Source of the DNA: Rahnella variigena | GTDB lineage: Bacteria > Pseudomonadota > Gammaproteobacteria > Enterobacterales > Enterobacteriaceae | Assembly: GCF_003610915.1 (NCBI RefSeq) | Contig: NZ_NSDJ01000001.1 | Coordinates: forward strand, 3,348,001-3,412,000 | Direction: 5' to 3' | Length of the DNA stretch: 64,000 nucleotides | Part shown: positions 1 through 64,000 of the stretch, piece after piece | How positions within the stretch are numbered: the stretch's first letter is position 1 | Layout of the letters: each line of letters begins with the position of its first letter | The notes under the pieces: generated by a model | What the model saw: only the letters and a program-made list of their open reading frames with translations | Told to the model about the DNA's origin: nothing | Database searches by the model: none | Position numbers and translations under genes: made by a program

Positions 1-1
1 C

Positions 2-178
2 TATTCATTGTCGAACGCCGTGTTCTCCGGCTGTGCGGGACTGATCATCACCGGCCTGATTAAAGAAACCGGCAATCTCGATATTCCGGCGTATTACGTG
101 GTCGCCACCTGCGTGGTCAGCCTGTTTGCGCTGATGTCGTTGCGCAAAGACGACCATTTACGCGATCTGGACGAATAG
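2..178 (+). CDS. C-terminal end of an MFS metabolite:H+ symporter (partial)
   Basis: The gene enters from outside the window. The visible 58 residues contain two hydrophobic stretches (GCAGLIITGLI and YYVVATCVVSLFALMSL) and end in a short charged tail, KDDHLRDLDE. This resembles the last two membrane helices and cytoplasmic tail of metabolite:H+ symporters of the MFS (ProP/ShiA type). The RpiR-type regulator starts 2 bp after the stop, so the two are probably co-transcribed, and the regulator may control uptake of the transporter's substrate. The substrate cannot be inferred from this fragment. Confidence 0.65.
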   Translation, partial: YSLSNAVFSGCAGLIITGLIKETGNLDIPAYYVVATCVVSLFALMSLRKDDHLRDLDE

Positions 179-180
179 CC

Positions 181-1035
181 ATGAGTGACACCCATTTGCA
201 GGCGCGACTGAACGCATTACAGGGCAGCTTTTCTCCGGCGGAAACGCGCATCATCACGATGATCCGGCTCGATCCGCCGGGCGTCGCCAATATGGGTGTG
301 ATGGAGCTGGCAAAGTCCGCGCAAACCAGCACCGCCACGGTGGTACGCACCAGCAAACGGCTCGGTTTCAGTGGCTATCCGGCGCTGCGGCTGGCGTTAG
401 CGGCAGAGTCCTCCAGCCCGATGCCTGTCGATATGCCGCTGGCCGCGAATATCGGCGAGAACGATTCGCCTAAGCAAATCCTGCAAAAGCTGCTGGAATT
501 TGAAGTTAAAGGGGCGAATGAAACCACGCAGTTACTGAGCGCGGCGATGCTCGAACAAGCAGTGGCGTTTCTTTCGCAGGCCCGGCGGATTGATATTTAC
601 GGTGCCGGTGCGTCGGCGCTGGTCGCGCAGGATTTCTGCCAGAAACTGCGGCGTATCGGCGTTGTCGCCCAGACTTACGGCAGCACCGATGAAAGTCTGG
701 TGAGCGCCTGTCAGCTTGCTGCCGGGGATGTCGCGCTGGCAATTTCTCACTCCGGTAAAACCGCCGGAGTGGTGGAAGCCCTGTCGCAGGCTAAAGCCGC
801 CGGCGCAACGACACTGGCGATCACCGCCAATGGCCGCGCCGCCGTCGCCCGCAAAGCGGATGTTGTGTTGAGAACCAGCAATCGCGAAATGGGTTTTCGT
901 GCCGCTGCTATGGCCAGCCGCACCAGCCAGTTGCTGATTATTGACTGCCTGTATATGGGCGTGGCGCAGCGTCTGCCGGGCGCACGTGAGGCATTGCGCA
1001 AAACTCACGAGGCGGTACAACAGCACCGCCGCTGA
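181..1035 (+). CDS. MurR/RpiR family transcriptional regulator
   Basis: This 284-residue protein has the two-domain RpiR layout. An N-terminal helix-turn-helix lies at about residues 1-77, with the recognition region near 41-66. A C-terminal SIS sugar-phosphate-binding domain spans about 120-250 and shows GAGASALVAQDF from 141 and SHSGKT at 189-194. Family members sense phosphorylated sugars or related metabolites and regulate neighbouring catabolic or transport genes. The ATG is 2 bp after the transporter stop and has no strong Shine-Dalgarno, which suggests translational coupling. The dehydrogenase follows 65 bp downstream on the same strand. The effector is unknown. Confidence 0.88.
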   Translation: MSDTHLQARLNALQGSFSPAETRIITMIRLDPPGVANMGVMELAKSAQTSTATVVRTSKRLGFSGYPALRLALAAESSSPMPVDMPLAANIGENDSPKQILQKLLEFEVKGANETTQLLSAAMLEQAVAFLSQARRIDIYGAGASALVAQDFCQKLRRIGVVAQTYGSTDESLVSACQLAAGDVALAISHSGKTAGVVEALSQAKAAGATTLAITANGRAAVARKADVVLRTSNREMGFRAAAMASRTSQLLIIDCLYMGVAQRLPGAREALRKTHEAVQQHRR

Positions 1036-1099
1036 TATTCCTCCGTTACACGGCGCGCCTTCTATACTTCATAAAACACTCCGGTTTATGAGGGCATGC

Positions 1100-2188
1100 A
1101 TGTTCACCCATCGTTTGGTATTTCCTGCCAGCGTCCTGCGCGGACGCGGCGCCATTAAACATCTGGGCGCGATGTGCGGACGTTTAGGCCAGCGGGCAAT
1201 GTTAGTGGGCGGCCAACGCGCCATTGCCAGCGTCGAGGCGAAAGTCGCCGATCAGCTCGAGCAGCAGATGGTCAGTTATCTGGGCAGTGAAATCTTCGGC
1301 GGCGTCTGTTGTCAGGAGGAAATCAACCGGCTGGCCGACGTGTTCCGCACGCAAGGCGTGGAAGTGATTATCGCCACCGGCGGCGGCAAAGCACTGGACA
1401 CCGCCAAAGCGGCTGGCGTGGCCTGTAATATTCCGGTAGTAACCTTACCGAGCATTGCGGGCACCTGTTCAGCGGTGACGTCGCTGGCGTTCCGTTATCA
1501 TCAGGACGGCGAGTTCCGCGACATGATGCCATTACCCTGCGGCCCCGCCGCAGCGGTCATCGACGCTGATTTGCTGGCGACCGCCCCGCTGCAATGGCTG
1601 TCGGCGGGGATCGGCGATACGCTGGCAAAATGGTATGAATACCGCGCCATCAGCGACCTCAGTCAGCTTACCGGCCTGGCGGGTGTCGCCCGAACCAACA
1701 GTGAACTCTGCTATACGCTTATCGAACACTTCGCCGCTGACGCCTGTTTCGCCGTACAAGACGGCAAAGCCAACAACGCTCTCGAACAGGTGCTCGACGC
1801 CATTTTCCTCTACGCCGGACTGACTTCCATCATGAGCAACGGCGCACACACTGGCGCTTCCCACGCATTATATGAAGGTTTCACCGCCTGCCCGAAAACC
1901 CGCCACATCGCCCATGGCCTGCTGGTGGGTTACGGCAATCTGTGCCTGCTGGCACTGGAAAACCGCAGCGACGAGGAGTTGCTGACCGCTATCGCCCTCG
2001 CCCGCGCCAGCGCCGTTCCGACGCAGTTAGCGCATATCGCGACAGGGCTGACTGAGCAGGATCTGGCGGTGATTATCGACCGGAGCCTGAGCACGCCTGA
2101 TATGGCGAACATGCCAGGCGATATTACATTTGAAGATGTCAGGAGGGGGATTGAGAGGGTTGAGGTGCTCGGGGCAAAAATTAATTAG
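1100..2188 (+). CDS. Iron-containing alcohol dehydrogenase, GldA/HcxA-like
   Basis: A 362-residue NAD(P)-dependent dehydrogenase of the glycerol dehydrogenase-like family. The nucleotide-binding GGGKALDTAK lies at 94-103. The three usual metal ligands of GldA-type enzymes appear to be present: Asp173 (GIGDTLAKWYE), His255 (SHALYEGF) and His272 (IAHGLLVGYG). Length and fold match E. coli HcxA (YbdH, a hydroxycarboxylate dehydrogenase) and GldA, but the substrate is not determined. The reading frame stays open upstream into the regulator. I chose the ATG at 1100 because a GAGG lies about 7 nt before it; an in-frame ATG at 1088 is the alternative. It probably belongs to a small catabolic unit with the RpiR regulator and the MFS transporter. 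Confidence 0.85.
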   Translation: MFTHRLVFPASVLRGRGAIKHLGAMCGRLGQRAMLVGGQRAIASVEAKVADQLEQQMVSYLGSEIFGGVCCQEEINRLADVFRTQGVEVIIATGGGKALDTAKAAGVACNIPVVTLPSIAGTCSAVTSLAFRYHQDGEFRDMMPLPCGPAAAVIDADLLATAPLQWLSAGIGDTLAKWYEYRAISDLSQLTGLAGVARTNSELCYTLIEHFAADACFAVQDGKANNALEQVLDAIFLYAGLTSIMSNGAHTGASHALYEGFTACPKTRHIAHGLLVGYGNLCLLALENRSDEELLTAIALARASAVPTQLAHIATGLTEQDLAVIIDRSLSTPDMANMPGDITFEDVRRGIERVEVLGAKIN

Positions 2189-2230
2189 TTTTTGGGATGC
2201 CCGTAGCGATAGGGCTAAAGCGGCCATGAC

Positions 2231-2363
2231 TCTGCTCCTCCCCCTGCGAAGGGGGAGGTTGGGAGGGGGTTTTAAGGGCTAACACCAGAGTAAAGCTAAC
2301 ATCAACTCTTTGATTTTACTTTAATACCCCACCCCAACCCTCCCCTTCGCAGGGGAGGGAGTA
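2231..2363. repeat. Bipartite palindromic repeat (BIME-like), copy 1
   Basis: Two GC-rich hairpins face each other. The left one is CCTCCCCCT-GCGA-AGGGGGAGG (2237-2258) and the right one CCCTCCCCT-TCGC-AGGGGAGGG (2338-2359). The sequences flanking them (GTTGGGAGGGGGTTTTA and its near reverse complement) extend the inverted repeat. The same layout recurs at 7321-7449, and single hairpins occur near 4150 and 59834. It lies between the converging dehydrogenase and lysR genes and may serve as a bidirectional transcript end. Confidence 0.85.
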
Positions 2364-2367
2364 AGGC

Positions 2368-3258
2368 TCAGACTCCCTGAATTCTGAGATCCCACAGCTT
2401 ACTACGTATCAGTTGTTTCAGCCGGTTCGATGCCTGCGATGCCGGCTGGTCCCGCCTGCTAAGCAGAATCACCTCAAACGGCAGCGGTTCCACCACCGGC
2501 ACAATCTTCAGCTGATCGACATACCGCCGGGCGGTAAAGGTATCGACCACGCCGACACCGCCGCCAGCCAGCACCATGTCAGCGATCACCGAGTAGGTTT
2601 TGATGAACAGCGCAGAATGCGGCATCAGACCGTTTTCCCGCAGGACGCGGTTGAGCACCTGACCCAGCGGATCCTGCTGCTGCAACATCAGCAGATCGTT
2701 TTCACACAGCCAGGCGAGCGATACCGGCCCTTCGACGTCCGAATCTTTTGGCAGCAGCGCTACCATATTGCCCTGATAAATCGACTCGGCGACCAGTTCC
2801 TGTGTGGCCTGCTCGCCGAACGCCAGCGCGAAATCCATTTTGTATTGCAGCAGGTCCTGACTCAGGGTGTTGAAATGTCCGGTCACCAGTTCGACGCTGC
2901 CGCCGGGCGTCTGACGGCGGAAATCCACCAGCACCGGTGCCATCACGCTATGCCCCAGCGCGTGCGCAGAACCGATGCGTACATGCTGCCCTTCGCCTTG
3001 TCGCAGCTGTTCTGCCAGCTCGCCGATGGCCTGGATATGGCTGAACAGCGCCTCGACTTCCGGCATTAACCGCCGACCTTCCGGCGTCACGATTAATCCC
3101 TGCGGCGTTCGGTCGAACAAGGTAAAACCCAGTTGCTGCTCAGCGTGATTCAGTACGCGGCTGACGTTGGGTTGCGACACGTTGAGCAAACGCGCCGCGC
3201 CGCTGACGCTGCCCGCCTGTAAGACCGCCTGAAACACTTCGATGTGGCGTAAACGCAT
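2368..3258 (-). CDS. LysR family transcriptional regulator
   Basis: A 296-residue LysR-type regulator. The winged helix-turn-helix occupies about residues 1-62 (RHIEVFQAVLQAGSVSGAA, then NVSQPNVSRVL), and the periplasmic-binding-protein-like effector domain covers about 90-290. It begins 7 bp after the dppA-like stop, so it is the last gene of the nine-gene peptide-catabolism unit and is presumably co-transcribed with it. LysR regulators are more often divergent from their targets. A candidate LysR-type operator lies upstream of the first gene of the unit (13042-13062). The effector is unknown; a D-amino acid or peptide breakdown product would fit the context. Confidence 0.88.
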   Translation of the reverse strand: MRLRHIEVFQAVLQAGSVSGAARLLNVSQPNVSRVLNHAEQQLGFTLFDRTPQGLIVTPEGRRLMPEVEALFSHIQAIGELAEQLRQGEGQHVRIGSAHALGHSVMAPVLVDFRRQTPGGSVELVTGHFNTLSQDLLQYKMDFALAFGEQATQELVAESIYQGNMVALLPKDSDVEGPVSLAWLCENDLLMLQQQDPLGQVLNRVLRENGLMPHSALFIKTYSVIADMVLAGGGVGVVDTFTARRYVDQLKIVPVVEPLPFEVILLSRRDQPASQASNRLKQLIRSKLWDLRIQGV

Positions 3259-3265
3259 TCCTGCC

Positions 3266-4087
3266 CTATTTCTGCGTGGTCGCTAAGTACGAGAAGGCAC
3301 TTAACAGGCTGATAATGTTGGCGACGGTCGGGCTGTGATAACCGACAGTGACCGCATCAAGACGCTCAACGCCCGGGATCAGACAGAATAAATCTGCCAG
3401 TACCGGTTTGGCGGTCATCAGCTCAAGATGATAAGGCGCGCTGAATCTTGCGGCGGTGAGCGGTGCAGGTTTGCTGACCGCAATCGTCGCCTGTTTGCGG
3501 ATTTTTGCACAGGCGATAGACGGGCTGTCGGACTCGGCCGCATTGGCGGAAATCGCCCGTTTGACGCAGACATATTGCGATTCAGGGTAATAACGGCGGA
3601 TCCAGGTTTCGAGGTGATCGTCGCCGGTGACCAGCCACAATGGAACGTTAAGTTCCGCACCGGCAGCGGCATATAAGTCGCTTTCGCCGACCACGTTGCC
3701 GTTGAGTTTAACGCGGTAAAAGGCGCGGCCATTGATGGTATGCGCCAGTACGCCGTTTTCGCCCGCGGCAGTGTGATAGCCGACAAACATCAGGCCGTCG
3801 TATTGCTGTTGCTGCAACCCTTCGACCATCGACAAACCGCGCGGTTTGCCCTGTACCAGACGGGCACGCGGGTCGATTTTATCGGCACGCAGGTTTTGCA
3901 TCATCGCGTGGCTGTCGGCAACGGTGACTTCCATCGCGCCACCGGCAAATGCGCCGTCGATGGCGGCGTTGACTTCCCCTTCCATCAGCGCACGGGCAGC
4001 GTCGTAATCGGCGTTGCCCGGGCTGCATTGTTCCGGGCGCATTACGCCTGCAATACCTTCAATATCCGCAGAGATAAACACTTTCAT
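3266..4087 (-). CDS. dppA: DppA-type zinc D-aminopeptidase (M55)
   Basis: This 273-residue protein matches the B. subtilis DppA family, which removes N-terminal D-amino acids from short peptides. The expected residues align at nearly the same positions: Asp8 and Glu10 (SADIEG), His60 (ADSH), His105 (GYHTAAG) and Glu135 (VGESD) as zinc ligands, and His116 (GVLAHT) as the catalytic histidine. I chose the start at 4087, reading MKVFISADIEG, because a GAAGGG Shine-Dalgarno precedes it; the longer open frame is unsupported. It is the eighth gene of the unit, between a P1 aminopeptidase and the LysR gene. Here it would hydrolyse peptides with D-residues brought in by the adjacent ABC importer. The bacillary DppA sits in a dipeptide-transport operon in the same way. 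Confidence 0.9.
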   Translation of the reverse strand: MKVFISADIEGIAGVMRPEQCSPGNADYDAARALMEGEVNAAIDGAFAGGAMEVTVADSHAMMQNLRADKIDPRARLVQGKPRGLSMVEGLQQQQYDGLMFVGYHTAAGENGVLAHTINGRAFYRVKLNGNVVGESDLYAAAGAELNVPLWLVTGDDHLETWIRRYYPESQYVCVKRAISANAAESDSPSIACAKIRKQATIAVSKPAPLTAARFSAPYHLELMTAKPVLADLFCLIPGVERLDAVTVGYHSPTVANIISLLSAFSYLATTQK

Positions 4088-4124
4088 CAGTCGTTCCCTT
4101 CTTGGTTTGGTTACCAGACGGAGG

Positions 4125-4172
4125 CAAAACCCACCCCCCATCCCAGCCTTCCCCTCGTGAGAGGGGAAGGAG
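4125..4172. repeat. Single GC-rich palindrome of the window's repeat family
   Basis: A hairpin CTTCCCCTC-GTGA-GAGGGGAAG is preceded by a CCACCCCCCATCCCAGC tract, the same arrangement as the right half of the bipartite elements at 2231 and 7321. It lies in the 90-bp gap between the P1 peptidase and dppA genes, so it is transcribed within the operon. Confidence 0.7.
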
Positions 4173-4177
4173 CCAGG

Positions 4178-5242
4178 CTAGTTCGCCAGATTATCTAATA
4201 CTTCACTCAACCCCAGCCGGTAATGTCCGTCGAATCCGCAGACGGTTTCTGCACTCAGTAAGGCATCAATAATAGCGTGTTCTGTAGCATCTGCCGCCAG
4301 CGCCAGCAAAGGCTCAAGTTCGGCATCCGGTAATGTGACACCGTCACGTTGGGTGGAAAACGCCAGCGCGATATCCCCTGAACCGTGGCCCCAGTAACTG
4401 CCGAGACGGCCTAACCCGGCACCGGCGCGTTTAGCGATGCGTCCGAGCTGGCGGCTGTCGAGATAACGGTCGCAGGCCATCACAATAATGATCGAACCCG
4501 CATCTACCTGCGGGGCCAGTTGCGTCTGGATTTGGGCGATGGCATCTCCGGCACGTACGCCGTCGAGGGTCAGTTCAGAGAGTTTGCCAAAGTTCGCCAG
4601 CACCAGTACGCCTAATGTCGCGTTTAGCGTTTCGCACCAGCGTGAGGCCGTACCGATGCCACCTTTTAACCCGAAACAACTCATGCCCCGTCCGGCACCC
4701 ACGCTGCCACGGGCGAAGGTTTTTGTCGCGCCGTCGAGTGCGGTCAGCGCATCGTCTTCACTGACAGCCATCGCCTGAATATCGTTTAAATAGAAATCGT
4801 TGCACTCAAGGATGACCGGATTGATGGTGGAGTCCGGGCGGCCAATTTGCGGGAATTGCTGGCAGCTGCGTTTCACCATCGCGTTGAATAATGTGCCAGT
4901 GGCGAAGGTATTGCTGAGCAGCACCGGCGTTTGCAGTTCGCCCAGTTCCATCACCTGAATCAGCCCCATCGGTTTACCGAAACCGTTTAACACCGCCACG
5001 CCGCACGGCAGCGGTTTTTCATACAGATTATCGCCCGGCGGCACGATGGCGGTGACGCCGGTCTGCACATCTCCGGCGGCCAGCGTGCTGTGTCCGACAG
5101 TCACGCCGGACACATCAGTCAGAGAGTTGGTGGCTCCGCACGGGAAACGCGGGCGAAAAATCTGGCGCGACGTGCGCCAGCGTTGCAGCAAAGCAGACAG
5201 CGCCTGCTGCTGAAATTCATCTTCATGTTGTTGCGGAGGCAT
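4178..5242 (-). CDS. P1 family (DmpA/BapA-type) aminopeptidase
   Basis: A 354-residue Ntn-hydrolase-type peptidase of the P1 (S58) family. Family blocks are visible: GATNSLTDVSGVTVGH near 36-51, GSVGAGRGMSCFGLKGGIGTAS around 179-200, and the nucleophile region DAGSIIIV, where Gly249-Ser250 would be the self-cleavage site. The equivalent site in DmpA is also Gly249-Ser250. HGSGDIALAFST follows near 286-297. Members cleave N-terminal L- or D-amino acids, or beta-amino acids. It lies 30 bp downstream of the permease gene in the same unit as DppA, so it likely processes imported peptides containing unusual residues. The stereospecificity cannot be read from the sequence. Confidence 0.88.
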   Translation of the reverse strand: MPPQQHEDEFQQQALSALLQRWRTSRQIFRPRFPCGATNSLTDVSGVTVGHSTLAAGDVQTGVTAIVPPGDNLYEKPLPCGVAVLNGFGKPMGLIQVMELGELQTPVLLSNTFATGTLFNAMVKRSCQQFPQIGRPDSTINPVILECNDFYLNDIQAMAVSEDDALTALDGATKTFARGSVGAGRGMSCFGLKGGIGTASRWCETLNATLGVLVLANFGKLSELTLDGVRAGDAIAQIQTQLAPQVDAGSIIIVMACDRYLDSRQLGRIAKRAGAGLGRLGSYWGHGSGDIALAFSTQRDGVTLPDAELEPLLALAADATEHAIIDALLSAETVCGFDGHYRLGLSEVLDNLAN

Positions 5243-5272
5243 CAGTTTTCCGTTTCAGCTGTTCAGTGGCTA

Positions 5273-6184
5273 TTACTTTTTCAGTTTAGGATCCAGCGTA
5301 TCCCGCAGCGCGTCGCCGAGCAGATTAAATGCCAGAACCGTGAGGAATATCGCCAGCCCCGGGAACACGCTGACGTTCCATTTGCCCGCCATCATCATAT
5401 TGCGGCTCATCGCCAGAATATTGCCCCACTCCGGCACGTCCGGTTCCGGCCCCAGACCGATAAAACTCAGGCTGGCGGCTGTCAGAATACTGGTACCGAT
5501 ACGCATGGTGAAATAGACGATCACGTTCGACAGCGTACCCGGCAGGATATGGCGTAAAATCACCACCCTGTCCGGCGCGCCGACGCAGCGAACCGCTTCG
5601 ACATAGGCACTTTGTTTGATCGATAACGTGGCGGCGCGCACGATGCGGGCAAATACCGGCACGCTGAATACCGCGACCGCGATGATCACGTTGTTCAGCC
5701 CCGGACCAAGAATAGCCACGACGGCGATTGCCAGCAACATGCCCGGAAAAGCGAACAAGACGTCGGAACCGCGCATGATCAGCATGTCGAGCCAGCGGCC
5801 ATAATATCCGGCCAGCAGTCCGAGCAATACACCGGCGATCATGCCGAGCGTCACGGAGAAAATGCCAACATAAAGGGATATGCGCGCGCCATAGATGATG
5901 CGGCTGAGAACATCTCGTCCCAAATCGTCGGTGCCAAACCAGTGCTCCGGCGTGGGGCCGACACCCAGCGCCATCCAGTCCGGCGTCATCGGGTCAAAAG
6001 GTGCCAGCCACGGCGCGAATATCGCCACAAGCACCAGCAGCAGGATAAATCCGCCGGACACCAGCGCCATCGGATGGCGAAGAAACGTGTGGAAAAAGTC
6101 GTACCACGGCGAACGGATATCATCGTTTTGCGAGGCTACCGCAGCCGGTGTGGTTTCTTCCAGCACAGAGACAGGATCGGTCAT
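5273..6184 (-). CDS. gsiD: GsiD-like peptide/glutathione ABC permease
   Basis: A 303-residue inner-membrane permease, the same length as E. coli GsiD. An N-terminal OppC-type segment with one membrane helix (about 35-60) precedes the transmembrane domain, which carries the cytoplasmic coupling loop EAVRCVGAPDRVVILRHILP. It pairs with the GsiC-like permease, which ends 9 bp upstream, and with the fused GsiA-like ATPase. The E. coli system imports glutathione. Peptidase and epimerase neighbours here suggest peptides containing D-Ala or D-Glu as the real cargo, which is inference. Confidence 0.88.
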   Translation of the reverse strand: MTDPVSVLEETTPAAVASQNDDIRSPWYDFFHTFLRHPMALVSGGFILLLVLVAIFAPWLAPFDPMTPDWMALGVGPTPEHWFGTDDLGRDVLSRIIYGARISLYVGIFSVTLGMIAGVLLGLLAGYYGRWLDMLIMRGSDVLFAFPGMLLAIAVVAILGPGLNNVIIAVAVFSVPVFARIVRAATLSIKQSAYVEAVRCVGAPDRVVILRHILPGTLSNVIVYFTMRIGTSILTAASLSFIGLGPEPDVPEWGNILAMSRNMMMAGKWNVSVFPGLAIFLTVLAFNLLGDALRDTLDPKLKK

Positions 6185-6193
6185 GAGCAGCTC

Positions 6194-7114
6194 CTAACGC
6201 AGACGGATTGCCGGATTGACCACCGCATAAAGCAGGTCAACCAGCAGATTTATCAGAATAAATTCAAACACGAACAGCATCACCAGCGCCTGAATGACCG
6301 GCTGATCCTGCGTCTTGATGGATTCAATCAGTAGCCAGCCGAGCCCCGGCCAGCTGAACACACTTTCGACGATAATTGAGCCACCGAGCAAAAAACCAAA
6401 CTGCAAGCCAAGCATGGTGATAATCGGGATCAACGCATTACGCATGATGTGTTTCCACGTCACCAGCCGCGCACGTAATCCTTTGGCGTTGGCGGTGCGC
6501 ACGTAATCTTCCTGCGCCACGTCGAGAAAGGCCGAGCGGGTGAAGCGCGCCATCACTGCCGCCACCGAGGAACCGAGGGTGATCGCCGGTAAGATAATGT
6601 CAGCGGGCGAATTAAAGCCGCTGACGGCGAAGATCCCGAACGGCATGGCGACAAACTGGATCAGCAATAACCCGAGCCAGAACGGCGGCATGGAAATTCC
6701 ACCGACCGCCATGCTCATCAGTGTCCAGTCCTGCCATTTTCCGCGTTTGAGCGCTGACACCACGCCAATCACCAGGCCGAGCACCACCGACCACGCAAAG
6801 CCCGCCAGCGCCAGCAACAGCGTTGGCATAAAACCGCTTTCAATCACACTTAACACCGGCTGACGCGTGCGATACGTCGTGCCCAGATCGCCGTGAACCA
6901 TACCGTTTAGCCAGTGCCAGTACTGCGCGGGCAGCGGATCGTTAAGGCCAAGCAGTTGCCGTGCTGACTCAACCGCCTCAATCGGCGCATCCTGTCCGGC
7001 GTAAATACGCGCAGGGTCACCCGGCAGCAGCTTGATAAAGCCGAAAACCAGCAACGATACCACCAGTAAAACGGGGATCATTTCCAGTATCCGGCGGATA
7101 AAATAGGTCAGCAT
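6194..7114 (-). CDS. gsiC: GsiC-like peptide/glutathione ABC permease
   Basis: A 306-residue permease of the DppB/OppB class, the same length as E. coli GsiC. It opens with the typical MLTYFIRRILEMIPVLLVVSLLVF helix and the conserved LLPGDPARIYAG segment, and carries the coupling loop EDYVRTANAKGLRARLVTWKH. It is separated from gsiB by 370 bp of palindromic repeats, although the transporter genes are otherwise tightly packed. That gap may set different expression levels for the binding protein and the permeases. Confidence 0.88.
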   Translation of the reverse strand: MLTYFIRRILEMIPVLLVVSLLVFGFIKLLPGDPARIYAGQDAPIEAVESARQLLGLNDPLPAQYWHWLNGMVHGDLGTTYRTRQPVLSVIESGFMPTLLLALAGFAWSVVLGLVIGVVSALKRGKWQDWTLMSMAVGGISMPPFWLGLLLIQFVAMPFGIFAVSGFNSPADIILPAITLGSSVAAVMARFTRSAFLDVAQEDYVRTANAKGLRARLVTWKHIMRNALIPIITMLGLQFGFLLGGSIIVESVFSWPGLGWLLIESIKTQDQPVIQALVMLFVFEFILINLLVDLLYAVVNPAIRLR

Positions 7115-7152
7115 AAAAGTGTTTCCCTGAACCTGAATATTGATGGTGGTGT

Positions 7153-7344
7153 GCTCTTTCCCCTGCTAAGGGGGAAGAAGACCGGAACACGCATTGGTTT
7201 TGCCCTTTGCTCCTCCCCCTGCGAAGGGGGAAGCAGACCGGAACATACATTGGCTTTGCCCTTTGCTCCTCCCCCTGCGAAGGGGGAAGCAGACCGGAAC
7301 ATGCATTGGCTTTGCCCTTTGCTCCTCCCCCTGCGAAGGGGGAG
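7153..7344. repeat. 56-bp tandem repeat array of GC-rich palindromes
   Basis: Four units begin at 7153, 7209, 7265 and 7321, an exact 56-bp period. Each has a core of the CTCCCCCTGCGAAGGGGGA type. In the first three units the core is followed by a shared tail of the form AGACCGGAACATGCATTGG then CTTTGCCCTTTG. The first unit is the most diverged, and the fourth continues into the bipartite element at 7321-7449. Short open frames translated through here are repeat artefacts. Confidence 0.9.
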
Positions 7345-7449
7345 GTTGGGAGGGGGTTTTAAAGGCTAACACCCTGTTTAAACAAACCTTAACATCAGTT
7401 TTTGACCTTAATACCCCACCCCAGCCCTCCCCTTCGCAGGGGAGGGAGT
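7321..7449. repeat. Bipartite palindromic repeat (BIME-like), copy 2
   Basis: The organisation matches 2231-2363: a left palindrome (CCTCCCCCT/AGGGGGAGG), a GTTGGGAGGGGGTTTTA arm, about 50 bp of AT-rich middle, then a CCCCACCCCAGCCCTCCCC arm with the second palindrome. The middle of both copies shares GCTAACACC and CTTAATACCCCACCCCA, so the whole 130-bp unit appears to be the repeating entity. It fills the gap between gsiB and gsiC. Confidence 0.85.
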
Positions 7450-7484
7450 TGACCAAAATCTGCTTAAGCTCCGGGAGCAAAAAA

Positions 7485-9029
7485 TTATTTAAACTGTGCC
7501 TGATTAAAAATCAGCGAGCCGTCGGCCAGCATGTAGACGCCGGAAAGGTCTTTGCTTTTGCCAACCAGATTGTCCGGTACACCGAGATAGGCCACCGGTG
7601 CATCCGCCCACAACAATTTTTGGGCATCGGCATACGCCGCCTTGCGTTTTTCGACGTCAGCGGTTTGCAGACCAGCGGTGATCGCCGCATCCACCTGTTT
7701 GTTACTGTAATAAGAGACGTTATAGGCCGACGGGATCCAGGATTCGGTGGCGAACAGCGGACGCAACGCCCAGTCTGCATCACCTGTCGAGGCCGACCAG
7801 GCGCCGTAATACATTTCTACTTTCGCCTCTGCCGGTTTCGGCGTGCTCCACAGACGCTGAGTCAGCGTACCGGAATCCATCGGCACCAGTTTCACGCGCA
7901 CGCCAATCAGGGAAAGCTGTTGTTTCAGGAACTGCGCGCTGCGGATACGGTCGGTCTTGTTCGAGCTCCACATTTCAACGTCAAAGCCCTTTTCATATCC
8001 GGCTTCTTTCATCAGCGCTTTGGCTTTGGCAATGTTATAGCTGTAATCCGGCGTGGTTTGTTTCTGATAGAACTGGACATTTTTCGGCAGCGGCGAAGTG
8101 GACGGCGATCCCAGACCGGCGAAACCGACTTTCAGCCACAGATTGCGGTCGATGGCGTAGTTAATCGCCTGACGGACGCGCACATCCGAGAACTCTTTTT
8201 TCTGCGTATTAAAGGCGATGTAATACAGATAGATGCCCGGATCCTGCGCGATATCCAGCTTCGGATCGCTTTTCACCGTATCCACCAGATCGGATGGCAA
8301 CGGATAGACCGCATCCACGCCGCCAGATTTCAGTTTTGCCACCTGTGTGGAATCTTCCGGCGTCGGATACAGCGTGACGGAATCCACTTTCGGCCAGCCT
8401 TTCTGCCAGTAGTTGTCATATTTCACCAGCTTGACGTCTTTACCCTGCTGCCATTCCACAAACTTGAACGGGCCGGTGCCGACCGGATGCACACTCAGAT
8501 CCTGCTCATTCGGATATTGTTTCAGGGATGCCGGGCTGTGCATGACCGCTGAAGGATGCGCGAGGGTGTTGATCATCGCGCCGAACGGTTTGTTGAGGGT
8601 GATTTTCACCTGGTACGGGCTGACGGCTTCAACGGATTTAATCATGCTGAACAGCGAGTTACGTTTCAGGTGACTGGCCGGATTAGCCAGACGATCAAGG
8701 TTAGCTTTGACCGCGTCGGCGTTGAAGAGCTTACCGTCCTGGAAGGTCACGTCGTGGCGCAGATTGATGGTGAATTCGGTGGCATCACTGTTGCTGGTGT
8801 AATCGGTCGCCAGCACCGGCACGACGGCCATCTTGCTGTCGAACTGGAACAGGCGTTCAAAGATGCCGCTCTGAATGGAATAACTCAGCGTATCGGTGGT
8901 GTCGTGCGGGTCGAAACCAGTCGCGTCCGCATACATGGAAATACGCAAATCTTTGGCCTGAGCAGACGCCGCAAAGCAAAGCGCCAGTCCGGCGGCAAGC
9001 AGGCTCTTACGCAGTAAAGTCGAATGCAT
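7485..9029 (-). CDS. gsiB: GsiB-like periplasmic peptide/glutathione-binding protein
   Basis: A 514-residue SBP_bac_5 family solute-binding protein (E. coli GsiB is about 512). A classic signal peptide runs to about residue 25 (LLAAGLALCFAASAQA). The mature part begins KDLRISMYADATGFDPHDT and includes the family segment VRQAINYAIDRNLWL. It would deliver peptide or glutathione substrate to GsiCD. The gene follows the ATPase gene after 36 bp and is followed by hairpin-rich repeats. That arrangement could raise binding-protein levels relative to the permeases through mRNA protection, as is known for the REP element between malE and malF. Confidence 0.9.
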   Translation of the reverse strand: MHSTLLRKSLLAAGLALCFAASAQAKDLRISMYADATGFDPHDTTDTLSYSIQSGIFERLFQFDSKMAVVPVLATDYTSNSDATEFTINLRHDVTFQDGKLFNADAVKANLDRLANPASHLKRNSLFSMIKSVEAVSPYQVKITLNKPFGAMINTLAHPSAVMHSPASLKQYPNEQDLSVHPVGTGPFKFVEWQQGKDVKLVKYDNYWQKGWPKVDSVTLYPTPEDSTQVAKLKSGGVDAVYPLPSDLVDTVKSDPKLDIAQDPGIYLYYIAFNTQKKEFSDVRVRQAINYAIDRNLWLKVGFAGLGSPSTSPLPKNVQFYQKQTTPDYSYNIAKAKALMKEAGYEKGFDVEMWSSNKTDRIRSAQFLKQQLSLIGVRVKLVPMDSGTLTQRLWSTPKPAEAKVEMYYGAWSASTGDADWALRPLFATESWIPSAYNVSYYSNKQVDAAITAGLQTADVEKRKAAYADAQKLLWADAPVAYLGVPDNLVGKSKDLSGVYMLADGSLIFNQAQFK

Positions 9030-9065
9030 GGTGTTCTCCTGTGTGTCCCAAAAAAGAAAGTTGAG

Positions 9066-10937
9066 TTATCCCTGTGCGACCCAGTGATGTTCACTGACGC
9101 GGGAATATTTGAGTTTTTCTATCTGTACACCCGCCGGATGCACCGGCGATTTCACTTCCACATCATCGAACTGACGCAACGCACGCTGCGTCGGATCCGC
9201 CACCGGCACCGAACTGAGCAGGCGTCGGGTATAGGGATGTTGAGGGTTGCTAAATACAGAGTCACGGGGACCAATCTCCACAATCTGCCCGCTGTACATC
9301 ACCGCTACGCGGTTGGCGATACGCTCCACGACGGCCATGTCGTGGGAAATAAACAACCACGCCACGCCGGTATCGCGCTGTAAATCCATCATCAGGTTGA
9401 CTACCTGCGCCTGAATCGACACATCCAGCGCCGACACCGCTTCGTCAGCAATAATCACCTGCGGCTGCAACGCCATCGCGCGGGCAATGGCGATACGCTG
9501 ACGCTGTCCGCCGGAGAATTCGTGCGGATAACGCCGCGCATGGGAAGGTTCAAGACCGACGCTTTTCAGTAACTGATTCACTACCGGCGTGGCATCAGCC
9601 AGTGATTTTTTCAGGCCGTGCAGTAACAAGGGTTCGGCAATGGAAAAGCCGACGGTCAGACGCGGATTGAGTGAAGCGTAGGGATCCTGAAACACCATCT
9701 GGATCTGACGGCGCACCGCCTGAAACGGCGTGTCGCGCATCAGGGTAATTTCTTTGCCTTCAAGATGAATACTTTCGGATTCGCTGCCCACCAGCCGTAA
9801 GATTGCGCGGCCTGTGGTGGATTTACCGCAGCCACTCTCGCCCACCAGCGCCAGCGTTTCGCCCGGCCAGATGGAGAAATCAATTTGCTCAACGGCATGG
9901 ACTTCTTTGGTCACGCGTGACAATACGCCGGAACGGATCGGATAGCAGACGAGCAACCCGCGCACGTCGAGCAGCGGTGGCGCAGCGTAATTAGCGGTTT
10001 TCTGGTCGTCTTCCGCTGGCGAAATGTGAGGCAGATCACCTGCAACCGATTGCTTTTCGGGCGAAATATTTTGACCGGTTTTGGCGGCTAACAGCGGGAA
10101 GCGACGCGGCCATTTCAGCCCCTGCATATCACCCAGTTTCGGTACGGCGGCCAGCAATGCGCGGGTATACGGATGCTGGGCGTTGGCGAAAATCTCGGTC
10201 ACGCTGCCCTGCTCCACCACTTTGCCCTGATACATCACCACCACACGATCGGCGATTTCCGCCACCACGCCCATGTCATGCGTAATGAACAGAACCGACA
10301 TCTCGGTGCCCTGTTGCAGGTCGCGCAGAATTTGCAGAATGCGCGCCTGCACCGTGACATCCAGCGCGGTTGTCGGTTCGTCGGCAATCAGCAATGCCGG
10401 ATCACAGGCCAGCGCCTGCGCAATCATCACCCGCTGACGCATGCCGCCGGAGAGTTCATGCGGATAACATCTGAGGATGCGTTCGACGTCAGGAATACGA
10501 ACCTGTTTCAGCAATTCACGGGCTTTATTCAGCGCCGTGGCTTTACTGGCGATGCCATGATCCAGCAGCCCTTCGGTCAGCTGATCGCCAACGCGCAGCA
10601 CCGGATTGAGCGAGGTCATCGGCTCCTGAAAGATCATCGACATTTCCTGGCCGCGCAGCTTCCGGCGTGATTCTGCGGACATCGACGTCAGCGCATGACG
10701 CGTGCCGTTACGGCCAAAAAATTCGATACTGCCCGCGTCAATGTGCGCCGAATCCGGCAGCAGCCCCATGACGCTCAGTGAGGTGACGGACTTACCTGAT
10801 CCGCTTTCGCCGACCACCGCCACCACTTCACCTTTATTCACCGAGAAGGAAACGCCTTTCAGCGCCTGCGTTTTGCCTTGCCGGCCGGAAAACGTCACCG
10901 ACAAATCGTTAATCTGCAAAATGGGCACTGTCATCAA
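9066..10937 (-). CDS. gsiA: GsiA-like fused ABC ATPase (two nucleotide-binding domains)
   Basis: A 623-residue ATPase with two OppD/OppF-type domains in one chain, the same length as E. coli GsiA. Domain 1 has Walker A GESGSGKS at 43-50, signature LSGG at 162-165 and Walker B LLIADEP at 182-188. A linker of about 55 residues precedes domain 2, which has Walker A GESGCGKST at 366-374, signature FSGGQ at 474-478 and Walker B IIADEA near 495-500. Both sites keep the catalytic motifs. It energises import through GsiCD. It starts 27 bp after the epimerase gene, placing the transporter within one unit with the D-glutamate genes. Confidence 0.92.
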   Translation of the reverse strand: MMTVPILQINDLSVTFSGRQGKTQALKGVSFSVNKGEVVAVVGESGSGKSVTSLSVMGLLPDSAHIDAGSIEFFGRNGTRHALTSMSAESRRKLRGQEMSMIFQEPMTSLNPVLRVGDQLTEGLLDHGIASKATALNKARELLKQVRIPDVERILRCYPHELSGGMRQRVMIAQALACDPALLIADEPTTALDVTVQARILQILRDLQQGTEMSVLFITHDMGVVAEIADRVVVMYQGKVVEQGSVTEIFANAQHPYTRALLAAVPKLGDMQGLKWPRRFPLLAAKTGQNISPEKQSVAGDLPHISPAEDDQKTANYAAPPLLDVRGLLVCYPIRSGVLSRVTKEVHAVEQIDFSIWPGETLALVGESGCGKSTTGRAILRLVGSESESIHLEGKEITLMRDTPFQAVRRQIQMVFQDPYASLNPRLTVGFSIAEPLLLHGLKKSLADATPVVNQLLKSVGLEPSHARRYPHEFSGGQRQRIAIARAMALQPQVIIADEAVSALDVSIQAQVVNLMMDLQRDTGVAWLFISHDMAVVERIANRVAVMYSGQIVEIGPRDSVFSNPQHPYTRRLLSSVPVADPTQRALRQFDDVEVKSPVHPAGVQIEKLKYSRVSEHHWVAQG

Positions 10938-10964
10938 TAAACGCCTCCTTTATAGGCTGAACTG

Positions 10965-11930
10965 TTAAAGCCAGACTTCACCGTTTTCATAACGTAATGC
11001 CGGTTCGGCATCCTGCGACAGCCAGATTGGCCCGTCGAGATCGACACGTTCCGCCTGCACCGCCACCGGCAGCGCGGCTTCCATGGCGATGGAAGAACCG
11101 AGCATGCAACCGACCATAATCCGCAAACCGAACTGCCGCGCCACGCCGGTCATCGCCAGCGCTTCTGTCAGGCCACCGCACTTGTCGAGCTTGATGTTGA
11201 TCATCTCGTAGCGGTCGCGCAGCCCTTCAATATCGGCACGCTCATGACAGCTTTCGTCGGCGCAGACAGGAATGGGATGCAAACAACGCACCAGATCGTG
11301 GTCATTACCGGCAGGAAGTGGCTGTTCGATCATCGCCACGTTCAATTCATGCAGCGCCTCAAACACACTGCCGAGATCTAAACCCGACCAGGCCTCATTC
11401 GCGTCTACCACCAGCGTGGCGTGTGGCGCAGCGGCGCGGATTGCCGCCACTTTCTCTATTATCTGCTCGCGGTCGAGTTTGATTTTCAGCAACTGCGCGC
11501 CACCGGCAACGGCCACTTCTGCCGCTTTCGCCATGTTTTCCAGCAGATCCAGGCTCAGCGTTTCCGCGGTAATCACGGAAACAGGCTTCGGCATATCAAG
11601 CAGTTGCCACAGGTCTTTGCCCTGTTTTGCCGCATCAAGACGCCACATTGCACAATCGAGGGCATTACGCGCCGATCCCATTGGCAACGCCTGCTGTAAT
11701 GCGTCGCGGCTCAGTCCCTGTTCCACCTGCGGGCGGATAAGCTCAAGTTGTTCGCACACGCTTTGTGGCGATTCCTGATAACGGGCGGTCGGCGTGCATT
11801 CTCCGACGGCGGTAAATTCGCCGTCGGTCAGGGAAACGCGCACCACCGTGACAGCGGTGCGTGTACCACGGGAAATCGCAAACGGCTTTGCCAGCGGCAG
11901 TTCGACGGACTGGAAAGTCATCTGAGTCAT
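10965..11930 (-). CDS. dgcA: Enolase-superfamily epimerase: L-Ala-D/L-Glu epimerase or N-acetyl-D-Glu racemase (DgcA-like)
   Basis: A 321-residue enzyme, the same length as E. coli YcjG (L-Ala-D/L-Glu epimerase) and very similar in its motifs. The catalytic lysines lie in LLKIKLD (Lys149, Lys151), the metal ligands are Asp176 (VVDANEAW), Glu202 (MIEQPLP) and Asp225 (CADES), and the opposing lysine is Lys247 (NIKLDKCGG). In YcjG-type enzymes this site epimerises the Glu residue of muropeptide dipeptides. When paired with DgcN, the homologue DgcA racemises N-acetyl-D-Glu. The start overlaps the DgcN-like stop by one base (TGATG), indicating coupling. The partner gene makes the DgcA role attractive, but the sequence alone does not separate the two activities. 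Confidence 0.88.
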   Translation of the reverse strand: MTQMTFQSVELPLAKPFAISRGTRTAVTVVRVSLTDGEFTAVGECTPTARYQESPQSVCEQLELIRPQVEQGLSRDALQQALPMGSARNALDCAMWRLDAAKQGKDLWQLLDMPKPVSVITAETLSLDLLENMAKAAEVAVAGGAQLLKIKLDREQIIEKVAAIRAAAPHATLVVDANEAWSGLDLGSVFEALHELNVAMIEQPLPAGNDHDLVRCLHPIPVCADESCHERADIEGLRDRYEMINIKLDKCGGLTEALAMTGVARQFGLRIMVGCMLGSSIAMEAALPVAVQAERVDLDGPIWLSQDAEPALRYENGEVWL

Positions 11931-12940
11931 CAGCCGTTGTCCTTAATCCATTGCGCGATATTTTTGATGCCAAAACGCACCGGGTCAGTGGCAGGCACGC
12001 CGAATTCTTCGCTGATTTCAGCCAGCGCGATTTTCGCTTCTTCTTCACTGACCGCCGACGTATTCAGCGAGAAACCGGCGATTTTGACATCCGGGCTGGT
12101 GAGCCTGGCAGCCGCCAGATTGGTATCAAGGCACTGACGCAGCGTTGGCATAAACTGGTGTGGCAGATGACGCATATGCGGGCGACCAAGCTCATGACAC
12201 ATCACCAATAAATGCGCCTGCGCGCCGTGGATAAGCCCCATACTGACACCGGCAAAAGACGGGTGATACAGCGAGCCCTGACCTTCGATGATGTCCCAGT
12301 GATCGTCGTCATTGGCCGGAGACAGCGCTTCAACCGCGCCGGAAATAAAATCGGCAATCACCGCATCAATCGCAATGCCCGCCCCCGCCACCAGCACACC
12401 GGTCTGACCGGTTGCGCGGAAATCGGCTTTTAAATCCAGTTCACGCATGGCCGCTTCCAGCGCCAGCGAGGTGTACATTTTGCCGACTGAGCAGTCGGTG
12501 CCGACGGTGAGAATGCGTTTGCCGCTGCGTTTTCTGCCGGTGCCGGTATCGAGTTCCGGTTGCATGTGACGCACGTCAAACAGCGCTACGTGATGCTCTT
12601 TAGCCAGCTCGACCAGTTCAGGAATGTCGTTCAGCCCCTGATGCAGGCCGTTAGCGACGTTAAGCCCGGCGCGGATCGCCGCTTTGATCGAATCCAGCCA
12701 GTGTGTCGGTAATTTACCGCCAGAGTTCGCGGTGCCCAGCACCATGGTTTTCGCGCCCTGCGCTTTGGCCGTTTCGATGTCGAGTTCGGGCAATCCCAGT
12801 GACACCGAATCCGTCGCCAGACGAATTTGCCCGACGCAGGCTTCAGGACGCCAGACGTGAATGCCGCGCGCGGTTTTCGCGGCCAGCGGATCCATCACAT
12901 CACCAAGGAATAAAAGATACGGCTTTGGAATTTGCTGCAT
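11930..12940 (-). CDS. dgcN: DUF1611 protein, DgcN-like D-glutamate N-acetyltransferase
   Basis: A 336-residue DUF1611 protein. Visible features are an N-terminal Rossmann-like region (PYLLFLGDVMDPLAAKTARG), a P-loop-like GTDCSVGK at 147-154, GQTG at 178-181 and EGQGSLYHPSFAG at 219-231. DgcN has been described in marine bacteria as acetylating D-glutamate, which DgcA then racemises to N-acetyl-L-Glu for entry into normal metabolism. Here it is the first gene of the unit, with the epimerase fused to its tail by a one-base overlap. The upstream gap holds a candidate LysR operator. The assignment rests on family and pairing; the ligand has not been tested here. Confidence 0.82.
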   Translation of the reverse strand: MQQIPKPYLLFLGDVMDPLAAKTARGIHVWRPEACVGQIRLATDSVSLGLPELDIETAKAQGAKTMVLGTANSGGKLPTHWLDSIKAAIRAGLNVANGLHQGLNDIPELVELAKEHHVALFDVRHMQPELDTGTGRKRSGKRILTVGTDCSVGKMYTSLALEAAMRELDLKADFRATGQTGVLVAGAGIAIDAVIADFISGAVEALSPANDDDHWDIIEGQGSLYHPSFAGVSMGLIHGAQAHLLVMCHELGRPHMRHLPHQFMPTLRQCLDTNLAAARLTSPDVKIAGFSLNTSAVSEEEAKIALAEISEEFGVPATDPVRFGIKNIAQWIKDNG

Positions 12941-13041
12941 GTCAGTTTCTCCGGGATTCTTTTTTTAATGGGTTTTAAAAAGACCCGGTCAATATTCCAC
13001 GGGAGAAAGCGGCTGACGAATACTTGTTTGGCTTTGGGGTA

Positions 13042-13062
13042 TAACCTGCGGCTATAGGTTTA
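13042..13062. promoter_or_regulatory. Candidate LysR-type operator upstream of the dgcN unit
   Basis: The dyad TAACCT-N8-AGGTTTA fits the T-N11-A inverted-repeat pattern of LysR-type operators. It lies about 100 bp upstream of the first gene of the nine-gene unit, whose last gene encodes a LysR regulator. The link is inference. Confidence 0.4.
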
Positions 13063-13130
13063 GCTGCATGAATTTATTATGGTTATTTGAAAATGAGGAA
13101 CGCGGTCAGGGAGGGAGAAATGACAGGCAC

Positions 13131-13163
13131 AAAAAAAGGCAGAGCCAATGAAACTCTGCCTTT
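13131..13163 (-). terminator. Rho-independent terminator of the porin gene
   Basis: On the minus strand the stem AAAGGCAGAG / CTCTGCCTTT, with a 10-nt loop, runs into a tract of seven T. It lies about 50 bp past the porin stop. Confidence 0.88.
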
Positions 13164-13213
13164 GCGATTACCTTTTTCAGACACAGAATGGGGTAATAAT
13201 TTAGTTCACTAAC

Positions 13214-14284
13214 TTAGAAGCGGTAAGTCAGTGCTACAGCAACGATGTCATCAGAGCTTACGCCCAGTTTGTTGTTGTCATCGATCTGGTTGATCATGTA
13301 GTCAACATAGGTGTACATGTTTTTGTTGAAGTAGTAAGTCGCACCGATTTCGAAGTATTTAACCAGGTCTACATCGCCGATACCGTTTTCAACATCTTTC
13401 GCTTTAGACTGCACGTAACCGATTGACGGACGCAGACCGTTTTCGAACTGGTACTGTGCCACTAACTCATAACCCTGAGTTTTGTTCGCGTAGCCGCCTG
13501 GGATTGGTGCCAGGTTACGGGTTTCGTTATACATTGCAGACAGATAAATCTGGTTAGCGTCGTATTTCAGAGCCGTTGCCCATGCAGACGCTTTATCACC
13601 GCCGCCGATAGCGGAGTCACTTTGTGCGTTAGTACGGTCAGATGAAGAACCTGCGATAACAGCACCGATGCCGGAACCTGCGATATCTTCATAATCGATG
13701 GATGCGCCGTAACCGTCGCCGTTCGCTTTAGTAGATGCACGACCGTCGCCTTCGTTTTTACCCTGGTATTGCAGGGCAATGTTCAGGCCAGTGACCAGAC
13801 CGAAGAAGTCCTGGTTACGGTAAGTGGCCAGGCCGCCTGAACGACCTACCATGTAGTTATCGGAGTTAGCGGTATCACCACCAAACTCTGGCAGCATATC
13901 GGTGAAGCCCAGTGCGTCGTAAACAACACCGTAGTTACGGCCGTAGTCGAAAGAACCGAAATCTTTCACTTTCAGGCCAGCAAAGCCCAGACGGGTTTTG
14001 TTACCCAGGTCGCCCTGAGATTCTGCGTGGTTAGCCTGAATGTTATATTCCCACTGGCCATAACCGGTCAGTGTGTCGTTAATTTGAGTTTCGCCTTTAA
14101 AGCCCAGACGCGCATAAGTCATGTCGCCGTCAGAACTTTTGTCATCGGAGAAATAATGCTTAGCGGTTACGCGACCGTAGAGGTCCAGTTTGTTACCGTC
14201 TTTATTATAAATCTCAGCTGCATTCGCGGTAGAACCCACTGCAATTAAAGAGACCGCTAAGGCCAACACACTGCGCTTCATCAT
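13214..14284 (-). CDS. OmpF/OmpC-family general porin
   Basis: A 356-residue trimeric outer-membrane porin. A 22-residue signal peptide ([22 protein letters not shown]) precedes the mature start [17 protein letters not shown]. Internal hallmarks are [17 protein letters not shown], the loop-3 region [17 protein letters not shown] (constriction with PEFGGD) and the terminal beta-signal ending in Phe (VALTYRF). The double Met start and several segments resemble OmpF more than OmpC, but I would not assign the paralogue. It forms a diffusion channel for small hydrophilic solutes. The 570-bp region upstream carries a possible OmpR-like site and two NtrC-like dyads, suggesting osmotic and perhaps nitrogen control. 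A clear terminator follows. Confidence 0.92.
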
Positions 14285-14477
14285 TATTTAAGTTTCCTTG
14301 ATTTTTTTATAAAGGATTTCTCATGCCCGTTCTTTTATAGGACTGAAATATCGGGCTGTGAGTATTTGTACATGTTTTAAAATACGTCTGTCTGTAAAAC
14401 GATTTGAACCTTAACACTGAGCACGAAAAGTTAAAATGGAAAAGTTCGCCTCGATAAGTCTTTTTTGAGTAAAGAGT

Positions 14478-14497
14478 TGTAACATCATGTTTCTACC
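14478..14497 (-). promoter_or_regulatory. Possible OmpR-binding site upstream of the porin
   Basis: On the minus strand the sequence GGTAGAAACATGATGTTACA contains AAACAT and GTTACA half-sites spaced as in OmpR boxes of enteric porin promoters. It lies about 200 bp upstream of the start codon. OmpR sites are degenerate, so this is a weak call. Confidence 0.35.
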
Positions 14498-14543
14498 ATA
14501 AGGCGCTAAGCCCCTGATTATATGCGGTTTTCGCATAACAATT

Positions 14544-14578
14544 TGCACCATCACAGTGCATTGCACCATTGGCGTGCA
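14544..14578. promoter_or_regulatory. Two tandem 17-bp NtrC-like dyads
   Basis: TGCACCATCACAGTGCA (14544-14560) and TGCACCATTGGCGTGCA (14562-14578) are separated by one base. Both have the length and TGCAC...GTGCA ends of NtrC boxes, whose consensus is TGCACC-N5-GGTGCA. They lie about 260-295 bp upstream of the porin start. I found no convincing sigma-54 promoter nearby, so the regulator remains uncertain. Confidence 0.45.
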
Positions 14579-14854
14579 AATAGTTTGTAAATTTGTAAAG
14601 TAGTTGCAAGCGGGATCACCTTTATCAAAAGGTTTTTTTCTGTTAACAATCGTTAAGGAATTAGTGCTATCTGAAAAGGCGTTGCATTTAAATAGTGCAT
14701 AGCATGGTAATCATTTTGATGTGAACTTCATTATCTAATTAATAGAAAAAGCAGCCATAAGATTTTTGTACTACGCAATTTTTTGCCGATTAGGATTTTT
14801 AATAAGGATGCTGAACAAAATAAAGCCAAATTCAGAGTGGCAATAATTACCTGA

Positions 14855-15061
14855 GTGATTAAATTGAACGAAGTTGAATATTTCCCGTTGCCCATATTGG
14901 GTTATTTTTATTCAAAACGGGCTTTTGTTTACAACGGGCATATTAAAAGAAAGAGCATATCTCAGGCGGATCAGGAAATTTTCGGGGAACATTTTGCTGT
15001 TGAGTGGCGGGAAATCCGTAAGACGGCCCTCCCCGTTACCAGGGAGGACGCTGAAGATTAG
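14855..15061 (+). CDS. Doubtful 68-residue open frame
   Basis: A GTG-initiated frame of 68 residues that I do not recognise. It lacks a clear Shine-Dalgarno and ends 4 bp inside the 3' end of the oppositely oriented ABC exporter gene. Its second half contains a CCTCCC-N8-GGGAGG hairpin (15028-15047), which may be the transcript end of the exporter. It could be a gene remnant or chance. It is listed only because the sequence is otherwise unassigned. Confidence 0.15.
   Translation: MIKLNEVEYFPLPILGYFYSKRAFVYNGHIKRKSISQADQEIFGEHFAVEWREIRKTALPVTREDAED
15028..15047 (-). terminator. Hairpin just downstream of the ABC exporter
   Basis: Stem CCTCCC / GGGAGG with an 8-nt loop, 10 bp past the exporter stop on the minus strand. 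There is no T-tract, so it may act as a processing or rho-dependent end rather than an intrinsic terminator. Confidence 0.35.
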
Positions 15062-16770
15062 CGGAACTGCGCGGCGTGAAGTTGTGCGTAACGACCCTGT
15101 TGAGCAAGCAGAGACTCATGCGTGCCCTGCTCAACAATACCTTCTTTATCGACCACGATAATGCGGTCGGCATTCTGAATAGTTGCCAGACGATGAGCAA
15201 TCACCAGCGTGGTGCGGCCTTCAGAAAGTTCCGCCAGTGACTGCTGGATGGCCTGTTCGGTCGCCGTATCCAGTGCGGACGTCGCTTCATCGAGGATCAG
15301 GATCGGCGGGTTTTTGAGGAATATCCGCGCGATCGACAAACGCTGTTTCTGACCGCCGGAAAGCTTCACGCCCCGCTCACCAATTACGGTGTCCATGCCC
15401 AGCGGCAAAGCGTCAATCACGTCATCAAGGCGTGCGCGACTGGCGGCCAGGCGAATTTCCGCTTCGCTGGCATCGAGCTTACCGTAAGCAATGTTCTCGC
15501 GGATTGTCCCCCCAAACAGGAAAACATCCTGCTGCACGATGCCGATGTTATGACGCAGCGAAGTCTGGGTCATGTCGCGGATATCAATGCCATCGATGGA
15601 AATGCTGCCGCTGTCCAGCTCATAAAAACGAGGCAGCAGCGAACACAAGGTGGTTTTTCCCGCACCGGAAGGCCCGACGAACGCCAGCGTTTCTCCGGCA
15701 TTAATAGAAAGCGTGATGCCGTTGAGAATTTTGCTCACCGGCGTGTAGCCGAAGACGACATTGTCGTAATGAATGTCACCGCGTAAGTGACTGACCACCT
15801 GTGCGCCCGGCCGGTCAGTGATATCCGGTGAGGTATCGATAAGCTGCGTGAAGCGTTTAAAACCGGCAATCCCTTTCGGATAGCTTTCCAGTACCGAGCT
15901 GATTTTCGCCACTGGCCGGAAAAACACTTCCACCAGCAACAGGAAACCGACAAATCCGCCATACGTCAGCTGGTCATTAATCACATACCAGGTTCCGGCG
16001 ATCATCACGATGATCTGCACCAGACGGGTACTGAGGTAACTCAGCGTCAGACTTGCGGTCATGATTTTGTAGGCTTTCAGCTTAGTGATGCGGTAGTTAT
16101 TGTTATCCGACGCAAACAGCTTTTGCTCATGATCTTCGTTGGCAAAGGCTTTCACCACGCGAATACCACCGATGCTTTCTTCTATACGTGCGTTGAAATT
16201 ACCCACCATCCCGAACAGGCGTCGCCAGGTGTCGGTCATCTGCGCGCCATAACGGCTGACCATCCAGGTCATTGCCGGAACAATAATGATGGTCATCAGC
16301 GCCAGCTGGACATGTACCGTCGCCATCAGGATAAACGCACCGATGAAGGTCATTACTGCAATGAACACATCTTCCGGGCCGTGATGCGCAATCTCCCCCA
16401 CTTCTTCCAGATCTTTGGTGACGTGGGTAATGATGTGACCGGTTTTGGTGTTGTCGTAATAACGGAAAGACAGTTTCTGTAAATGGCTGAACGCCTGAGC
16501 ACGCATGTCAGTTTCAATCCCGACGCCCAGCGCGTGTCCCCAGTAGTTCACAATCGCCATCAGTAAGGTGTTGATCACATAAATCAGCAGCAAACCGACG
16601 GTCGCGCCAATGATCAGCACCCAGTCATGTGCGGGCAGCAACTTATCAATAAAGGTTTTGATCGCCATCGGGAAACCCAGTTCCAGTAACCCGGCCAGAA
16701 TGGCGCATCCGAAATCCAGGAAGAACAGCTTTTTATAAGGAACGTAATAAGAGAAGAAACGGCGGAGCAT
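15058..16770 (-). CDS. MsbA-type ABC exporter (fused membrane domain and ATPase)
   Basis: A 570-residue half-transporter that should work as a homodimer in the inner membrane. Six membrane helices occupy about residues 15-295. The ATPase domain has Walker A GPSGAGKTT at 366-374, Q-loop IVQQD, signature LSGGQ at 470-474, Walker B LILDEA at 491-496 and an H-loop in IAHRLATIQ. All catalytic motifs are intact. Family members export lipids, drugs or peptides, and the cargo is not evident here. It is monocistronic by spacing. A sequence resembling a Fur box lies about 50 bp upstream of the start, so an iron-related role such as siderophore export is possible but unproven. Confidence 0.85.
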   Translation of the reverse strand: MLRRFFSYYVPYKKLFFLDFGCAILAGLLELGFPMAIKTFIDKLLPAHDWVLIIGATVGLLLIYVINTLLMAIVNYWGHALGVGIETDMRAQAFSHLQKLSFRYYDNTKTGHIITHVTKDLEEVGEIAHHGPEDVFIAVMTFIGAFILMATVHVQLALMTIIIVPAMTWMVSRYGAQMTDTWRRLFGMVGNFNARIEESIGGIRVVKAFANEDHEQKLFASDNNNYRITKLKAYKIMTASLTLSYLSTRLVQIIVMIAGTWYVINDQLTYGGFVGFLLLVEVFFRPVAKISSVLESYPKGIAGFKRFTQLIDTSPDITDRPGAQVVSHLRGDIHYDNVVFGYTPVSKILNGITLSINAGETLAFVGPSGAGKTTLCSLLPRFYELDSGSISIDGIDIRDMTQTSLRHNIGIVQQDVFLFGGTIRENIAYGKLDASEAEIRLAASRARLDDVIDALPLGMDTVIGERGVKLSGGQKQRLSIARIFLKNPPILILDEATSALDTATEQAIQQSLAELSEGRTTLVIAHRLATIQNADRIIVVDKEGIVEQGTHESLLAQQGRYAQLHAAQFR

Positions 16771-16814
16771 CAGGCATCCTCATAGAAACGACCCGAAGGC
16801 GGGCAAGTCCGTCA

Positions 16815-16836
16815 GTCTAAATGAAAATGGTTATCG
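16815..16836. promoter_or_regulatory. Candidate Fur box upstream of the ABC exporter
   Basis: The segment AATGAAAATGGTTATC matches 13 of 16 positions of the Fur-box portion AATGATAATCATTATC, and GATAAAGATAAT follows immediately, giving further GATAAT-like hexamers. It lies between the small gene ending at 16877 and the exporter start at 16770, in promoter position for the exporter. Confidence 0.4.
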
Positions 16837-16876
16837 ATAAAGATAATTTTAGACCCGCCCCGCCGGAAGACCGTTT

Positions 16877-17191
16877 TCACAGAAGTTTGCGCACACCGCT
16901 TAAAATCACGGCAAAGGCCGCATTCAGTGCCTGCCAGGCAATCTCCTCGCTGATTGCTTCATAGGTCGCCAGCACCGCCACAAAGGTGGATTTCTGTGTC
17001 GCCAGCAAAGATTCATATTCTCCCGACCGGAAACTGCCTTTACCTTTTTCAATCTCCCAGGTCAGCTGAAGTAAGGCTTCAATCTGCGGGACGGCACTGT
17101 TTGCCACCGTATTCCAGTTTGTCCCCAGTGAAGCTTTTGCCGCCGCAATAGCCCTGTCTTTAACATCAAAAATATCACTCATCGTATTCAC
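16877..17191 (-). CDS. Small protein of unknown function (104 residues)
   Basis: I do not recognise this family. The sequence looks all-helical and soluble in its first two-thirds (DIFDVKDRAIAAAKASLGTNWNTV, then IEALLQLTWEIEKGKGSF). It ends in a hydrophobic stretch, EIAWQALNAAFAVILSGVRKLL, which could be an amphipathic or membrane-touching helix. It has no signal peptide. It begins 5 bp after the stop of the putative lipoprotein gene, so the two form a pair downstream of the fimbrial operon on the same strand. A shared role at the envelope is possible, but nothing in the sequence names it. Confidence 0.6.
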   Translation of the reverse strand: MNTMSDIFDVKDRAIAAAKASLGTNWNTVANSAVPQIEALLQLTWEIEKGKGSFRSGEYESLLATQKSTFVAVLATYEAISEEIAWQALNAAFAVILSGVRKLL

Positions 17192-17196
17192 CTTTA

Positions 17197-17721
17197 TTAT
17201 TTATTGACTGCTTCTGTACCATTTTTTAATACCAGCTCATACGTCAGCATCGACTGCATAATCACAGCAACCTGTTTACGCTGAAGAGTGATATACGCCG
17301 GAGAATCCTGTTGCGAACAATGCTGCCTTTTATATTTAATCTGATAGAAGATATTTCTCAGGCCAAACATCTGCTGTTCAATTGCAGGATTGTTATTTAA
17401 GATTTTGGTGCGGGATTCAATCAGTGCTAAATCCGTTTCAGCGGAATTAAAGAACGCACTGTCGGGTTCAGAAAGGTGGGAAATCAGCAAAAGCGGTTGC
17501 CCTGCGACCACGGACGCCGCATGGCAGGCGACAACCGGCGAGGCGGGTTGCGTATTGTCAGTCATTGCCTGCGCAGTCCAGGCCACAAATTGACGGTCGG
17601 CTTTGCTCTGGAAGTCAGTAATTTGTTTATCTAAAGCAGGGTCATACTGGTGCGTGGAACAACCGGCCATCGTCATTACGACAATAAAAATCGCGATTCC
17701 GGCTTTCATTATTGATTTCAA
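17197..17721 (-). CDS. Putative outer-membrane lipoprotein of unknown function
   Basis: The N-terminus has a type II signal peptide (MKAGIAIFIVVMTMAGC) with lipobox MAGC, so the mature protein should be lipidated at that Cys. The rest is soluble and helical (ALDKQITDFQSKADRQFVAW and onwards) with two further Cys. The start is ambiguous. A TTG at 17721 has an AGGAG 7 nt upstream. The ATG at 17709 has no well-placed site, and the open frame runs on to an ATG at 17757. I chose 17721; any of the three keeps the signal peptide. It is paired with the 104-residue gene. No family was recognised. Its position suggests, but does not prove, a link with the fimbrial genes. Confidence 0.7.
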   Translation of the reverse strand: MKSIMKAGIAIFIVVMTMAGCSTHQYDPALDKQITDFQSKADRQFVAWTAQAMTDNTQPASPVVACHAASVVAGQPLLLISHLSEPDSAFFNSAETDLALIESRTKILNNNPAIEQQMFGLRNIFYQIKYKRQHCSQQDSPAYITLQRKQVAVIMQSMLTYELVLKNGTEAVNK

Positions 17722-17798
17722 AATGCCTCTCCTGTGACTGATTCCGAAGGTGGACATTATTCCATTGTCCTCGCCATCAAAAATTAGTCACAAGAGAA

Positions 17799-17815
17799 GA
17801 CCGGCGCAACCGGTC
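17799..17815 (-). terminator. Possible terminator of the fimbrial operon
   Basis: Stem GACCGG / CCGGTC with a 5-nt loop, about 65 bp past the last fimbrial gene. On the minus strand it is followed by TTCTCTTGTG, only weakly T-rich. Confidence 0.35.
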
Positions 17816-17880
17816 AGTTAATCATTTCCAATCAAATGCTAAAGTCATTTTTATCATTAAAATAAAAAACCTGTGGATGA

Positions 17881-18618
17881 TTATTTTAATTTCTGGCTGG
17901 CTTGCCATCGCGTACCATTATCATTGATAACGTCGTATTCCACTTTATCTGACAGGTTTTTCCCTGCCGGAATTTCCACCCGCTCTGAAGTGAAAGGCGC
18001 CACCATCACACCGGGTAACTCCGTCTCTCCCGAACGAAGTGAAGAAAGCGTCAGGTGCCACGGCGTCGGATTTTGTATCAAGAGTGTTTTACTGCCCGCC
18101 TCACGGTCGATGCTGAACTGCAATTTCTGTGCATCACTTTCCTTAAGCTCCCCTACTTTTTCCGGCCTGAAAAACACCTTCATGCGGATTTTTAACGGCA
18201 GCACGACGCGTTTTTCATCTTTATGCTGTGTTTCGGTATTTGGCGGAATTTGAAAGATATTCAACCAGTAAACACTTTCGCGATCCTGTGGCAGACTTCC
18301 GGCTGAAACCATCAACAGCCGGATATTGCGCATTTCCCCCGGTTTCATTTTAAATACCGGCGGATTGATCACAATCGGCGTATGGACCTTATCCGGGCTC
18401 ACCGTCGGGTCTCCGTTATCTGTCCAGACCTGCACCACTACCGGTTCTTTCTCGGAATTCACTAATGACAGTGATTCCGCGATACTTCCCGAGTTGAACA
18501 CCACGCGGGTCTTTTCCGCATTAACCACCGCGCTGGCGTGAAACGCCGTGCAACAGAGCATAATCCCCGCCGCAACGGTAACTTTATTGAAAACTGACCA
18601 CCACTTGTAACTGCGCAT
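17881..18618 (-). CDS. Second fimbrial periplasmic chaperone (PapD-like)
   Basis: A 245-residue PapD/FimC-type chaperone with a signal peptide (VAAGIMLCCTAFHASA). The N-terminal immunoglobulin-like domain shows the family pattern: KTRVVFNSGS, then PVVVQVWTDNGDP, and the signature region VYWLNIFQIPPNTETQ with LPLKIRMKVFFRP. The C-terminal domain follows. Its first 35 bp overlap the end of the adhesin gene. A dedicated second chaperone next to a tip adhesin suggests it handles that subunit, while the other chaperone serves the major pilin. This division of labour is inference. Confidence 0.9.
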   Translation of the reverse strand: MRSYKWWSVFNKVTVAAGIMLCCTAFHASAVVNAEKTRVVFNSGSIAESLSLVNSEKEPVVVQVWTDNGDPTVSPDKVHTPIVINPPVFKMKPGEMRNIRLLMVSAGSLPQDRESVYWLNIFQIPPNTETQHKDEKRVVLPLKIRMKVFFRPEKVGELKESDAQKLQFSIDREAGSKTLLIQNPTPWHLTLSSLRSGETELPGVMVAPFTSERVEIPAGKNLSDKVEYDVINDNGTRWQASQKLK

Positions 18619-19909
18619 TAACGCTCCCCGCTGTCACTGTTTCGCCACTGATTGCCTCCAGAGACGCCGTAAAATTTCCGGTGTACGTTGTGACACCGTC
18701 CGTAGAATCGCCCTGACTGGTGGTCAGATCTTTATAGGCGTACCAGCCGCCCAAATTGCCTGTTCTGGTTGTTCTGCTGGGCAGTAAAGTAAGGGCTGCG
18801 CCGCTTTCATTATAGATTTTGATCCCCACGCCGGATGCCGATCCACTGCTCCCGTAATTAGTGTCCAGCAAATGTGTAAGCCCTCCGGAGCTTGTCGTCA
18901 GCCCGAGGTTAGTTGCTGCTGTGACAGCCGTGGGCTGGTTGACCAGAAAACCCATTGCAACAGCGGTTGATGCTGCAGTTGTACCAACACTGGAGACAGC
19001 AGCATCTTCACATTTCAGGCTAATTGAAAATGAACTCTGGCTGGTTTCCCCACTATTTAAAGATGAAATACTCATCGTCGGTAATAATACGACTGAAGGG
19101 TAATCTTTTACCAAACACATAGCGCCACGCACAAAGGTGACATTGTTGTACAAACCATAGGCCGCTGGCCAGGCGCTATGCCAACCATTAGAATTAGAGT
19201 ATGAATCTGCACCATCAGTAACATTTGTTGATAAACCCGGCCCTTTAAAGGCTATATAACCATAAGGCTGAGAATAACTCATAAGCCAGGTTGTGCTACT
19301 ATTTGTATAATAAGTCGTGGAATCTATTTTAAAAAGCTCTATGGTGACGCCGCTGAATATACTTGCAGGTATATAAATATAATTTTCATCCTGAACCCAG
19401 TTATCTGCAACTAACTTTCGTGCTTTCCAATATCGCGAGTAATACTCTCCCGTACTGGTGTTGGTTAATCTGTAAGCAACATTCATTACTGGGCTGTAAT
19501 AGGCATTATCAACTTCATCAGTTGCATACTGACCAGTATATGCATTATCACCATTCGTAGCATACATCTCATAGATAGAATCGGCATCGGCTAGCGCACA
19601 TCTGAAAAGTATCTGATTCTGACCGTAAGGCGTTGAAGATGATGCCTGGAAAAAGTCAGCTGTTGAACTGGCAAGTAATGTTCCTGATGGCATAAAACTT
19701 GAATTGGTACTTATAGAGACTACTGGAGGAAGCCCTATATTACCATTGCAAGTATCACAACCTCCACCCCAACTTTTTGCAGTATAACCAGCTTCAATTA
19801 GTGCAGTAGTCAGATAGCCGGTTCCATCCACTATCGAGCACGTCGCCTGTGAAATACCAGGAATTACCAACCCGAGAAAACTTATTAAATAAAATAATTT
19901 TTTTACCAT
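18584..19909 (-). CDS. Fimbrial tip adhesin (two-domain)
   Basis: A 441-residue secreted protein with a signal peptide (LFYLISFLGLVIPGISQA). The N-terminal half (about 23-270) has several Cys (CSIVDGTGY, GGGCDTCNGN, LFRCALADAD) and is rich in Tyr and Ser, fitting a receptor-binding domain. The C-terminal part from about 280 (MSISSLNSGETSQSSFSISLKC) resembles a pilin domain and ends NAQLQVVVSFQ, the donor-strand-competent end of fimbrial subunits. The gene sits between usher and second chaperone, the usual place for an adhesin. The receptor is unknown. Base composition is AT-rich compared with the flanking metabolic genes. Confidence 0.85.
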   Translation of the reverse strand: MVKKLFYLISFLGLVIPGISQATCSIVDGTGYLTTALIEAGYTAKSWGGGCDTCNGNIGLPPVVSISTNSSFMPSGTLLASSTADFFQASSSTPYGQNQILFRCALADADSIYEMYATNGDNAYTGQYATDEVDNAYYSPVMNVAYRLTNTSTGEYYSRYWKARKLVADNWVQDENYIYIPASIFSGVTIELFKIDSTTYYTNSSTTWLMSYSQPYGYIAFKGPGLSTNVTDGADSYSNSNGWHSAWPAAYGLYNNVTFVRGAMCLVKDYPSVVLLPTMSISSLNSGETSQSSFSISLKCEDAAVSSVGTTAASTAVAMGFLVNQPTAVTAATNLGLTTSSGGLTHLLDTNYGSSGSASGVGIKIYNESGAALTLLPSRTTRTGNLGGWYAYKDLTTSQGDSTDGVTTYTGNFTASLEAISGETVTAGSVNAQLQVVVSFQ

Positions 19910-20004
19910 TCAAAATCCCACCTATCATTAGGTACGTAATATGTATTACTTAACAGCATCTAAAAATATTTTTGATTTTTTTGCTATGCATTTTTTTTGG
20001 GGGT

Positions 20005-22566
20005 TTATTTACAAGGTAGCGTCATCTGTAAAAAATAATTATCATCACTCGCAGGTAACTGATAATTAATTCGGCACTGCTCTGACTTTTCCTTACCCCA
20101 TGAAACAAATAGCACGCCGGAACGATCATTAATGCGTGCATAGATCTGCCCGGCCTGACCGACCATGCCTATATTATTTCCGTCTTTATCGGTAACGTCT
20201 GCGCCCATCGGAATCATCTGATCGCCATCGAGCGTAGTGTTAATTAATACCTGTTTACCCGAGACAGTTTCAAAATTAACCTGAACAATGGCACCGGAAT
20301 AAGGCACGACCTGCTGACTTCCACCCTGAATATCCACACTGGAATTTAGTCCTCTGGGGTCAAGGCTGACGGTATTATATTGATAAGGCGATAACGAAGG
20401 CATAATGGCATAACCGAAGCTGTCTATTTTTGCGCCCTGACCGTTTTTAATTTCCGCCCCTTTTGCCCCTTTGGCTTTGACCAACGCAAAGGTATCACTG
20501 ACATAAGGTCCGTAGGTCACACCCCCGGGATGGATCAATAAGGTGCCAGAGGTACCCAATCCAAACTGCTTATAGCCGCTACCCTGAGAATAAGAACCGC
20601 GGAATGCGCCTTTCGACGTATTCTGCTGAAGTGAACCGCCCCAGGTCATTTCGTTGCCGCTACTCTGATAGTTCTCTACGCCGCTGTAGAGGGAATAGGA
20701 CAAGTTACTTTTCTCGCCTACCGAGCCAGAAAGACTGGTCGTCGCTGACTCTGATGTTTTATTTTTCGCCAGGTTAAACGAAACATTGGATCTTGAGTCT
20801 GTCCAGTCCAGCGGCATTGAGAAACCTATTGAAATGGTGTTCTCTGTATATTTCTGACGATTATCACTGTTATCCGCGTCGCTGTAGTAGTTGCTGCGGG
20901 TACTGTAACTGGTGCGCTGTCTGCCAACGTTGATGTTATAGCTGATCTTTTTATAGCTATTGCTGTAACCCAGCTGCATCTGAGTAATACGTGAATTATT
21001 ACTGTAATAATCTGACGTACTGGCATTCAGGGAAAGTGACCCGAACGTATTAAAACTTTGGGCGATGGTCGCGCTGAACTGATTTTTCTGATTCAACGTA
21101 TCCGAATAGTAAGTGGTGGTATTTTCAGCGGCTCGCCTTACACCCAGCACATCCTGCAAATCCCGGAAACCTTTAGTCGAGTAGCGGTATGCCGCCAGTG
21201 TCAGATTAGTGCCGGTAGTAAAAGTCTTGCTGTAACTGGCTTCCGCCCGCCAGCCTGACTGGGTTTTATTATTTTCAGCCACGGCATGTGAATAAGTCGT
21301 GTTAAGGCCGATAGCCCCTAATGGCGTCGCCATGACACCGCCGAGCAAATAAGCCTCATAGTCTTTTGCCAGACGTAGACCGGCGTTGCCGGTAAAACGG
21401 TTACTGATCCCGCGCTGAATTACGCCTTCCACGAACTCGTTATCGACGTTGTAATAATTACGCACCCTGCCGAGTGCGACTTCATAATTCCACATCCCGG
21501 GACGTATAGAATCCGGTACGGCCGAATACGGCACAGTGAAGGATGACGTTTGCCCGTTGGCTTCAATGACCTGGACCTGTAAATCGCCCTGTCCTCGGGT
21601 ATTGTTCAAATCGTCAATGACGAAAGGCCCCGGTGAAACGACGGTTTCATAAATTGTTTTCCCCAGCTGGCTGACCACCACACGGGCTGTCGTACTGGCG
21701 ACACCGCGAACTTCTGGCGCATAACCGCGTTTGCCCTGAGGCATCATCCGCGTATCACTGGCGAGTTTGACACCGTTGAAAGACAGGCTGCCGAAAAGAC
21801 TGCTGTTGGTATAGCTGTCACCGATCGTGATTAAAGAATTGATCGACGGCAATGGCCGTTGTGCGTTTGTACGTACGCTGGTCCACTTTTGACGTGTACG
21901 TCCGTCCGTTTCGTTGTAACTGAAATTTGACTGATTTCTCAGCTGCCATAAACCGATATTAGTGCCACTATTAAGGCCACTCCAAAGGTTCTTAGTGGTA
22001 GATCCTCCGGTATTCTTCGTTTCATAATAGTTGGTATTATGCTTTACGAATAAGCCCAGGCTCCCGCTGTCCCACCGTGAAACAGGAATATAACCACGCG
22101 GCTGGCGATACAACGAGGCCTGAGGGATCAGTAATTTTAATTGTTGAGTCGGTTGATCAAACTCCCAGGATGCCCCTTTAGAAAGTGCAGAGAAACTGAC
22201 GCATTGATCTGCGACCGGTAGCAGGGAGACAACATCCACTTTTAGCTGAATAAGTTTAATATCATCAGCTTTCAGGCAGGGTTGAGCCGCTTCACCTTTT
22301 TCATCACTGCTAAATGTAATCTCAGCATTTTCCTTCACCAGCTTATTGTTAACGTAAAGATCAACATAATATTTTCCGGATTCAATCCTGATCACTTTTT
22401 GATTTAATTTTTCGAGATTCACAGCAACACCGGAACCTTCCAGCAGACTGGGATCGAAATAAAAATCTTCAGCCTTAACGTTGGGTTGGTGGCAGGCCAA
22501 AATACCAACAGTTAATAATGAAAGTGAGGACGATATTTTCTTATTATGGATTGATTTCATACTCAT
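20005..22566 (-). CDS. Fimbrial outer-membrane usher
   Basis: An 853-residue FimD/PapC-type usher. In order it shows the N-terminal periplasmic domain (EDFYFDPSLLEGSGVAVNLEKLNQ), the beta-barrel with the plug region, and conserved segments LPQASLYRQPRGYIPVSRWD-like and FGSLSFNGVKLASDTRMMPQ. PPSAVPDSIRPGMWNYEVALG-like sequence follows, then C-terminal domains with a terminal Cys pair (EQCRINYQL, MTLPCK). It assembles and secretes the pilus fibre. Its start lies 23 bp inside the end of the first chaperone gene. The family motifs show no truncation. Confidence 0.94.
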   Translation of the reverse strand: MSMKSIHNKKISSSLSLLTVGILACHQPNVKAEDFYFDPSLLEGSGVAVNLEKLNQKVIRIESGKYYVDLYVNNKLVKENAEITFSSDEKGEAAQPCLKADDIKLIQLKVDVVSLLPVADQCVSFSALSKGASWEFDQPTQQLKLLIPQASLYRQPRGYIPVSRWDSGSLGLFVKHNTNYYETKNTGGSTTKNLWSGLNSGTNIGLWQLRNQSNFSYNETDGRTRQKWTSVRTNAQRPLPSINSLITIGDSYTNSSLFGSLSFNGVKLASDTRMMPQGKRGYAPEVRGVASTTARVVVSQLGKTIYETVVSPGPFVIDDLNNTRGQGDLQVQVIEANGQTSSFTVPYSAVPDSIRPGMWNYEVALGRVRNYYNVDNEFVEGVIQRGISNRFTGNAGLRLAKDYEAYLLGGVMATPLGAIGLNTTYSHAVAENNKTQSGWRAEASYSKTFTTGTNLTLAAYRYSTKGFRDLQDVLGVRRAAENTTTYYSDTLNQKNQFSATIAQSFNTFGSLSLNASTSDYYSNNSRITQMQLGYSNSYKKISYNINVGRQRTSYSTRSNYYSDADNSDNRQKYTENTISIGFSMPLDWTDSRSNVSFNLAKNKTSESATTSLSGSVGEKSNLSYSLYSGVENYQSSGNEMTWGGSLQQNTSKGAFRGSYSQGSGYKQFGLGTSGTLLIHPGGVTYGPYVSDTFALVKAKGAKGAEIKNGQGAKIDSFGYAIMPSLSPYQYNTVSLDPRGLNSSVDIQGGSQQVVPYSGAIVQVNFETVSGKQVLINTTLDGDQMIPMGADVTDKDGNNIGMVGQAGQIYARINDRSGVLFVSWGKEKSEQCRINYQLPASDDNYFLQMTLPCK

Positions 22567-23317
22567 GACTCACTCTTGCTCCCTGATCGTTAATATAATC
22601 AATGACCGCCGTGTCATTTTTCTGTAATTGGAGTTTTTTGAACGTCACACTTTGTTGAGAAAAGGGTGGAAGCATGTCCGCAGACTGGGTATAAAGTTTA
22701 GCTCCCTGTTTTATCTTTATACTGGCAATAGAAACAAAAAAGGGTGAATCGTTTTTTAACTGTAAAGAAGTTCCGCCAGACTGCGCTGTAGAAATCAGTT
22801 TTATTTGATCAGGAAGATTTCCAATACGACTGGCTATAGCTGCAGGTCGGTAGAATACTTTTACCCGGTTTTTAAGCATCACCAGCATTTTATTTTTATT
22901 CCGGGTCTCCTCGCCACCTGCATTGAAGGGGGGGATTTGCAGAAAGTTAAAATAAAAAACAGACTCGCGATCCTGTGGTAATTTTTTACTACCCGTAAAG
23001 GAAATCCGTAATACCTGGCCGCTGTTAGAGGCGATTTTAAACAATGATGGCGATGCGATAAAAGGTGCCTTCGCCGTCAACGCAGTCGAGTTTACATCTC
23101 CATCATCCAGCCAGGTTTGTACGGCGTATGGGATAATATCTTTGTTACTGAACTCGACATTGACTGATTGATTATCAGATGGATAAACAATCCGGTTGCC
23201 TGTCATGATCACGCTGGCATAACTTGTTGCAGAAAAGCCAAATGACAGCAACAGCATTGCATTAAATATTTTATTACTGATTGTAGAATTGAATAACATT
23301 GGTATTGCTCTTGTCAT
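22544..23317 (-). CDS. Fimbrial periplasmic chaperone (PapD-like)
   Basis: About 257 residues, with a signal peptide ending near SATSYA and a mature start SVIMTGNRIVYPSDNQSVNV. The chaperone signature runs through ESVFYFNFLQIPPFN and the G1-strand region MLVMLKNRVKVFYRP. It stabilises pilin subunits in the periplasm and hands them to the usher. No strong Shine-Dalgarno is visible; the frame opens with GTG at 23323 and ATG at 23317. It follows the pilin gene after a strong stem-loop and overlaps the usher gene. Confidence 0.9.
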   Translation of the reverse strand: MTRAIPMLFNSTISNKIFNAMLLLSFGFSATSYASVIMTGNRIVYPSDNQSVNVEFSNKDIIPYAVQTWLDDGDVNSTALTAKAPFIASPSLFKIASNSGQVLRISFTGSKKLPQDRESVFYFNFLQIPPFNAGGEETRNKNKMLVMLKNRVKVFYRPAAIASRIGNLPDQIKLISTAQSGGTSLQLKNDSPFFVSIASIKIKQGAKLYTQSADMLPPFSQQSVTFKKLQLQKNDTAVIDYINDQGARVSHEYEINP

Positions 23318-23358
23318 TGACACTTTAATTTAATTAACGCTAATAAGTAATATGAAAG

Positions 23359-23385
23359 AAAGATGGCAGAATGCCTGCCATCTTT
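23359..23385 (-). terminator. Attenuator-type stem-loop between pilin and chaperone genes
   Basis: A perfect 11-bp stem AAAGATGGCAG / CTGCCATCTTT with a 5-nt loop, followed on the minus strand by a T-rich stretch. It lies 16 bp past the pilin stop. Such a structure typically lets most transcripts end after the major pilin, or protects its mRNA, so that pilin exceeds usher and chaperone. Confidence 0.75.
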
Positions 23386-23400
23386 TAAATAAAGCCAGAC

Positions 23401-23940
23401 TTACAAATAGCTCACCGCATATTCAATAGAACCTGCTACAGTACCTGCAGTGGCCTGGCCTGTTGCATAATACTGCACATAGAATGTTGCACTGGCGCTT
23501 TCATCCCCTACAGCTAAACCAAGTTCATTCTTAGTACTGGTCCAGGTGGAACTTAAATCAATCTCATCATTAGTCGTATCCAGTAATTGCAGATTGACAT
23601 TGGTTGCTGTGCCGGTATTTTTCAGTGTGCCTTTATTTGCTGTATCCACCAGGTTTCCTGAGAAAACAGTATTAATCGTTGTCGCAGCTGCTGCCTCTTC
23701 ACAACCAGACAGCGCAATTTCAAAAGAAGTAGTTCCGGCAACATTACCCGCAGTCGTTAAAGAACTTACGGCTGCAGTAGGTAATAAAACAACCGGGGCA
23801 GAATCGCTGTTTACCGACACTTCACAAGTCTGATCCGCTACTTCGCCCTGAAACGAAATAGTGTTATCAGATACGGCAGATGCCGTCATTGAATAACCCG
23901 CTACCAGTAAACCACAAGCCACTAAAAATTTCTTATTCAC
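23401..23940 (-). CDS. Major fimbrial subunit (type 1-like pilin)
   Basis: A 179-residue pilin with a signal peptide (MNKKFLVACGLLVAGYSMTASA) and mature start VSDNTISFQGEVADQTCEV. The two Cys (about 39 and 80) form the conserved disulfide, and the C-terminus GSIEYAVSYL carries the usual penultimate Tyr. It is the first gene of the fimbrial operon. A near-consensus RcsAB box lies about 260 bp upstream. It polymerises by donor-strand exchange into the shaft. Confidence 0.93.
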   Translation of the reverse strand: MNKKFLVACGLLVAGYSMTASAVSDNTISFQGEVADQTCEVSVNSDSAPVVLLPTAAVSSLTTAGNVAGTTSFEIALSGCEEAAAATTINTVFSGNLVDTANKGTLKNTGTATNVNLQLLDTTNDEIDLSSTWTSTKNELGLAVGDESASATFYVQYYATGQATAGTVAGSIEYAVSYL

Positions 23941-24200
23941 GTCTTTTCTCCGTTAGATTAATTTCCTTCTGGCAGGTCCCTTCGCCGGGTACGCTGCCAG
24001 TGCTAGTCACTATAAAGTCACGACCTTTTTCGGCAATCAATCTCGTCAAAAACGCATAAATTAGTGAATTATTCTTCTGGCATGAGTTATTTCATACACT
24101 AATCCACTAAATTGATGTAGATCCGTTTTCCTGCCAGAGAAATAATCTGCAATTTTAATTAACATCTCGAAAACATATTCCTTCCTTACGATTTCTTAAC

Positions 24201-24214
24201 TAGGAATATTCTAA
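24201..24214 (-). promoter_or_regulatory. Near-consensus RcsAB box upstream of the pilin gene
   Basis: On the minus strand this reads TTAGAATATTCCTA, matching 13 of 14 positions of the RcsAB box TAAGAATATTCCTA. The same element occurs perfectly upstream of the neighbouring LuxR-type regulator. RcsA-RcsB heterodimers bind such sites at capsule, flhDC and rcsA promoters. Confidence 0.65.
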
Positions 24215-24516
24215 AAATAATTAAACGATTGCCTATAAACTGCGTCATTAAGATGATTAACAACTCGCAAAATAATCATTCGGCGTGTTATTTAACCGGA
24301 AGATATCAATTACAACCAGATTGAATATTTTCAGAATGATGTTTATGTCAGGACTGAGTAAATATTGATGTCGCTCAAGAATCACCAAAAACGTTCAAAA
24401 GGGAAAACCATGGCGACATTGATGTGCTTTAGACAAGCAGATGCGAGATAGAAGATGGAAATCATGAGAGGTGAAAATAAAGCGGATTGACCCGATGATG
24501 GAGGTACAAAGATAAA

Positions 24517-24533
24517 AGGGGCACAAGGCCCCT
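24517..24533 (-). terminator. Terminator of the EAL-domain gene
   Basis: Stem AGGGGC / GCCCCT with a 5-nt loop, followed on the minus strand by TTTATCTTTG, 12 bp past the stop codon. Confidence 0.7.
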
Positions 24534-24544
24534 ATCTGACACGC

Positions 24545-26110
24545 TCAGGAAGTGATTTTATCAATATCCACCGGCCTGCCGTAAAACCAGCCCTGTCCGA
24601 CAATGCGTGGATATTCTTTCAGGAAGAAGTCCGCCTGATGCTGTTCTTCTATTCCTTCCACAATAATGGTCGCACCGGTCTGGGCGAGCATTTCCAGCAT
24701 CATTTTCAGCATTTTGAAACTGACTGACTGACTGCCAACAGAATCGGTGAAGATCTTGTCAATCTTAATAAAATCAAACGATAACTTGCTCAGATAATCC
24801 AGATTTGAATAACCGGTACCGAAATCATCCAGCGCAATGCGGTAGCCGTAATCTCTCAGCCGGGCTAATGACTCTTTGAGCAGCCGATGGTCTGCCGTCG
24901 AACGTTCCGTGATTTCTAAGACGATTTGCTTCCGATGAAGCCTGCTTTTATCGACCTCTTCTTCGAGAAACACCCTGAAATCCGCCTCAGTCACATCCGC
25001 GGTAGTGATGTTAATACTCACAAATAGAGCGTTATTCTCCCGCAAGAGTGGTGCGATTTCTGTCAGCGTCCGCTTGACGACAGACCGGGTGAGCGCCTTA
25101 ATCTGATGTGTCGACTCAGCCAGTTTGATAAATACATCCGGTGGTATATTGTCGCCGTTTACCTCTTTCCAGCGGGCCAGCGCTTCGTACCCAATCACCC
25201 TGCCGGTATCAATATCCACAAAGGGTTGATAGTTGATATAAATGTCATCCCGGCTGATCGCCATCCTGAGTTTATTCTGTAATGAACGGGTATTACTGAT
25301 GTATTGCAGGAGTGCGAAAGTAAACATTCCACCGGCTGCTAATGCTGCCAGAATAATAAAGACTGTCGCCGTGGCTGAAAGGGAAAAAAGTCCGATCTGA
25401 GTGTTTCTGGCCATCACGCAAATATCATATCGTTTACTGCATTCCGTGAACCGGGCTTTGTGCCACCACGCAAAACCTTGCATTTCGTTAACATCCCGCA
25501 CCAGTCCGGCGGTGTCGCCAAACAGCCTGAAAACATGGTCGTGCCGGTGGTTGATCAGCACGGCACCGAAGCCGTTATACGGAACATAAATGTCACGAAA
25601 TGCGGCCGGTGTCGGGAAAAGCAGAACGTTCTTCGATTCCATCATATCGGCGGTGATCCGCGGGTCTACAATGCCGCTGAAGGATGTCCATATGCGCTGA
25701 CCATAACGGGTGATGGCATCGGGCACCGACATCGTCACCGGCTCCGGTAAACGGCCGCGCATCGCCGTACATTTCAGCTGGTGATCACGGATGTAGCCAA
25801 TGTCTGAGATAAATACCGAGGTAAATGAGAGATAACGAATTTCATCGAGAAATTTATCACTGCATGTTTCATCGCGTATGGCATTCACTTTACTGACGAT
25901 TTTACCGGACTCATCAGCAACTTCCAGTCCGCGCGTCATGATGTGTCGGGCATAGGAAGCCAGATAGTCGCGATCATACGTCGCGATGACGAGATGTGTG
26001 ACAATCAGGATAAATGTGGCTACCAGCAAGGTACCTGACAGAAATAATAAAGGCCGGCCAACAGATTTTGCGGTTTTCATGGTGTGCCTGAAATGAAAGT
26101 ATTGATGCAA
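24545..26110 (-). CDS. CSS-motif EAL-domain cyclic di-GMP phosphodiesterase
   Basis: A 521-residue inner-membrane protein. One membrane helix lies at about 20-44 and a second at about 240-268. Between them is a periplasmic CSS-type domain with Cys83 (DETCSD) and Cys114 (LKCTAMRG), which in relatives form a redox-sensitive disulfide. The C-terminal EAL domain (about 280-521) keeps the catalytic set: Glu309 in YEALARW, Asn367, the LEITER segment, Asp428-Asp429 in DDFGTGYSNLDYL, and Lys449. It should therefore hydrolyse c-di-GMP. It has no GGDEF domain. It begins 2 bp after the LuxR-type gene stop and probably forms a regulatory pair with it that controls the adjacent fimbriae, as MrkJ does with type 3 fimbriae. 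Confidence 0.92.
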   Translation of the reverse strand: MHQYFHFRHTMKTAKSVGRPLLFLSGTLLVATFILIVTHLVIATYDRDYLASYARHIMTRGLEVADESGKIVSKVNAIRDETCSDKFLDEIRYLSFTSVFISDIGYIRDHQLKCTAMRGRLPEPVTMSVPDAITRYGQRIWTSFSGIVDPRITADMMESKNVLLFPTPAAFRDIYVPYNGFGAVLINHRHDHVFRLFGDTAGLVRDVNEMQGFAWWHKARFTECSKRYDICVMARNTQIGLFSLSATATVFIILAALAAGGMFTFALLQYISNTRSLQNKLRMAISRDDIYINYQPFVDIDTGRVIGYEALARWKEVNGDNIPPDVFIKLAESTHQIKALTRSVVKRTLTEIAPLLRENNALFVSINITTADVTEADFRVFLEEEVDKSRLHRKQIVLEITERSTADHRLLKESLARLRDYGYRIALDDFGTGYSNLDYLSKLSFDFIKIDKIFTDSVGSQSVSFKMLKMMLEMLAQTGATIIVEGIEEQHQADFFLKEYPRIVGQGWFYGRPVDIDKITS

Positions 26111-26112
26111 TA

Positions 26113-26766
26113 TTATTTTAAAGAAACCGGCGGATACTCGCCAAACTTGCTTCCGGCAAGTGCCATGAACTGACTGAATGCCACATTATTACTCACTTTA
26201 AGTTTATCCATAATGATGTGCTTCACCCGGCTGATGCGTCGATATTGGGTTTTCATTTTCGTGGCAATTTCAGTAATGCTCATTTGCTGGCTGAACATAA
26301 TCAGCACTTCCCATTCATAGTCGCTCAGCATTTCGAAATCGTAACGAAGTTTTCTGTCTTCGTAAAAGAGTACGCTCACCATGCTCGTTGCATTAAGGAT
26401 TTGCGCTGCGGAAGCGCGGCAGCCCTCAACGCCTAATTGTTTCATATAGATAGCATCTGCATTACTTTGAATCAGTAAAGCAGGAATTTCAATTTCAGTA
26501 TGAATAATCATATCAATGGCGGGGAATTGCGCTTTTAGTTTTCTTAAGAAATCCAGGCCTTCAATAATAGACGTATTGGCATCATAAACCTCACTGAAAA
26601 CCACATCCAATTTTCGCAATTCCAGCAAAGACTTGAGGGATATGAAATTAGAAAGTGTGCCTTCAATAATAATGTCACTCTCTTCTCTCAGGATCTGCGA
26701 CATTACATCACTGACCATCGAAAGTGGTTCCATAATTGCCACTTTCTCTCTTCTTTTCCACGCCAT
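26113..26766 (-). CDS. LuxR-type regulator with degenerate receiver, RcsA/EcpR/MrkI-like
   Basis: A 217-residue protein. The N-terminal part resembles a response-regulator fold, but at the expected phosphorylation site (KLDVVFSEVYD) there is no clear acceptor Asp. A LuxR/FixJ-type helix-turn-helix follows at about 145-205 (LSDYEWEVLIMFSQQMSITEIATKM). This architecture is shared by auxiliary partners of RcsB such as RcsA, BglJ and EcpR, and by fimbrial regulators such as MrkI. AAGGAATAATTA precedes the ATG. A perfect RcsAB box lies about 220 bp upstream, and a near-perfect one upstream of the nearby pilin gene. I infer that it partners RcsB to control the fimbriae and possibly itself. Confidence 0.8.
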   Translation of the reverse strand: MAWKRREKVAIMEPLSMVSDVMSQILREESDIIIEGTLSNFISLKSLLELRKLDVVFSEVYDANTSIIEGLDFLRKLKAQFPAIDMIIHTEIEIPALLIQSNADAIYMKQLGVEGCRASAAQILNATSMVSVLFYEDRKLRYDFEMLSDYEWEVLIMFSQQMSITEIATKMKTQYRRISRVKHIIMDKLKVSNNVAFSQFMALAGSKFGEYPPVSLK

Positions 26767-27108
26767 TAATTATTCCTTACTTTGATTAAATCCTCGCTTT
26801 ATTTTATCAAGCCAATTTTGGAATTTTGATCTGGGAATAAATTTTAAGATTAGGTTAATAATTTCGAAAAAACCAGCGAGCGTGGGCAATATCCCAAATA
26901 ATGTCAGATGTTTGTATTATTTCAGGATAAAAATCTGCCGGGGTCCTGACTAAACAAAGTTTAAACAAGATCGTAATAGAATGGCAACTAGGAATATTCT
27001 TATTGAAATTAAACCGGGTGGAATTTTTTTTGCTGCCAAAGCTGGCCTCAGCAGGCCAGTTTGGGTGTGAATTTTGACAGTGAGCAGCCCGGCTGGCCCC
27101 TCAGCGAA
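26767..27108. other. Regulatory region upstream of the LuxR-type gene
   Basis: About 340 bp without a gene. It carries the perfect RcsAB box (26989-27002), a TAAAC-AAA-GTTTA dyad near 26951-26963, and a CTGGCC-N6-GGCCAG hairpin (27042-27059) 50 bp past the end of the ABC importer genes, which may mark their transcript end. Confidence 0.55.
26989..27002 (-). promoter_or_regulatory. Perfect RcsAB box upstream of the LuxR-type regulator
   Basis: On the minus strand this reads TAAGAATATTCCTA, identical to the RcsAB consensus. The 12-base string TAGGAATATTCT, with AAC before it, is shared exactly with the pilin upstream region. Confidence 0.75.
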
Positions 27109-27786
27109 TTAACTCAGAACAACTCCTTTTGCCATATGTACGGCTCTGTCGCACATATGGTCAATCACGTCCGCATCGTGGCTCACCAGAATCATGGTCA
27201 GGTCACTGCTGGCTTTAAGATCGTTGAGCAGGTTAAGGATTTCCGCCTGCACTGACATATCGAGCGCAGACGTGGGTTCATCGAGCAATAACAGCTTAGG
27301 CTTAAGCAACAGCGCGCGCACAATCGCCACGCGCTGGCGCTGGCCGCCGGAAAGCTGATGCGGATAACGGTGCATCAGCGCCGGATCCAGCCCGACCTGA
27401 CGGAATCCTTCAGCAATCTTTTGTTCGATATCCTGCTCTTTAAGGATTTTTAACGGTTCAGCCAGCGTGCGCAGCAACTTGTGTTTCGGGTGCAGCGAGG
27501 CATACGGATCCTGAAACACCATCTGTACGTCACGCCGCAGACTGCCGGTGAACGGCTTGCCGGGTTTCAATTGGTGATCGAGCAGCGTCAGGCCGCCGTC
27601 CCAGTGACCGTTCAGCCCTGCCAGTACCCACAAAAGAGAAGATTTACCGCAACCGGACGGCCCGACCAGCCCGAAGCACTCACCTTTATTAATCGTCAGA
27701 TTAACGTTATGTACCACGGTGCGGACTTCAACGCCCTGACGGTGGGACACGCTCAGCTGGTGCAGCTCAGCAATTGCCTCACTCAT
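27109..27786 (-). CDS. ABC importer ATPase, OppF/NikE class
   Basis: A 225-residue ATPase, short for the class. It has Walker A GPSGCGKSS, Q-loop MVFQDPYASL, signature LSGGQRQR and Walker B LLLLDEPTSALD, and it ends soon after the H-loop (ILVSHDADVIDHMCD). The C-terminal oligopeptide-binding extension of OppF proteins is missing, as in some nickel- and peptide-family ATPases. Its start overlaps the end of the partner ATPase gene by 8 bp. It is the last gene of a five-gene importer operon. Confidence 0.88.
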   Translation of the reverse strand: MSEAIAELHQLSVSHRQGVEVRTVVHNVNLTINKGECFGLVGPSGCGKSSLLWVLAGLNGHWDGGLTLLDHQLKPGKPFTGSLRRDVQMVFQDPYASLHPKHKLLRTLAEPLKILKEQDIEQKIAEGFRQVGLDPALMHRYPHQLSGGQRQRVAIVRALLLKPKLLLLDEPTSALDMSVQAEILNLLNDLKASSDLTMILVSHDADVIDHMCDRAVHMAKGVVLS

Positions 27787-28648
27787 GATTCGGCTCCTGT
27801 TTTAAAGAGGCCAGCAGCGCACGATCCAGCACCGGCAGGCGTTCGCCGTGGGTAAATTTGCTCGGTCTGCACGACCATAACGTGTGGGTATACGGATGCG
27901 TGGCATGTGCCAGCTGATCCGCAGGCAATTCATCGAGCAGTTCGCCTTTGTACATCACCAGTACGCGCTCGCAGTAGTGCGCCACCTGTTGCAGGTCGTG
28001 GCTGATCAGGATCAGCCCCATGTTGCGCTTTTCGACCAGACGCTCGATTAAGCCCAGCACCTGTTCGCGCATGTCAAAATCCAGCGCTGACGTCGGTTCG
28101 TCAGCAATCAGCCACTGCGGATCGTTGATCAGCGCAATCGCCAGCATCACGCGCTGGCCCATCCCGCCGGAAAGCTGATGCGGATATTGCTGTTGCAGAA
28201 AAGCCGGATTGGGCAAACCGACGGCATTCAACATGTCGGCTACTTTTTCCTGACGCTCTTTACGCCCGAGACGCGTATGCAAACGCAGCGGTTCTTCGAC
28301 CTGTTTGCCGATTTTTTGCGTCGGATTCAGCGCATGTTTCGGATCCTGCATCACCATCGAAACACGGTTGCCGCGAAGTTTGTTCCATTCGCGTTCCTTT
28401 AACGTCGTCAGGTCGTTATCGCCCAGCGTCACTTGCGAAGCACGCAGCTGACACGGATGCGGCAGCAGCCCCATCAGCGCACGGGCGGTCAGGGATTTAC
28501 CGGAACCGGATTCGCCAACCAGCGCCACGCGTTCCTGCCCGACGCTGAGTGAAAGGGATTTCACCAGTTCCAGCGGACGTTCGCCCGGCAGATAAATGGT
28601 GAGATCTTTCGCGACAAGTTTGTCGGTATTTAAGGAATCAGTTGCCAT
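27779..28648 (-). CDS. ABC importer ATPase, OppD/NikD class
   Basis: I chose the ATG at 28648 (MATDSLNTDKLVAKDLTI, 289 residues) because it overlaps the permease stop by 11 bp in the usual operon manner; the frame is open for 20 more residues. Motifs are Walker A GESGSGKS, Q-loop MVMQDPKHALN, signature LSGGMGQR and Walker B WLIADEPTSALD, followed by the C-terminal oligopeptide-transporter segment HATHPYTHTLW. It forms the ATPase pair with the downstream gene. Confidence 0.88.
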   Translation of the reverse strand: MATDSLNTDKLVAKDLTIYLPGERPLELVKSLSLSVGQERVALVGESGSGKSLTARALMGLLPHPCQLRASQVTLGDNDLTTLKEREWNKLRGNRVSMVMQDPKHALNPTQKIGKQVEEPLRLHTRLGRKERQEKVADMLNAVGLPNPAFLQQQYPHQLSGGMGQRVMLAIALINDPQWLIADEPTSALDFDMREQVLGLIERLVEKRNMGLILISHDLQQVAHYCERVLVMYKGELLDELPADQLAHATHPYTHTLWSCRPSKFTHGERLPVLDRALLASLKQEPNHE

Positions 28649-29513
28649 GTCGTGGATCCATTTTGTCACGCAGGCCATCGCCCAGCAGGTTGAAAGCCAG
28701 GCTGGCAAACAGAATCGCCCCGCCCGGTGCAGCGGCGACCCACCACTGGTCGAAAATTACTTTACTGCCTTCAGCAACCATCGAGCCCCATTCCGCTGTC
28801 GGCGGCTGAATACCCATGCCCAGAAAGCCCAGACCGGCGGATGCCAGAATAATGCCGCCGAGGCTGAGTGCGGCCCGCACCACGGCGCTCGGTAAACACA
28901 GCGGGAGGATGTGGCCAAACATCAGGCGCAATCCGCCGATGCCCTGCATACGCGCGGCGGCCAGATAATCGCTGCGGCGCAGTGCCAGGGTTTCCGCCCT
29001 TGCCTGACGGGCAAACGGCGGCCAGCTGGTAAAGGCCAGCGCCAGCGCCCCGTTCATCAGGCCTGGACCGAGAATAGCCACCAGTGCCAGCGCCATCACC
29101 AGACTTGGCAATGACATCACGATGTCGGTCAGACGCATCAGAATGCGCTCGAACCAGCCACCGATATAACCGGCGCTGATGCCGATCAGCAGGCCGACCG
29201 GAATGGTCAGCACCAGGATCAGTGACACCAGCAGCAGCGTCGGACGCGCGCCGTAGATCACACGGGACAGCAGGTCGCGGCCAAAACCGTCGGTGCCCAG
29301 CCAGTGCTGATGTGAAGGCGGCAGTAAGCGCAGTTCGATGTGCTGAATGTTCGGATCAAACGGTGCCAGTAAAGGTGCGAGCAGCGCGGTAAGCACCAGA
29401 ATGGCGACCAGCACCAGACCGACGCTCAGCGTGGTAATGCGTCGCGCAGGCTTCCAGACGTTAGTCTCGACTTCGACCTGCGCAGGTTGTTCAGGGATCA
29501 TTTGTTGTGTCAT
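28638..29513 (-). CDS. ABC importer permease, DppC/NikC class
   Basis: A 291-residue permease with an N-terminal OppC-type segment (LLAPFDPNIQHIELRLLPPS) and LGTDGFGRDLLSRVIYGARPTLL, which is typical of DppC/NikC. The membrane domain carries the coupling loop SDYLAAARMQGIGGLRLMFGHILP. It follows the partner permease by 9 bp. Confidence 0.9.
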   Translation of the reverse strand: MTQQMIPEQPAQVEVETNVWKPARRITTLSVGLVLVAILVLTALLAPLLAPFDPNIQHIELRLLPPSHQHWLGTDGFGRDLLSRVIYGARPTLLLVSLILVLTIPVGLLIGISAGYIGGWFERILMRLTDIVMSLPSLVMALALVAILGPGLMNGALALAFTSWPPFARQARAETLALRRSDYLAAARMQGIGGLRLMFGHILPLCLPSAVVRAALSLGGIILASAGLGFLGMGIQPPTAEWGSMVAEGSKVIFDQWWVAAAPGGAILFASLAFNLLGDGLRDKMDPRHGN

Positions 29514-29522
29514 AAGCGAAAA

Positions 29523-30575
29523 CTACCGGGTCCGCGGATCGAGCAAATAAGTAAGGGCGTCAGCCAGTGCGTTCAGCAGCACGAAACAGGTACCGATCAG
29601 CAGCGTCGCGCCAAGGATAGCTGGGGTATCTGCCGCGAACAGCGCGGTAGTCAGATAACGTCCGACGCCCGGCCAGGCGAATACGGTTTCGGTCAGTACT
29701 GCGCCTTCGAGCAGGCTGGCGTAGGAAAGCGAAAGCACGGTGATCAGTGTTCCGAGCACATTCGGGAAGACGTGGCAGAGTAAAACCCTCGCCCTGCCCG
29801 CGCCTTTGGAACGCGCCAGAATCACGTATTCTTTGTTCATTTCACCGAGCATCGAGGCGCGCAGAAGACGGGTAATGCCCGCCATCGACAACATCGCCAG
29901 CACGGTTACCGGCAGCCACAAATGGCTGATGGCGTTATAGAACATGTCGCGGTCGCCGGAAAGCCAGGTATCAATCAGCACAAATCCGGTGCGCGGCGTC
30001 ATGGTGTACATATACAAGTCGTCCAGTCGTCCCGGACCGCCCGCCCAGTGCAGCACCGCGTAAAACAGCAAAAGACCGAGCAGGCTCAGCCAGAATATCG
30101 GCACGGAATACCCGAGCAGCGACACCATTCTGGCGACGTTATCCAGCCAGCTGCCTGGTTTCCAGACCGCCAGCAGCGCCAGCAAAATGCCGAGCGATCC
30201 GCCAAGCAAAATGGCACAGGTGGCCAGTTCGACGGTCGCCGGGAAAGTACGCATTAAATCGCTGGCGACCGGCTGCGCGGTAATGCGGGAAATCCCCATA
30301 TCGCCGTGCGCCAGATGATCCAGATAACGGGCGAACTGCACCGGTACCGACTGGTCGAGACCTAAATCACGACGCACCTGCGCATAGGTGGCTTCGCTGG
30401 CGTGATCGCCCGCCACCTGAAGTGTCGGGTCAATCGGGGCAAGATGGGAAAGCGTAAAGGTGAACGCCAGCAGGCCGAGCAACGTCAGCGCCAGCGAAAT
30501 CACGCCGGTCAGCAGACGGCCTGACCAGCGCCAACCCTGCCGGACGAATCCGGCGGGCGTTGAACTGTCTGTCAT
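29523..30575 (-). CDS. ABC importer permease, DppB/NikB class
   Basis: A 350-residue permease with an amino-terminal hydrophobic helix (SLALTLLGLLAFTFTLSHLAP) and the DP-rich periplasmic segment. The coupling loop NKEYVILARSKGAGRARVLLCHVFP identifies the class. A GGPGRLDDLYMYTMTPRTGF insertion between helices resembles periplasmic loops in longer members. The stop/start junction with the binding-protein gene overlaps by one base. Confidence 0.88.
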   Translation of the reverse strand: MTDSSTPAGFVRQGWRWSGRLLTGVISLALTLLGLLAFTFTLSHLAPIDPTLQVAGDHASEATYAQVRRDLGLDQSVPVQFARYLDHLAHGDMGISRITAQPVASDLMRTFPATVELATCAILLGGSLGILLALLAVWKPGSWLDNVARMVSLLGYSVPIFWLSLLGLLLFYAVLHWAGGPGRLDDLYMYTMTPRTGFVLIDTWLSGDRDMFYNAISHLWLPVTVLAMLSMAGITRLLRASMLGEMNKEYVILARSKGAGRARVLLCHVFPNVLGTLITVLSLSYASLLEGAVLTETVFAWPGVGRYLTTALFAADTPAILGATLLIGTCFVLLNALADALTYLLDPRTR

Positions 30576-32143
30576 TACTTGGTGACCTTGCTGTAGAAGA
30601 CCATGTCAGGGTTGATGCCCTGCACGTAGCCCTTAATGTTGTCACGCACGGCGATCAGGCTTTTAGCCTGTAAGCCGATGACAAACGGAGAGTTTTTCTG
30701 CACTTCCAGTTGCAGCTGACGGTAATCCGCCACGCGTTTAGCCTGATCCGGCTCAGCAATCGCCGCCAGCGTCAGTTTATTGAGCGCAGGAATCGACCAG
30801 TTGGCGCGCCATGCCAGCGTTTTGCTGCCATCTTCCGGATTGAAAGCAAACGCGGAAGCATTGGTGTTCGGGTCAAAATAGTCCGGGCCCCATGAAGACA
30901 TATAGGCGTCGTAATCGTGTGATTTCACTTTGGTGGAAATTTGCGAGCTTAAACCCGGATCGAGTTTAACGGTCACGCCGCCCTGCGCGAAGCTGGCCTG
31001 TAGCGCCTGAGCGATATCCAGATACGGCGGCTGGTTGGCGGTAGACAAAGTAAAGCTGACGTTGGTCAGCCCGGCTTTCGCCAGAATCGCTTTGGCTTTG
31101 GCCGGATCGTAAGTGTATGGCGTATCGTTCAGCGCCCCCAGATAACCTTCCGGCAGGAAGGCCTGATGCACCTGGAACTGGTTTTTCATCAGGTCATGCG
31201 CGATGTGGTTGTAGTCGAACAGGTAACGCGCCGCTTCCCAGAAGGCCGGATTGCCCAGCGCCGGAGACGCTTTGGCGTTGAACTGCATGAAGTACAGTGA
31301 CGCATATGGCACGGCCAGCGGTTTTACGCCTTTTTTGCCTTCGAGCGCCGCCATCTGATCCGAACCGAGGTTACGTGCCATATCCGCATCGCCCTGCTCA
31401 ATCAGCAGACGGCGAGCAGCCGGATCCGGTACGTTTTTAATCAGGATAGTTTTCAGCTTCGGCGCGCCTTCAGGAGACGTCGGGTTGGCGGAGAGGATCA
31501 CCACTTCATGCGGAATGTAGTTACGGATCTGATACGGACCGGAACCGGCAGAATGGTTGCTCAGCCACTGATGACCGAGGTCGTCAGCCGTCGCGTTAGC
31601 TTTCACCAGTTTGCTGTCGACAATCGAGGATACCGGCGCAGACAGCAGGCTCAGCACGAAAGACGGGCTGACATCAGCAGTCCAGCTGACTTTCACATGC
31701 TGATCATCCACCTTCGTCAGGAAGGTATCGACGTTTTTATCAGTCCAGCCCAGCTGAGTCAAAATGAAAGAAGGTTCGAGATTAAGTTTCACCACGCGCG
31801 ACAGCGAGAAAATCACATCATCGGCGGTCAGCGGATTACCGCTGGCAAACACGGCTTTCGGCGACAGGGTAAACGTCAGGCTGCGGTTATCTTTGCCCGC
31901 TTCCCAGGAACTCGCCAGCGTGGGTTTCAGATCAATCGGGTTATTAGGATCTGACTGTACCAGACGCTGATAAATGTTGTTGAAAGCCTGAACCGTGGTC
32001 AGCTCAAAGCCCTGCGCCGGGTCAAAGCTGGAAGTGTCATCAATGGACTGGGCGATGACCAGCGTGTCCGGCGGTGTGGCGGCCTGAACCGCGAAAGTAG
32101 CCGCAATAGCCGTAAACAGGACGGACGGTAATAAAGCTTTCAT
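30575..32143 (-). CDS. ABC importer solute-binding protein (SBP_bac_5)
   Basis: A 522-residue periplasmic protein with a signal peptide (LLPSVLFTAIAATFAVQAA) and the family fold: DTLVIAQSIDDTSSFDPAQGFE, then WEAGKDNRSLTFTLSPKAVFASG, GSGPYQIRNYIP and ARYLFDYNHI. Family members bind dipeptides, oligopeptides, nickel complexes or other small ligands. I cannot assign the ligand. It leads a five-gene importer operon distinct from the Gsi-type one at 5-11 kb, so the organism has at least two peptide-class importers in this window. Confidence 0.9.
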   Translation of the reverse strand: MKALLPSVLFTAIAATFAVQAATPPDTLVIAQSIDDTSSFDPAQGFELTTVQAFNNIYQRLVQSDPNNPIDLKPTLASSWEAGKDNRSLTFTLSPKAVFASGNPLTADDVIFSLSRVVKLNLEPSFILTQLGWTDKNVDTFLTKVDDQHVKVSWTADVSPSFVLSLLSAPVSSIVDSKLVKANATADDLGHQWLSNHSAGSGPYQIRNYIPHEVVILSANPTSPEGAPKLKTILIKNVPDPAARRLLIEQGDADMARNLGSDQMAALEGKKGVKPLAVPYASLYFMQFNAKASPALGNPAFWEAARYLFDYNHIAHDLMKNQFQVHQAFLPEGYLGALNDTPYTYDPAKAKAILAKAGLTNVSFTLSTANQPPYLDIAQALQASFAQGGVTVKLDPGLSSQISTKVKSHDYDAYMSSWGPDYFDPNTNASAFAFNPEDGSKTLAWRANWSIPALNKLTLAAIAEPDQAKRVADYRQLQLEVQKNSPFVIGLQAKSLIAVRDNIKGYVQGINPDMVFYSKVTK

Positions 32144-32515
32144 CAGGTCAGACTCTCCAAAGTAGCGAAATTGCTAAAGTTTTGTTGAGTGTAAAGTTTC
32201 TTATGAGTGCCAGAAAGTCTGATAAATACTATCGTTATGCTAATTTTGAATAACGTTATCTGATTGGTTATTAAAGCCGCAGGACGGGCTCTGGCGGGGC
32301 ATTGTTACTGTACAAACGGGGACGAGTTCAGGCAAAGCGACAGACACTATTACAAGGGCCATCGGCGGCTGATTATACGGGGGATATGAGTCATTTCAGC
32401 AGCCAAACCCTGCGGTTTTGGCATACACTTCATTCCTAAATTTCATACTGAGTTATGTGGCGCAGATCACATCTTAATTGTATGATGAATGCATCATTCA
32501 ACTGGGTGAAACACC
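32144..32515. other. Divergent promoter region between ABC importer and yohJ
   Basis: About 370 bp without a gene. The yohJ side has a strong CRP-site match (32456-32471). The rest shows no repeats or hairpins I could support. Confidence 0.55.
32456..32471. promoter_or_regulatory. CRP-cAMP site upstream of yohJ
   Basis: TGTGG-CGCAGA-TCACA matches the CRP core TGTGA-N6-TCACA with one mismatch and is flanked by A/T-rich bases. It lies about 50 bp upstream of the yohJ start, suitable for activation by CRP. Confidence 0.65.
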
Positions 32516-32920
32516 ATGAGCAATGCAACTTCTCTGGCATTCCAATATATCCGGGCATTTATTCTGATTTATCTGTGTTTATTCGCCGGGAATGCCATTT
32601 CATCTCTTCTGCCGCTGACGATTCCGGGCAGCATTATCGGTATGTTGATCTTATTCGCCCTGCTTTCCACACAAATTCTGCCGTTTAAATGGGTCAAACC
32701 CGGCTGCAACATTCTGATCCGCTACATGGCGCTGTTGTTTGTGCCGATCGGCGTCGGGGTGATGAACTATTACGAGCAGCTGCGCACGCAGTTCGGCCCG
32801 CTGGTGGTGTCGTGTCTGGTCAGTACGATTATCGTGTTACTGGTTGTCGCGTATTGTTCCCACTATATCCACGGTGAACGCGGCGTGGTGACAGACAAAG
32901 CGGAGAAAGAAAATGATTGA
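32516..32920 (+). CDS. yohJ: LrgA/CidA-family membrane protein YohJ
   Basis: A 134-residue inner-membrane protein with about four helices, closely resembling E. coli YohJ ([40 protein letters not shown] and [19 protein letters not shown]). The LrgA/CidA family is holin-like; together with YohK it has been linked to export or uptake of small three-carbon compounds and to cell-lysis control in other bacteria. It overlaps yohK by 8 bp. A CRP site precedes it. Confidence 0.92.
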
Positions 32921-33608
32921 TATTTTGTGGTCGCTCCCGCTGACCCTGCTGGTCTTTTTCGCCACCCGCAAACTGGCTATCAAACTCAAAATGCCGCTGC
33001 TGAATCCCTTACTGATGTCGATGGTGGTGATTATCCCGTTACTGCTGGTGACCCATATTCCTTACGCCCGCTATTTCGCCGGCAGTAAAATCCTCAATGA
33101 TTTGCTGCAACCGGCTGTAGTGGCACTGGCGTTTCCGCTGTACGAACAGCTGCATCAGATCCGCGCCCGCTGGAAATCCATTATCAGCATCTGCTTTATC
33201 GGCAGCGTCGTGGCGATGACCACCGGCACCGCCATTGCATTATGGATGGGTGCGACACCACAGATTGCTGCCTCGGTGTTACCGAAATCCGTCACCACAC
33301 CGATTGCGATGGCGACGGCACAGTCCATTAACGGCATTCCGGCCATCAGCGCGGTCTGTGTGATTTTCGTCGGGATCCTTGGCGCCGTATTTGGTCATAC
33401 GATCCTGAACATATTAAAGATCACCACCAAAGCGTCACGCGGACTGGCAATGGGCACCGCCTCACACGCCCTCGGCACCGCCCGTTGCGCAGAAATGGAT
33501 TATCAGGAAGGCGCCTTCAGCTCCCTGGCGCTGGTCATCTGCGGGATCATCACCTCCCTCCTCGCCCCGTTCCTGTTCCCGGTATTACTCGCCATGTTTG
33601 GTCATTAA
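32913..33608 (+). CDS. yohK: LrgB-family membrane protein YohK
   Basis: A 231-residue LrgB/CidB-type membrane protein, the same length as E. coli YohK. The conserved stretch [20 protein letters not shown] and the later [19 protein letters not shown] are intact. It is the partner of YohJ in a two-gene operon. In E. coli cdd follows yohK; here the next feature is a pair of ERIC-like repeats, beginning 35 bp after the stop and so probably transcribed with it. Confidence 0.92.
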
Positions 33609-33642
33609 CGAATAATCACCTCACTCTACGCCCCTCAAAATA

Positions 33643-33753
33643 GTTCGGATTGGATCAAGGCTGCAAGTCTGTGAGTCCCGATGAGCTGACAATAAGTCAG
33701 TGATTCGGGCGAGCAGGCGCAGCCAACGCTGAGACGATTTGAAGCAGGACGAG
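33643..33753 (+). repeat. ERIC-like intergenic repeat, copy 1
   Basis: An imperfect palindrome of about 110 bp. Its core GAGTCCCGATGAGCTGAC then GTCAGTGATTCGGGCGAGC, followed by GCAGCCAACGCTGAGACG and TTTGAAGCAGGACGAG, follows the ERIC consensus in order (CCCAGGAGCTTAC, AAGTGACTGGGGTGAGCG, GCAGCCAACGC, CTTGAAGTATGACGGG). Confidence 0.75.
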
Positions 33754-33770
33754 TAAAGATTCCTCTGACT

Positions 33771-33882
33771 GTTTCGGATTGTATCAAGGCGGCAAGTCTG
33801 TGAGTCCCGGTGAGCTGACAATAAGTCAGTGATTCGGGCGAGCAAACGCAGCCAACGCTGAGACGATTCGAAGCAGGACGAG
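33771..33882 (+). repeat. ERIC-like intergenic repeat, copy 2 (tandem)
   Basis: A second copy about 129 bp downstream of copy 1, in the same orientation, differing at only a few positions. The copies are separated by TAAAGATTCCTCTGACTG. A third, more diverged copy lies at 57700-57816 upstream of narG. Confidence 0.75.
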
Positions 33883-33890
33883 GAAAAAGA

Positions 33891-33925
33891 TGTATGTCGC
33901 CAAACCTTAGAAAGACGACATACAA
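33891..33925. repeat. Hairpin with 9-bp stem after the ERIC pair
   Basis: TGTATGTCG and CGACATACA flank a 16-nt loop. It lies between the ERIC-like copies and the flgL terminator, and its role is unknown. Confidence 0.55.
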
Positions 33926-33956
33926 AGCTGAAAGTACCCGGTTTAAGTACAGTCAG

Positions 33957-33992
33957 AAAAATGCCTGCCGGCCCGCATTTTGCGGACTGGCA
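33957..33992 (-). terminator. Terminator downstream of flgL
   Basis: On the minus strand a bulged hairpin (CTGCCAGTCCGC, AAAA, GCGGGCCGGCAG) is followed by CATTTTTCTG. It lies about 55 bp past the flgL stop and should end the flgKL transcript. Confidence 0.65.
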
Positions 33993-34044
33993 GCAGATGA
34001 GGAAGAGGATAAAACGGGCGCACGGTGCTGGCGCGCCGGAGGGA

Positions 34045-35007
34045 TTACGAGTTCATCTGGAACAGCGACATACCTTGCATGGAGCTGTAGGTCTTGTACG
34101 ACGCCTGAAGTGCAACCTGTTGCAGCGTGTAGGTGGAAATCGCTGAGGTCCACTCGGTATCAACCAGATTGCTGAGCTTGGTGGAGTTGGTCACGTCGCG
34201 GTTATCACCGAGCGTATCGAGGCTGTCGAGCTCACTCATTTGCGTACCGAGCTCGGAACGCACGGACAATACGTTATTAAGTGAGTTGCTCAGGCCACGG
34301 TTGGCTTTATCGATCGCGTCGGAATATTCAGTATCCGAGGTGTAATCCGCTGAAGGCGTTTTCAGTGCGGTCAGCGCGCCGTCGATCGTCTTGAAGATAT
34401 CGGATTCGCCGGTCGTGCCGTCTGGCTCTTTCTTCGCATCACCGGTCAGGGAGTTGAAAATCTGATTACCCGTGTGGTTGATGGTCATGGTACGGCTGGC
34501 ATCAACCTGCTGGGTGATCGCCGTATCGCCGCCGGAATACGTCACCGCACCGGTGGTCGGATCCTGCGTGTAGGGCGCGGTATCACTTTTGTAACCGGCG
34601 AAAATATAGCGCCCGTTACCGTCGGTACTGTTCGCCATATTCACTAACTGCGATTTCAGACTTTCCAGCTTGGTGGCCAGAGAAGAACGGTCATCGTCAC
34701 TCAGCGAGCCATCACCGGCCTGCACGATCAGCGTCTGTGCATCCTGAATGGTGGACGTCACGCTCGAAAGAATCGATTCTTCCTGACTCATGCTCTGGTT
34801 AGCAAAAGTACGCGCAACAGAGAACTGGCTGTTTTCAGACTGCGCCTGTCGCACCAGCACGGCCTGTGAAGCCGCCAGCGGATCATCAGAAGGCTTACTG
34901 ACTTTCGAGCCGGTAGACAGCTGTAAACCGGTCGCCTGGAAACGGTTCTGCCCATCCAGTACCGCATCCATGTTTTGTTGGTAAATTATATTGGTACTAA
35001 GGCGCAT
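34045..35007 (-). CDS. flgL: Flagellar hook-filament junction protein FlgL
   Basis: A 320-residue protein with the flagellin-like N-terminal coiled-coil region (MRLSTNIIYQQNMDAVLDGQ, then LQLSTGSKVSKPSDDPLAA) and the matching C-terminal helix (YTLQQVALQASYKTYSSMQG). FlgL joins the FlgK ring to the filament. It follows flgK after 27 bp and is probably transcribed with it from the sigma-28 promoter upstream of flgK. Confidence 0.95.
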   Translation of the reverse strand: MRLSTNIIYQQNMDAVLDGQNRFQATGLQLSTGSKVSKPSDDPLAASQAVLVRQAQSENSQFSVARTFANQSMSQEESILSSVTSTIQDAQTLIVQAGDGSLSDDDRSSLATKLESLKSQLVNMANSTDGNGRYIFAGYKSDTAPYTQDPTTGAVTYSGGDTAITQQVDASRTMTINHTGNQIFNSLTGDAKKEPDGTTGESDIFKTIDGALTALKTPSADYTSDTEYSDAIDKANRGLSNSLNNVLSVRSELGTQMSELDSLDTLGDNRDVTNSTKLSNLVDTEWTSAISTYTLQQVALQASYKTYSSMQGMSLFQMNS

Positions 35008-35034
35008 GGCATCAGTTCCTTATCAGTTCTGGGA

Positions 35035-36687
35035 TCAGCGGAGATTTATAATGGCGTCGAATATCGTCGACGCCGTCTGCACAACCTGGGCATTAGCCAG
35101 ATAATATTGCTGATAACGTTGCAGATCGCCGTATTCCTCATCGAGGTTAACCCCGGAGATCGACTGCTGTTGCGTCGTCAGCTGCGTCACGATATTGCTT
35201 TGCGCGGTGCTGGTGGTGGTCAGTGTCGCCACCTGGTTCCCGACGTTGCTCACCAGGCTGGCGTAAGCGCCGGACAGCGTAGACTTGCCTTCCACCAGTT
35301 TGGCGGTCTGCAAGTTCAGTAATTTTTGCGCGTTGGTGTTATCACTCACACCGCTGTCGGCTGCGCTGGCAGCGGCAATCAGTGAAGAATCGGTGATCGC
35401 CACACCCATGCTTCCCGCCACGTTGCTGACGGTTTTGATGGTGAAGCTGTCATTGGTCGATGGCGTGCCGGAAACAGAAACCGATAATCCGTCGAATTCC
35501 ATGGTCGGATTGCCGCTGCTGTCGGTGCCTGCCGTTGGCGTGATTTTTGCGCCGTCGGAAACGCGGGTCACATCCCAGCTGGTGCCGTTATAGGCCATGG
35601 TGTAATCACTGGCTTTCACCGCGGTGGTGTCTTTGTACGCCACGCTGACATCGGCAGTGCCGGTGTTTTTGGTGTTACCTACGGTCGTTGCGCCGGTATA
35701 AGAGAAGAAATCTGTCCCTGCGTCACCGTTGAGATCAAAACCGGCTTTGTTGGTGCTGTTGAACGCATCAGAGAAGGTCAGTGCCAGTTGCCCGAGCTGA
35801 TTAATGGCCGGCTCGAGGTTGTCTTTACGAAACGCCAGTGTGCCGCCGAGAGATCCGGTGGTCAGACGACTTTCCTGAATTTCAGAAACAGTGCCGTCCG
35901 GCTGAGTCATACCGACGGTCAGTTTGGACGGATCCGCGCTGGAAGCCACCGCCACCACCGTTTTAGAGTTGCCGCCGCTCACCAGTGGCGTGCCGTTAGC
36001 AAAGGAGACGTTATAAGTATCGCCGTCCTGCTGTGTCACGGTCACACCGGTAATGTCGTTCAGCTGGCTGACCAGCTGGTCACGCTGATCGAGCAGTGCG
36101 TTAGGTTCCTGACCGGTGCTGCCACGGGTTGCCGTGATCTGCGTGTTCAGTTTGGCAATCTGCGCCGCAAAGGTGTTGATCTGGTCGACGTTCTGCGTGA
36201 TCTGCTGATTCACCGCAGTATTCATGTCGTTCAGGTATTTCGCTGAACTGTTGAACTGCGCGGTTAAGCCCTGCGCTTCGCCGAGAACCGCCTGACGTGC
36301 CGAGCTGTCGCTGGCATTGCTGGTCAGGGTTTGCAGGCCTTTGAAAAAGGTGGACATGGTGGCGTCGATGCCGGTTGAGCTGTCGCCCAGCAGGTCATCA
36401 ATTGAGCTTGCCTGATCCAGCTGCGTTGAGAGCGCGCTGCCGGTGGCGCTGGCGCCAAGCAACTGGGTCACTACAAAGGAATTGTATTCACGGTTCACGC
36501 CGGTCACGGTCACACCGTTACCGATGTAACCGGCGGAGGTGGAGTTGCCGTTGCTCTGGGTGATGATCGCCGTCTGACGGTTATAACCGGCCACACTGAC
36601 GTTAGCGATGTTGTTCCCGGTGGTACTGAGCGCGGCCTGCGCTGCGTTCAGTCCGCTCATTGCGGTATTAATTAAGCTACTGGACAT
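35035..36687 (-). CDS. flgK: Flagellar hook-associated protein 1 FlgK
   Basis: A 550-residue protein beginning MSSSLINTAMSGLNAAQAAL with the rod/hook N-motif TTGNNIANVSVAGYNRQ. A long variable middle and the C-terminal motif SGVNLDEEYGDLQRYQQYYLANAQVVQTA complete it. It connects hook and filament. A near-perfect sigma-28 promoter lies about 90-120 bp upstream, separating it from the rod/hook genes as a late-class unit. Confidence 0.96.
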   Translation of the reverse strand: MSSSLINTAMSGLNAAQAALSTTGNNIANVSVAGYNRQTAIITQSNGNSTSAGYIGNGVTVTGVNREYNSFVVTQLLGASATGSALSTQLDQASSIDDLLGDSSTGIDATMSTFFKGLQTLTSNASDSSARQAVLGEAQGLTAQFNSSAKYLNDMNTAVNQQITQNVDQINTFAAQIAKLNTQITATRGSTGQEPNALLDQRDQLVSQLNDITGVTVTQQDGDTYNVSFANGTPLVSGGNSKTVVAVASSADPSKLTVGMTQPDGTVSEIQESRLTTGSLGGTLAFRKDNLEPAINQLGQLALTFSDAFNSTNKAGFDLNGDAGTDFFSYTGATTVGNTKNTGTADVSVAYKDTTAVKASDYTMAYNGTSWDVTRVSDGAKITPTAGTDSSGNPTMEFDGLSVSVSGTPSTNDSFTIKTVSNVAGSMGVAITDSSLIAAASAADSGVSDNTNAQKLLNLQTAKLVEGKSTLSGAYASLVSNVGNQVATLTTTSTAQSNIVTQLTTQQQSISGVNLDEEYGDLQRYQQYYLANAQVVQTASTIFDAIINLR

Positions 36688-36778
36688 GAGTGACCTTTTG
36701 TCTGCCGGTGACCTTTTTTACCACCGTGTAATTAAGGGAACTGAATCGGGGCTTTCCCCTTTTCCCATTCTGATCTGG

Positions 36779-36805
36779 TTATCGGCCTGCACCGCCAAAA
36801 CTTGA
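36779..36805 (-). promoter_or_regulatory. Sigma-28 (FliA) promoter of flgKL
   Basis: On the minus strand TCAAGTTT-N11-GCCGATAA matches 15 of 16 positions of the enteric FliA consensus TAAAGTTT-N11-GCCGATAA. It is placed about 90 bp upstream of flgK. Confidence 0.85.
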
Positions 36806-36829
36806 GAAAAAAAACGAGGATTTGGGGAT

Positions 36830-37798
36830 CTAAAAGATATCTTTTAAATCATGGCCATAAGCCTTAACCGCCTGCTCGCCTGCCCCTTTAATTTTCTGAA
36901 TAACGCTGACCAGTTTGTCGGCATAATTCGGGTCGGTGGCATAGCCTGCACGTTGCAGTTCATGCGCGGCTTGTTCAGGGGTATTGGCGGAGGCGACCTG
37001 GGCGTAACGCGGGTTGCTGGTCAGCAGTTTGATGTAATCGCTGATGGCTTCCACGTAAGAGCCGTAAACGCGGAAACTGGCCTGGACTTTTTTCGCCACG
37101 CCGTTGGTGTATTCGGTAGTCGTGATATTGGTGGTCGGGCCATCCCAGCTGCTGCCCGCTTTGATACCAAACAGGTTGAAGCTGCGTTTGCCATCGGCGG
37201 TCGGAATTTCGCGTTGTCCCCAGCCGGATTCCAGCGCGGCCTGCGCCATGATCAGCTGATGCGAAATCCCGCTGTCTTTACTCGCCACCTGCGCCGGAAT
37301 GCTCAGGCTGGACACAAACTGTCCACTGTCAGCCGGCAGCGGCGCGCCACCGGTGGTGCGGTCCGGGGCGGTCGGAATGACTTTACGCAGATACTGTTCC
37401 ATCGCCTGCACCGGCATACTTTTCAGCACTTCACCGTCAAGCGCCATTGGCACCGTACCGGACAGCTCCGAAGGCTGTTTAGAGCCGCCGGTCAGCTGTT
37501 CCACCATCATATCGGCCATGCCCAACCCTTTGTCGGACATGTCCTGTGCAATTTGCTGATCGTACATCGATGTATAAAGTTTGGTGGACTGGTTATCGAG
37601 AATGCCCCCCTGCGGCAATGCCTGACGCATACTTTTCAGCATCATCTGGACAAAGACGCCTTCAAACTGTTTCGCTACTTCTTTGAGATGCGCCTGCGGA
37701 TTTTGTCCGACATCCCGCTTCAGTTTGTTGAGGGAATTCGCATCGTACGCCGCCCCTTGCGGGTCGAAAGCACCGGACATCGACATCAGATCGCTCAT
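36830..37798 (-). CDS. flgJ: Flagellar rod-capping peptidoglycan hydrolase FlgJ
   Basis: A 322-residue two-domain protein. The N-terminal rod-cap domain (about 1-145) has the QFEGVFVQMMLKSMRQALP motif. The C-terminal GH73 muramidase domain (about 160-320) has the catalytic Glu190 in AQAALESGWGQREIP, followed by FNLFGIKAG and FRVYGSYVEAISDYI. It opens peptidoglycan for rod growth in the periplasm. The start overlaps the flgI stop by one base. Confidence 0.96.
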   Translation of the reverse strand: MSDLMSMSGAFDPQGAAYDANSLNKLKRDVGQNPQAHLKEVAKQFEGVFVQMMLKSMRQALPQGGILDNQSTKLYTSMYDQQIAQDMSDKGLGMADMMVEQLTGGSKQPSELSGTVPMALDGEVLKSMPVQAMEQYLRKVIPTAPDRTTGGAPLPADSGQFVSSLSIPAQVASKDSGISHQLIMAQAALESGWGQREIPTADGKRSFNLFGIKAGSSWDGPTTNITTTEYTNGVAKKVQASFRVYGSYVEAISDYIKLLTSNPRYAQVASANTPEQAAHELQRAGYATDPNYADKLVSVIQKIKGAGEQAVKAYGHDLKDIF

Positions 37799-38904
37799 CA
37801 GATAATTTCCAAATCAGCGCGCAGGCAGCCGGCTGTTTTCATGGCCTGCAAAATGGACATCAGGTCGATAGGCGTCGCGCCTAACGCGTTCAGGGTACGG
37901 ACCACGTTATTCAGGCTGGCACTGGATCGCACCTGCTGAATAGAACCGCCGGACTGACGCACGGAAATATTGGTGTTTGGCGTCACCACGGTCTGACCGC
38001 CGCCGAACGGCGTGTTTGGCTGGCTGACATCGTTCTGACGATCGACCACCACAGAAAGATTGCCCTGTGCGACCGCACAATTATCCAGCGTCACATCGCG
38101 GTTCATCACCACCGAACCGGTACGGGAGTTGATAATCACTTTCGCGTCCATCGGCCCGACATTCACTTCAATATTCTGAATCTGCGCCAGAATGCGCACC
38201 TGCGAGGTGTTGCCGCGCGGCACGATGACCTGAATATTGCGGGAATCCAGCGCCGAGGCGGTGCCCATCCCCTGACGGTTAATGGCGTCGCTGACCTGCT
38301 GCGCCAGATTGAAATCTTCATCATTAAGTTGCAGGTTGATCACGCCTTCGGTGCCGAAGGTGCTTGGCAATTCACGTTCGATGGTTGCGCCGCCGGTAAT
38401 ACGACCGCCTGAAACCTGGTTGACCGTCACGCTGCTGCCACCGGCAGACGCGCCCGCTCCGCCAACCAGCACGTTACCCTGTGCCAGTGCGTAAACCTGA
38501 TTATCCACGCCTTTCATCGGCGTCATCAGCAAGGTGCCGCCGCGAATACTTTTGGCGTTACCCATAGAGGAAACCACGACGTCAATCGCCTGTCCGGCAC
38601 GCGAGAACGCTGGCATTTTGGCAGTCACCATCACGGCGGCCACGTTTTTCAGCTGCATGTTGGTACCGGCCGGAACGGTTATCCCTAACTGAGACAACAT
38701 GTTGGTCAGCGTTTGGGTGGTGAACGGGGTTTGCGTGGTCTGGTCACCGGTTCCGTCGAGGCCGACGACCAGGCCGTAGCCGATCAGGGCGTTATCACGC
38801 ACGCCTTGTACCGTCGTCAGATCACGAATACGGTCGGCGGATGCAGGCAGTGCCACCAGGGCGGACATCGCCAGACAGATAACACCGGAAAGTAGTTTTC
38901 GCAT
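37798..38904 (-). CDS. flgI: Flagellar P-ring protein FlgI
   Basis: A 368-residue periplasmic protein with a signal peptide ([20 protein letters not shown]). The mature start [33 protein letters not shown] is diagnostic. It forms the P ring in the peptidoglycan layer. It lies 10 bp after flgH and is coupled to flgJ. Confidence 0.96.
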
Positions 38905-38914
38905 GATTGCCTCG

Positions 38915-39646
38915 TTATAACGGCGATAAGTTTAGGAAGAACCGCTGCAACCAGCCCATGTTCTGCGCTTCATTGATGTAGCCGTTACCCACGTATTCGA
39001 TGCGCGCATCTGCCACCTGCGTGGAGATAACGGCGTTTGCACCACTGATGGTGCGCGGGTTGACCACACCGGAGAACCGGATGAATTCGGTTCCCTGATT
39101 AATTTCGATTTGTTTTTCACCGACAACTTTCAGGTTGCCGTTAGCCAGCACTTCCGCGACCGTCACGGTCAGGGTGCCGCTGAAGGTGTTATTGGCTGCT
39201 GCGCCGCCTTTACCGGCGAAGGTATTGGCACCGGACATATCCAGATCGGCGCGGGCATTACCGAACAGCCCTTCCAGGTAGCGCGGCGTGGTGGCGGCGC
39301 CAAAGGTGGTTGACCCGTTGCGGCTGGCGTTCGCCGAGGAGCTTTTGCTCGCACTGACGTTTTCCTGCAAGACAATGGTCAGAGTATCCCCGATGTTACG
39401 TGGACGGCGGTCTTCAAACAGAGGCTGATACCCATAGTTCATCGGCTGAACGGATTGGAAAATCGAACCGTTAGGTACCGGCGGTGCGGCGGGCGCAGGG
39501 GTCGCTGTGGTGGTTCCGGGTACCAGCGGGGTATGCGGCATATACGCGCAGCCGTTCGCCAGTAACGTGATTAACAGCGGCAGCACCAGCTTGCCTGGTC
39601 GGTCTGTATAAGAAGTCATTACCGACGTTATTTTTTTGCTCACCAC
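38915..39646 (-). CDS. flgH: Flagellar L-ring lipoprotein FlgH
   Basis: A 243-residue lipoprotein with lipobox LLANGC, a proline/alanine-rich linker, and the FlgH core ([39 protein letters not shown]) to the end [15 protein letters not shown]. It forms the outer-membrane L ring. The frame starts at a GTG (39646) with AAGG 8 nt upstream. An ATG nine codons in (39619) lacks a site, so I kept the GTG start. Confidence 0.94.
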
Positions 39647-39731
39647 AGTTATCGCCTTAAAAAAATCGACCTGGTAGGGATCTGAACCGGTTCAGGACTG
39701 ATGCCGTCAGGCCCCAGTCCTCTTGTTTTTT

Positions 39732-39827
39732 GTGGCTGCCCGAACCCGCGACAGCCACTTTCACTTTGTTGTTACGTACTAAAAGTAATGACGTACAAAA
39801 AGTTGTTACGTACTAAAAGTTATGACG
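39732..39827. repeat. Hairpin and 25-bp direct repeat between flgG and flgH
   Basis: The gap contains GTGGCTG / CAGCCAC arms (39732-39757). After them come two near-identical copies of TTGTTACGTACTAAAAGTAA then TGACG (39769-39793 and 39803-39827, 34-bp period, one mismatch). The rest of the flg operon has short gaps, so this 190-bp interval is unusual. Confidence 0.7.
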
Positions 39828-39837
39828 AACTGAAAAC

Positions 39838-40620
39838 TTACAGCTGCGAAAGTTTCTGCAGCATTTCATCCGAGGTCGACACGGCTTTACTGTTGATTTC
39901 GTAAGCGCGCTGCGTCTGGATCATGTTGACCAGCTCTTCCGCCACGTTGACGTTCGAGGTTTCGACATAACCCTGATACAACAGGCCGGCACCGTTAAGT
40001 CCCGGAGTACTTTCGGTTGGCGCGCCGGAACTCTGGGTTTCCTGATAAAGGTTTTCACCCATGGATTCCAGACCGCTGTTGTTGATGAAGGTGCTCAGCG
40101 TCAGCTGGCCGACTTGTTGTGCCGCCGTCTGCCCCTGCTGGGTCACGCTGACGATACCGTCACGACCGACCGTCATGCTCAGCGCATTGGTCGGAATAGT
40201 GATGGCCGGGATCACCTGATAGCCGCTCGACGTCACCAGCTGACCATTCTGATCCACCTGGAAAGAACCGTCGCGGGTATACGCGGTGGTGCCGTCCGGC
40301 AGCTGGACCTGGAAGAAACCTTCGCCTTTGATGGCGATGTCTTTACTGTTGCTGGTCTGCGACAGGTTGCCCTGCGAGAACAGACGTTCAGTCGACACCG
40401 GACGCACACCGGTACCAATCTGCAAACCAGATGGCAGGTTGGTCTGCTCAGAAGACTGCGCACCTGGCTGGCGGACTGTCTGATAAAGCAGGTCTTCAAA
40501 TACCGCACGCTGGCGTTTAAAGCCGTTGGTGCTGACGTTCGCCAGGTTGTTGGCGATAACGTCCATGTTGGTCTGCTGGGCATCCAGACCGGTTTTCGCA
40601 ATATACAGCGATGGGATCAT
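39838..40620 (-). CDS. flgG: Flagellar distal rod protein FlgG
   Basis: A 260-residue protein with N-terminal [20 protein letters not shown] followed by the rod motif [19 protein letters not shown], and the C-terminal [24 protein letters not shown]. Length and both terminal helices match FlgG. It forms the distal rod, and follows flgF by 21 bp. Confidence 0.96.
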
Positions 40621-40641
40621 GTCATTACTCCTCTGCCATCA

Positions 40642-41397
40642 TCAGCTCATTGACAGCAGATTGTTGGCACTCTGTTCATTTTCATCGACGCTGTGGATGA
40701 CTTTCATTTGCATCTCAAAGCGGCGGGCGTTGGCAATCATGTCAACCATGGTCGAGACCGGATCCGCGTTGCTGCCTTCAAGTGTTCCCGGCATCACGTG
40801 AATCGTCGGGTCGGCCTGTAGAGCGGCACCCCGCGCCAGCGCCGTGGCCGGGGTCGGACGGAACATGCCGTCGTCGCCACGGGTCACTTCGCTGTTTGCG
40901 GCTTTCACCAGCTTGAGCTTACCGAGCTGCCCCATGGTGTTCGGGTCAGCGCCGGCTTCGAGCACGGCGATAGTGCCGTCCGCAGAAATCGTCAGCTGTG
41001 AGTTCGGCGGAACCTCGATCGGGCCGTTATCCCCCATCACCGGATGACCTTGTACGGTCAGCTGGTTAGTCGGTGACACCTGCATGTCGCCGTTACGGGT
41101 ATAAGCTTCAGTGCCATCAGGCATCTGCACCGCAAGGAAACCGTCCTGCTGTAAAGCCACATCCAGCGGACGGCCGGTGTAGTTAAGTTTGCCTTGCGTC
41201 ATGTCTGCGCCCGGCGTGGACGCCGTGACCAGCGTACGGGTCGGCAGGCTTTGACCTTCCACCGGCACCGCGCGCATGGCTAAAAGTTGCGAGCGAAAGC
41301 CGGGTGTATTGGCGTTAGCAAGGTTGCTTGACGTGACCGACTGCTGAACCAGTGTCTGGCTCGCTGCGCCGCTCGCGGTGTAGATAGCGTGATCCAT
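40642..41397 (-). CDS. flgF: Flagellar proximal rod protein FlgF
   Basis: A 251-residue rod protein starting MDHAIYTASGAASQTLVQQS with SSNLANANTPGFRSQLLAMR, and ending with DPVSTMVDMIANARRFEMQMKVI. The middle domain PDGTEAYTRNGDMQVSPTNQL is typical of the FlgE/F/G family. Confidence 0.95.
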   Translation of the reverse strand: MDHAIYTASGAASQTLVQQSVTSSNLANANTPGFRSQLLAMRAVPVEGQSLPTRTLVTASTPGADMTQGKLNYTGRPLDVALQQDGFLAVQMPDGTEAYTRNGDMQVSPTNQLTVQGHPVMGDNGPIEVPPNSQLTISADGTIAVLEAGADPNTMGQLGKLKLVKAANSEVTRGDDGMFRPTPATALARGAALQADPTIHVMPGTLEGSNADPVSTMVDMIANARRFEMQMKVIHSVDENEQSANNLLSMS

Positions 41398-41432
41398 AGT
41401 GCTGCCCTGTTCTCAAAGTAAAAAAGAGCGTC

Positions 41433-42677
41433 TTAACGCAGGTTAACCAGCGTGTTCAGGATGGAGTCCTGAGTTTTGATGGTTTGCGCGTTCGACTGAT
41501 AGTTACGCTGAGCAACGATCATGTTCACCAGTTCAGCACTCAGATCGACGTTGGAAGATTCCAGCGCCCCACTGGTCATGCTGGCAAAACCACCCGCGCC
41601 TGCCACACCGTTAACGGCCTGACCGGAAGAAGACGTTGCCGTCCACACGTTGTTCCCTTCAGATTGCAGGCCTTCCGGGTTAGAGAAGGAACTCAGGACA
41701 ATCTGTCCCAGCAGCTGCGTTTTCTGGTTGGAGTAAGTCCCGGTGATGGTGCCGTCATCATTGATGGTGTAGCCGGTCATCTGACCCGCGGCGTAACCGT
41801 CCTGCGTCAGGGAACCGATGCTGTCGCTGCCGGTGCTCTGCTGGATACTGCCGGTGAAGTTCAGGCCAACAGACTGCGGCGTCACGGTGCCGTTGGTGGA
41901 GGTATTCATCACGATCGGCAGGGAACCGTCAGCATTGACAGTGCCGTCAGCCTGGGTTGCGCTGGCGAGTGCGCCGCTGGTATCAAATTGCAGCGTACCC
42001 ATTTTGGTGGCGGCAGAACCGGCCACACTGCTGTCGAGTGAGTACAAATCCCAGTTGTTAGACGCGGTTTTCACGAAGTACACGTTGTTATCGTGCGCGT
42101 TACCCTGAGAGTCATAGGTGGTGATGCTGTTGACGTAGTTGTACGTGGTGTCGTCGTTAGCATTGAACGTCTTCGCTGCCGGAATAGCCGTGTCAGTAGA
42201 GTTCAGATTAGCGACCATGGTGGCTGCGGTAGTGGCTTTCGCACTCATCATGGTGGTCGGAACGCTCAGCGCGGTAGGCTGCGCACCGGCGGCGATGGTC
42301 GGTGGCGTACCCGTTGCCGGATAGCCTGTCACGCTCAGACCCTGCGAGTTCACCAGATTGCGGTTAGCATCAAGGGAGAACTGGCCGTTACGCGAGTAAT
42401 AAACCGTGCCGCTGCTGTCGGCCAGACGGAAGAAACCGTTGCCGCTCAGCGCCACGTCCAGGCCACGTGAGGTGTTGGTCGTGGTGCCATCGTTAAAGTT
42501 CTGCGTAACAGCCGCGACTTTAACGCCCATGCCTGCCTGAGAACCGGCAAACATATCGGCGAAAGAAGCGGTCGCTGTTTTGAAACCCACGGTGGCGGAG
42601 TTGGCGATGTTGTTACCGATCACGTCCAGGTCGGTGGATGCCGCGCTCAGGCCGCTGACTGCTTGGGAAAAGCTCAT
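41433..42677 (-). CDS. flgE: Flagellar hook protein FlgE
   Basis: I chose the ATG at 42677 (MSFSQAVSGLSAASTDLDVI), giving 414 residues; the frame is open for 22 more codons of non-family sequence. The N-motif GNNIANSATVGFKTATASFA and the C-motif SSNVDLSAELVNMIVAQRNYQSNAQTIKTQ are intact. It polymerises to form the hook. Confidence 0.96.
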   Translation of the reverse strand: MSFSQAVSGLSAASTDLDVIGNNIANSATVGFKTATASFADMFAGSQAGMGVKVAAVTQNFNDGTTTNTSRGLDVALSGNGFFRLADSSGTVYYSRNGQFSLDANRNLVNSQGLSVTGYPATGTPPTIAAGAQPTALSVPTTMMSAKATTAATMVANLNSTDTAIPAAKTFNANDDTTYNYVNSITTYDSQGNAHDNNVYFVKTASNNWDLYSLDSSVAGSAATKMGTLQFDTSGALASATQADGTVNADGSLPIVMNTSTNGTVTPQSVGLNFTGSIQQSTGSDSIGSLTQDGYAAGQMTGYTINDDGTITGTYSNQKTQLLGQIVLSSFSNPEGLQSEGNNVWTATSSSGQAVNGVAGAGGFASMTSGALESSNVDLSAELVNMIVAQRNYQSNAQTIKTQDSILNTLVNLR

Positions 42678-42761
42678 GTTAGCTCCATTTTTCTGTGTGT
42701 AGTTGCTGCATGAAGTTAAGGATTTCAGCTCTTCTTCCTGCAAAGGAAGTGAGCCAACGGC

Positions 42762-43466
42762 TTATAAAATCTGACGAACTGAATCGACGGAAGCGGTTCC
42801 CCGCACCCCGAGATCCAGCGCTGTGGTGCCTGATGAACTGGTGGTGACACCATTGACCAGCGCATAGTTAAGCGGTGTCGCGACCATTTGCTGTCCGTTA
42901 TTCAGGGCATTGATGCTGAAGGTGTAGCCGCCATCCGGTGCTTTGGTGCCATCGTCCTGCGTGCCGTCCCAGGTATAACTGTGAACACCGGCGGTCTGAC
43001 CGCCCAGCGAGATGGTTTTCACCACTTTGCCGGTGGAATCGCTGACGGTGGCCGTGGTGGTATCGGACGCTGTTTCCAGCTCAAAACCGAATGGCGTAGT
43101 GCTGACGGTGCCGTCAGTATCGCTGCCAACCAGAATGGCGCTGCCGGATACCATGACGCCATGACCAATCAATGAGCTGGCCTGTACGGAAGAACCGCTG
43201 GTGATTTGTCCCGAAATGCTGCCGAGTGTGGTGTTGAGTTTTTCAATCCCGCTCACGGTGCTGATCTGTGCCAGCTGACTGGTCAGCTGACTGTTATCCA
43301 TCGGGTTGGTCGGATCCTGGTTTTTCAGCTGTGCGACTAACAGCGTCAGAAAACTGCTGGATAAATCATCGGCAGAACTGGCGCCCGTAGTGGACGAACC
43401 GCCAGAACTGGTGCTGGTGATCGTGGTGTTGTCTGTGGTGTCATTAATCGACGTGGTAATGGCCAT
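42762..43466 (-). CDS. flgD: Flagellar hook-capping scaffold FlgD
   Basis: A 234-residue protein with the FlgD signature (SSFLTLLVAQLKNQDPTNPM, then DNSQLTSQLAQISTVSGIEK) and the C-terminal Ig-like/tudor region (GVHSYTWDGTQDDGTKAPDGGYTF). It caps the growing hook during FlgE assembly. Confidence 0.95.
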   Translation of the reverse strand: MAITTSINDTTDNTTITSTSSGGSSTTGASSADDLSSSFLTLLVAQLKNQDPTNPMDNSQLTSQLAQISTVSGIEKLNTTLGSISGQITSGSSVQASSLIGHGVMVSGSAILVGSDTDGTVSTTPFGFELETASDTTTATVSDSTGKVVKTISLGGQTAGVHSYTWDGTQDDGTKAPDGGYTFSINALNNGQQMVATPLNYALVNGVTTSSSGTTALDLGVRGTASVDSVRQIL

Positions 43467-43477
43467 GTTTCGCTCCG

Positions 43478-43882
43478 CTATTGCCCCAGAGTGAGGGTTT
43501 TCATCATCAACGACTTGGTGGTGTTAAGCACTTCGACGTTGGCCTGATAACTGCGGGAAGCGGAGATGGTGTTCACCATTTCGCTGACCACATCTACGTT
43601 TGGCATCTTCACATAGCCCTTGGCATCCGCCATCGGATTGCCCGGCTGGAAGACCAGGCGGTCCGGAGACGGATCATCAACGACCTGCGCCACTTTCACG
43701 CCGCCCGTTTCCTGACCCGGCGCCGCATCCACCTGAAAAACAACCTGCTTCGCTTTGTACGGCTGGCCATCAGGGCCGGTCACACTGTCGGCGTTGGCCA
43801 TGTTACTGGCGCTGACGTTAAGGCGCTGAGACTGCGCAGCAAGCGCAGAACCGGCGATATCAAAAATACCGAGCATTGACAT
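43478..43882 (-). CDS. flgC: Flagellar proximal rod protein FlgC
   Basis: A 134-residue protein with [30 protein letters not shown], a conserved middle, and the C-terminal [30 protein letters not shown]. It lies 6 bp after flgB. Confidence 0.96.
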
Positions 43883-43888
43883 GGGTTA

Positions 43889-44299
43889 TTATCCTTGCAG
43901 CACCGACATCATCCCTTTGATCTGGCCGCCGAGGACGGTCAAATCGGTCTGATAGCGCACGCTGTTATCCGCGAAATTAGTACGTTCACGGTCCATATCG
44001 ACCGTGTTACCGTCGGCTGACGGCTGGTCAGGGATCCGATACATCAGATCCATATCTGCAGGCTGGACGTTCGACGCCGGAATATGGCGATCGGATGTCA
44101 ATGCTAAAGACATACCGCTGCCATTCGCGCGCCCCTGCTCCATCACCTTCTGCAACTGACTGGCGAAATCGATATCGCGCGCCTGATACCCCGGGGTGTC
44201 GGCGTTGGCAATATTGGCTGAAAGTATTTCTTGCCGCTGGGCACGCAGGTTGAGCGCTTCCTGTTGGAACTGTAGTGCGGCGTTCAATTTGTCGAGCAT
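43889..44299 (-). CDS. flgB: Flagellar proximal rod protein FlgB
   Basis: A 136-residue protein beginning [20 protein letters not shown] followed by [25 protein letters not shown], and ending [20 protein letters not shown]. It is the first gene of the flgB-flgJ unit and divergent from flgA. The 164-bp intergenic region should contain both class II promoters, which in enterics respond to FlhDC. I could not pick a FlhDC site with confidence. Confidence 0.96.
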
Positions 44300-44463
44300 G
44301 CGCCCTCCGCAAAGTGAGATTTTGGAGTCGACAGCATAAATGCGAGTGTCAACTGCCTATCGTCTGAATAAGCGCAAAATCGTCCGCTATTTGTTCCTTT
44401 AGGAATTGAAAAGTGCGCGTAGACTTGTCGCCAGTAGTAAGTTGGCACAAAGGTGAATTGCGT

Positions 44464-45204
44464 ATGAACAGGCAGAGAATCCGTCGTTTCGGTATCACAC
44501 TGGGCTGCATCGTTCTGGGTGCGACATCCGGTGCGGCGAGTTATGCACAGTCTGTGCCCGTGAAAAACGAGCAGGTCAAAAGCGTGCCAGCTTCGGCGAA
44601 CGGCGATACACTGCTGTCCTCGCAAATCCAGCAGTTCTTCCGCCAGCAATATGCGCAAAGCGGAATGCAGGTGACGGTGCTGGTCACCACACCCGCGGCG
44701 CGTCAGCCCCAGTGTTTATCACCACAATTTATGCTTTCGCCCAACAGCCGTACCTGGGGCAATGTGTCAGTAGCGGTGAACTGTAACGGGCAAAAGAGTT
44801 ATGTGCAGACCAAGGTACAGGTCAGCGGCACATACTGGGTCGCGGCGAAAAATGTGCCGTCGGGCGCGCATCTGGCAGAAACGGATTTGCAGCAAAAAAC
44901 AGGCCGTTTAGATTTATTGCCACCAAAGGCGATTCTCGACAGCAAGCAGGCGATTAACGGTATTACATTGCGCAATATCAGCATTGGTCAGCCGTTAACG
45001 CTTTCGATGTTACGACGTCCGTGGATGGTGCATGCAGGACAGGAAGTGCAGGTTCAGGCAACAGGCAGTGGATTTAATGTGTCGAGTGCCGGAAAGGCGA
45101 TGAATAATGCAGCAGCGAATGACTCGGTGCGGATCAGAATGCCGTCAGGCGTGATTGTGAACGGGATGGTCGGCCCGGACGGCTCTGTGACAGTGGAGAT
45201 TTAG
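44464..45204 (+). CDS. flgA: Flagellar P-ring assembly chaperone FlgA
   Basis: I chose the ATG at 44464 (MNRQRIRRFGITLG) because AAGGTG lies 7-12 nt upstream; the result is 246 residues with a signal peptide ending near GAASYA. The C-terminal SAF-like domain (YWVAAKNVPSGAHLAETDLQ, then VQATGSGFNVSSAGKAMNNA) matches FlgA, which assists FlgI polymerisation in the periplasm. It is divergent from flgB. Confidence 0.93.
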   Translation: MNRQRIRRFGITLGCIVLGATSGAASYAQSVPVKNEQVKSVPASANGDTLLSSQIQQFFRQQYAQSGMQVTVLVTTPAARQPQCLSPQFMLSPNSRTWGNVSVAVNCNGQKSYVQTKVQVSGTYWVAAKNVPSGAHLAETDLQQKTGRLDLLPPKAILDSKQAINGITLRNISIGQPLTLSMLRRPWMVHAGQEVQVQATGSGFNVSSAGKAMNNAAANDSVRIRMPSGVIVNGMVGPDGSVTVEI

Positions 45205-45248
45205 CCCTGTATTGCAACCATTTTTGGACAAAAAATTGCAATAAAGGC

Positions 45249-45275
45249 TAAAGTTATTTCGCCACATGTCGATAA
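45249..45275 (+). promoter_or_regulatory. Sigma-28 (FliA) promoter of flgMN
   Basis: TAAAGTTA-N11-GTCGATAA matches 14 of 16 positions of the FliA consensus, about 90 bp upstream of flgM. It permits FliA-dependent expression of its own anti-sigma factor, as known in Salmonella. Confidence 0.8.
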
Positions 45276-45362
45276 CAAACGTATCAGAGTCGTCTCACGA
45301 CGGCATTTTTAGGGTTTTTGTGTTAATTAACAGCCCTGAATACCCTAACCGGAGAAAAGATT

Positions 45363-45665
45363 ATGGCTATCGATCGCACGCAAGGTGTTTCACCTTTAAC
45401 TTCGATCCAGCAGCGCGACCCTTCTGAAGCTTCTGTTCAGACTGCGCGCAAAGAAGGCACCGTTTCTGGCACCACCACCAGCGGTACGGCGGTGACCCTG
45501 AGTTCAGCGCAAGCGTCTCTGACTCAGTCCAGTGCTCAGGACATCAACACGGCACGTGTCGACGAACTGAAACAAGCTATCCGTGATGGCAAACTGACCA
45601 TGGATACCGGCAAAATTGCCGATGCTTTGTTGCAGGACACGCAGGATTATCTCAAAGGTCTTTAA
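45363..45665 (+). CDS. flgM: Anti-sigma-28 factor FlgM
   Basis: A 100-residue protein starting MAIDRTQGVSPLTSIQQRD, Ser/Thr-rich and unstructured in its first half. The FliA-binding C-terminal part is ARVDELKQAIRDGKLTMDTG then KIADALLQDTQDYLKG. It holds FliA until hook completion, then is exported. ACCGGAGAAAAG precedes the ATG. Confidence 0.95.
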   Translation: MAIDRTQGVSPLTSIQQRDPSEASVQTARKEGTVSGTTTSGTAVTLSSAQASLTQSSAQDINTARVDELKQAIRDGKLTMDTGKIADALLQDTQDYLKGL

Positions 45666-45714
45666 ACTGAGGCTTCAGGATTAAAGACGAATAGTTGGAA
45701 GGTATTAAGGCCCG

Positions 45715-46167
45715 ATGAAGAACTTTATCAAGACCATGACTACCTTGGTTGAAACGTTGCAAGCTCTGGATCAAGTGATTAATCACGAACAAACGATACT
45801 TTGCTCGGGCCGCGTTAATGGTGCTGCCCTGCAACATATCACCGAGCAGAAAAGCTCACTGTTAGCTACGGTAGACTATCTTGATAAGCAGCGTCGTCAG
45901 CATGACGAGCGCCTGAAACAAAATGCACCCTACTTAGATCCACAAGGGCAGCATCAGCCGGAAATTACGGCAATGTGGGAAGAAGTCGTGCAGCTGACCA
46001 CTAAACTGAGTCAGATCAATCGCCATAACGGCATGTTACTGGGCAAACAGATTGCCTATAACACCGAGGCGCTGGCTATTCTCAATGCCAGCCAGACGCA
46101 GAAATTCTACGGACCGAACGGGCAGGAAACCGTGTCGGGGCAAACCGTACGCAAGATCTCTGTGTAG
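45715..46167 (+). CDS. flgN: Flagellar export chaperone FlgN
   Basis: A 150-residue helical protein (TMTTLVETLQALDQVINHEQ, then LLATVDYLDKQRRQHDERLK and INRHNGMLLGKQIAYNTEAL). FlgN escorts FlgK and FlgL to the export gate. It follows flgM after 50 bp. A GGGGAAA-CAC-TTTCCCC hairpin (46178-46194) lies just past the stop. Confidence 0.93.
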   Translation: MKNFIKTMTTLVETLQALDQVINHEQTILCSGRVNGAALQHITEQKSSLLATVDYLDKQRRQHDERLKQNAPYLDPQGQHQPEITAMWEEVVQLTTKLSQINRHNGMLLGKQIAYNTEALAILNASQTQKFYGPNGQETVSGQTVRKISV

Positions 46168-46177
46168 AGCCAGACGG

Positions 46178-46194
46178 GGGGAAACACTTTCCCC
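46178..46194 (+). terminator. Hairpin downstream of flgN
   Basis: A perfect stem GGGGAAA / TTTCCCC with a 3-nt loop, 11 bp after flgN, without a T-tract. It is a probable end of the flgMN transcript, although not a classical intrinsic terminator. Confidence 0.45.
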
Positions 46195-46233
46195 TCAGCA
46201 CGTCTCCCGTTCGCCAATTCATTTCCACGAAAT

Positions 46234-46554
46234 TTATACCAAACCCGCCAGCTGCTCTAATGTCGCCGGGTCTTTTTCGACCAGCTTTATCAGCAAAATG
46301 GCCTGACGGTTAGGTTTCGCTCTGCCCTGTTCCCAGTTCTGATAGGTTGTCAGCGCGGTTTGCAGGTAATAGGCAAATACCGCCTGCGAAATATTCAGGT
46401 TCTCCCGAATCTCTTTTAATTCCACCGCGCTCAGTCTCACTTCACGATCGACAGTTCTTTCCACCGTTTTAAGCGTACGCTTACCCTGACCGGCTTCACC
46501 CCATGCATTCAGGCCATCCGCAATCTCAGCAAACAGATCCCGTTTCATTGTCAT
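46234..46554 (-). CDS. HigA-like antitoxin (XRE-type HTH)
   Basis: A 106-residue protein with a C-terminal HTH_3-like domain (VELKEIRENLNISQAVFAYYLQTALTTYQNWEQGRAKPNRQA). Its N-terminal region would contact the toxin. The start overlaps the toxin stop by 4 bp. As in higBA loci, the toxin gene comes first. It should neutralise the toxin and repress the pair's promoter. Confidence 0.85.
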   Translation of the reverse strand: MTMKRDLFAEIADGLNAWGEAGQGKRTLKTVERTVDREVRLSAVELKEIRENLNISQAVFAYYLQTALTTYQNWEQGRAKPNRQAILLIKLVEKDPATLEQLAGLV

Positions 46555-46889
46555 TCTTGTTTCGCCTTATGCTGTTTCAACAGCAGTCCTAACATCTTTT
46601 TTTGCGCGAATGTCAGGTCATTCACTTCGCTTTTTCCATACACAGTAATGAGAAGAAAATGCGATTTTGCGACCCACCAGTAATAAATAATCCTCGTACC
46701 ACCCCGCTGGCCTTTATTCCTCTGACGATCAAGAAACCGAAGTTTGCGTAATCCCCCGGTATGCATAATCACATCCCCGCAAGTGGGGAAAAGCAATAAC
46801 GCATTTTGCAGGATCCGATATTCATCGTCGGACATATACGCCGAACGGTTTGCTTCAAAAGCGGGTAATTCAACAAATATAGCTTTCAT
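46551..46889 (-). CDS. RelE/HigB-like toxin
   Basis: A 112-residue protein of the RelE/HigB superfamily. The body shows EYRILQNALLLFPTCGDVIMHTGGLRKLRF, the basic segment DRQRNKGQRGGTRIIYYWWV, then HFLLITVYGKSEVNDLTFAQ, a typical toxin beta-sheet and C-terminal helix. Relatives are mRNA interferases acting on the ribosome. It forms a two-gene unit with the HTH antitoxin, inserted on the minus strand next to flgN, where enteric flg clusters do not normally have one. It may have been acquired by transfer. Confidence 0.82.
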   Translation of the reverse strand: MKAIFVELPAFEANRSAYMSDDEYRILQNALLLFPTCGDVIMHTGGLRKLRFLDRQRNKGQRGGTRIIYYWWVAKSHFLLITVYGKSEVNDLTFAQKKMLGLLLKQHKAKQE

Positions 46890-47165
46890 CCATGCCCCTG
46901 AGCTTCCCTATACTGTGCCATAACTGTCCCCATGTAAAGGACAGTTGAAGGCGTTGAGTGACAACAGGCGCAACAATAGCGGAATGCTTAATGGCTGCTA
47001 ACTACCAATAGCCAGAGACGGGATACTGCTTCCAGAAGGATTTTTGAAGTTTCAGTCGTTGCAGTCGCCTTGCGCTTCTTCACAGAAAAAAACGTCAGGC
47101 AGCAAAATTGCTGGGGGGATATAAGATTGCGCGGAGGGCCCGCGCAGTTTGAAGGGGGAAAGGCT
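46890..47165. other. Intergenic stretch between the toxin-antitoxin pair and chaC
   Basis: No gene, repeat or hairpin that I can support. It should hold the toxin-antitoxin promoter near 46900-46950. Confidence 0.4.
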
Positions 47166-47855
47166 TTAACTCAGGCCGGGCACATCAAAGCCGGGCGTGA
47201 CCGACAGCAGCATCCGCACCTGTTTTACCAGTTCGCTCATGCAGTCATCACGCATGCCGTAATTGTTGAGCTCTTTTTCCAGTGCAAACAAATACTGTGC
47301 GTTGGTGCCAAGCGGACCACTGGCCTGCGCAATCAGGGGCGCGATAACCTGATAATCGGTATCCGCTTCGTACTGCGGGTGTGAGGAGTCCATGATAAAC
47401 ACCAGCGCTGTCACCGTGCGGCCATCATCGAGTTCTAACTCGCACCAGGTCGGACGATAGCAGCCGGTCAGCATTTCACGCTTCCACAGCAATTCGAGTT
47501 CTTCGTGCAGTTTGTCTTCCGGCAGACGGAATGCCAGCCCGGTGGTCTGCCCGCCATCACGCAGTGCCAGCATGCGGCCCGGTTGCGCATGGGTTCCGCG
47601 CCCTGAAGTCAGACGTAAGCAGAAGGCACGGTGATAGCCGCGCAAAATCGCAGGCCGCGCCTCTTCGGAATCGAAAACCGGATTCCACATCAGCGAACCG
47701 TAGCCAAAAATCCAGACGGGGCTGTTATCGGGGCGACGCGCCAGTGTGCAGCTCAGTGAGGCGGCACGTTGTTCAGGGGTCAGGAGCATTGATTCGTCAA
47801 TGCTGCCGAATGCTGTTTTACAATCTGCGTTACGCAGGAAATCTCGAGTTAACAT
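47166..47855 (-). CDS. chaC: Glutathione-specific gamma-glutamylcyclotransferase ChaC
   Basis: A 229-residue enzyme with the substrate-loop motif GYGSLMW (51-57) and catalytic Glu127 in LLWKREMLTGCYRP. ChaC cleaves glutathione to 5-oxoproline and Cys-Gly. In E. coli it lies directly behind chaB; here chaB is separated from it by 348 bp. No upstream membrane or signal sequence is visible; the protein is cytosolic. Confidence 0.93.
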   Translation of the reverse strand: MLTRDFLRNADCKTAFGSIDESMLLTPEQRAASLSCTLARRPDNSPVWIFGYGSLMWNPVFDSEEARPAILRGYHRAFCLRLTSGRGTHAQPGRMLALRDGGQTTGLAFRLPEDKLHEELELLWKREMLTGCYRPTWCELELDDGRTVTALVFIMDSSHPQYEADTDYQVIAPLIAQASGPLGTNAQYLFALEKELNNYGMRDDCMSELVKQVRMLLSVTPGFDVPGLS

Positions 47856-48203
47856 TCATTCCCCCTTTGGTACGACTTACTTTTGAACATGCCATGCTGT
47901 TGACGCTGTGTTCTCCGCTATCGTGGTTGTGGACTGATCAGGTTATCGGAAAGTTTTCGCCTTAACTTGAGGCGCTGACAGGGTTGATTCGGAATTTTAT
48001 TATCACCCTGTCTGATGAAACCTTATTCGTTTCTTTCGTTGCAATCAAGATTGAGAGCGATCACAAAACGAAAATAAAATGATTATTTTGTGAACATTGT
48101 AAGAAGGTTGACATTTAAGAGGGAAATGACAGCAAAACAGGCAGGATACAGGCGGGAATGTGAGAGATAACGGGTCAGGCATTCCCCGACCCGCCGCCGG
48201 ACA
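47856..48203. other. Intergenic region between chaB and chaC
   Basis: A 348-bp gap without a gene. It contains a GGGTC...GACCC hairpin close to the chaB stop (about 48172-48192) and a GCCTTA/TTGAGGC-type imperfect stem near 47959-47971. chaC probably has its own promoter here. Confidence 0.45.
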
Positions 48204-48437
48204 TCAGGATTTTTTAGGATGCCATTTGTCGTCATCGCCTTTTTTATAGCTGTGTTTTACTGCGGCCCACGCGACTTTGTGCGCGGTCTCTTCCCGGGAA
48301 TCATCACCCTGACGATCTTTTGGCTTTGCATACTCATCCCACGCGCTGTTAAAGGCTTCTTTATAGATATCCTGCGCATGTGCCGGAAGAACATGACGAA
48401 CAGAGTCAGGCAACGCTGAGCGGTTCTGATAAGGCAT
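48204..48437 (-). CDS. chaB: Cation transport regulator ChaB
   Basis: I chose the ATG at 48437 (MPYQNRSALPDSVRHVLPAH), with AAGGAG 8-13 nt upstream, giving 77 residues, about the length of E. coli ChaB. The conserved AQDIYKEAFNSAWDEY and EETAHKVAWAAVKHSYKKGD identify it. It is thought to modulate ChaA. The open frame continues upstream without family sequence. It is divergent from chaA. Confidence 0.92.
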   Translation of the reverse strand: MPYQNRSALPDSVRHVLPAHAQDIYKEAFNSAWDEYAKPKDRQGDDSREETAHKVAWAAVKHSYKKGDDDKWHPKKS

Positions 48438-48915
48438 AACTTGCTCCTTTTTCATGGCGTTCATGATCGTTACATTTAATGTGTGCGGTTCAGGCACTCA
48501 GGGGTAAGTCTAGCTGCTAACCTCAGGTGACTCAGCCAGATTATTCCAAATCTCAGCCTGCGGGCTAAAAAACGCCATATTTCTCCGATTTTTCATGTGG
48601 GTATAGGGATGATTTACAAAAATTGACGCATTACCCGCATAAACCCATTATTAAAAATCAAGCCATTGTTTTTATTGTATTTAAATAATTAACAATGAAA
48701 ATTAACTTGAGATTAAACTGACATTTATTTGATTCATGCAACAAAAAATAGCTGTCATAACAGTTTTTATAGATGAGTCATGATAATAAACTGTTAACAG
48801 ATTAATTTATCTACTATACTTAACGAGTTACAATTTTATGCTGCTATGCATTTTGCTTACAACCGACAGACAGGCGGTTGTAAATTCGTGAGTGTTTATA
48901 AGGAGAATAATCATC
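48438..48915. other. Divergent chaA/chaB promoter region
   Basis: About 480 bp, strongly AT-rich in its middle (48650-48820), with no gene. It must hold promoters for chaA and chaB. I saw no riboswitch-like or operator motif that I could name. Confidence 0.5.
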
Positions 48916-50016
48916 ATGGTGTCTTCACAGGAACATCCAAAAGTAAAAACCCGCCATCAGGAATACTCCCTGATTTTCCCTATTGCTGCCCTTATCGTTC
49001 TCGTCTTCTGGGGCAACAGCAGTAACTTTGCCTCAGTCGTCGGCATCAATTTAATCGCGCTGATCGGTATTCTCGCCAGCGCCTTCAGCGTAGTACGTCA
49101 CGCCGATGTCCTGGCACACCGTCTGGGCGAACCTTACGGCTCACTCATCCTCAGCCTTTCAGTGGTCATCCTCGAAGTCAGTCTGATTTCGGCCCTGATG
49201 GCGACAGGCGATGCCGCTCCGGCGCTGATGCGTGACACCTTATTCTCGATCATCATGATTGTTACTGCCGGTCTGGTCGGCGTTGCCCTGCTGCTCGGTG
49301 GCCGTAAATTTGCCACCCAGTATGTCAATCTCGGTGGTATCAAACAGTATCTGATGGCGATTTTCCCGCTGGCGGTGATCGTTCTCGTTCTGCCTGCCGC
49401 CCTGCCCGCTGGCAACTTCTCCACGCCACAGGCGTTGTTCGTTGCGGTAATTTCAGCGGCGATGTACGGCGTTTTTCTGCTTATTCAGACCAAAACTCAC
49501 CAGAGTCTGTTTATTTACGAGCATGAAGATGAAGGCGAAGAAGATGGACACGGAAAACCGTCTTCAAAGAGTAATCTGACGCACACACTGTGGCTGATTG
49601 TCCATCTGGTGCTGGTCATTGCTGTTACCAAATTCAATGCTAACCCGCTGGAAAGTCTGCTGACCGAACTGAACGCCCCTGCGCAGTTCACCGGCTTCCT
49701 GGTCGCGTTGCTTATTCTTTCTCCTGAAGGTCTGGGTGCCCTGAAAGCGGTACTGAAGAATCAGGTACAGCGTGCCATGAATTTATTCTTCGGTTCCGTG
49801 CTGGCAACGATCTCACTGACCGTTCCTGCGGTCACCGTGATTGCCACCCTGACCGGTCAGGAACTGATTTTCAGCCTGGCGCCAGCCAACATTGTGGTGA
49901 TGCTGGCGGTTATGATCCTGTGCCAGATATCGTTCTCGACCGGGCGAACCAATGTGCTTAATGGTACTGCGCATCTGGCGTTGTTCTGTGCGTATATGAT
50001 GCTGATAATGCTGTAA
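48916..50016 (+). CDS. chaA: Ca2+/Na+(K+):H+ antiporter ChaA
   Basis: A 366-residue protein, the same length as E. coli ChaA, with about 11 helices. Both CaCA exchanger repeats are visible: LSLSVVILEVSLISALMATG near 95 and LVALLILSPEGLGALKAVLK in the second half, each with the conserved acidic residue. A central acidic loop (HEDEGEEDGHGK) lies between them. It exports Ca2+, Na+ or K+ at alkaline pH. I chose the ATG at 48916 because AAGGAG lies 10 nt upstream; the result matches the E. coli length. Confidence 0.94.
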   Translation: MVSSQEHPKVKTRHQEYSLIFPIAALIVLVFWGNSSNFASVVGINLIALIGILASAFSVVRHADVLAHRLGEPYGSLILSLSVVILEVSLISALMATGDAAPALMRDTLFSIIMIVTAGLVGVALLLGGRKFATQYVNLGGIKQYLMAIFPLAVIVLVLPAALPAGNFSTPQALFVAVISAAMYGVFLLIQTKTHQSLFIYEHEDEGEEDGHGKPSSKSNLTHTLWLIVHLVLVIAVTKFNANPLESLLTELNAPAQFTGFLVALLILSPEGLGALKAVLKNQVQRAMNLFFGSVLATISLTVPAVTVIATLTGQELIFSLAPANIVVMLAVMILCQISFSTGRTNVLNGTAHLALFCAYMMLIML

Positions 50017-50023
50017 CAACAAG

Positions 50024-50082
50024 ACCTTGGGTTGCCACCCAAACTGGCTTTAAGGTCAACACCTTGGGTTGCCACCCAAACT
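50024..50082. repeat. Tandem duplication of a TTGGGT-TGCC-ACCCAA hairpin
   Basis: ACCTTGGGTTGCCACCCAAA then CTGGC occurs at 50024 and 50061, a 37-bp period. Each copy forms a 6-bp stem with a TGCC loop. The first begins 7 bp after the chaA stop, so the pair may end or stabilise the chaA transcript. Confidence 0.75.
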
Positions 50083-50085
50083 GGC

Positions 50086-50117
50086 CCTAAGAGGCGCCTG
50101 TCGCCGCGCCTCTTAGG
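50086..50117. repeat. Perfect 12-bp inverted repeat
   Basis: CCTAAGAGGCGC and GCGCCTCTTAGG flank an 8-nt spacer. No T-tract follows on either strand. Confidence 0.8.
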
Positions 50118-50586
50118 AATCTCCGGCTCTTTCACTGCGCGCTCCGCTCGCTGGCTATGTTTCAGGTATCGCAGCGACAGGCTGGAAATCTTGCCGCTGC
50201 GCGGTTCCTTCATTTCGGGATTGCAGCCTTGGGTCTGCAACCTCTCATTCAGCAAGATTTCTGAATCGCCCGCACGATCTTAAATTCAAAACCCAAGGAT
50301 TTATCTTTTAGATAAGTTGACTGGCGTGCTCAAAATTCAGCTGAACGGAGCGGCTTCGAGACCAGAGGCTCGAAGACCGAGAGAAGGCAGTGCGAAGCAC
50401 CTGGATTTGCGCCACTCACGAATGCACCAGAACATGTCCGTCATACCCGCGACAGCGCGCAGTGAAAAAAGCGCGGAGTCCAGAGGCCCGCGCGTTACCG
50501 GGTCTCTGGTCGGTGTGGGCCGACGCCCACGACCTTGAATTTGAAGTTGAAGTTGAAGTTGAATTTAAGGTTATTCAACCTCGCCC

Positions 50587-50826
50587 TCAGATCTCCCCTT
50601 TTTTCTTCTTGTTCCTGATCACCAGCCAGCTAATCAACGCCATCACGCAGCCGATAAAGATAAACCAGATGCCCAGCATCAGTTGGGGTGCCATTTCTCC
50701 CGGCGGGGTTTCAGGGCTGCCGACCACTAAACCGTGGATAGTGGCAACAATGCCGATCACCAGCAAAATCAGGCTGTTGCGAAGTAAACGGCGGGCTACG
50801 GTCATGGGTTGTCTTGGGGTGGCCAT
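50587..50826 (-). CDS. Small two-helix membrane protein of unknown function
   Basis: A 79-residue protein with two predicted membrane helices (LLRNSLILLVIGIVATIHGL and LMLGIWFIFIGCVMALISWL) and a basic tail, RNKKKKGEI. I do not recognise the family. It lies between the repeat region and the narI terminator, on the same strand as the nar genes but separated from them by that terminator. Confidence 0.65.
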   Translation of the reverse strand: MATPRQPMTVARRLLRNSLILLVIGIVATIHGLVVGSPETPPGEMAPQLMLGIWFIFIGCVMALISWLVIRNKKKKGEI

Positions 50827-50845
50827 CAGATGCGTCCTTGAGCAA

Positions 50846-50879
50846 TAAAAAAAAGATAAGGGCGCATCATAGCGCCCTT
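50846..50879. terminator. Terminator of narGHJI (possibly bidirectional)
   Basis: Stem AAGGGCGC / GCGCCCTT with a 6-nt loop. On the minus strand it is followed by ATCTTTTTTTTATT, a strong T-tract suited to ending the nar operon. On the plus strand it is followed by CGTTTTTAT. Confidence 0.85.
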
Positions 50880-50923
50880 CGTTTTTATGTCAAAACCGTC
50901 ATTTCACAATCCGTGAAGGTCAA

Positions 50924-51604
50924 TCAGCGACGATTACGTACCAGCTGATAACGACGGGTCAGATATTCCACCGGCGCGCTCCAGATATGCACCAGACGGC
51001 AGAACGGGAACAGCAGGAATAAGGTCATCCCCAGCACCAGATGCACGCGGAAGATAAATGCTACGCCGTCCAGATGCGCGGCCGCACCGCCACGGAATGT
51101 CACGACCGACTGCGCCCAGCCGACCAGTTTCATCATTTCGCTGCCGTCCATATGCTGTGCAGAGAACGGAATGGTGCTCAGACCCAGCGCACATTGCACC
51201 ACCAGCAGAATGATGATCATGATGTCACCAAAGCTGGACGTCGCACGCACACGCTCGTTGCTCAGACGACGCCACACCAGCATACCGCCGCCGATCAGGG
51301 TCATCACACCACACGCGCCACCCGCCCACATCGCCATTTGCTGTTTCACCGGCACCGGCAGGAAGGATTCATACATCCAGTGCGGCGTCAGCATCCCGAA
51401 GGCATGACCGGCGATAATGCCGAGAATACCGACGTGGAACAACGGCGAAGCGATGCGCAGCGTTTTCTTCTCCAGCAACTGGCTGGAGCCCGCACGCCAG
51501 CTGTACTGACCGTAGTCATAACGCAGCCAGCTGCCGACCAGAAATACCGTGCCGCACAGATACGGATAGATATTGAAAAAGAAGTTGTTGAGGAAGTCGG
51601 TCAT
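50924..51604 (-). CDS. narI: Respiratory nitrate reductase gamma subunit NarI
   Basis: A 226-residue cytochrome b with five helices. His residues suited to bind the two haems include those in [18 protein letters not shown] and [27 protein letters not shown]. It takes electrons from quinol in the inner membrane and passes them to NarH. It overlaps narJ by 4 bp and is the last gene of the operon. Confidence 0.96.
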
Positions 51605-52323
51605 TTGCGTGGTTCCCCCGCAGGCATTTCATCAAGGTTCAGATACTGTGGTGCGACCGCACCGGCAAAGCGTTTCTGGTGCGCGGCTTCTTCACCCGAC
51701 GCACAACTTTGCTCACCGAGGAACTTGATTTGCTCCTCTTCCCATACCGCGTCCAGCGCAGCAGGCGTGTCATCACGGGCTTCCTGTTTAATTCCTTCGC
51801 GCACCGTTGCGGTGGCGATATCACTGCCGGACATCGCCAGCAGTAAATCAAACAGTTCGGCGTAATGGCTGTCACGCTCCTGCAAACGGGCACTCAGCAA
51901 GGCCAGGATTGGCGCGATATCGCGCAGGCCGTAGCGGGCCTGTTGTTCGTCACGCGTGGTGAGATATTCCAGGTACAGCGGCAGATAATCGGGCAGCTCA
52001 CGGCTGTCAATTTCCAGCCCGGCTTCGCGATATTGCGCCATCAGATCAACCATTGCCTGACCGCGGTCACGGGATTCACCATGCACGTGCTCAAACAACA
52101 GTAACGATGTGGCGCGGCCGCGATCGAACAAACCGGTATACGCCGACTGCGCATCCAGCAGATCCCTTTTACAGAAATCTGTGATGTACAGCGCCAGATC
52201 CAGACGCTGTTCTGCGTTCAGTTCAGCTGACTGGGTGACCGCCTCGAGAAGCTCCATCTTGTGTTCCCACAAGTCTTCGGACGGATAATCCAGCAGCAGG
52301 CCGATGATGCGTAAACTGTTCAT
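51601..52323 (-). CDS. narJ: Nitrate reductase assembly chaperone NarJ
   Basis: A 240-residue cytosolic chaperone (E. coli about 236) with [19 protein letters not shown] at the start and the conserved [20 protein letters not shown] and [12 protein letters not shown] segments. It delivers the molybdenum cofactor to NarG. It overlaps narI by 4 bp and narH by one base. Confidence 0.95.
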
Positions 52324-53858
52324 TAGCCCTTCCTTTCAGTTTTCGCGCCGATGTCGATGGCATCAATGCGTTTGCTGTTGAACAGGTTGAATTTGCTGTC
52401 GCTGCCGTGACAACCGTCACCGAAGCTGAAACCACAACCCTTGGCTTCCGGGAAGGCTTCCCGCGCCTGTTCACGATGGCTGGATGGCACCACGAAACGG
52501 TCTTCGTAGTTGGCAATCGCCAGATAGCGGTACATCTCTTCCGCCTGCGCCGCAGACAATCCGACCTGCTCCAGCGCGCTGGTATCCGTGATGCCGTCAA
52601 CCGTTTCAGCACGTTTGAAGTGACGCATCGCCAGCATACGTTTCAGCGCACGCAGCACCGGTGCGGTGTCGCCCGCCGTCAGCAGGTTCGCCAGATATTG
52701 CACAGGAATACGCAGACTTTCGACGTCCGGCAGCACGCCGCTGTGCGGTAAAGCACCGGCGTCGGCAGCGGACTGGATCGGAGACAGCGGCGGCACGTAC
52801 CAGACCATCGGCAATGTGCGGTATTCCGGATGCAGCGGCAGTGCCAGCTTCCATTCAATCGCCATTTTATAGACCGGCGACTGGCGCGCAGCGTCCATCA
52901 CAGAAATCGGAATGCCGTCTTTTTCAGCCTGAGCGATCACTTCAGGATCGTTCGGATCGAGGAAGATGCTCATCTGGCTTTCGTAGAGATCTTTATCGTT
53001 CTCAACTGACGCGGCTTCGGCAATACGGTCGGCGTCATACAACACCACGCCGAGATAGCGGATACGGCCGACGCAGGTTTCGGAACAGACCGTTGGCTGG
53101 CCCGCTTCGATGCGCGGATAACAGAAAATACATTTTTCTGACTTGCCGCTTTTCCAGTTGAAGTAGATTTTTTTGTACGGACAGCCGGTCAGGCACATGC
53201 GCCAGCCGCGGCATTTGTCCTGGTCGATCAGCACGATGCCGTCTTCGCCGCGCTTATAAATCGCACCGCTCGGACAGGTCGCCACACACGCCGGGTTCAG
53301 GCAGTGTTCGCACAGACGCGGCAGGTACGCCATAAAGGTATTTTCGAACTCGCCGTACATTTCTTTCTGCATATTGGCGAAGTTCTGATCGGCAGAACGT
53401 TTGCTGAACTCGGTGCCCAGATCGTCTTCCCAGTTCGGGCCGCCGGTAATTTTCTTCATGCGTTTGCCGGTCAGCAGTGAACGCGGACGGGCTACCGGCT
53501 GATGTTTACTGTCTTTTGCGGTGTGCAGATGCTGATAATCAAAATCAAACGGCTCGTAATAATCATCGATTTCCGGCATATGCGGGTTGGCGAAGATTTT
53601 ATGCAGCAGGTTGGCTTTGTTGCCCATACGCGGCTGCAGTTTGCCGTTGATTTTGCGGATCCAGCCGCCCTTCCATTTTTCCTGGTTTTCCCAGTCGTGC
53701 GGATAACCCAGACCCGGTTTGGTTTCCACGTTATTGAACCACGCGTATTCCATCCCTTCACGGCTGGTCCAGACGTTTTTACAGGTCACGGAACAGGTGT
53801 GGCAGCCAATGCATTTGTCGAGATTCAGCACCATGCCGACTTGTGAACGAATTTTCAT
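52323..53858 (-). CDS. narH: Respiratory nitrate reductase beta subunit NarH
   Basis: A 511-residue iron-sulfur protein. Four cluster motifs are visible: CIGCHTCSVTC near 16-26, CEHCLNPACVATCPSG, CRGWRMCLTGCP (Trp in place of one Cys, as expected for the 3Fe-4S cluster), and CIFCYPRIEAGQPTVCSETC. It passes electrons from NarI to NarG. Four bases overlap narG. Confidence 0.97.
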   Translation of the reverse strand: MKIRSQVGMVLNLDKCIGCHTCSVTCKNVWTSREGMEYAWFNNVETKPGLGYPHDWENQEKWKGGWIRKINGKLQPRMGNKANLLHKIFANPHMPEIDDYYEPFDFDYQHLHTAKDSKHQPVARPRSLLTGKRMKKITGGPNWEDDLGTEFSKRSADQNFANMQKEMYGEFENTFMAYLPRLCEHCLNPACVATCPSGAIYKRGEDGIVLIDQDKCRGWRMCLTGCPYKKIYFNWKSGKSEKCIFCYPRIEAGQPTVCSETCVGRIRYLGVVLYDADRIAEAASVENDKDLYESQMSIFLDPNDPEVIAQAEKDGIPISVMDAARQSPVYKMAIEWKLALPLHPEYRTLPMVWYVPPLSPIQSAADAGALPHSGVLPDVESLRIPVQYLANLLTAGDTAPVLRALKRMLAMRHFKRAETVDGITDTSALEQVGLSAAQAEEMYRYLAIANYEDRFVVPSSHREQAREAFPEAKGCGFSFGDGCHGSDSKFNLFNSKRIDAIDIGAKTERKG

Positions 53859-56800
53859 TTGGCTTTCTCCTGTTGCACGGCGTCCTGCACGTAGTCATTG
53901 CCTTCATCGTCTAACCAGTCGATGCGGTTCATTTTGCGCACAATCACGAATTCATCGCGGTTAGAACCGACCGTGCCGTAGTAGTTGAAACCGTATGCCA
54001 GCTGCGCATAGCCGCCGATCATGTGAGTCGGTTTCGGGCAAACGCGGGTAACGGAGTTGTGAATACCGCCGCGCTGCTGGCTGATTTCAGAGCCCGGAAT
54101 ATTCACGATGCGTTCCTGCGCGTGATACATCATGGTCATCCCCGCCGGTACGCGCTGGCTGACCACCGCACGGGCGCTCAGTGAACCATTGGCGTTGAAC
54201 GCTTCGATCCAGTCGTTATCTTCGATACCCAGTTTTGTCGCATCGTCTTCACTCAGCCAGACAATCGGGCCGCCGCGACCTAAGGTCAGCATCAGCAGGT
54301 TGTCGCTGTAGGTGGAGTGAATGCCCCATTTCTGGTGCGGCGTCAGGAAGTTCAGCGCCATTTCCGGATTACCATTCGGCTTCGCATTCAGCAACGGCTG
54401 CGCCGCGCGGGTGTCGATTGGCGGACGGTACACCAGCAGGCTTTCACCGAACGCACGCATCCACGCGTGATCCTGATAAATCTGCTGACGGCCGGACAGC
54501 GTGCGCCATGGGATCAGCTCATGCACGTTGGTGTAACAGGCGTTGTAAGAAACGTGTTCATCTTCCAGACCCGACCACGTCGGACTCGAGATGATTTTGC
54601 GCGGCTGCGCCTGAATATCGCGGAAGCGGATTTTCTCGTCTTCTTTATTCAGCGCCAGATGCGTATGGTCGCGGCCGGTATTTTCGCTCAGCGCCGCCCA
54701 GGCTTTCACTGCCACCTGACCGTTGGTTTCCGGTGCCAGCGTCAGGATGACTTCTGCCGCATCTATCGCGGAGTTAATCATCGGCTGGCCTTTGGCGGTG
54801 CCATCCGCTTTGGTGTAATTCAGTTTTTTCAGTAAATCGACTTCGCTGTCAGTATTCCAGCTGATGCCTTTACCGCCGTTACCGAGTTTTTCCAGCAACG
54901 GACCGACCGACGTGAAGCGCTCATAAGTATTTGGATAATCGCGTTCAACGGCCATCAGATGCGGTGCGGTACGCCCCGGGATCAGGTCACATTCCCCTTT
55001 TTTCCAGTCTTCCACACCGAACGGCTGCGCCAGTTCAGCGGCGGAATCGTGCTGGATAGGCAACGTCACCACATCGGTTTCCACACCCAGATGGCCGACA
55101 CAGACGCGGGAGAATTCTTTGGCGATGCCTTTGTAGATTTCCCAGTCGCTTTTCGAATCCCAGGCAGGATCCACAGCCGCTGACAGCGGATGAATAAACG
55201 GATGCATATCCGACGTATTCATGTCGTCTTTTTCATACCAGGTCGCGGTTGGCAGAACGATGTCTGAATACAGGCAAGTGCTGGACATACGGAAATCAAG
55301 CGTCACCACCAGATCCAGTTTGCCTTCGCCGCCCTGCGCCTGCCATTCGACTTCTTCCGGCATCACACCGCCCTGAATGCCTAAATCATCACCCTGAATA
55401 CCGTGTTCAGTACCCAGCAGATATTTCAGCATGTACTCGTGGCCTTTACCGGAAGAACCCAGCAGGTTGGAGCGCCAGACGAACAGGTTGCGCGGGAAGT
55501 TCTGCGGATTGTCCGGCTGTTCAGAAGCAAAGCGTACGCTGCCTTCTTTCAGCGCTGCCACGGTGAAATCAGCCGGCGATAAACCGGCGGCTTTCGCCTG
55601 TTCCGCGATGCGCAGCGGGTTAACGCTCAGCTGTGGCGCAGACGGCAACCAGCCCATACGCTCGGCGCGCACGTTATAGTCGATCATGCTGCCGGTAAAT
55701 TTGGATTTATCTGCCAGCGGGGACAACAGTTCCTGCGGCGCGACGGTTTCGTAACGCCACTGGCTGGAATGGTTATAGAAGAACGACGTGCTGTTCATCT
55801 GGCGTGGCGGACGCTGCCAGTCGAGGCCAAACGCCAGTGGCTGCCAGCCGGTTTGCGGACGCAGTTTTTCCTGTCCGACGTAGTGTGCCCAGCCGCCACC
55901 GCTCTGACCAACACAACCGCAGAAGATCAGCATGTTGATCAAACCGCGGTAGTTCATGTCGAGGTGATACCAGTGGTTCATCCCGGCACCGACGATGATC
56001 ATCGAACGACCGTGGGTTTTGTTGGCGTTATCGGCAAATTCATGGGCGATGCGCTCGATGTTCTGCTGAGAAACACCGGTAATTTTCTCGGCCCAGGCTG
56101 GCGTGTAGGCTTTGATTTCGTCATAGCTTTGCGCGCAGTTTTCATCGTTCAGGCCGCGTTCAATGCCATAGTTCGCCAGCGTCAGGTCGTAAACGCTTGC
56201 CACCAGACCGGTGCTGCCGTCTGCCAGTTGCAGGCGTTTGACCGGCAGTTTGTGCATCAGGATTTCATCAAGCGCGACGCTGTTGAAATGCTCGCTGACC
56301 GCGCCGCCGAAGTACGGATAACCCACGCTGACCACTTCGTCGTGATCGTCGAGCAGGCTCAGCTTCAGGCTGACGTCTTTATGTTCTTTCCCTTCGCGGG
56401 ATTCCAGATTCCACTGGCCTTTTTCACCCCAGCGGTAACCGATAGAACCTAACGGTGAAACCAGCTCGCCGGTGTTTTCGTCAAAGGCGATGGTTTTCCA
56501 CTGCGGGTTATTTTCCTGACCGAGATTGTCCACCAGATCGGACGCACGCAGCATACGGCCTGCGGCATAGGAACCGTCTTCACGTGGTTCCAGCATCACC
56601 AGCATCGGCATGTCGGTATAGCGACGCACGTAATCAGTGAAGTACTGACTTGGATTATCAATATGGAAGGATTTAAGGATCACATGACCCATTGCCAGCG
56701 CCAGCGCGCTGTCGGTGCCTTGTTTCGGTGCCAGCCACTGGTCGCAAATCTTAGCGATTTCAGCGTAATCCGGCGTAATGGCCACCGTTTTGGTGCCTTT

Positions 56801-57619
56801 GTAACGCACTTCGGTAAAGAAGTGAGCATCCGGCGTACGGGTCTGCGGAACGTTAGAACCCCAGGCGATAATATATGAAGAGTTGTACCAGTCAGCCGAT
56901 TCCGGCACGTCGGTCTGCTCGCCCCAGGTTTGCGGAGAAGCCGGTGGCAAATCGCAGTACCAGTCGTAGAAGCTCAGACACACGCCGCCGATCAGCGACA
57001 GATAACGAGCGCCGGATGCGTAAGACACCATCGACATCGCCGGAATTGGCGAGAAACCGATAATGCGGTCCGGGCCAAAAGTTTTGGCGGTATACACGTT
57101 GGAGGCTGCAATCAGCTCATTCACTTCCTGCCAGCTTGAACGCACAAACCCACCGCGTCCGCGTGCGGCTTTATATTCTTTGGCTTTTTCCGGCTGATTA
57201 ATGATCGAGCCCCAGGCATCCACCGGATCGCTGTGTTTCAGTTTGGCTTCACGCCATAACTGGATCAGCTTTTTGCGCATCAGTGGATATTTCAGGCGGT
57301 TTGCGCTGTAGAGATACCAGGAATAGCTGGCACCACGCGGGCAGCCACGCGGTTCGTGGTTCGGCAGATCCGGACGGGTGCGCGGATAGTCAGTCTGCTG
57401 GGTTTCCCAGGTGACCAGACCGTTTTTAACGTAAATCTTCCAGCTGCATGAACCGGTGCAGTTCACACCGTGTGTGGAACGCACCACTTTGTCGTGCTGC
57501 CAGCGGCTGCGGTAGCCGTCTTCCCAGTCACGATTGGTATCCAGCGTCTGGCCGTGGCCGTCAGCGAAAGGTTCAGCTAGCTGTTTGAAATAGCGAAACC
57601 GGTCAAGAAACTTGCTCAT
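53855..57619 (-). CDS. narG: Respiratory nitrate reductase alpha subunit NarG
   Basis: A 1254-residue catalytic subunit (E. coli 1247). The FS0 cluster ligands are His50, Cys54 and Cys58 (STHGVNCTGSCSW), followed by the TQQTDYPRTRPDLPNHEPRG segment. ADWYNSSYIIAWGSNVPQTR contains the region of the Mo-coordinating Asp. It reduces nitrate on the cytoplasmic face of the membrane. The operon order narGHJI is intact. narK and narXL, which adjoin it in E. coli, are absent here; a ClC gene lies upstream instead. Confidence 0.97.
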   Translation of the reverse strand: MSKFLDRFRYFKQLAEPFADGHGQTLDTNRDWEDGYRSRWQHDKVVRSTHGVNCTGSCSWKIYVKNGLVTWETQQTDYPRTRPDLPNHEPRGCPRGASYSWYLYSANRLKYPLMRKKLIQLWREAKLKHSDPVDAWGSIINQPEKAKEYKAARGRGGFVRSSWQEVNELIAASNVYTAKTFGPDRIIGFSPIPAMSMVSYASGARYLSLIGGVCLSFYDWYCDLPPASPQTWGEQTDVPESADWYNSSYIIAWGSNVPQTRTPDAHFFTEVRYKGTKTVAITPDYAEIAKICDQWLAPKQGTDSALALAMGHVILKSFHIDNPSQYFTDYVRRYTDMPMLVMLEPREDGSYAAGRMLRASDLVDNLGQENNPQWKTIAFDENTGELVSPLGSIGYRWGEKGQWNLESREGKEHKDVSLKLSLLDDHDEVVSVGYPYFGGAVSEHFNSVALDEILMHKLPVKRLQLADGSTGLVASVYDLTLANYGIERGLNDENCAQSYDEIKAYTPAWAEKITGVSQQNIERIAHEFADNANKTHGRSMIIVGAGMNHWYHLDMNYRGLINMLIFCGCVGQSGGGWAHYVGQEKLRPQTGWQPLAFGLDWQRPPRQMNSTSFFYNHSSQWRYETVAPQELLSPLADKSKFTGSMIDYNVRAERMGWLPSAPQLSVNPLRIAEQAKAAGLSPADFTVAALKEGSVRFASEQPDNPQNFPRNLFVWRSNLLGSSGKGHEYMLKYLLGTEHGIQGDDLGIQGGVMPEEVEWQAQGGEGKLDLVVTLDFRMSSTCLYSDIVLPTATWYEKDDMNTSDMHPFIHPLSAAVDPAWDSKSDWEIYKGIAKEFSRVCVGHLGVETDVVTLPIQHDSAAELAQPFGVEDWKKGECDLIPGRTAPHLMAVERDYPNTYERFTSVGPLLEKLGNGGKGISWNTDSEVDLLKKLNYTKADGTAKGQPMINSAIDAAEVILTLAPETNGQVAVKAWAALSENTGRDHTHLALNKEDEKIRFRDIQAQPRKIISSPTWSGLEDEHVSYNACYTNVHELIPWRTLSGRQQIYQDHAWMRAFGESLLVYRPPIDTRAAQPLLNAKPNGNPEMALNFLTPHQKWGIHSTYSDNLLMLTLGRGGPIVWLSEDDATKLGIEDNDWIEAFNANGSLSARAVVSQRVPAGMTMMYHAQERIVNIPGSEISQQRGGIHNSVTRVCPKPTHMIGGYAQLAYGFNYYGTVGSNRDEFVIVRKMNRIDWLDDEGNDYVQDAVQQEKAK

Positions 57620-57699
57620 CCGGAACTCTCCTGTGCAAAGGCTTATTTGCGCTTTGTCATTATGTGAATGGCGGGGAATACAACTTCATTGCTCGTGCC

Positions 57700-57816
57700 C
57701 GAAGTAATTGGAATTGCAGCAAGGCAGCAAACGAAGGGATCCCGATGAGCTGACACAAGTCAGTGATTCGGGTGACTGAGTGCTGCTAACGCTGCTGCTA
57801 TTTCAAGTACAAAGGG
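57700..57816 (+). repeat. ERIC-like repeat in the narG leader
   Basis: The core ATCCCGATGAGCTGAC then GTCAGTGATTCGGGTGAC, followed by GCTGCTAACGCTGCTG and TTTCAAGTACAAAGGGG, resembles the two copies at 33.6-33.9 kb and the ERIC consensus, with more divergence. It lies between the FNR box and narG, so it should be transcribed in the 5' leader. Confidence 0.65.
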
Positions 57817-57856
57817 GAAATTGGCCTCAGGGTATGCACGCGCGGGAACGCCCTAC

Positions 57857-57870
57857 TTGATTGCGATCAA
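57857..57870. promoter_or_regulatory. Perfect FNR box for narGHJI
   Basis: TTGAT-TGCG-ATCAA matches the FNR consensus TTGAT-N4-ATCAA exactly. If it acts at -41.5, the transcript start would fall near 57822, some 200 bp upstream of narG, with a CATACC -10-like hexamer near 57831-57836 on the minus strand. Confidence 0.88.
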
Positions 57871-57907
57871 GGCCGCTTCGTCGTGTATTTTTTTACATAA
57901 CGATAAA

Positions 57908-57923
57908 TACCCCCAAAGAGGTA
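57908..57923. promoter_or_regulatory. NarL/NarP 7-2-7 site upstream of narG
   Basis: TACCCCC-AA-AGAGGTA fits the inverted heptamer pattern TACYYMT-N2-AKRRGTA with one mismatch. It lies about 45 bp upstream of the FNR box. Confidence 0.72.
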
Positions 57924-58064
57924 TTAGCAATGGAGTCGCCATCTTATTGATTTACAATATTTAATTTTAAAACGGGTAAGGCGTTTAACGCAGGGAGAAA
58001 GGATATGGAAAATGAGGGGTATTTCAGAAAGCAGCCGGTTTCCATTGAGCAAACCGGCTATTAA

Positions 58065-59768
58065 TCAGAGGAAATCTTTGGCTTTATTCAGCAATGAGGC
58101 TTTGGTGATCACGCCCAGTAACCGCCGCGATTCGGCATCTTCCAGCACCGGAAGACGTTCGAGCGGCGAGTTGCTGAACATCGCCCACGCCTGCTCGTAG
58201 CTGGCCTGCTGGAAAATTGTGGTGAACTCCTGCTCGATAAAAGAGTCCATCGGGCTGTCGGATTTCACGCTGCCATCAATAAGACCAGCCGCCACCACGT
58301 TAGTCGGCACCACGCCGAGAAAACGCTCTTCCCGATCCACCACGTACACATAACGCGTGCGCTGTTTCAGCCCTTCGCTGACCACTTCAGACAGCGAGGC
58401 ATCAACGTACATTTTCGAACACGGTGAAATCAGCGAGGCCACCGTGCTGTATTCAAAGGCATTTTTCGCCGCAAACCGCGCATTATGCCGTGTCAGCACC
58501 GGATAGGTTCCGCCGACTTTAAGACGTGAGGCAACCACATAAGAGATCGCCGTCGCCAGCATCAGCGGGAACAGCAGCGAACTGTTGAGGGTCATTTCGA
58601 ACGCCATCATGATCGACATCAGCGGCGCGTGACTGGTCGCCGCCAGCAGCGCACTCATGCCAATGGCGGCGTAAAGCCCGACCGGACCGGGATCAAATCC
58701 CAGCCATTGCAGGAAAGTACAGACCAGCGCCCCGCCCGCCGCACCAATCAGTAACGATGGCGTAAACAATCCGCCCACCGCACCGGAACCGATGGTGATC
58801 GCCGTCGCGAGAATTTTCAGGATCAGCAGCACCAGCAACGACGTCTGTAAATCGCCATCGTTGAGAATTAAATCGATGACTTCAAAACCGTTACCAAGCA
58901 CCAGCGGCGAAATCATTGCCACCAGCCCGACGCCCAGTCCGCCCAGCCCGAGACGCAGCGCGGGATGAGAAATGGGTTTCATCCACTGACGGACTTTATC
59001 AATAGACGAAATGAATAATGGCCCGAGGATCCCCGTCGCGACACCGATAATCAGCACGGTGAAAATCGCGCCCAAAGACGGGCTGAAAGAGACCGAGGAA
59101 TAAAGATAAAGCGGCGCGTAATCCGTCAGCGACCTCACGGTAAGCACTGCGACCGAGGCCGAAATGAACAGCGGGATCAGCCGCTGCACGGCGGTCACGC
59201 CGAAGGCGATTTCTGCCACAAACAGCGCACCGGCAAACGGGGCGTGATACACCGCCGCCAGTCCGCCCGCTGCGGCCATCGCGATAATATCCGACTGATG
59301 GACGCCTTTAAAACGCGAAAAACGCCCGAGCAGACTGCCGCTCAGCGCCGAAAGCTGCACCATCGCCCCTTCCCGCCCGATAGAACCGCCGCTGGCAATA
59401 CTGGCCAGTGACGACAATCCGCGCAGCACGGTGCTGACCACCGGAATGCCCGGCAAACGCTGATCAATCACATCCAGATAATCGGGCATCTTGCCGTGTT
59501 TGTTTTCATAACGCAGCGCCAGGATCAGGATGAAACCGGCAATCACGCCACCGGCGGTGGTGATCAGCGGCCAGATGAGTTTCGGGTATTCATTGAAAGC
59601 TTTGGTGATGTCACTGCCGTCCGTGAACATCAGGCCGTTGACACCCGAAATGGCCCCGCGAAACGCAATCGTCACCAGCGCAGCGACAATCCCGGCAGGA
59701 ATGGCAATCAGCAGATTTATCAGATCGCTCTTTTGCAGGTATTCAGGATTAAGGGCTTTCAGCGTCAT
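58065..59768 (-). CDS. ClC-family chloride channel/transporter with CBS domains
   Basis: A 567-residue membrane protein. ClC blocks are visible: LPGIPVVSTVLRG, GGSIGREGAMVQ with the gating Glu133, ALFVAEIAFG with Glu186 at the proton-glutamate position, and GSGAVGGLFTPSLL. Both acidic residues suggest a Cl-/H+ antiporter rather than a passive channel. A C-terminal pair of CBS domains (about 440-567) may sense nucleotides. It is longer than E. coli ClcA or ClcB, which lack CBS domains. No operon partner is apparent. Confidence 0.9.
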   Translation of the reverse strand: MTLKALNPEYLQKSDLINLLIAIPAGIVAALVTIAFRGAISGVNGLMFTDGSDITKAFNEYPKLIWPLITTAGGVIAGFILILALRYENKHGKMPDYLDVIDQRLPGIPVVSTVLRGLSSLASIASGGSIGREGAMVQLSALSGSLLGRFSRFKGVHQSDIIAMAAAGGLAAVYHAPFAGALFVAEIAFGVTAVQRLIPLFISASVAVLTVRSLTDYAPLYLYSSVSFSPSLGAIFTVLIIGVATGILGPLFISSIDKVRQWMKPISHPALRLGLGGLGVGLVAMISPLVLGNGFEVIDLILNDGDLQTSLLVLLILKILATAITIGSGAVGGLFTPSLLIGAAGGALVCTFLQWLGFDPGPVGLYAAIGMSALLAATSHAPLMSIMMAFEMTLNSSLLFPLMLATAISYVVASRLKVGGTYPVLTRHNARFAAKNAFEYSTVASLISPCSKMYVDASLSEVVSEGLKQRTRYVYVVDREERFLGVVPTNVVAAGLIDGSVKSDSPMDSFIEQEFTTIFQQASYEQAWAMFSNSPLERLPVLEDAESRRLLGVITKASLLNKAKDFL

Positions 59769-59821
59769 AAGATCTCATCGTGAGAACAAGGGGAACGAAT
59801 AACTCTTTTGGGTTTGCCGTA

Positions 59822-59846
59822 CTCCTCCCCTTCGCAGGGGAAGGAG
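59822..59846. repeat. Single GC-rich palindrome of the window's repeat family
   Basis: CTCCTCCCCT-TCGC-AGGGGAAGGAG, followed by CAGACCAGGC, resembles the units at 7153-7344. It lies 14 bp past the cystine ATPase gene, probably in its 3' untranslated end. Confidence 0.75.
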
Positions 59847-59859
59847 CAGACCAGGCTTT

Positions 59860-60612
59860 TTAGTGAGCCAAAAACTTCTCGAGGAACTGTTTTGTGCGGG
59901 CGTGTTGCGGATTAGAGAACAGCTCTTTCGCGGGTCCCTGCTCCACGATCCGGCCCTGATCCATAAAGATCGCCCGGTCCGCGACATCGCGGGCGAAGCT
60001 CATTTCATGGGTCACGATCACCATGGTGCGGTGCTCGAGCGCCAGCGCGCGGATAGTGTTAAGCACTTCGCCGACCAGCTCCGGATCCAGCGCTGAGGTC
60101 GGTTCATCGAACAAAATCACTTCCGGGTTCATCGCCAGTGCGCGGGCAATAGCCACACGCTGCTGCTGACCGCCGGAAAGGCGTCGCGGATAGGCGTTTT
60201 CTTTGCCATTTAATCCGACCTTTTCCAGTAACTGACGCGCGGTAGCAATGGCCTTTTCTTTCGGCTCGCCCTTCACAATCACCGGCCCTTCAATAATGTT
60301 TTCCAGCACAGAGCGGTGCGGGAACAGATTGAAGTTCTGGAAGACAAAACCGACCTGTTTGCGCAGTTCACGCACTTTATCTTTTTGCTTGCTGATCGGC
60401 TTACTGGCATCAATTTCAATATTGCCGACTTTGATGGTGCCGCCATCCGGCTCTTCCAGCAGATTAATACTGCGCAGTAACGTGGTTTTACCGGAACCGC
60501 TCGGCCCGATAATCGCCACCACTTCTCCGGCATTCACCTGCAAATCAATACCGTGTAACACCGTCTGCTTGTTGAACTTTTTAGTCAGTTGCTTTACGTC
60601 GATAGTACTCAT
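59860..60612 (-). CDS. tcyN: L-cystine ABC importer ATPase TcyN
   Basis: A 250-residue polar amino acid family ATPase with Walker A GPSGSGKTT at 36-44, Q-loop VFQNFNLFPH, signature LSGGQQQRVAIARAL and Walker B VILFDEPTSALD. The start overlaps the permease stop by 4 bp. It corresponds to E. coli YecC/TcyN in the cystine import system. Confidence 0.93.
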   Translation of the reverse strand: MSTIDVKQLTKKFNKQTVLHGIDLQVNAGEVVAIIGPSGSGKTTLLRSINLLEEPDGGTIKVGNIEIDASKPISKQKDKVRELRKQVGFVFQNFNLFPHRSVLENIIEGPVIVKGEPKEKAIATARQLLEKVGLNGKENAYPRRLSGGQQQRVAIARALAMNPEVILFDEPTSALDPELVGEVLNTIRALALEHRTMVIVTHEMSFARDVADRAIFMDQGRIVEQGPAKELFSNPQHARTKQFLEKFLAH

Positions 60613-61277
60613 GAAGGCTCCTGATCCTGACGGTTAACCCGGTCTTCCAGACGGTTTTGCAGGAAGGATAAAACGGTCGCCAGCACCCAGTAGATAACGG
60701 AGGCGGCCAGATACATGGTGAACACTTCCAGCGTGCGCGAAGTAACCAGCTGCGCCTGACGGAACAGTTCCGGTACCTGAATGGTGGCGGCAAGCGAAGT
60801 ATCTTTCACCAGACCGATAAAGCTGTTGCCGAGCGGCGGAAGTGCCGTGCGCGCGGCCTGCGGTAAAATCACGCGGCGCAGCGTCTGCCACGGACTCATA
60901 CCAATACTTGCCGCCGCTTCCCACTGCCCTTTTTCAATCGACGAAATCGCCGCACGCAGGGTTTCAGAGGTGTAAGCCGCGGTGTTTAAAGACAGGCCAA
61001 TCATCGCCGCCGGAATAGGATCCAGCTCGATGCCGAACTGCGGCAGGCCGTAATAAATCATGAACAGCTGAGCAATCAGCGGCGTGCCACGGAATACGGA
61101 CACGTAAAAACGCGATATCCACGACAGCGGCCAGAAATGCGAAAGGCGCATCAGCGCCAGGATGAAGCCCAGAATCAACCCGAAGACCATTCCGCCCAGA
61201 CTGAGCTGAAGGGTAAACAGGGTACCTTTCAATAAAAATGGTGCTGAATCCAGCACCAGTTGAATACTTTCTTGCAT
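60609..61277 (-). CDS. tcyL: L-cystine ABC importer permease TcyL
   Basis: A 222-residue permease, the same length as E. coli TcyL (YecS). The HisMQ-family N-terminus (FLLKGTLFTLQLSLGGMVFG) and coupling loop EAAASIGMSPWQTLRRVILPQAARTALPPLGN are present. It follows tcyJ by 70 bp and overlaps tcyN. Confidence 0.93.
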   Translation of the reverse strand: MQESIQLVLDSAPFLLKGTLFTLQLSLGGMVFGLILGFILALMRLSHFWPLSWISRFYVSVFRGTPLIAQLFMIYYGLPQFGIELDPIPAAMIGLSLNTAAYTSETLRAAISSIEKGQWEAAASIGMSPWQTLRRVILPQAARTALPPLGNSFIGLVKDTSLAATIQVPELFRQAQLVTSRTLEVFTMYLAASVIYWVLATVLSFLQNRLEDRVNRQDQEPS

Positions 61278-61347
61278 CAGGTAAGAACCTTATGGATCAG
61301 TTCGTAATGAGCCGGAACGCCAGTCTGACGCTCCGGTTTTACGAATA

Positions 61348-62154
61348 TTACTTCGTCACGTCAGCACCAAACCACTTTTCAGAGATCTTCGCGAGTGAGC
61401 CGTCTTTCTGCATTTCAGCAATCGCCGTGTTGATTGCCGCCAGCAGTTCAGGGTTGTCCTTACGGATTGCTACGCCGGATTCCTGACGGGAGAACGGTGC
61501 GCCTGCAACAGCCAGGGTATCACCGGTTTTCTTCACCAGATCCAGTGCCGCCAGACGGTCAACCAGAATCGCATTGATACGGCCTACGCGCAGATCCTGA
61601 TATTTGGTCGGGTCATCATCATAAGTACGGACATCAACACCTGGCACGTTTGCACGCAGCCATTGTTCGTAGTTAGTACCCAGACCCACGCCGACTTTTT
61701 TGCCTTTCAGATCTTCAGGTTTGGTAATCGAGCTTTCTGCGCCCTTCTTCACCAGCGCCTGAATACCGGACACGGTGTATGGCGTAGAGAAATCGTATTT
61801 TTTCTGGCGCTCAGGAGAAATGGTCACCTGGTTGATAACCACATCAATACGCTTGGATTCCAGTGAAGCCAGCATACCGTCCCATTTGGTCGGTTGCAGT
61901 TTAGCTTTCACGCCCATGTGCTGTGCCAGCGCATCAGCGAAATCCACTTCAAAACCGGTCAGTTTGCCGTCTTCACCCTGGAAACTGAACGGAGGATACG
62001 TACCTTCAAGACCGACAATCAATGTGCCGCGATCTTTGACTTTCTTCAGTAAACCTTCATCCGCAAAGCTGTTGCTGATAAGCCCGGTGGATAATGTCAC
62101 GGCCACTGCCCCGAGGACTAAACGACGACGTAACGCTGAAAAACCCATATTCAC
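61348..62154 (-). CDS. tcyJ: L-cystine-binding protein TcyJ (FliY)
   Basis: A 268-residue periplasmic SBP_bac_3 protein with a signal peptide (RLVLGAVAVTLSTGLISNSFA). DRGTLIVGLEGTYPPFSFQGEDGKLTGFEVDFADALAQ follows, with ligand-pocket segments typical of cystine binders. In E. coli it lies directly after fliZ; here dcyD intervenes. Confidence 0.93.
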   Translation of the reverse strand: MNMGFSALRRRLVLGAVAVTLSTGLISNSFADEGLLKKVKDRGTLIVGLEGTYPPFSFQGEDGKLTGFEVDFADALAQHMGVKAKLQPTKWDGMLASLESKRIDVVINQVTISPERQKKYDFSTPYTVSGIQALVKKGAESSITKPEDLKGKKVGVGLGTNYEQWLRANVPGVDVRTYDDDPTKYQDLRVGRINAILVDRLAALDLVKKTGDTLAVAGAPFSRQESGVAIRKDNPELLAAINTAIAEMQKDGSLAKISEKWFGADVTK

Positions 62155-62283
62155 CTCAATTATTGTTCATTATAAAAAGTTATATGCCTTACTGATTTGC
62201 GCACAGTAGCACCGGTCGCATCAGTTATCAGGAATATAATTCTATAATCTTAGCTCAAAAAAGCATAAGCGCATTTTAGGCGA

Positions 62284-63294
62284 TCAAACTTGCGGATGAT
62301 ACGCAAACAGTGCCGGTGCGCCACCCGTGTGAATGAACAGGATCGGGCCTTCATCCGGGAACAAACCACGCTCGATGCCGTCGAGCAATCCGGCCATCGC
62401 TTTGCCGGTATACACCGGATCCAGCAGCATGGCTTCCTGCTCTGCAAGCAGTTTTACTGCTGCCATTCCGGCTTCGTTCGGCTCACCGTAGCGCGGAGCA
62501 AAATACTCATCCCACAAAATAACCGGCGGCGCATTGTCATCAAACTGAAGCGATGTTGCCAGTTCACGGGCAATGGCTTCCACTTTCGGACGCTGATCCT
62601 GCGCACTGCGTGACACTGTCACGCCAATCAGTTGCGTGTCAGGCATTAAATGATGCAGTGCGACCGCCAGCCCGGCGTGAGTTCCCGCACTGCCGGAAGC
62701 CACCACGACGGCGCTGAAATCAACAAAATTGGCCGAAGACTGCTCGGCGATTTCCAGTGCGCACTGCACATAGCCCAGCGCACCGAGCGCATTCGAGCCG
62801 CCGACCGGCACAACGTACGGACGGAACCCCTGCGCTTCCAGACGTTCAGCCTGTTCTGCCAGCTGCGCCATCGGATCATGCAGCGCGTCGCACATCACCA
62901 CTTCCACATTAAATAAATCCAGCAGCAGACGGTTACCGTTAGTCAGATAATTGGCTTCTGTGGTGCCGATGGGGTTTTCCAGCAGCGCCACGCATTTCAG
63001 ACCCAGCTTGGCGGCAACGGCCGCTGTCTGACGCACATGGTTAGACTGAATGGCCCCGGCGGTCACCAGCGTATCTGCGCCTTCTGCCAGCGCAGCGGCG
63101 GCCAGATATTCCAGCTTACGCAGCTTGTTGCCGCCCAGCGCCAGCGGCGTGATGTCGTCGCGCTTAATGTAAATATCGCGTCCGGTGAATTCCGAGAGAC
63201 GATGAAGTTTCTCCAGCGGCGTCGGGCTGCTTAAGAGTTCGAGACGGTCAAAGGCTTCCAGCCGGGTTTTAAGCAAAGAAATTTTAGCAGGCAC
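62284..63294 (-). CDS. dcyD: D-cysteine desulfhydrase DcyD
   Basis: About 336 residues of the PLP-dependent ACC deaminase/D-cysteine desulfhydrase family. The PLP lysine is Lys57 in [34 protein letters not shown] and the C-terminal [14 protein letters not shown] match E. coli DcyD. It converts D-cysteine to pyruvate, ammonia and sulfide. No ATG is available at the right place. I chose the GTG at 63294 because AGGGG lies 6 nt upstream; a GTG six codons earlier is the alternative. Gene order differs from E. coli, with dcyD ahead of tcyJ. Confidence 0.92.
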
Positions 63295-63421
63295 AATGTT
63301 CCCCTGACGCACAGACGTGTCGCCGTGCGAAGTCGTTATAGTCGAAGTTGGGTAGAGTCTGGAGAATGGTAATAAAGTCAGTATATGAAGAATTTATACT
63401 TTGCGCAGAGCGGGATGCAAG

Positions 63422-63455
63422 ACAAAAAAACAGGCCCCCGCAGGAGCCTGTTTGT
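63422..63455 (-). terminator. Rho-independent terminator downstream of fliZ
   Basis: On the minus strand the stem AACAGGCTCC / GGGGGCCTGTT-type arms run into a tract of seven T. It lies 10 bp past the fliZ stop and separates fliZ from dcyD. Confidence 0.8.
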
Positions 63456-63463
63456 GTGTTGCG

Positions 63464-63970
63464 TTATGCAGATTTCTGCCAGGCCAGATACTGGTCGTAT
63501 TTGCGCAGGGCAATACGGTAGTTATCGTGTCCCGCCACCGGCAAATCACTGATGATCCGCTGGTGGATGCTATCCCCGGAAAGTTTATCCAGAGGATAGT
63601 TATTGGCAGAGAGGATTTCATCCAGACGGCGGAGGCGGACAACGTACTCGCGCACCGTGCTGTGATTCATCTCAGTCTGTTCGAACAGATATTGCTTAAA
63701 CGCCATAATGTCGAAATAAGACGAATGGCTGTTACAGCTTATCTCACTGCAAAAACGACACAGTGCGGTCAGTTCCTGCGACAGGTTGTGCCACACGTCA
63801 TCATCAATAGGCTGATCCATCTTGGCGATGGCCTCTTTATTGATGATTTGCCCGCGAAACACCAAGGCCATCCTGTCGAGTTCTTTTGCACACTGTGAGC
63901 AGTGAGTCTGACTGTGTTTAAAATCTTTAAGATAACGGCTTAAAGGCCTTGTTTTGATTCCCGCTGGCAT
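63464..63970 (-). CDS. fliZ: Flagellar regulator FliZ
   Basis: A 168-residue protein with the FliZ features: RTRPLSRYLKDFKHSQTHCS-like start, paired CXXC/HC motifs (HCSQCAKELDR and CRFCSEISCNSH), and a SAM-like/integrase-like DNA-binding part (TVREYVVRLRRLDEILSANN). FliZ represses sigma-S-dependent genes and favours motility in enterics. AGGAATAAATTT precedes the ATG. fliA is expected immediately upstream, outside the window. Confidence 0.93.
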   Translation of the reverse strand: MPAGIKTRPLSRYLKDFKHSQTHCSQCAKELDRMALVFRGQIINKEAIAKMDQPIDDDVWHNLSQELTALCRFCSEISCNSHSSYFDIMAFKQYLFEQTEMNHSTVREYVVRLRRLDEILSANNYPLDKLSGDSIHQRIISDLPVAGHDNYRIALRKYDQYLAWQKSA

Positions 63971-64000
63971 AAATTTATTCCTGATAAGGGATATAAAATG

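Follow-up and report, generated by a model that had tools for sequence, protein, structure and literature searches.

A conserved nine-gene unit of Rahnella variigena with a possible role in scavenging D-glutamate-containing peptides

Introduction

The locus raises the question of why relatives of the D-glutamate enzymes DgcN and DgcA are encoded next to a transporter of the glutathione importer type and two peptidases, and what such a set of genes might take up. In the primary study of the DgcN-DgcA pathway, D-glutamate is reportedly acetylated and then racemised to N-acetyl-L-glutamate. As a catabolic route for D-glutamate this pathway is described in PMC10845958, and PMC11719327 describes the import of GSSG by GsiABCD of E. 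coli. The ykfABCD operon of Bacillus, a murein-peptide operon, combines a transporter component, an L-Ala-D/L-Glu epimerase and a peptidase (PMC3305447), but DgcN and P1 are absent from the four ykf products named there. A unit combining dgcNA with a Gsi-type importer and peptidases was not found in the literature searched.

Results

The window, i.e. the whole 64 kb stretch of DNA analysed, includes nine minus-strand ORFs whose coordinates were confirmed from the ORF list and whose order, dgcN-dgcA-gsiA-gsiB-gsiC-gsiD-P1-M55-lysR, agreed with Pfam and NCBIfam matches, as the sequence-only reading had described. The first gene of the unit is dgcN-like (11930..12940; 336 aa; N-acetyltransferase DgcN, DUF1611; NCBIfam DgcN equivalog), followed by a dgcA-like gene for an N-acetyl-D-Glu racemase or dipeptide epimerase of the enolase superfamily (10965..11930; 321 aa; MR_MLE domains, NCBIfam). 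The four transporter genes, labelled by their best NCBIfam names and their domains, code for a gsiA-like double ATPase (9066..10937; 623 aa, TTG start as listed; ABC ATPase), a gsiB-like periplasmic binding protein (7485..9029; 514 aa; SBP_bac_5) and gsiC-like and gsiD-like permeases (6194..7114, 306 aa, and 5273..6184, 303 aa; permease domains). The remaining genes are a P1 (S58, DmpA-like) aminopeptidase (4178..5242; 354 aa; Pfam Peptidase_S58), a DppA-like M55 D-aminopeptidase (3266..4087; Pfam Peptidase_M55; listed as ORF 3266-4141, with the likely start at 4087) and a LysR regulator (2368..3258; LysR domain) resembling the LysR adjoining stand-alone dgcN.

Also the short gaps or overlaps described earlier, with exceptions only at repeat elements, were found. 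Measured from the ORF ends from dgcN to lysR, they are a 1-base overlap and gaps of 27, 36, 370, 9, 30, 36 and 7 bases, the P1-M55 gap being 90 instead of 36 if DppA starts at 4087. G+C-rich palindromes occupy the two longest gaps of the unit; in the gsiB-gsiC gap (7115..7484, minus strand) they are repeated, one 17-mer recurring in three exact copies besides variants, and the content of this gap differs between relatives. Upstream of the unit and downstream of a porin gene lies a predicted terminator-like hairpin (13135..13163, minus strand), kept in all 11 named loci examined. An operator-like palindrome, CTATAGCC-GCA-GGTTATAC (13039..13057, minus strand), has its centre about 108 bases upstream of dgcN. 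A sigma-70 promoter scan of window positions 1-14500 gave no match. The nine genes may form one transcript; among them neither a deacetylase for N-acetyl-L-Glu nor a gamma-D-glutamyl endopeptidase was seen.

A tally of 37 related loci, by thresholds of our own setting, found the eight-gene core dgcN-dgcA-gsiABCD-P1-M55 in 27, and at least ten genus labels are represented among the loci carrying it. The tally includes L229, in which dgcN and dgcA are broken and M55 is truncated, while L043 and L233 lie outside it; among the 27 core loci, P1 is split in two frames in L218 and its frame is short in L106. Of the 12 named loci, 11 have an identical gene order (nine Rahnella, Ewingella americana and Hafnia psychrotolerans), the twelfth, L043, being a short contig with the gsiC-lysR part only. 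The dN/dS values of 0.006-0.126 for each gene against five relatives, with dS near or above 1 in many pairs, indicate that all nine genes are under purifying selection. Of 295 genomes of the family, 43 had DgcN, 42 had M55 and 31 had both (Fisher p 4.6e-23, uncorrected for kinship), and in 26 of these 31 the two were at most 10 kb apart on one contig.

Parts of the unit have also been lost: dgcN in L161 and L163, dgcA in L219 and L227, gsi in L053 and L228, and gsi together with M55 in L230, whereas L231 and L232 keep only dgcN and LysR. Since the parts are lost one by one, no part strictly requires the rest. Such losses are what could be expected of neighbouring genes without functional link, but the short gaps, the single palindrome at the head, the spread of the core over genus labels and the purifying selection make that explanation hardly credible.

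The best NCBIfam names of all four transporter proteins are Gsi, and E. coli GsiB (PDB 1uqw) is the best match to the binding protein among solved structures. The unit transporter also shares its protein family and gene order with E. coli GsiABCD, and a second importer of glutathione (GSH/GSSG), with the enzymes as bystanders, could thus be proposed. Yet all four proteins scored below the cut-offs (GsiA 823 < 1077, GsiB 475 < 594, GsiC 394 < 463, GsiD 411 < 484), and the counterpart of the E. coli system, a canonical iaaA-gsiABCD, is located elsewhere in the same genome. There GsiB (997 > 594), GsiC and GsiD exceed the cut-offs and GsiA reaches 1076.7 against 1077; a canonical GsiB is additionally present in 14/14 Rahnella genomes. 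The unit GsiB is a 43% identity-level match to the canonical GsiB of its own genome. The GsiB tree, built without an outgroup and excluding ten near-identical unit rows, placed the unit proteins in a separate clade (support 100/99) from the canonical one (99/98), with L167, on a long branch, joining the unit proteins. In the alignment 92 positions have a different state in unit and canonical rows, each kept in at least 85%. An Arg found in all ten canonical rows is replaced by Tyr or Phe in 31/31 unit rows, which is a weak argument because HbpA (PDB 3m8u), a glutathione binder, lacks that Arg too in its alignment with the unit GsiB.

The cut-offs, the canonical paralogue and the GsiB tree rule out a glutathione importer as the main reading, and leave the second-importer explanation very improbable. 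Judged from its sequence, the unit transporter differs from the canonical glutathione importer encoded elsewhere in this genome, and to this extent the earlier claim of a role different from that of the E. coli importer was upheld.

P1 matched Pfam Peptidase_S58 with 340 bits, and its best PDB match was 2drh. Its Gly249-Ser250 aligns with Gly249-Ser250 of DmpA, the self-cleavage site and nucleophile of this type, and Gly-Ser is present in 30 of the 31 unit rows, the remaining row having a gap. In the alignment DmpA Tyr146, a functional residue of that enzyme, corresponds to P1 Asn148, and Asn is found in 31/31 unit rows. The assignment of P1 as a DmpA-type peptidase hence stood as regards family and Gly-Ser site, but cleavage of D-residues by P1 is conjectural, Tyr146 being replaced by Asn.

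M55 matched Pfam Peptidase_M55 with 310 bits and PDB 1hi9. The residues of the DppA active site (one Asp, two Glu, three His), which comprise the zinc ligands and the catalytic histidine, are kept in all 31 unit M55 rows. Against the NCBIfam equivalog of the Bacillus-type DppA the protein reached 150 bits, below the cut-off of 430, and it thus belongs to the M55 family, not the Bacillus subtype. The Bacillus M55 DppA lies in dpp (dppABCDE).

The unit DgcN exceeded the cut-off of the NCBIfam DgcN equivalog (526 > 480 bits), has both the N and C domains of DUF1611 and matched PDB 7xrj (E 2.4e-102); DgcN was found in 14/14 Rahnella genomes, including that of the window. The unit DgcA passed both the DgcA (430 > 400) and the YcjG equivalog (380 > 343). 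E. coli YcjG passed the DgcA model too (423; cut-off 400), so the name DgcA cannot rest on that model, and the family score was dropped as a discriminator because both proteins pass both overlapping models. Residues Lys149/151/247, Asp176, Glu202 and Asp225 (E. coli YcjG numbering) are kept in 31/31 unit DgcA rows. The DxD motif, the dipeptide amine clamp, was rejected as a test of dipeptide use, being present also in all 68 stand-alone DgcA rows (rows below 170 bits or outside 301-419 aa left out).

In a tree made by a quick method, covering 34 of the 76 stand-alone loci and two YcjG rows only, the unit DgcA grouped with dgcN-linked DgcA, apart from YcjG. Of the murein tripeptide genes ycjG, mpaA and mppA of E. 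coli, YcjG is the DgcA relative, but the unit DgcA lies outside both its clade and its locus. This locus is tyrR-tpx-ycjG (in Rahnella tyrR was identified by family and tpx by eye), and the genome studied carries ycjG there, apart from the unit.

A muropeptide route, in which DgcA would be an L-Ala-D/L-Glu epimerase like YcjG and DgcN dispensable, draws on the two dgcN-less loci, both of one genus label. These keep dgcA, gsi, P1, M55, LysR and the palindrome, their genomes have no DgcN match anywhere, and their DgcA falls below the DgcA cut-off (390 < 400) and above that of YcjG (355 and 356 > 343), and the conserved Arg21 is replaced by Asn. This route is unlikely: Arg21 is kept in the 31/31 other unit DgcA rows, the DxD motif does not discriminate, and the own genome already possesses ycjG.

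The unit LysR scored 116-272 bits against 18 LysRs adjoining stand-alone dgcN, compared with 78 bits for the next LysR in its own genome and at most 53 bits for other LysRs of the fetched loci. In the LysR tree the branch separating the controls from the rest was weakly supported (45/18).

The palindrome consensus, CTATAACC-N3-GGTTATAG, is among the top sites of the locus directly upstream of the first gene; it was derived mainly from L054, L108, L114, L161, L163, L213, L219 and L226. With L082 (a 4 kb contig) omitted from the main and control counts and L229 from the main one, it was a top site upstream of dgcN in 34/34 unit loci (28 unique), in 31/31 without the seed loci and in 14/14 when one locus per genus label was used. 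Palindromes with permuted arms, 300 altogether, reached a mean of 2.0 and a maximum of 9 of the same 14 loci. The palindrome also lies upstream of dgcA in both loci without dgcN. It was a top site in 12 of 18 stand-alone dgcN loci with such a LysR against 4 of 57 without. Median G+C was 0.61 and 0.66 in the control loci and 0.55 in the units; among loci with G+C below 0.56 the palindrome was a top site in 21/21 units, 7/9 stand-alone loci with LysR and 1/14 without. The palindrome of the unit studied is the best site of the window, with 14 of 16 positions, the next best having 12. Genome-wide, sites of operator quality numbered 3, compared with 4 for the reversed pattern, and for lack of an excess the idea of a wider regulon was dropped. 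The LysR probably acts at the palindrome upstream of dgcN.

A neighbourhood comparison of DUF1611 loci with Gsi-type genes, proposed in the sequence-only reading, found a GsiB-like gene in 0/76 other dgcN loci fetched, and the pairing of dgcNA with the importer is consequently seen in one family only. Altogether 80 dgcN loci were fetched, leaving out G252, contig 1 of G613, G552, the Rahnella copies and matches below 430 bits; stand-alone dgcN of the host family, from a later family search, are also outside this set. The unit shares DgcN and DgcA relatives, a similar LysR and the palindrome with the DgcN-DgcA loci but differs from them in its GsiB-like gene. In one stand-alone locus, L111, a sodium/glutamate symporter adjoins LysR.

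Outside the family, 10 of the 15 M55 loci pair gsiABCD with an IaaA-type beta-aspartyl peptidase, with P1 in nine of these ten and RpiR in eight. Two of the proteins named IaaA scored below the cut-off of NCBIfam PRK10226 (466 and 491 < 567). This module of other Proteobacteria, for which no name was found in the titles of the literature searched, has the same transporter, P1 and M55 families as the unit, mostly in the same order, but no dgcN nearby, and the palindrome was a top site in 0/10. The unit is a fusion of two older modules, LysR-dgcN-dgcA and gsiABCD-P1-M55. What had been proposed as a pairing of dgcNA with a peptide importer and two peptidases holds as one unit with a shared head palindrome and a LysR like that of stand-alone dgcN; as an extension of the pathway it is restricted to one family, and its gsi-P1-M55 part is an older module without dgcNA.

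IaaA lies inside or adjoins the unit in 11 of the 37 loci (in L052 and L214-L218 the sequence stretch ends shortly after IaaA and LysR status is not readable). Together with its presence in the older module, this suggests beta-aspartyl peptides as further substrates. Both occurrences suit a scavenger for a wider range of non-standard peptides, including those with D-residues and the beta-aspartyl and gamma-glutamyl types; D-Glu would then be one minor product, and DgcN and DgcA would handle several D-amino acids or have been recruited for one substrate among many. However, the unit has the palindrome and the type of LysR found with stand-alone dgcN, and not RpiR, which ties it to the D-Glu genes, and the unit GsiB lies outside the clade of nine of the ten older-module GsiBs, which are nearer canonical GsiB. 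The broader function is possible but rather doubtful.

Discussion

The best reading of the unit, and a somewhat probable one, is a LysR-controlled scavenging of D-glutamate-containing peptides, e.g. cell-wall fragments, the substrates being deduced from the genes. In the periplasm the GsiB-like protein would bind peptides containing D- or iso-linked (gamma-glutamyl) residues, for import by GsiACD, and the P1 and M55 peptidases would cleave them in the cytoplasm. DgcN would acetylate the released D-Glu and DgcA then racemise the product to N-acetyl-L-Glu; alternatively, DgcA might directly epimerise L-Ala-D-Glu. LysR, at the palindrome upstream of dgcN, would switch the unit.

As to its origin, Enterobacterales may have captured an importer-peptidase module for iso- and D-peptides, inserted downstream of the dgcNA operator between dgcA and LysR, giving a D-Glu-peptide catabolic regulon, although we hold this at slightly short of an even chance. 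If so, the GsiB-like clade would represent a new Gsi specificity, for D-Glu or gamma-D-Glu peptides, such as could come from peptidoglycan or poly-gamma-glutamate, and the loss of dgcN with the change of Arg21 in one genus would mark a change in DgcA, from a racemase of N-acetyl-Glu to an epimerase of dipeptides.

The overlap of the NCBIfam DgcA and YcjG models calls for caution in annotation. The unit lends itself to a clean test, since it has a single operator-like site and a single regulator, can be deleted as one block, and can be compared with relatives in which individual parts were lost naturally. If the scavenging reading is true, a well-defined transporter clade now automatically named glutathione importer would gain a function, and in bacteria related to common enteric species the D-Glu pathway would reach beyond the free amino acid to peptides.

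Gene content and conservation of the unit

The ORF calls in the window confirmed nine minus-strand genes at 2368-12940, dgcN, dgcA, gsiA, gsiB, gsiC, gsiD, P1, M55 (dppA-like) and lysR, all of which the sequence-only reading had listed on this strand and in this order. According to the family models, DgcN was over the cut-off of its equivalog model and DgcA over those of both the DgcA and YcjG models. These two NCBIfam models, NF042940 and NF011708, overlap: E. coli YcjG, at 423, is over the cut-off of the DgcA model (400), and the window DgcA, at 380, is over that of the YcjG model (343). The four transporter proteins had Gsi as their top-scoring name, yet all were under the Gsi cut-offs. Domain models assigned the peptidases to the P1/S58 and M55 families and the final gene to LysR. 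Structure-database matches gave solved relatives for DgcN (7xrj), DgcA (1jpd, YcjG), the GsiB-like binding protein (1uqw, E. coli GsiB), P1 (2drh, 1b65 (DmpA)) and M55 (1hi9, DppA). The nearest named match of the window P1 was from Rahnella bonaserana (97%).

DgcN was present in all 14 Rahnella genomes, the own genome included, and unit gene order was identical in 11 of the 12 named loci, the twelfth being a short contig. The tally of related loci covered 37, nine of which carry the name Rahnella; the eight core genes, from dgcN to M55, were complete in 27 under presence thresholds chosen by us. These 27 loci span at least ten genus labels and include L218, with P1 in two frames, and L106, with a short P1. 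Values of dN/dS against five relatives were 0.006-0.126 across the nine genes. Variant loci were without dgcA (L219, L227), without gsi (L053, L228) or without both gsi and M55 (L230), and in L231 and L232 dgcN and LysR are all that remains. L229 (genome G795) is a decayed unit: dgcN and dgcA are broken, and a single frame of 500 aa holds P1 together with a truncated M55. In L219, a D-alanine--D-alanine ligase gene (1724-2836; 645 > 457 bits) abuts the LysR end.

Two modules and their fusion

Among the 295 genomes of the family, DgcN was found in 43, M55 in 42 and both in 31, and in 26 of these 31 the two were at most 10 kb apart on one contig. Across 398 genomes of the phylum, the DgcN and M55 match lists (73 and 22 genomes) overlapped in only six, four of them of this family. 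A same-family genome of just 0.9 Mb, G912, also has a DgcN over the cut-off (contig 1, 612180-613148).

Four of the 80 dgcN loci fetched (L052, L053, L105, L106) contained all or some of the unit, and no GsiB-like gene was found in the remaining 76, of which one, L051, is from the same family. A LysR related to that of the unit adjoins dgcN in 18 of these 76 stand-alone loci; in L111, one of the 76, a sodium/glutamate symporter gene adjoins LysR. Among 15 M55 loci fetched outside the family, ten carried gsiABCD, accompanied by an IaaA-type gene in 10/10, P1 in 9/10 and RpiR in 8/10. The other five were without the gsiABCD-IaaA set, and one of them, L173, nonetheless has P1 adjoining one M55. 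No dgcN was present in any of the 15 stretches. Since the stand-alone dgcN loci fetched lack a GsiB-like gene and the M55 loci fetched outside the family lack dgcN, gene arrangement identifies the Rahnella unit as a fusion in which the gsi-P1-M55 block sits between dgcA and LysR.

Regulator and operator-like palindrome

The window LysR scored 116-272 bits against the 18 LysRs adjoining stand-alone dgcN, 78 bits against the next LysR of the own genome and at most 53 bits against other LysRs in the fetched loci. The LysR tree grouped the unit rows together (98/97) and placed the controls on one side of a branch with low support (45/18). Because this branch is weak and the control rows long, the scores are better evidence than the tree.

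A palindrome, CTATAACC-N3-GGTTATAG, was derived from a few upstream regions and lies at 13039-13057 in the window. It contains T-N11-A, the form usual for LysR regulators. A top-scoring site of the whole locus was directly before dgcN in all 34 unit loci, a count that takes in partial units (28 unique), and before dgcA in both loci without dgcN (1 unique). Among stand-alone dgcN loci, it was before dgcN in 12 of 18 with the LysR (10 unique) and 4 of 57 without it (1 unique); before gsiA there was such a site in none of the ten older-module loci (IaaA-gsiABCD-P1-M55). With seed loci excluded and one unit locus kept per genus label, such a site was found in 14/14, against a mean of 2.0 and maximum of 9 for 300 palindromes with permuted arms; in 15 stand-alone loci with LysR, seeds excluded, it was found in nine (permuted-arm mean 1.6, maximum 8). 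In loci below 56% G+C the counts were 21/21 for units, 7/9 for stand-alone loci with LysR and 1/14 without. The whole own genome showed no excess of sites within two mismatches (3; reversed pattern 4).

Transporter and enzymes

The own genome also holds a canonical iaaA-gsiABCD, scoring against the cut-offs 997/594 (GsiB), 618/463 (GsiC), 600/484 (GsiD) and 1076.7/1077 (GsiA), and both GsiBs occur in 14/14 Rahnella. In the tree, unit GsiB formed one clade (100/99) separate from canonical GsiB. Nine of the ten older-module GsiBs were outside this clade, nearer canonical GsiB, and the tenth (L167), a long-branched row, fell on the unit's side. The alignment included 92 positions with differing states in unit and canonical rows, each kept in at least 85%. 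Asp419 of unit GsiB, which we take to be the aspartate that holds the amino terminus of the peptide in proteins of this fold, was kept in 31/31 rows, and a peptide-like ligand is therefore likely from the alignment. E. coli Gsi imports GSSG (PMC11719327).

Unit DgcA retained its catalytic lysines and metal ligands in 31/31 rows, P1 its Gly-Ser in 30/31 (the remaining row being a gap) and M55 all six residues checked in 31/31. In the DgcA tree (quick method, SH-aLRT 95-99), the unit rows and two rows without dgcN, which have Asn in place of Arg21, formed one clade adjoining stand-alone dgcNA of another order and distant from the two YcjG rows. The own genome has a separate ycjG after tyrR, with tpx (assigned by eye) between them, the order tyrR-tpx-ycjG being that of E. 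coli; an OppA-like binding protein gene adjoins ycjG.

Neighbouring genes and repeats

A general porin gene (Porin_1; 13214-14284) adjoins the unit in the window, as in the 11 named loci and L222, L223, L228, L231 and L232. The porin could be the outer-membrane entry, but a terminator-like hairpin of its own, ending in a T tail, stands 3' of the gene and ahead of the unit, and is kept in 11/11 named loci examined. On the opposite strand, an RpiR-type regulator (HTH_6 and SIS) and an iron-containing alcohol dehydrogenase adjoin the unit at 181-2188 and in L175; this pair was not found adjoining it in L044 or L045. Roughly 6 kb beyond the left edge of the window there is another peptide-type transporter. 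REP-like palindromes CCCCCTGCGAAGGGGGA are present at 2214-2364 and 7152-7449, with nine matches on both strands in five places (expected 0.01). The gsiB-gsiC gap folds into a hairpin in many relatives, but hardly in L042 or L221.

Proposed function

The unit described in the sequence-only reading proved sound: its content, order, selection, palindrome, regulator resemblance and distinct transporter, as read from sequence comparison, support it beyond what the bare sequence gave, while its D-Glu-peptide substrate is inferred. The transporter would import peptides with D-Glu or iso-linked Glu, which P1 and M55 would then cut. DgcN would acetylate D-Glu, and the racemase DgcA would turn the product into N-acetyl-L-Glu; this may feed arginine synthesis or undergo deacetylation. 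Gamma-D-Glu peptides are attractive candidate ligands, because Gsi-type transporters handle a gamma-glutamyl peptide and the D-Glu of peptidoglycan is gamma-linked. The nearest published analogue found is the Bacillus ykf operon (PMC3305447), and that source states that no eubacterial enzyme cutting the L-Ala-D-Glu bond had been described so far. The Rahnella unit recombines parts that were already known.
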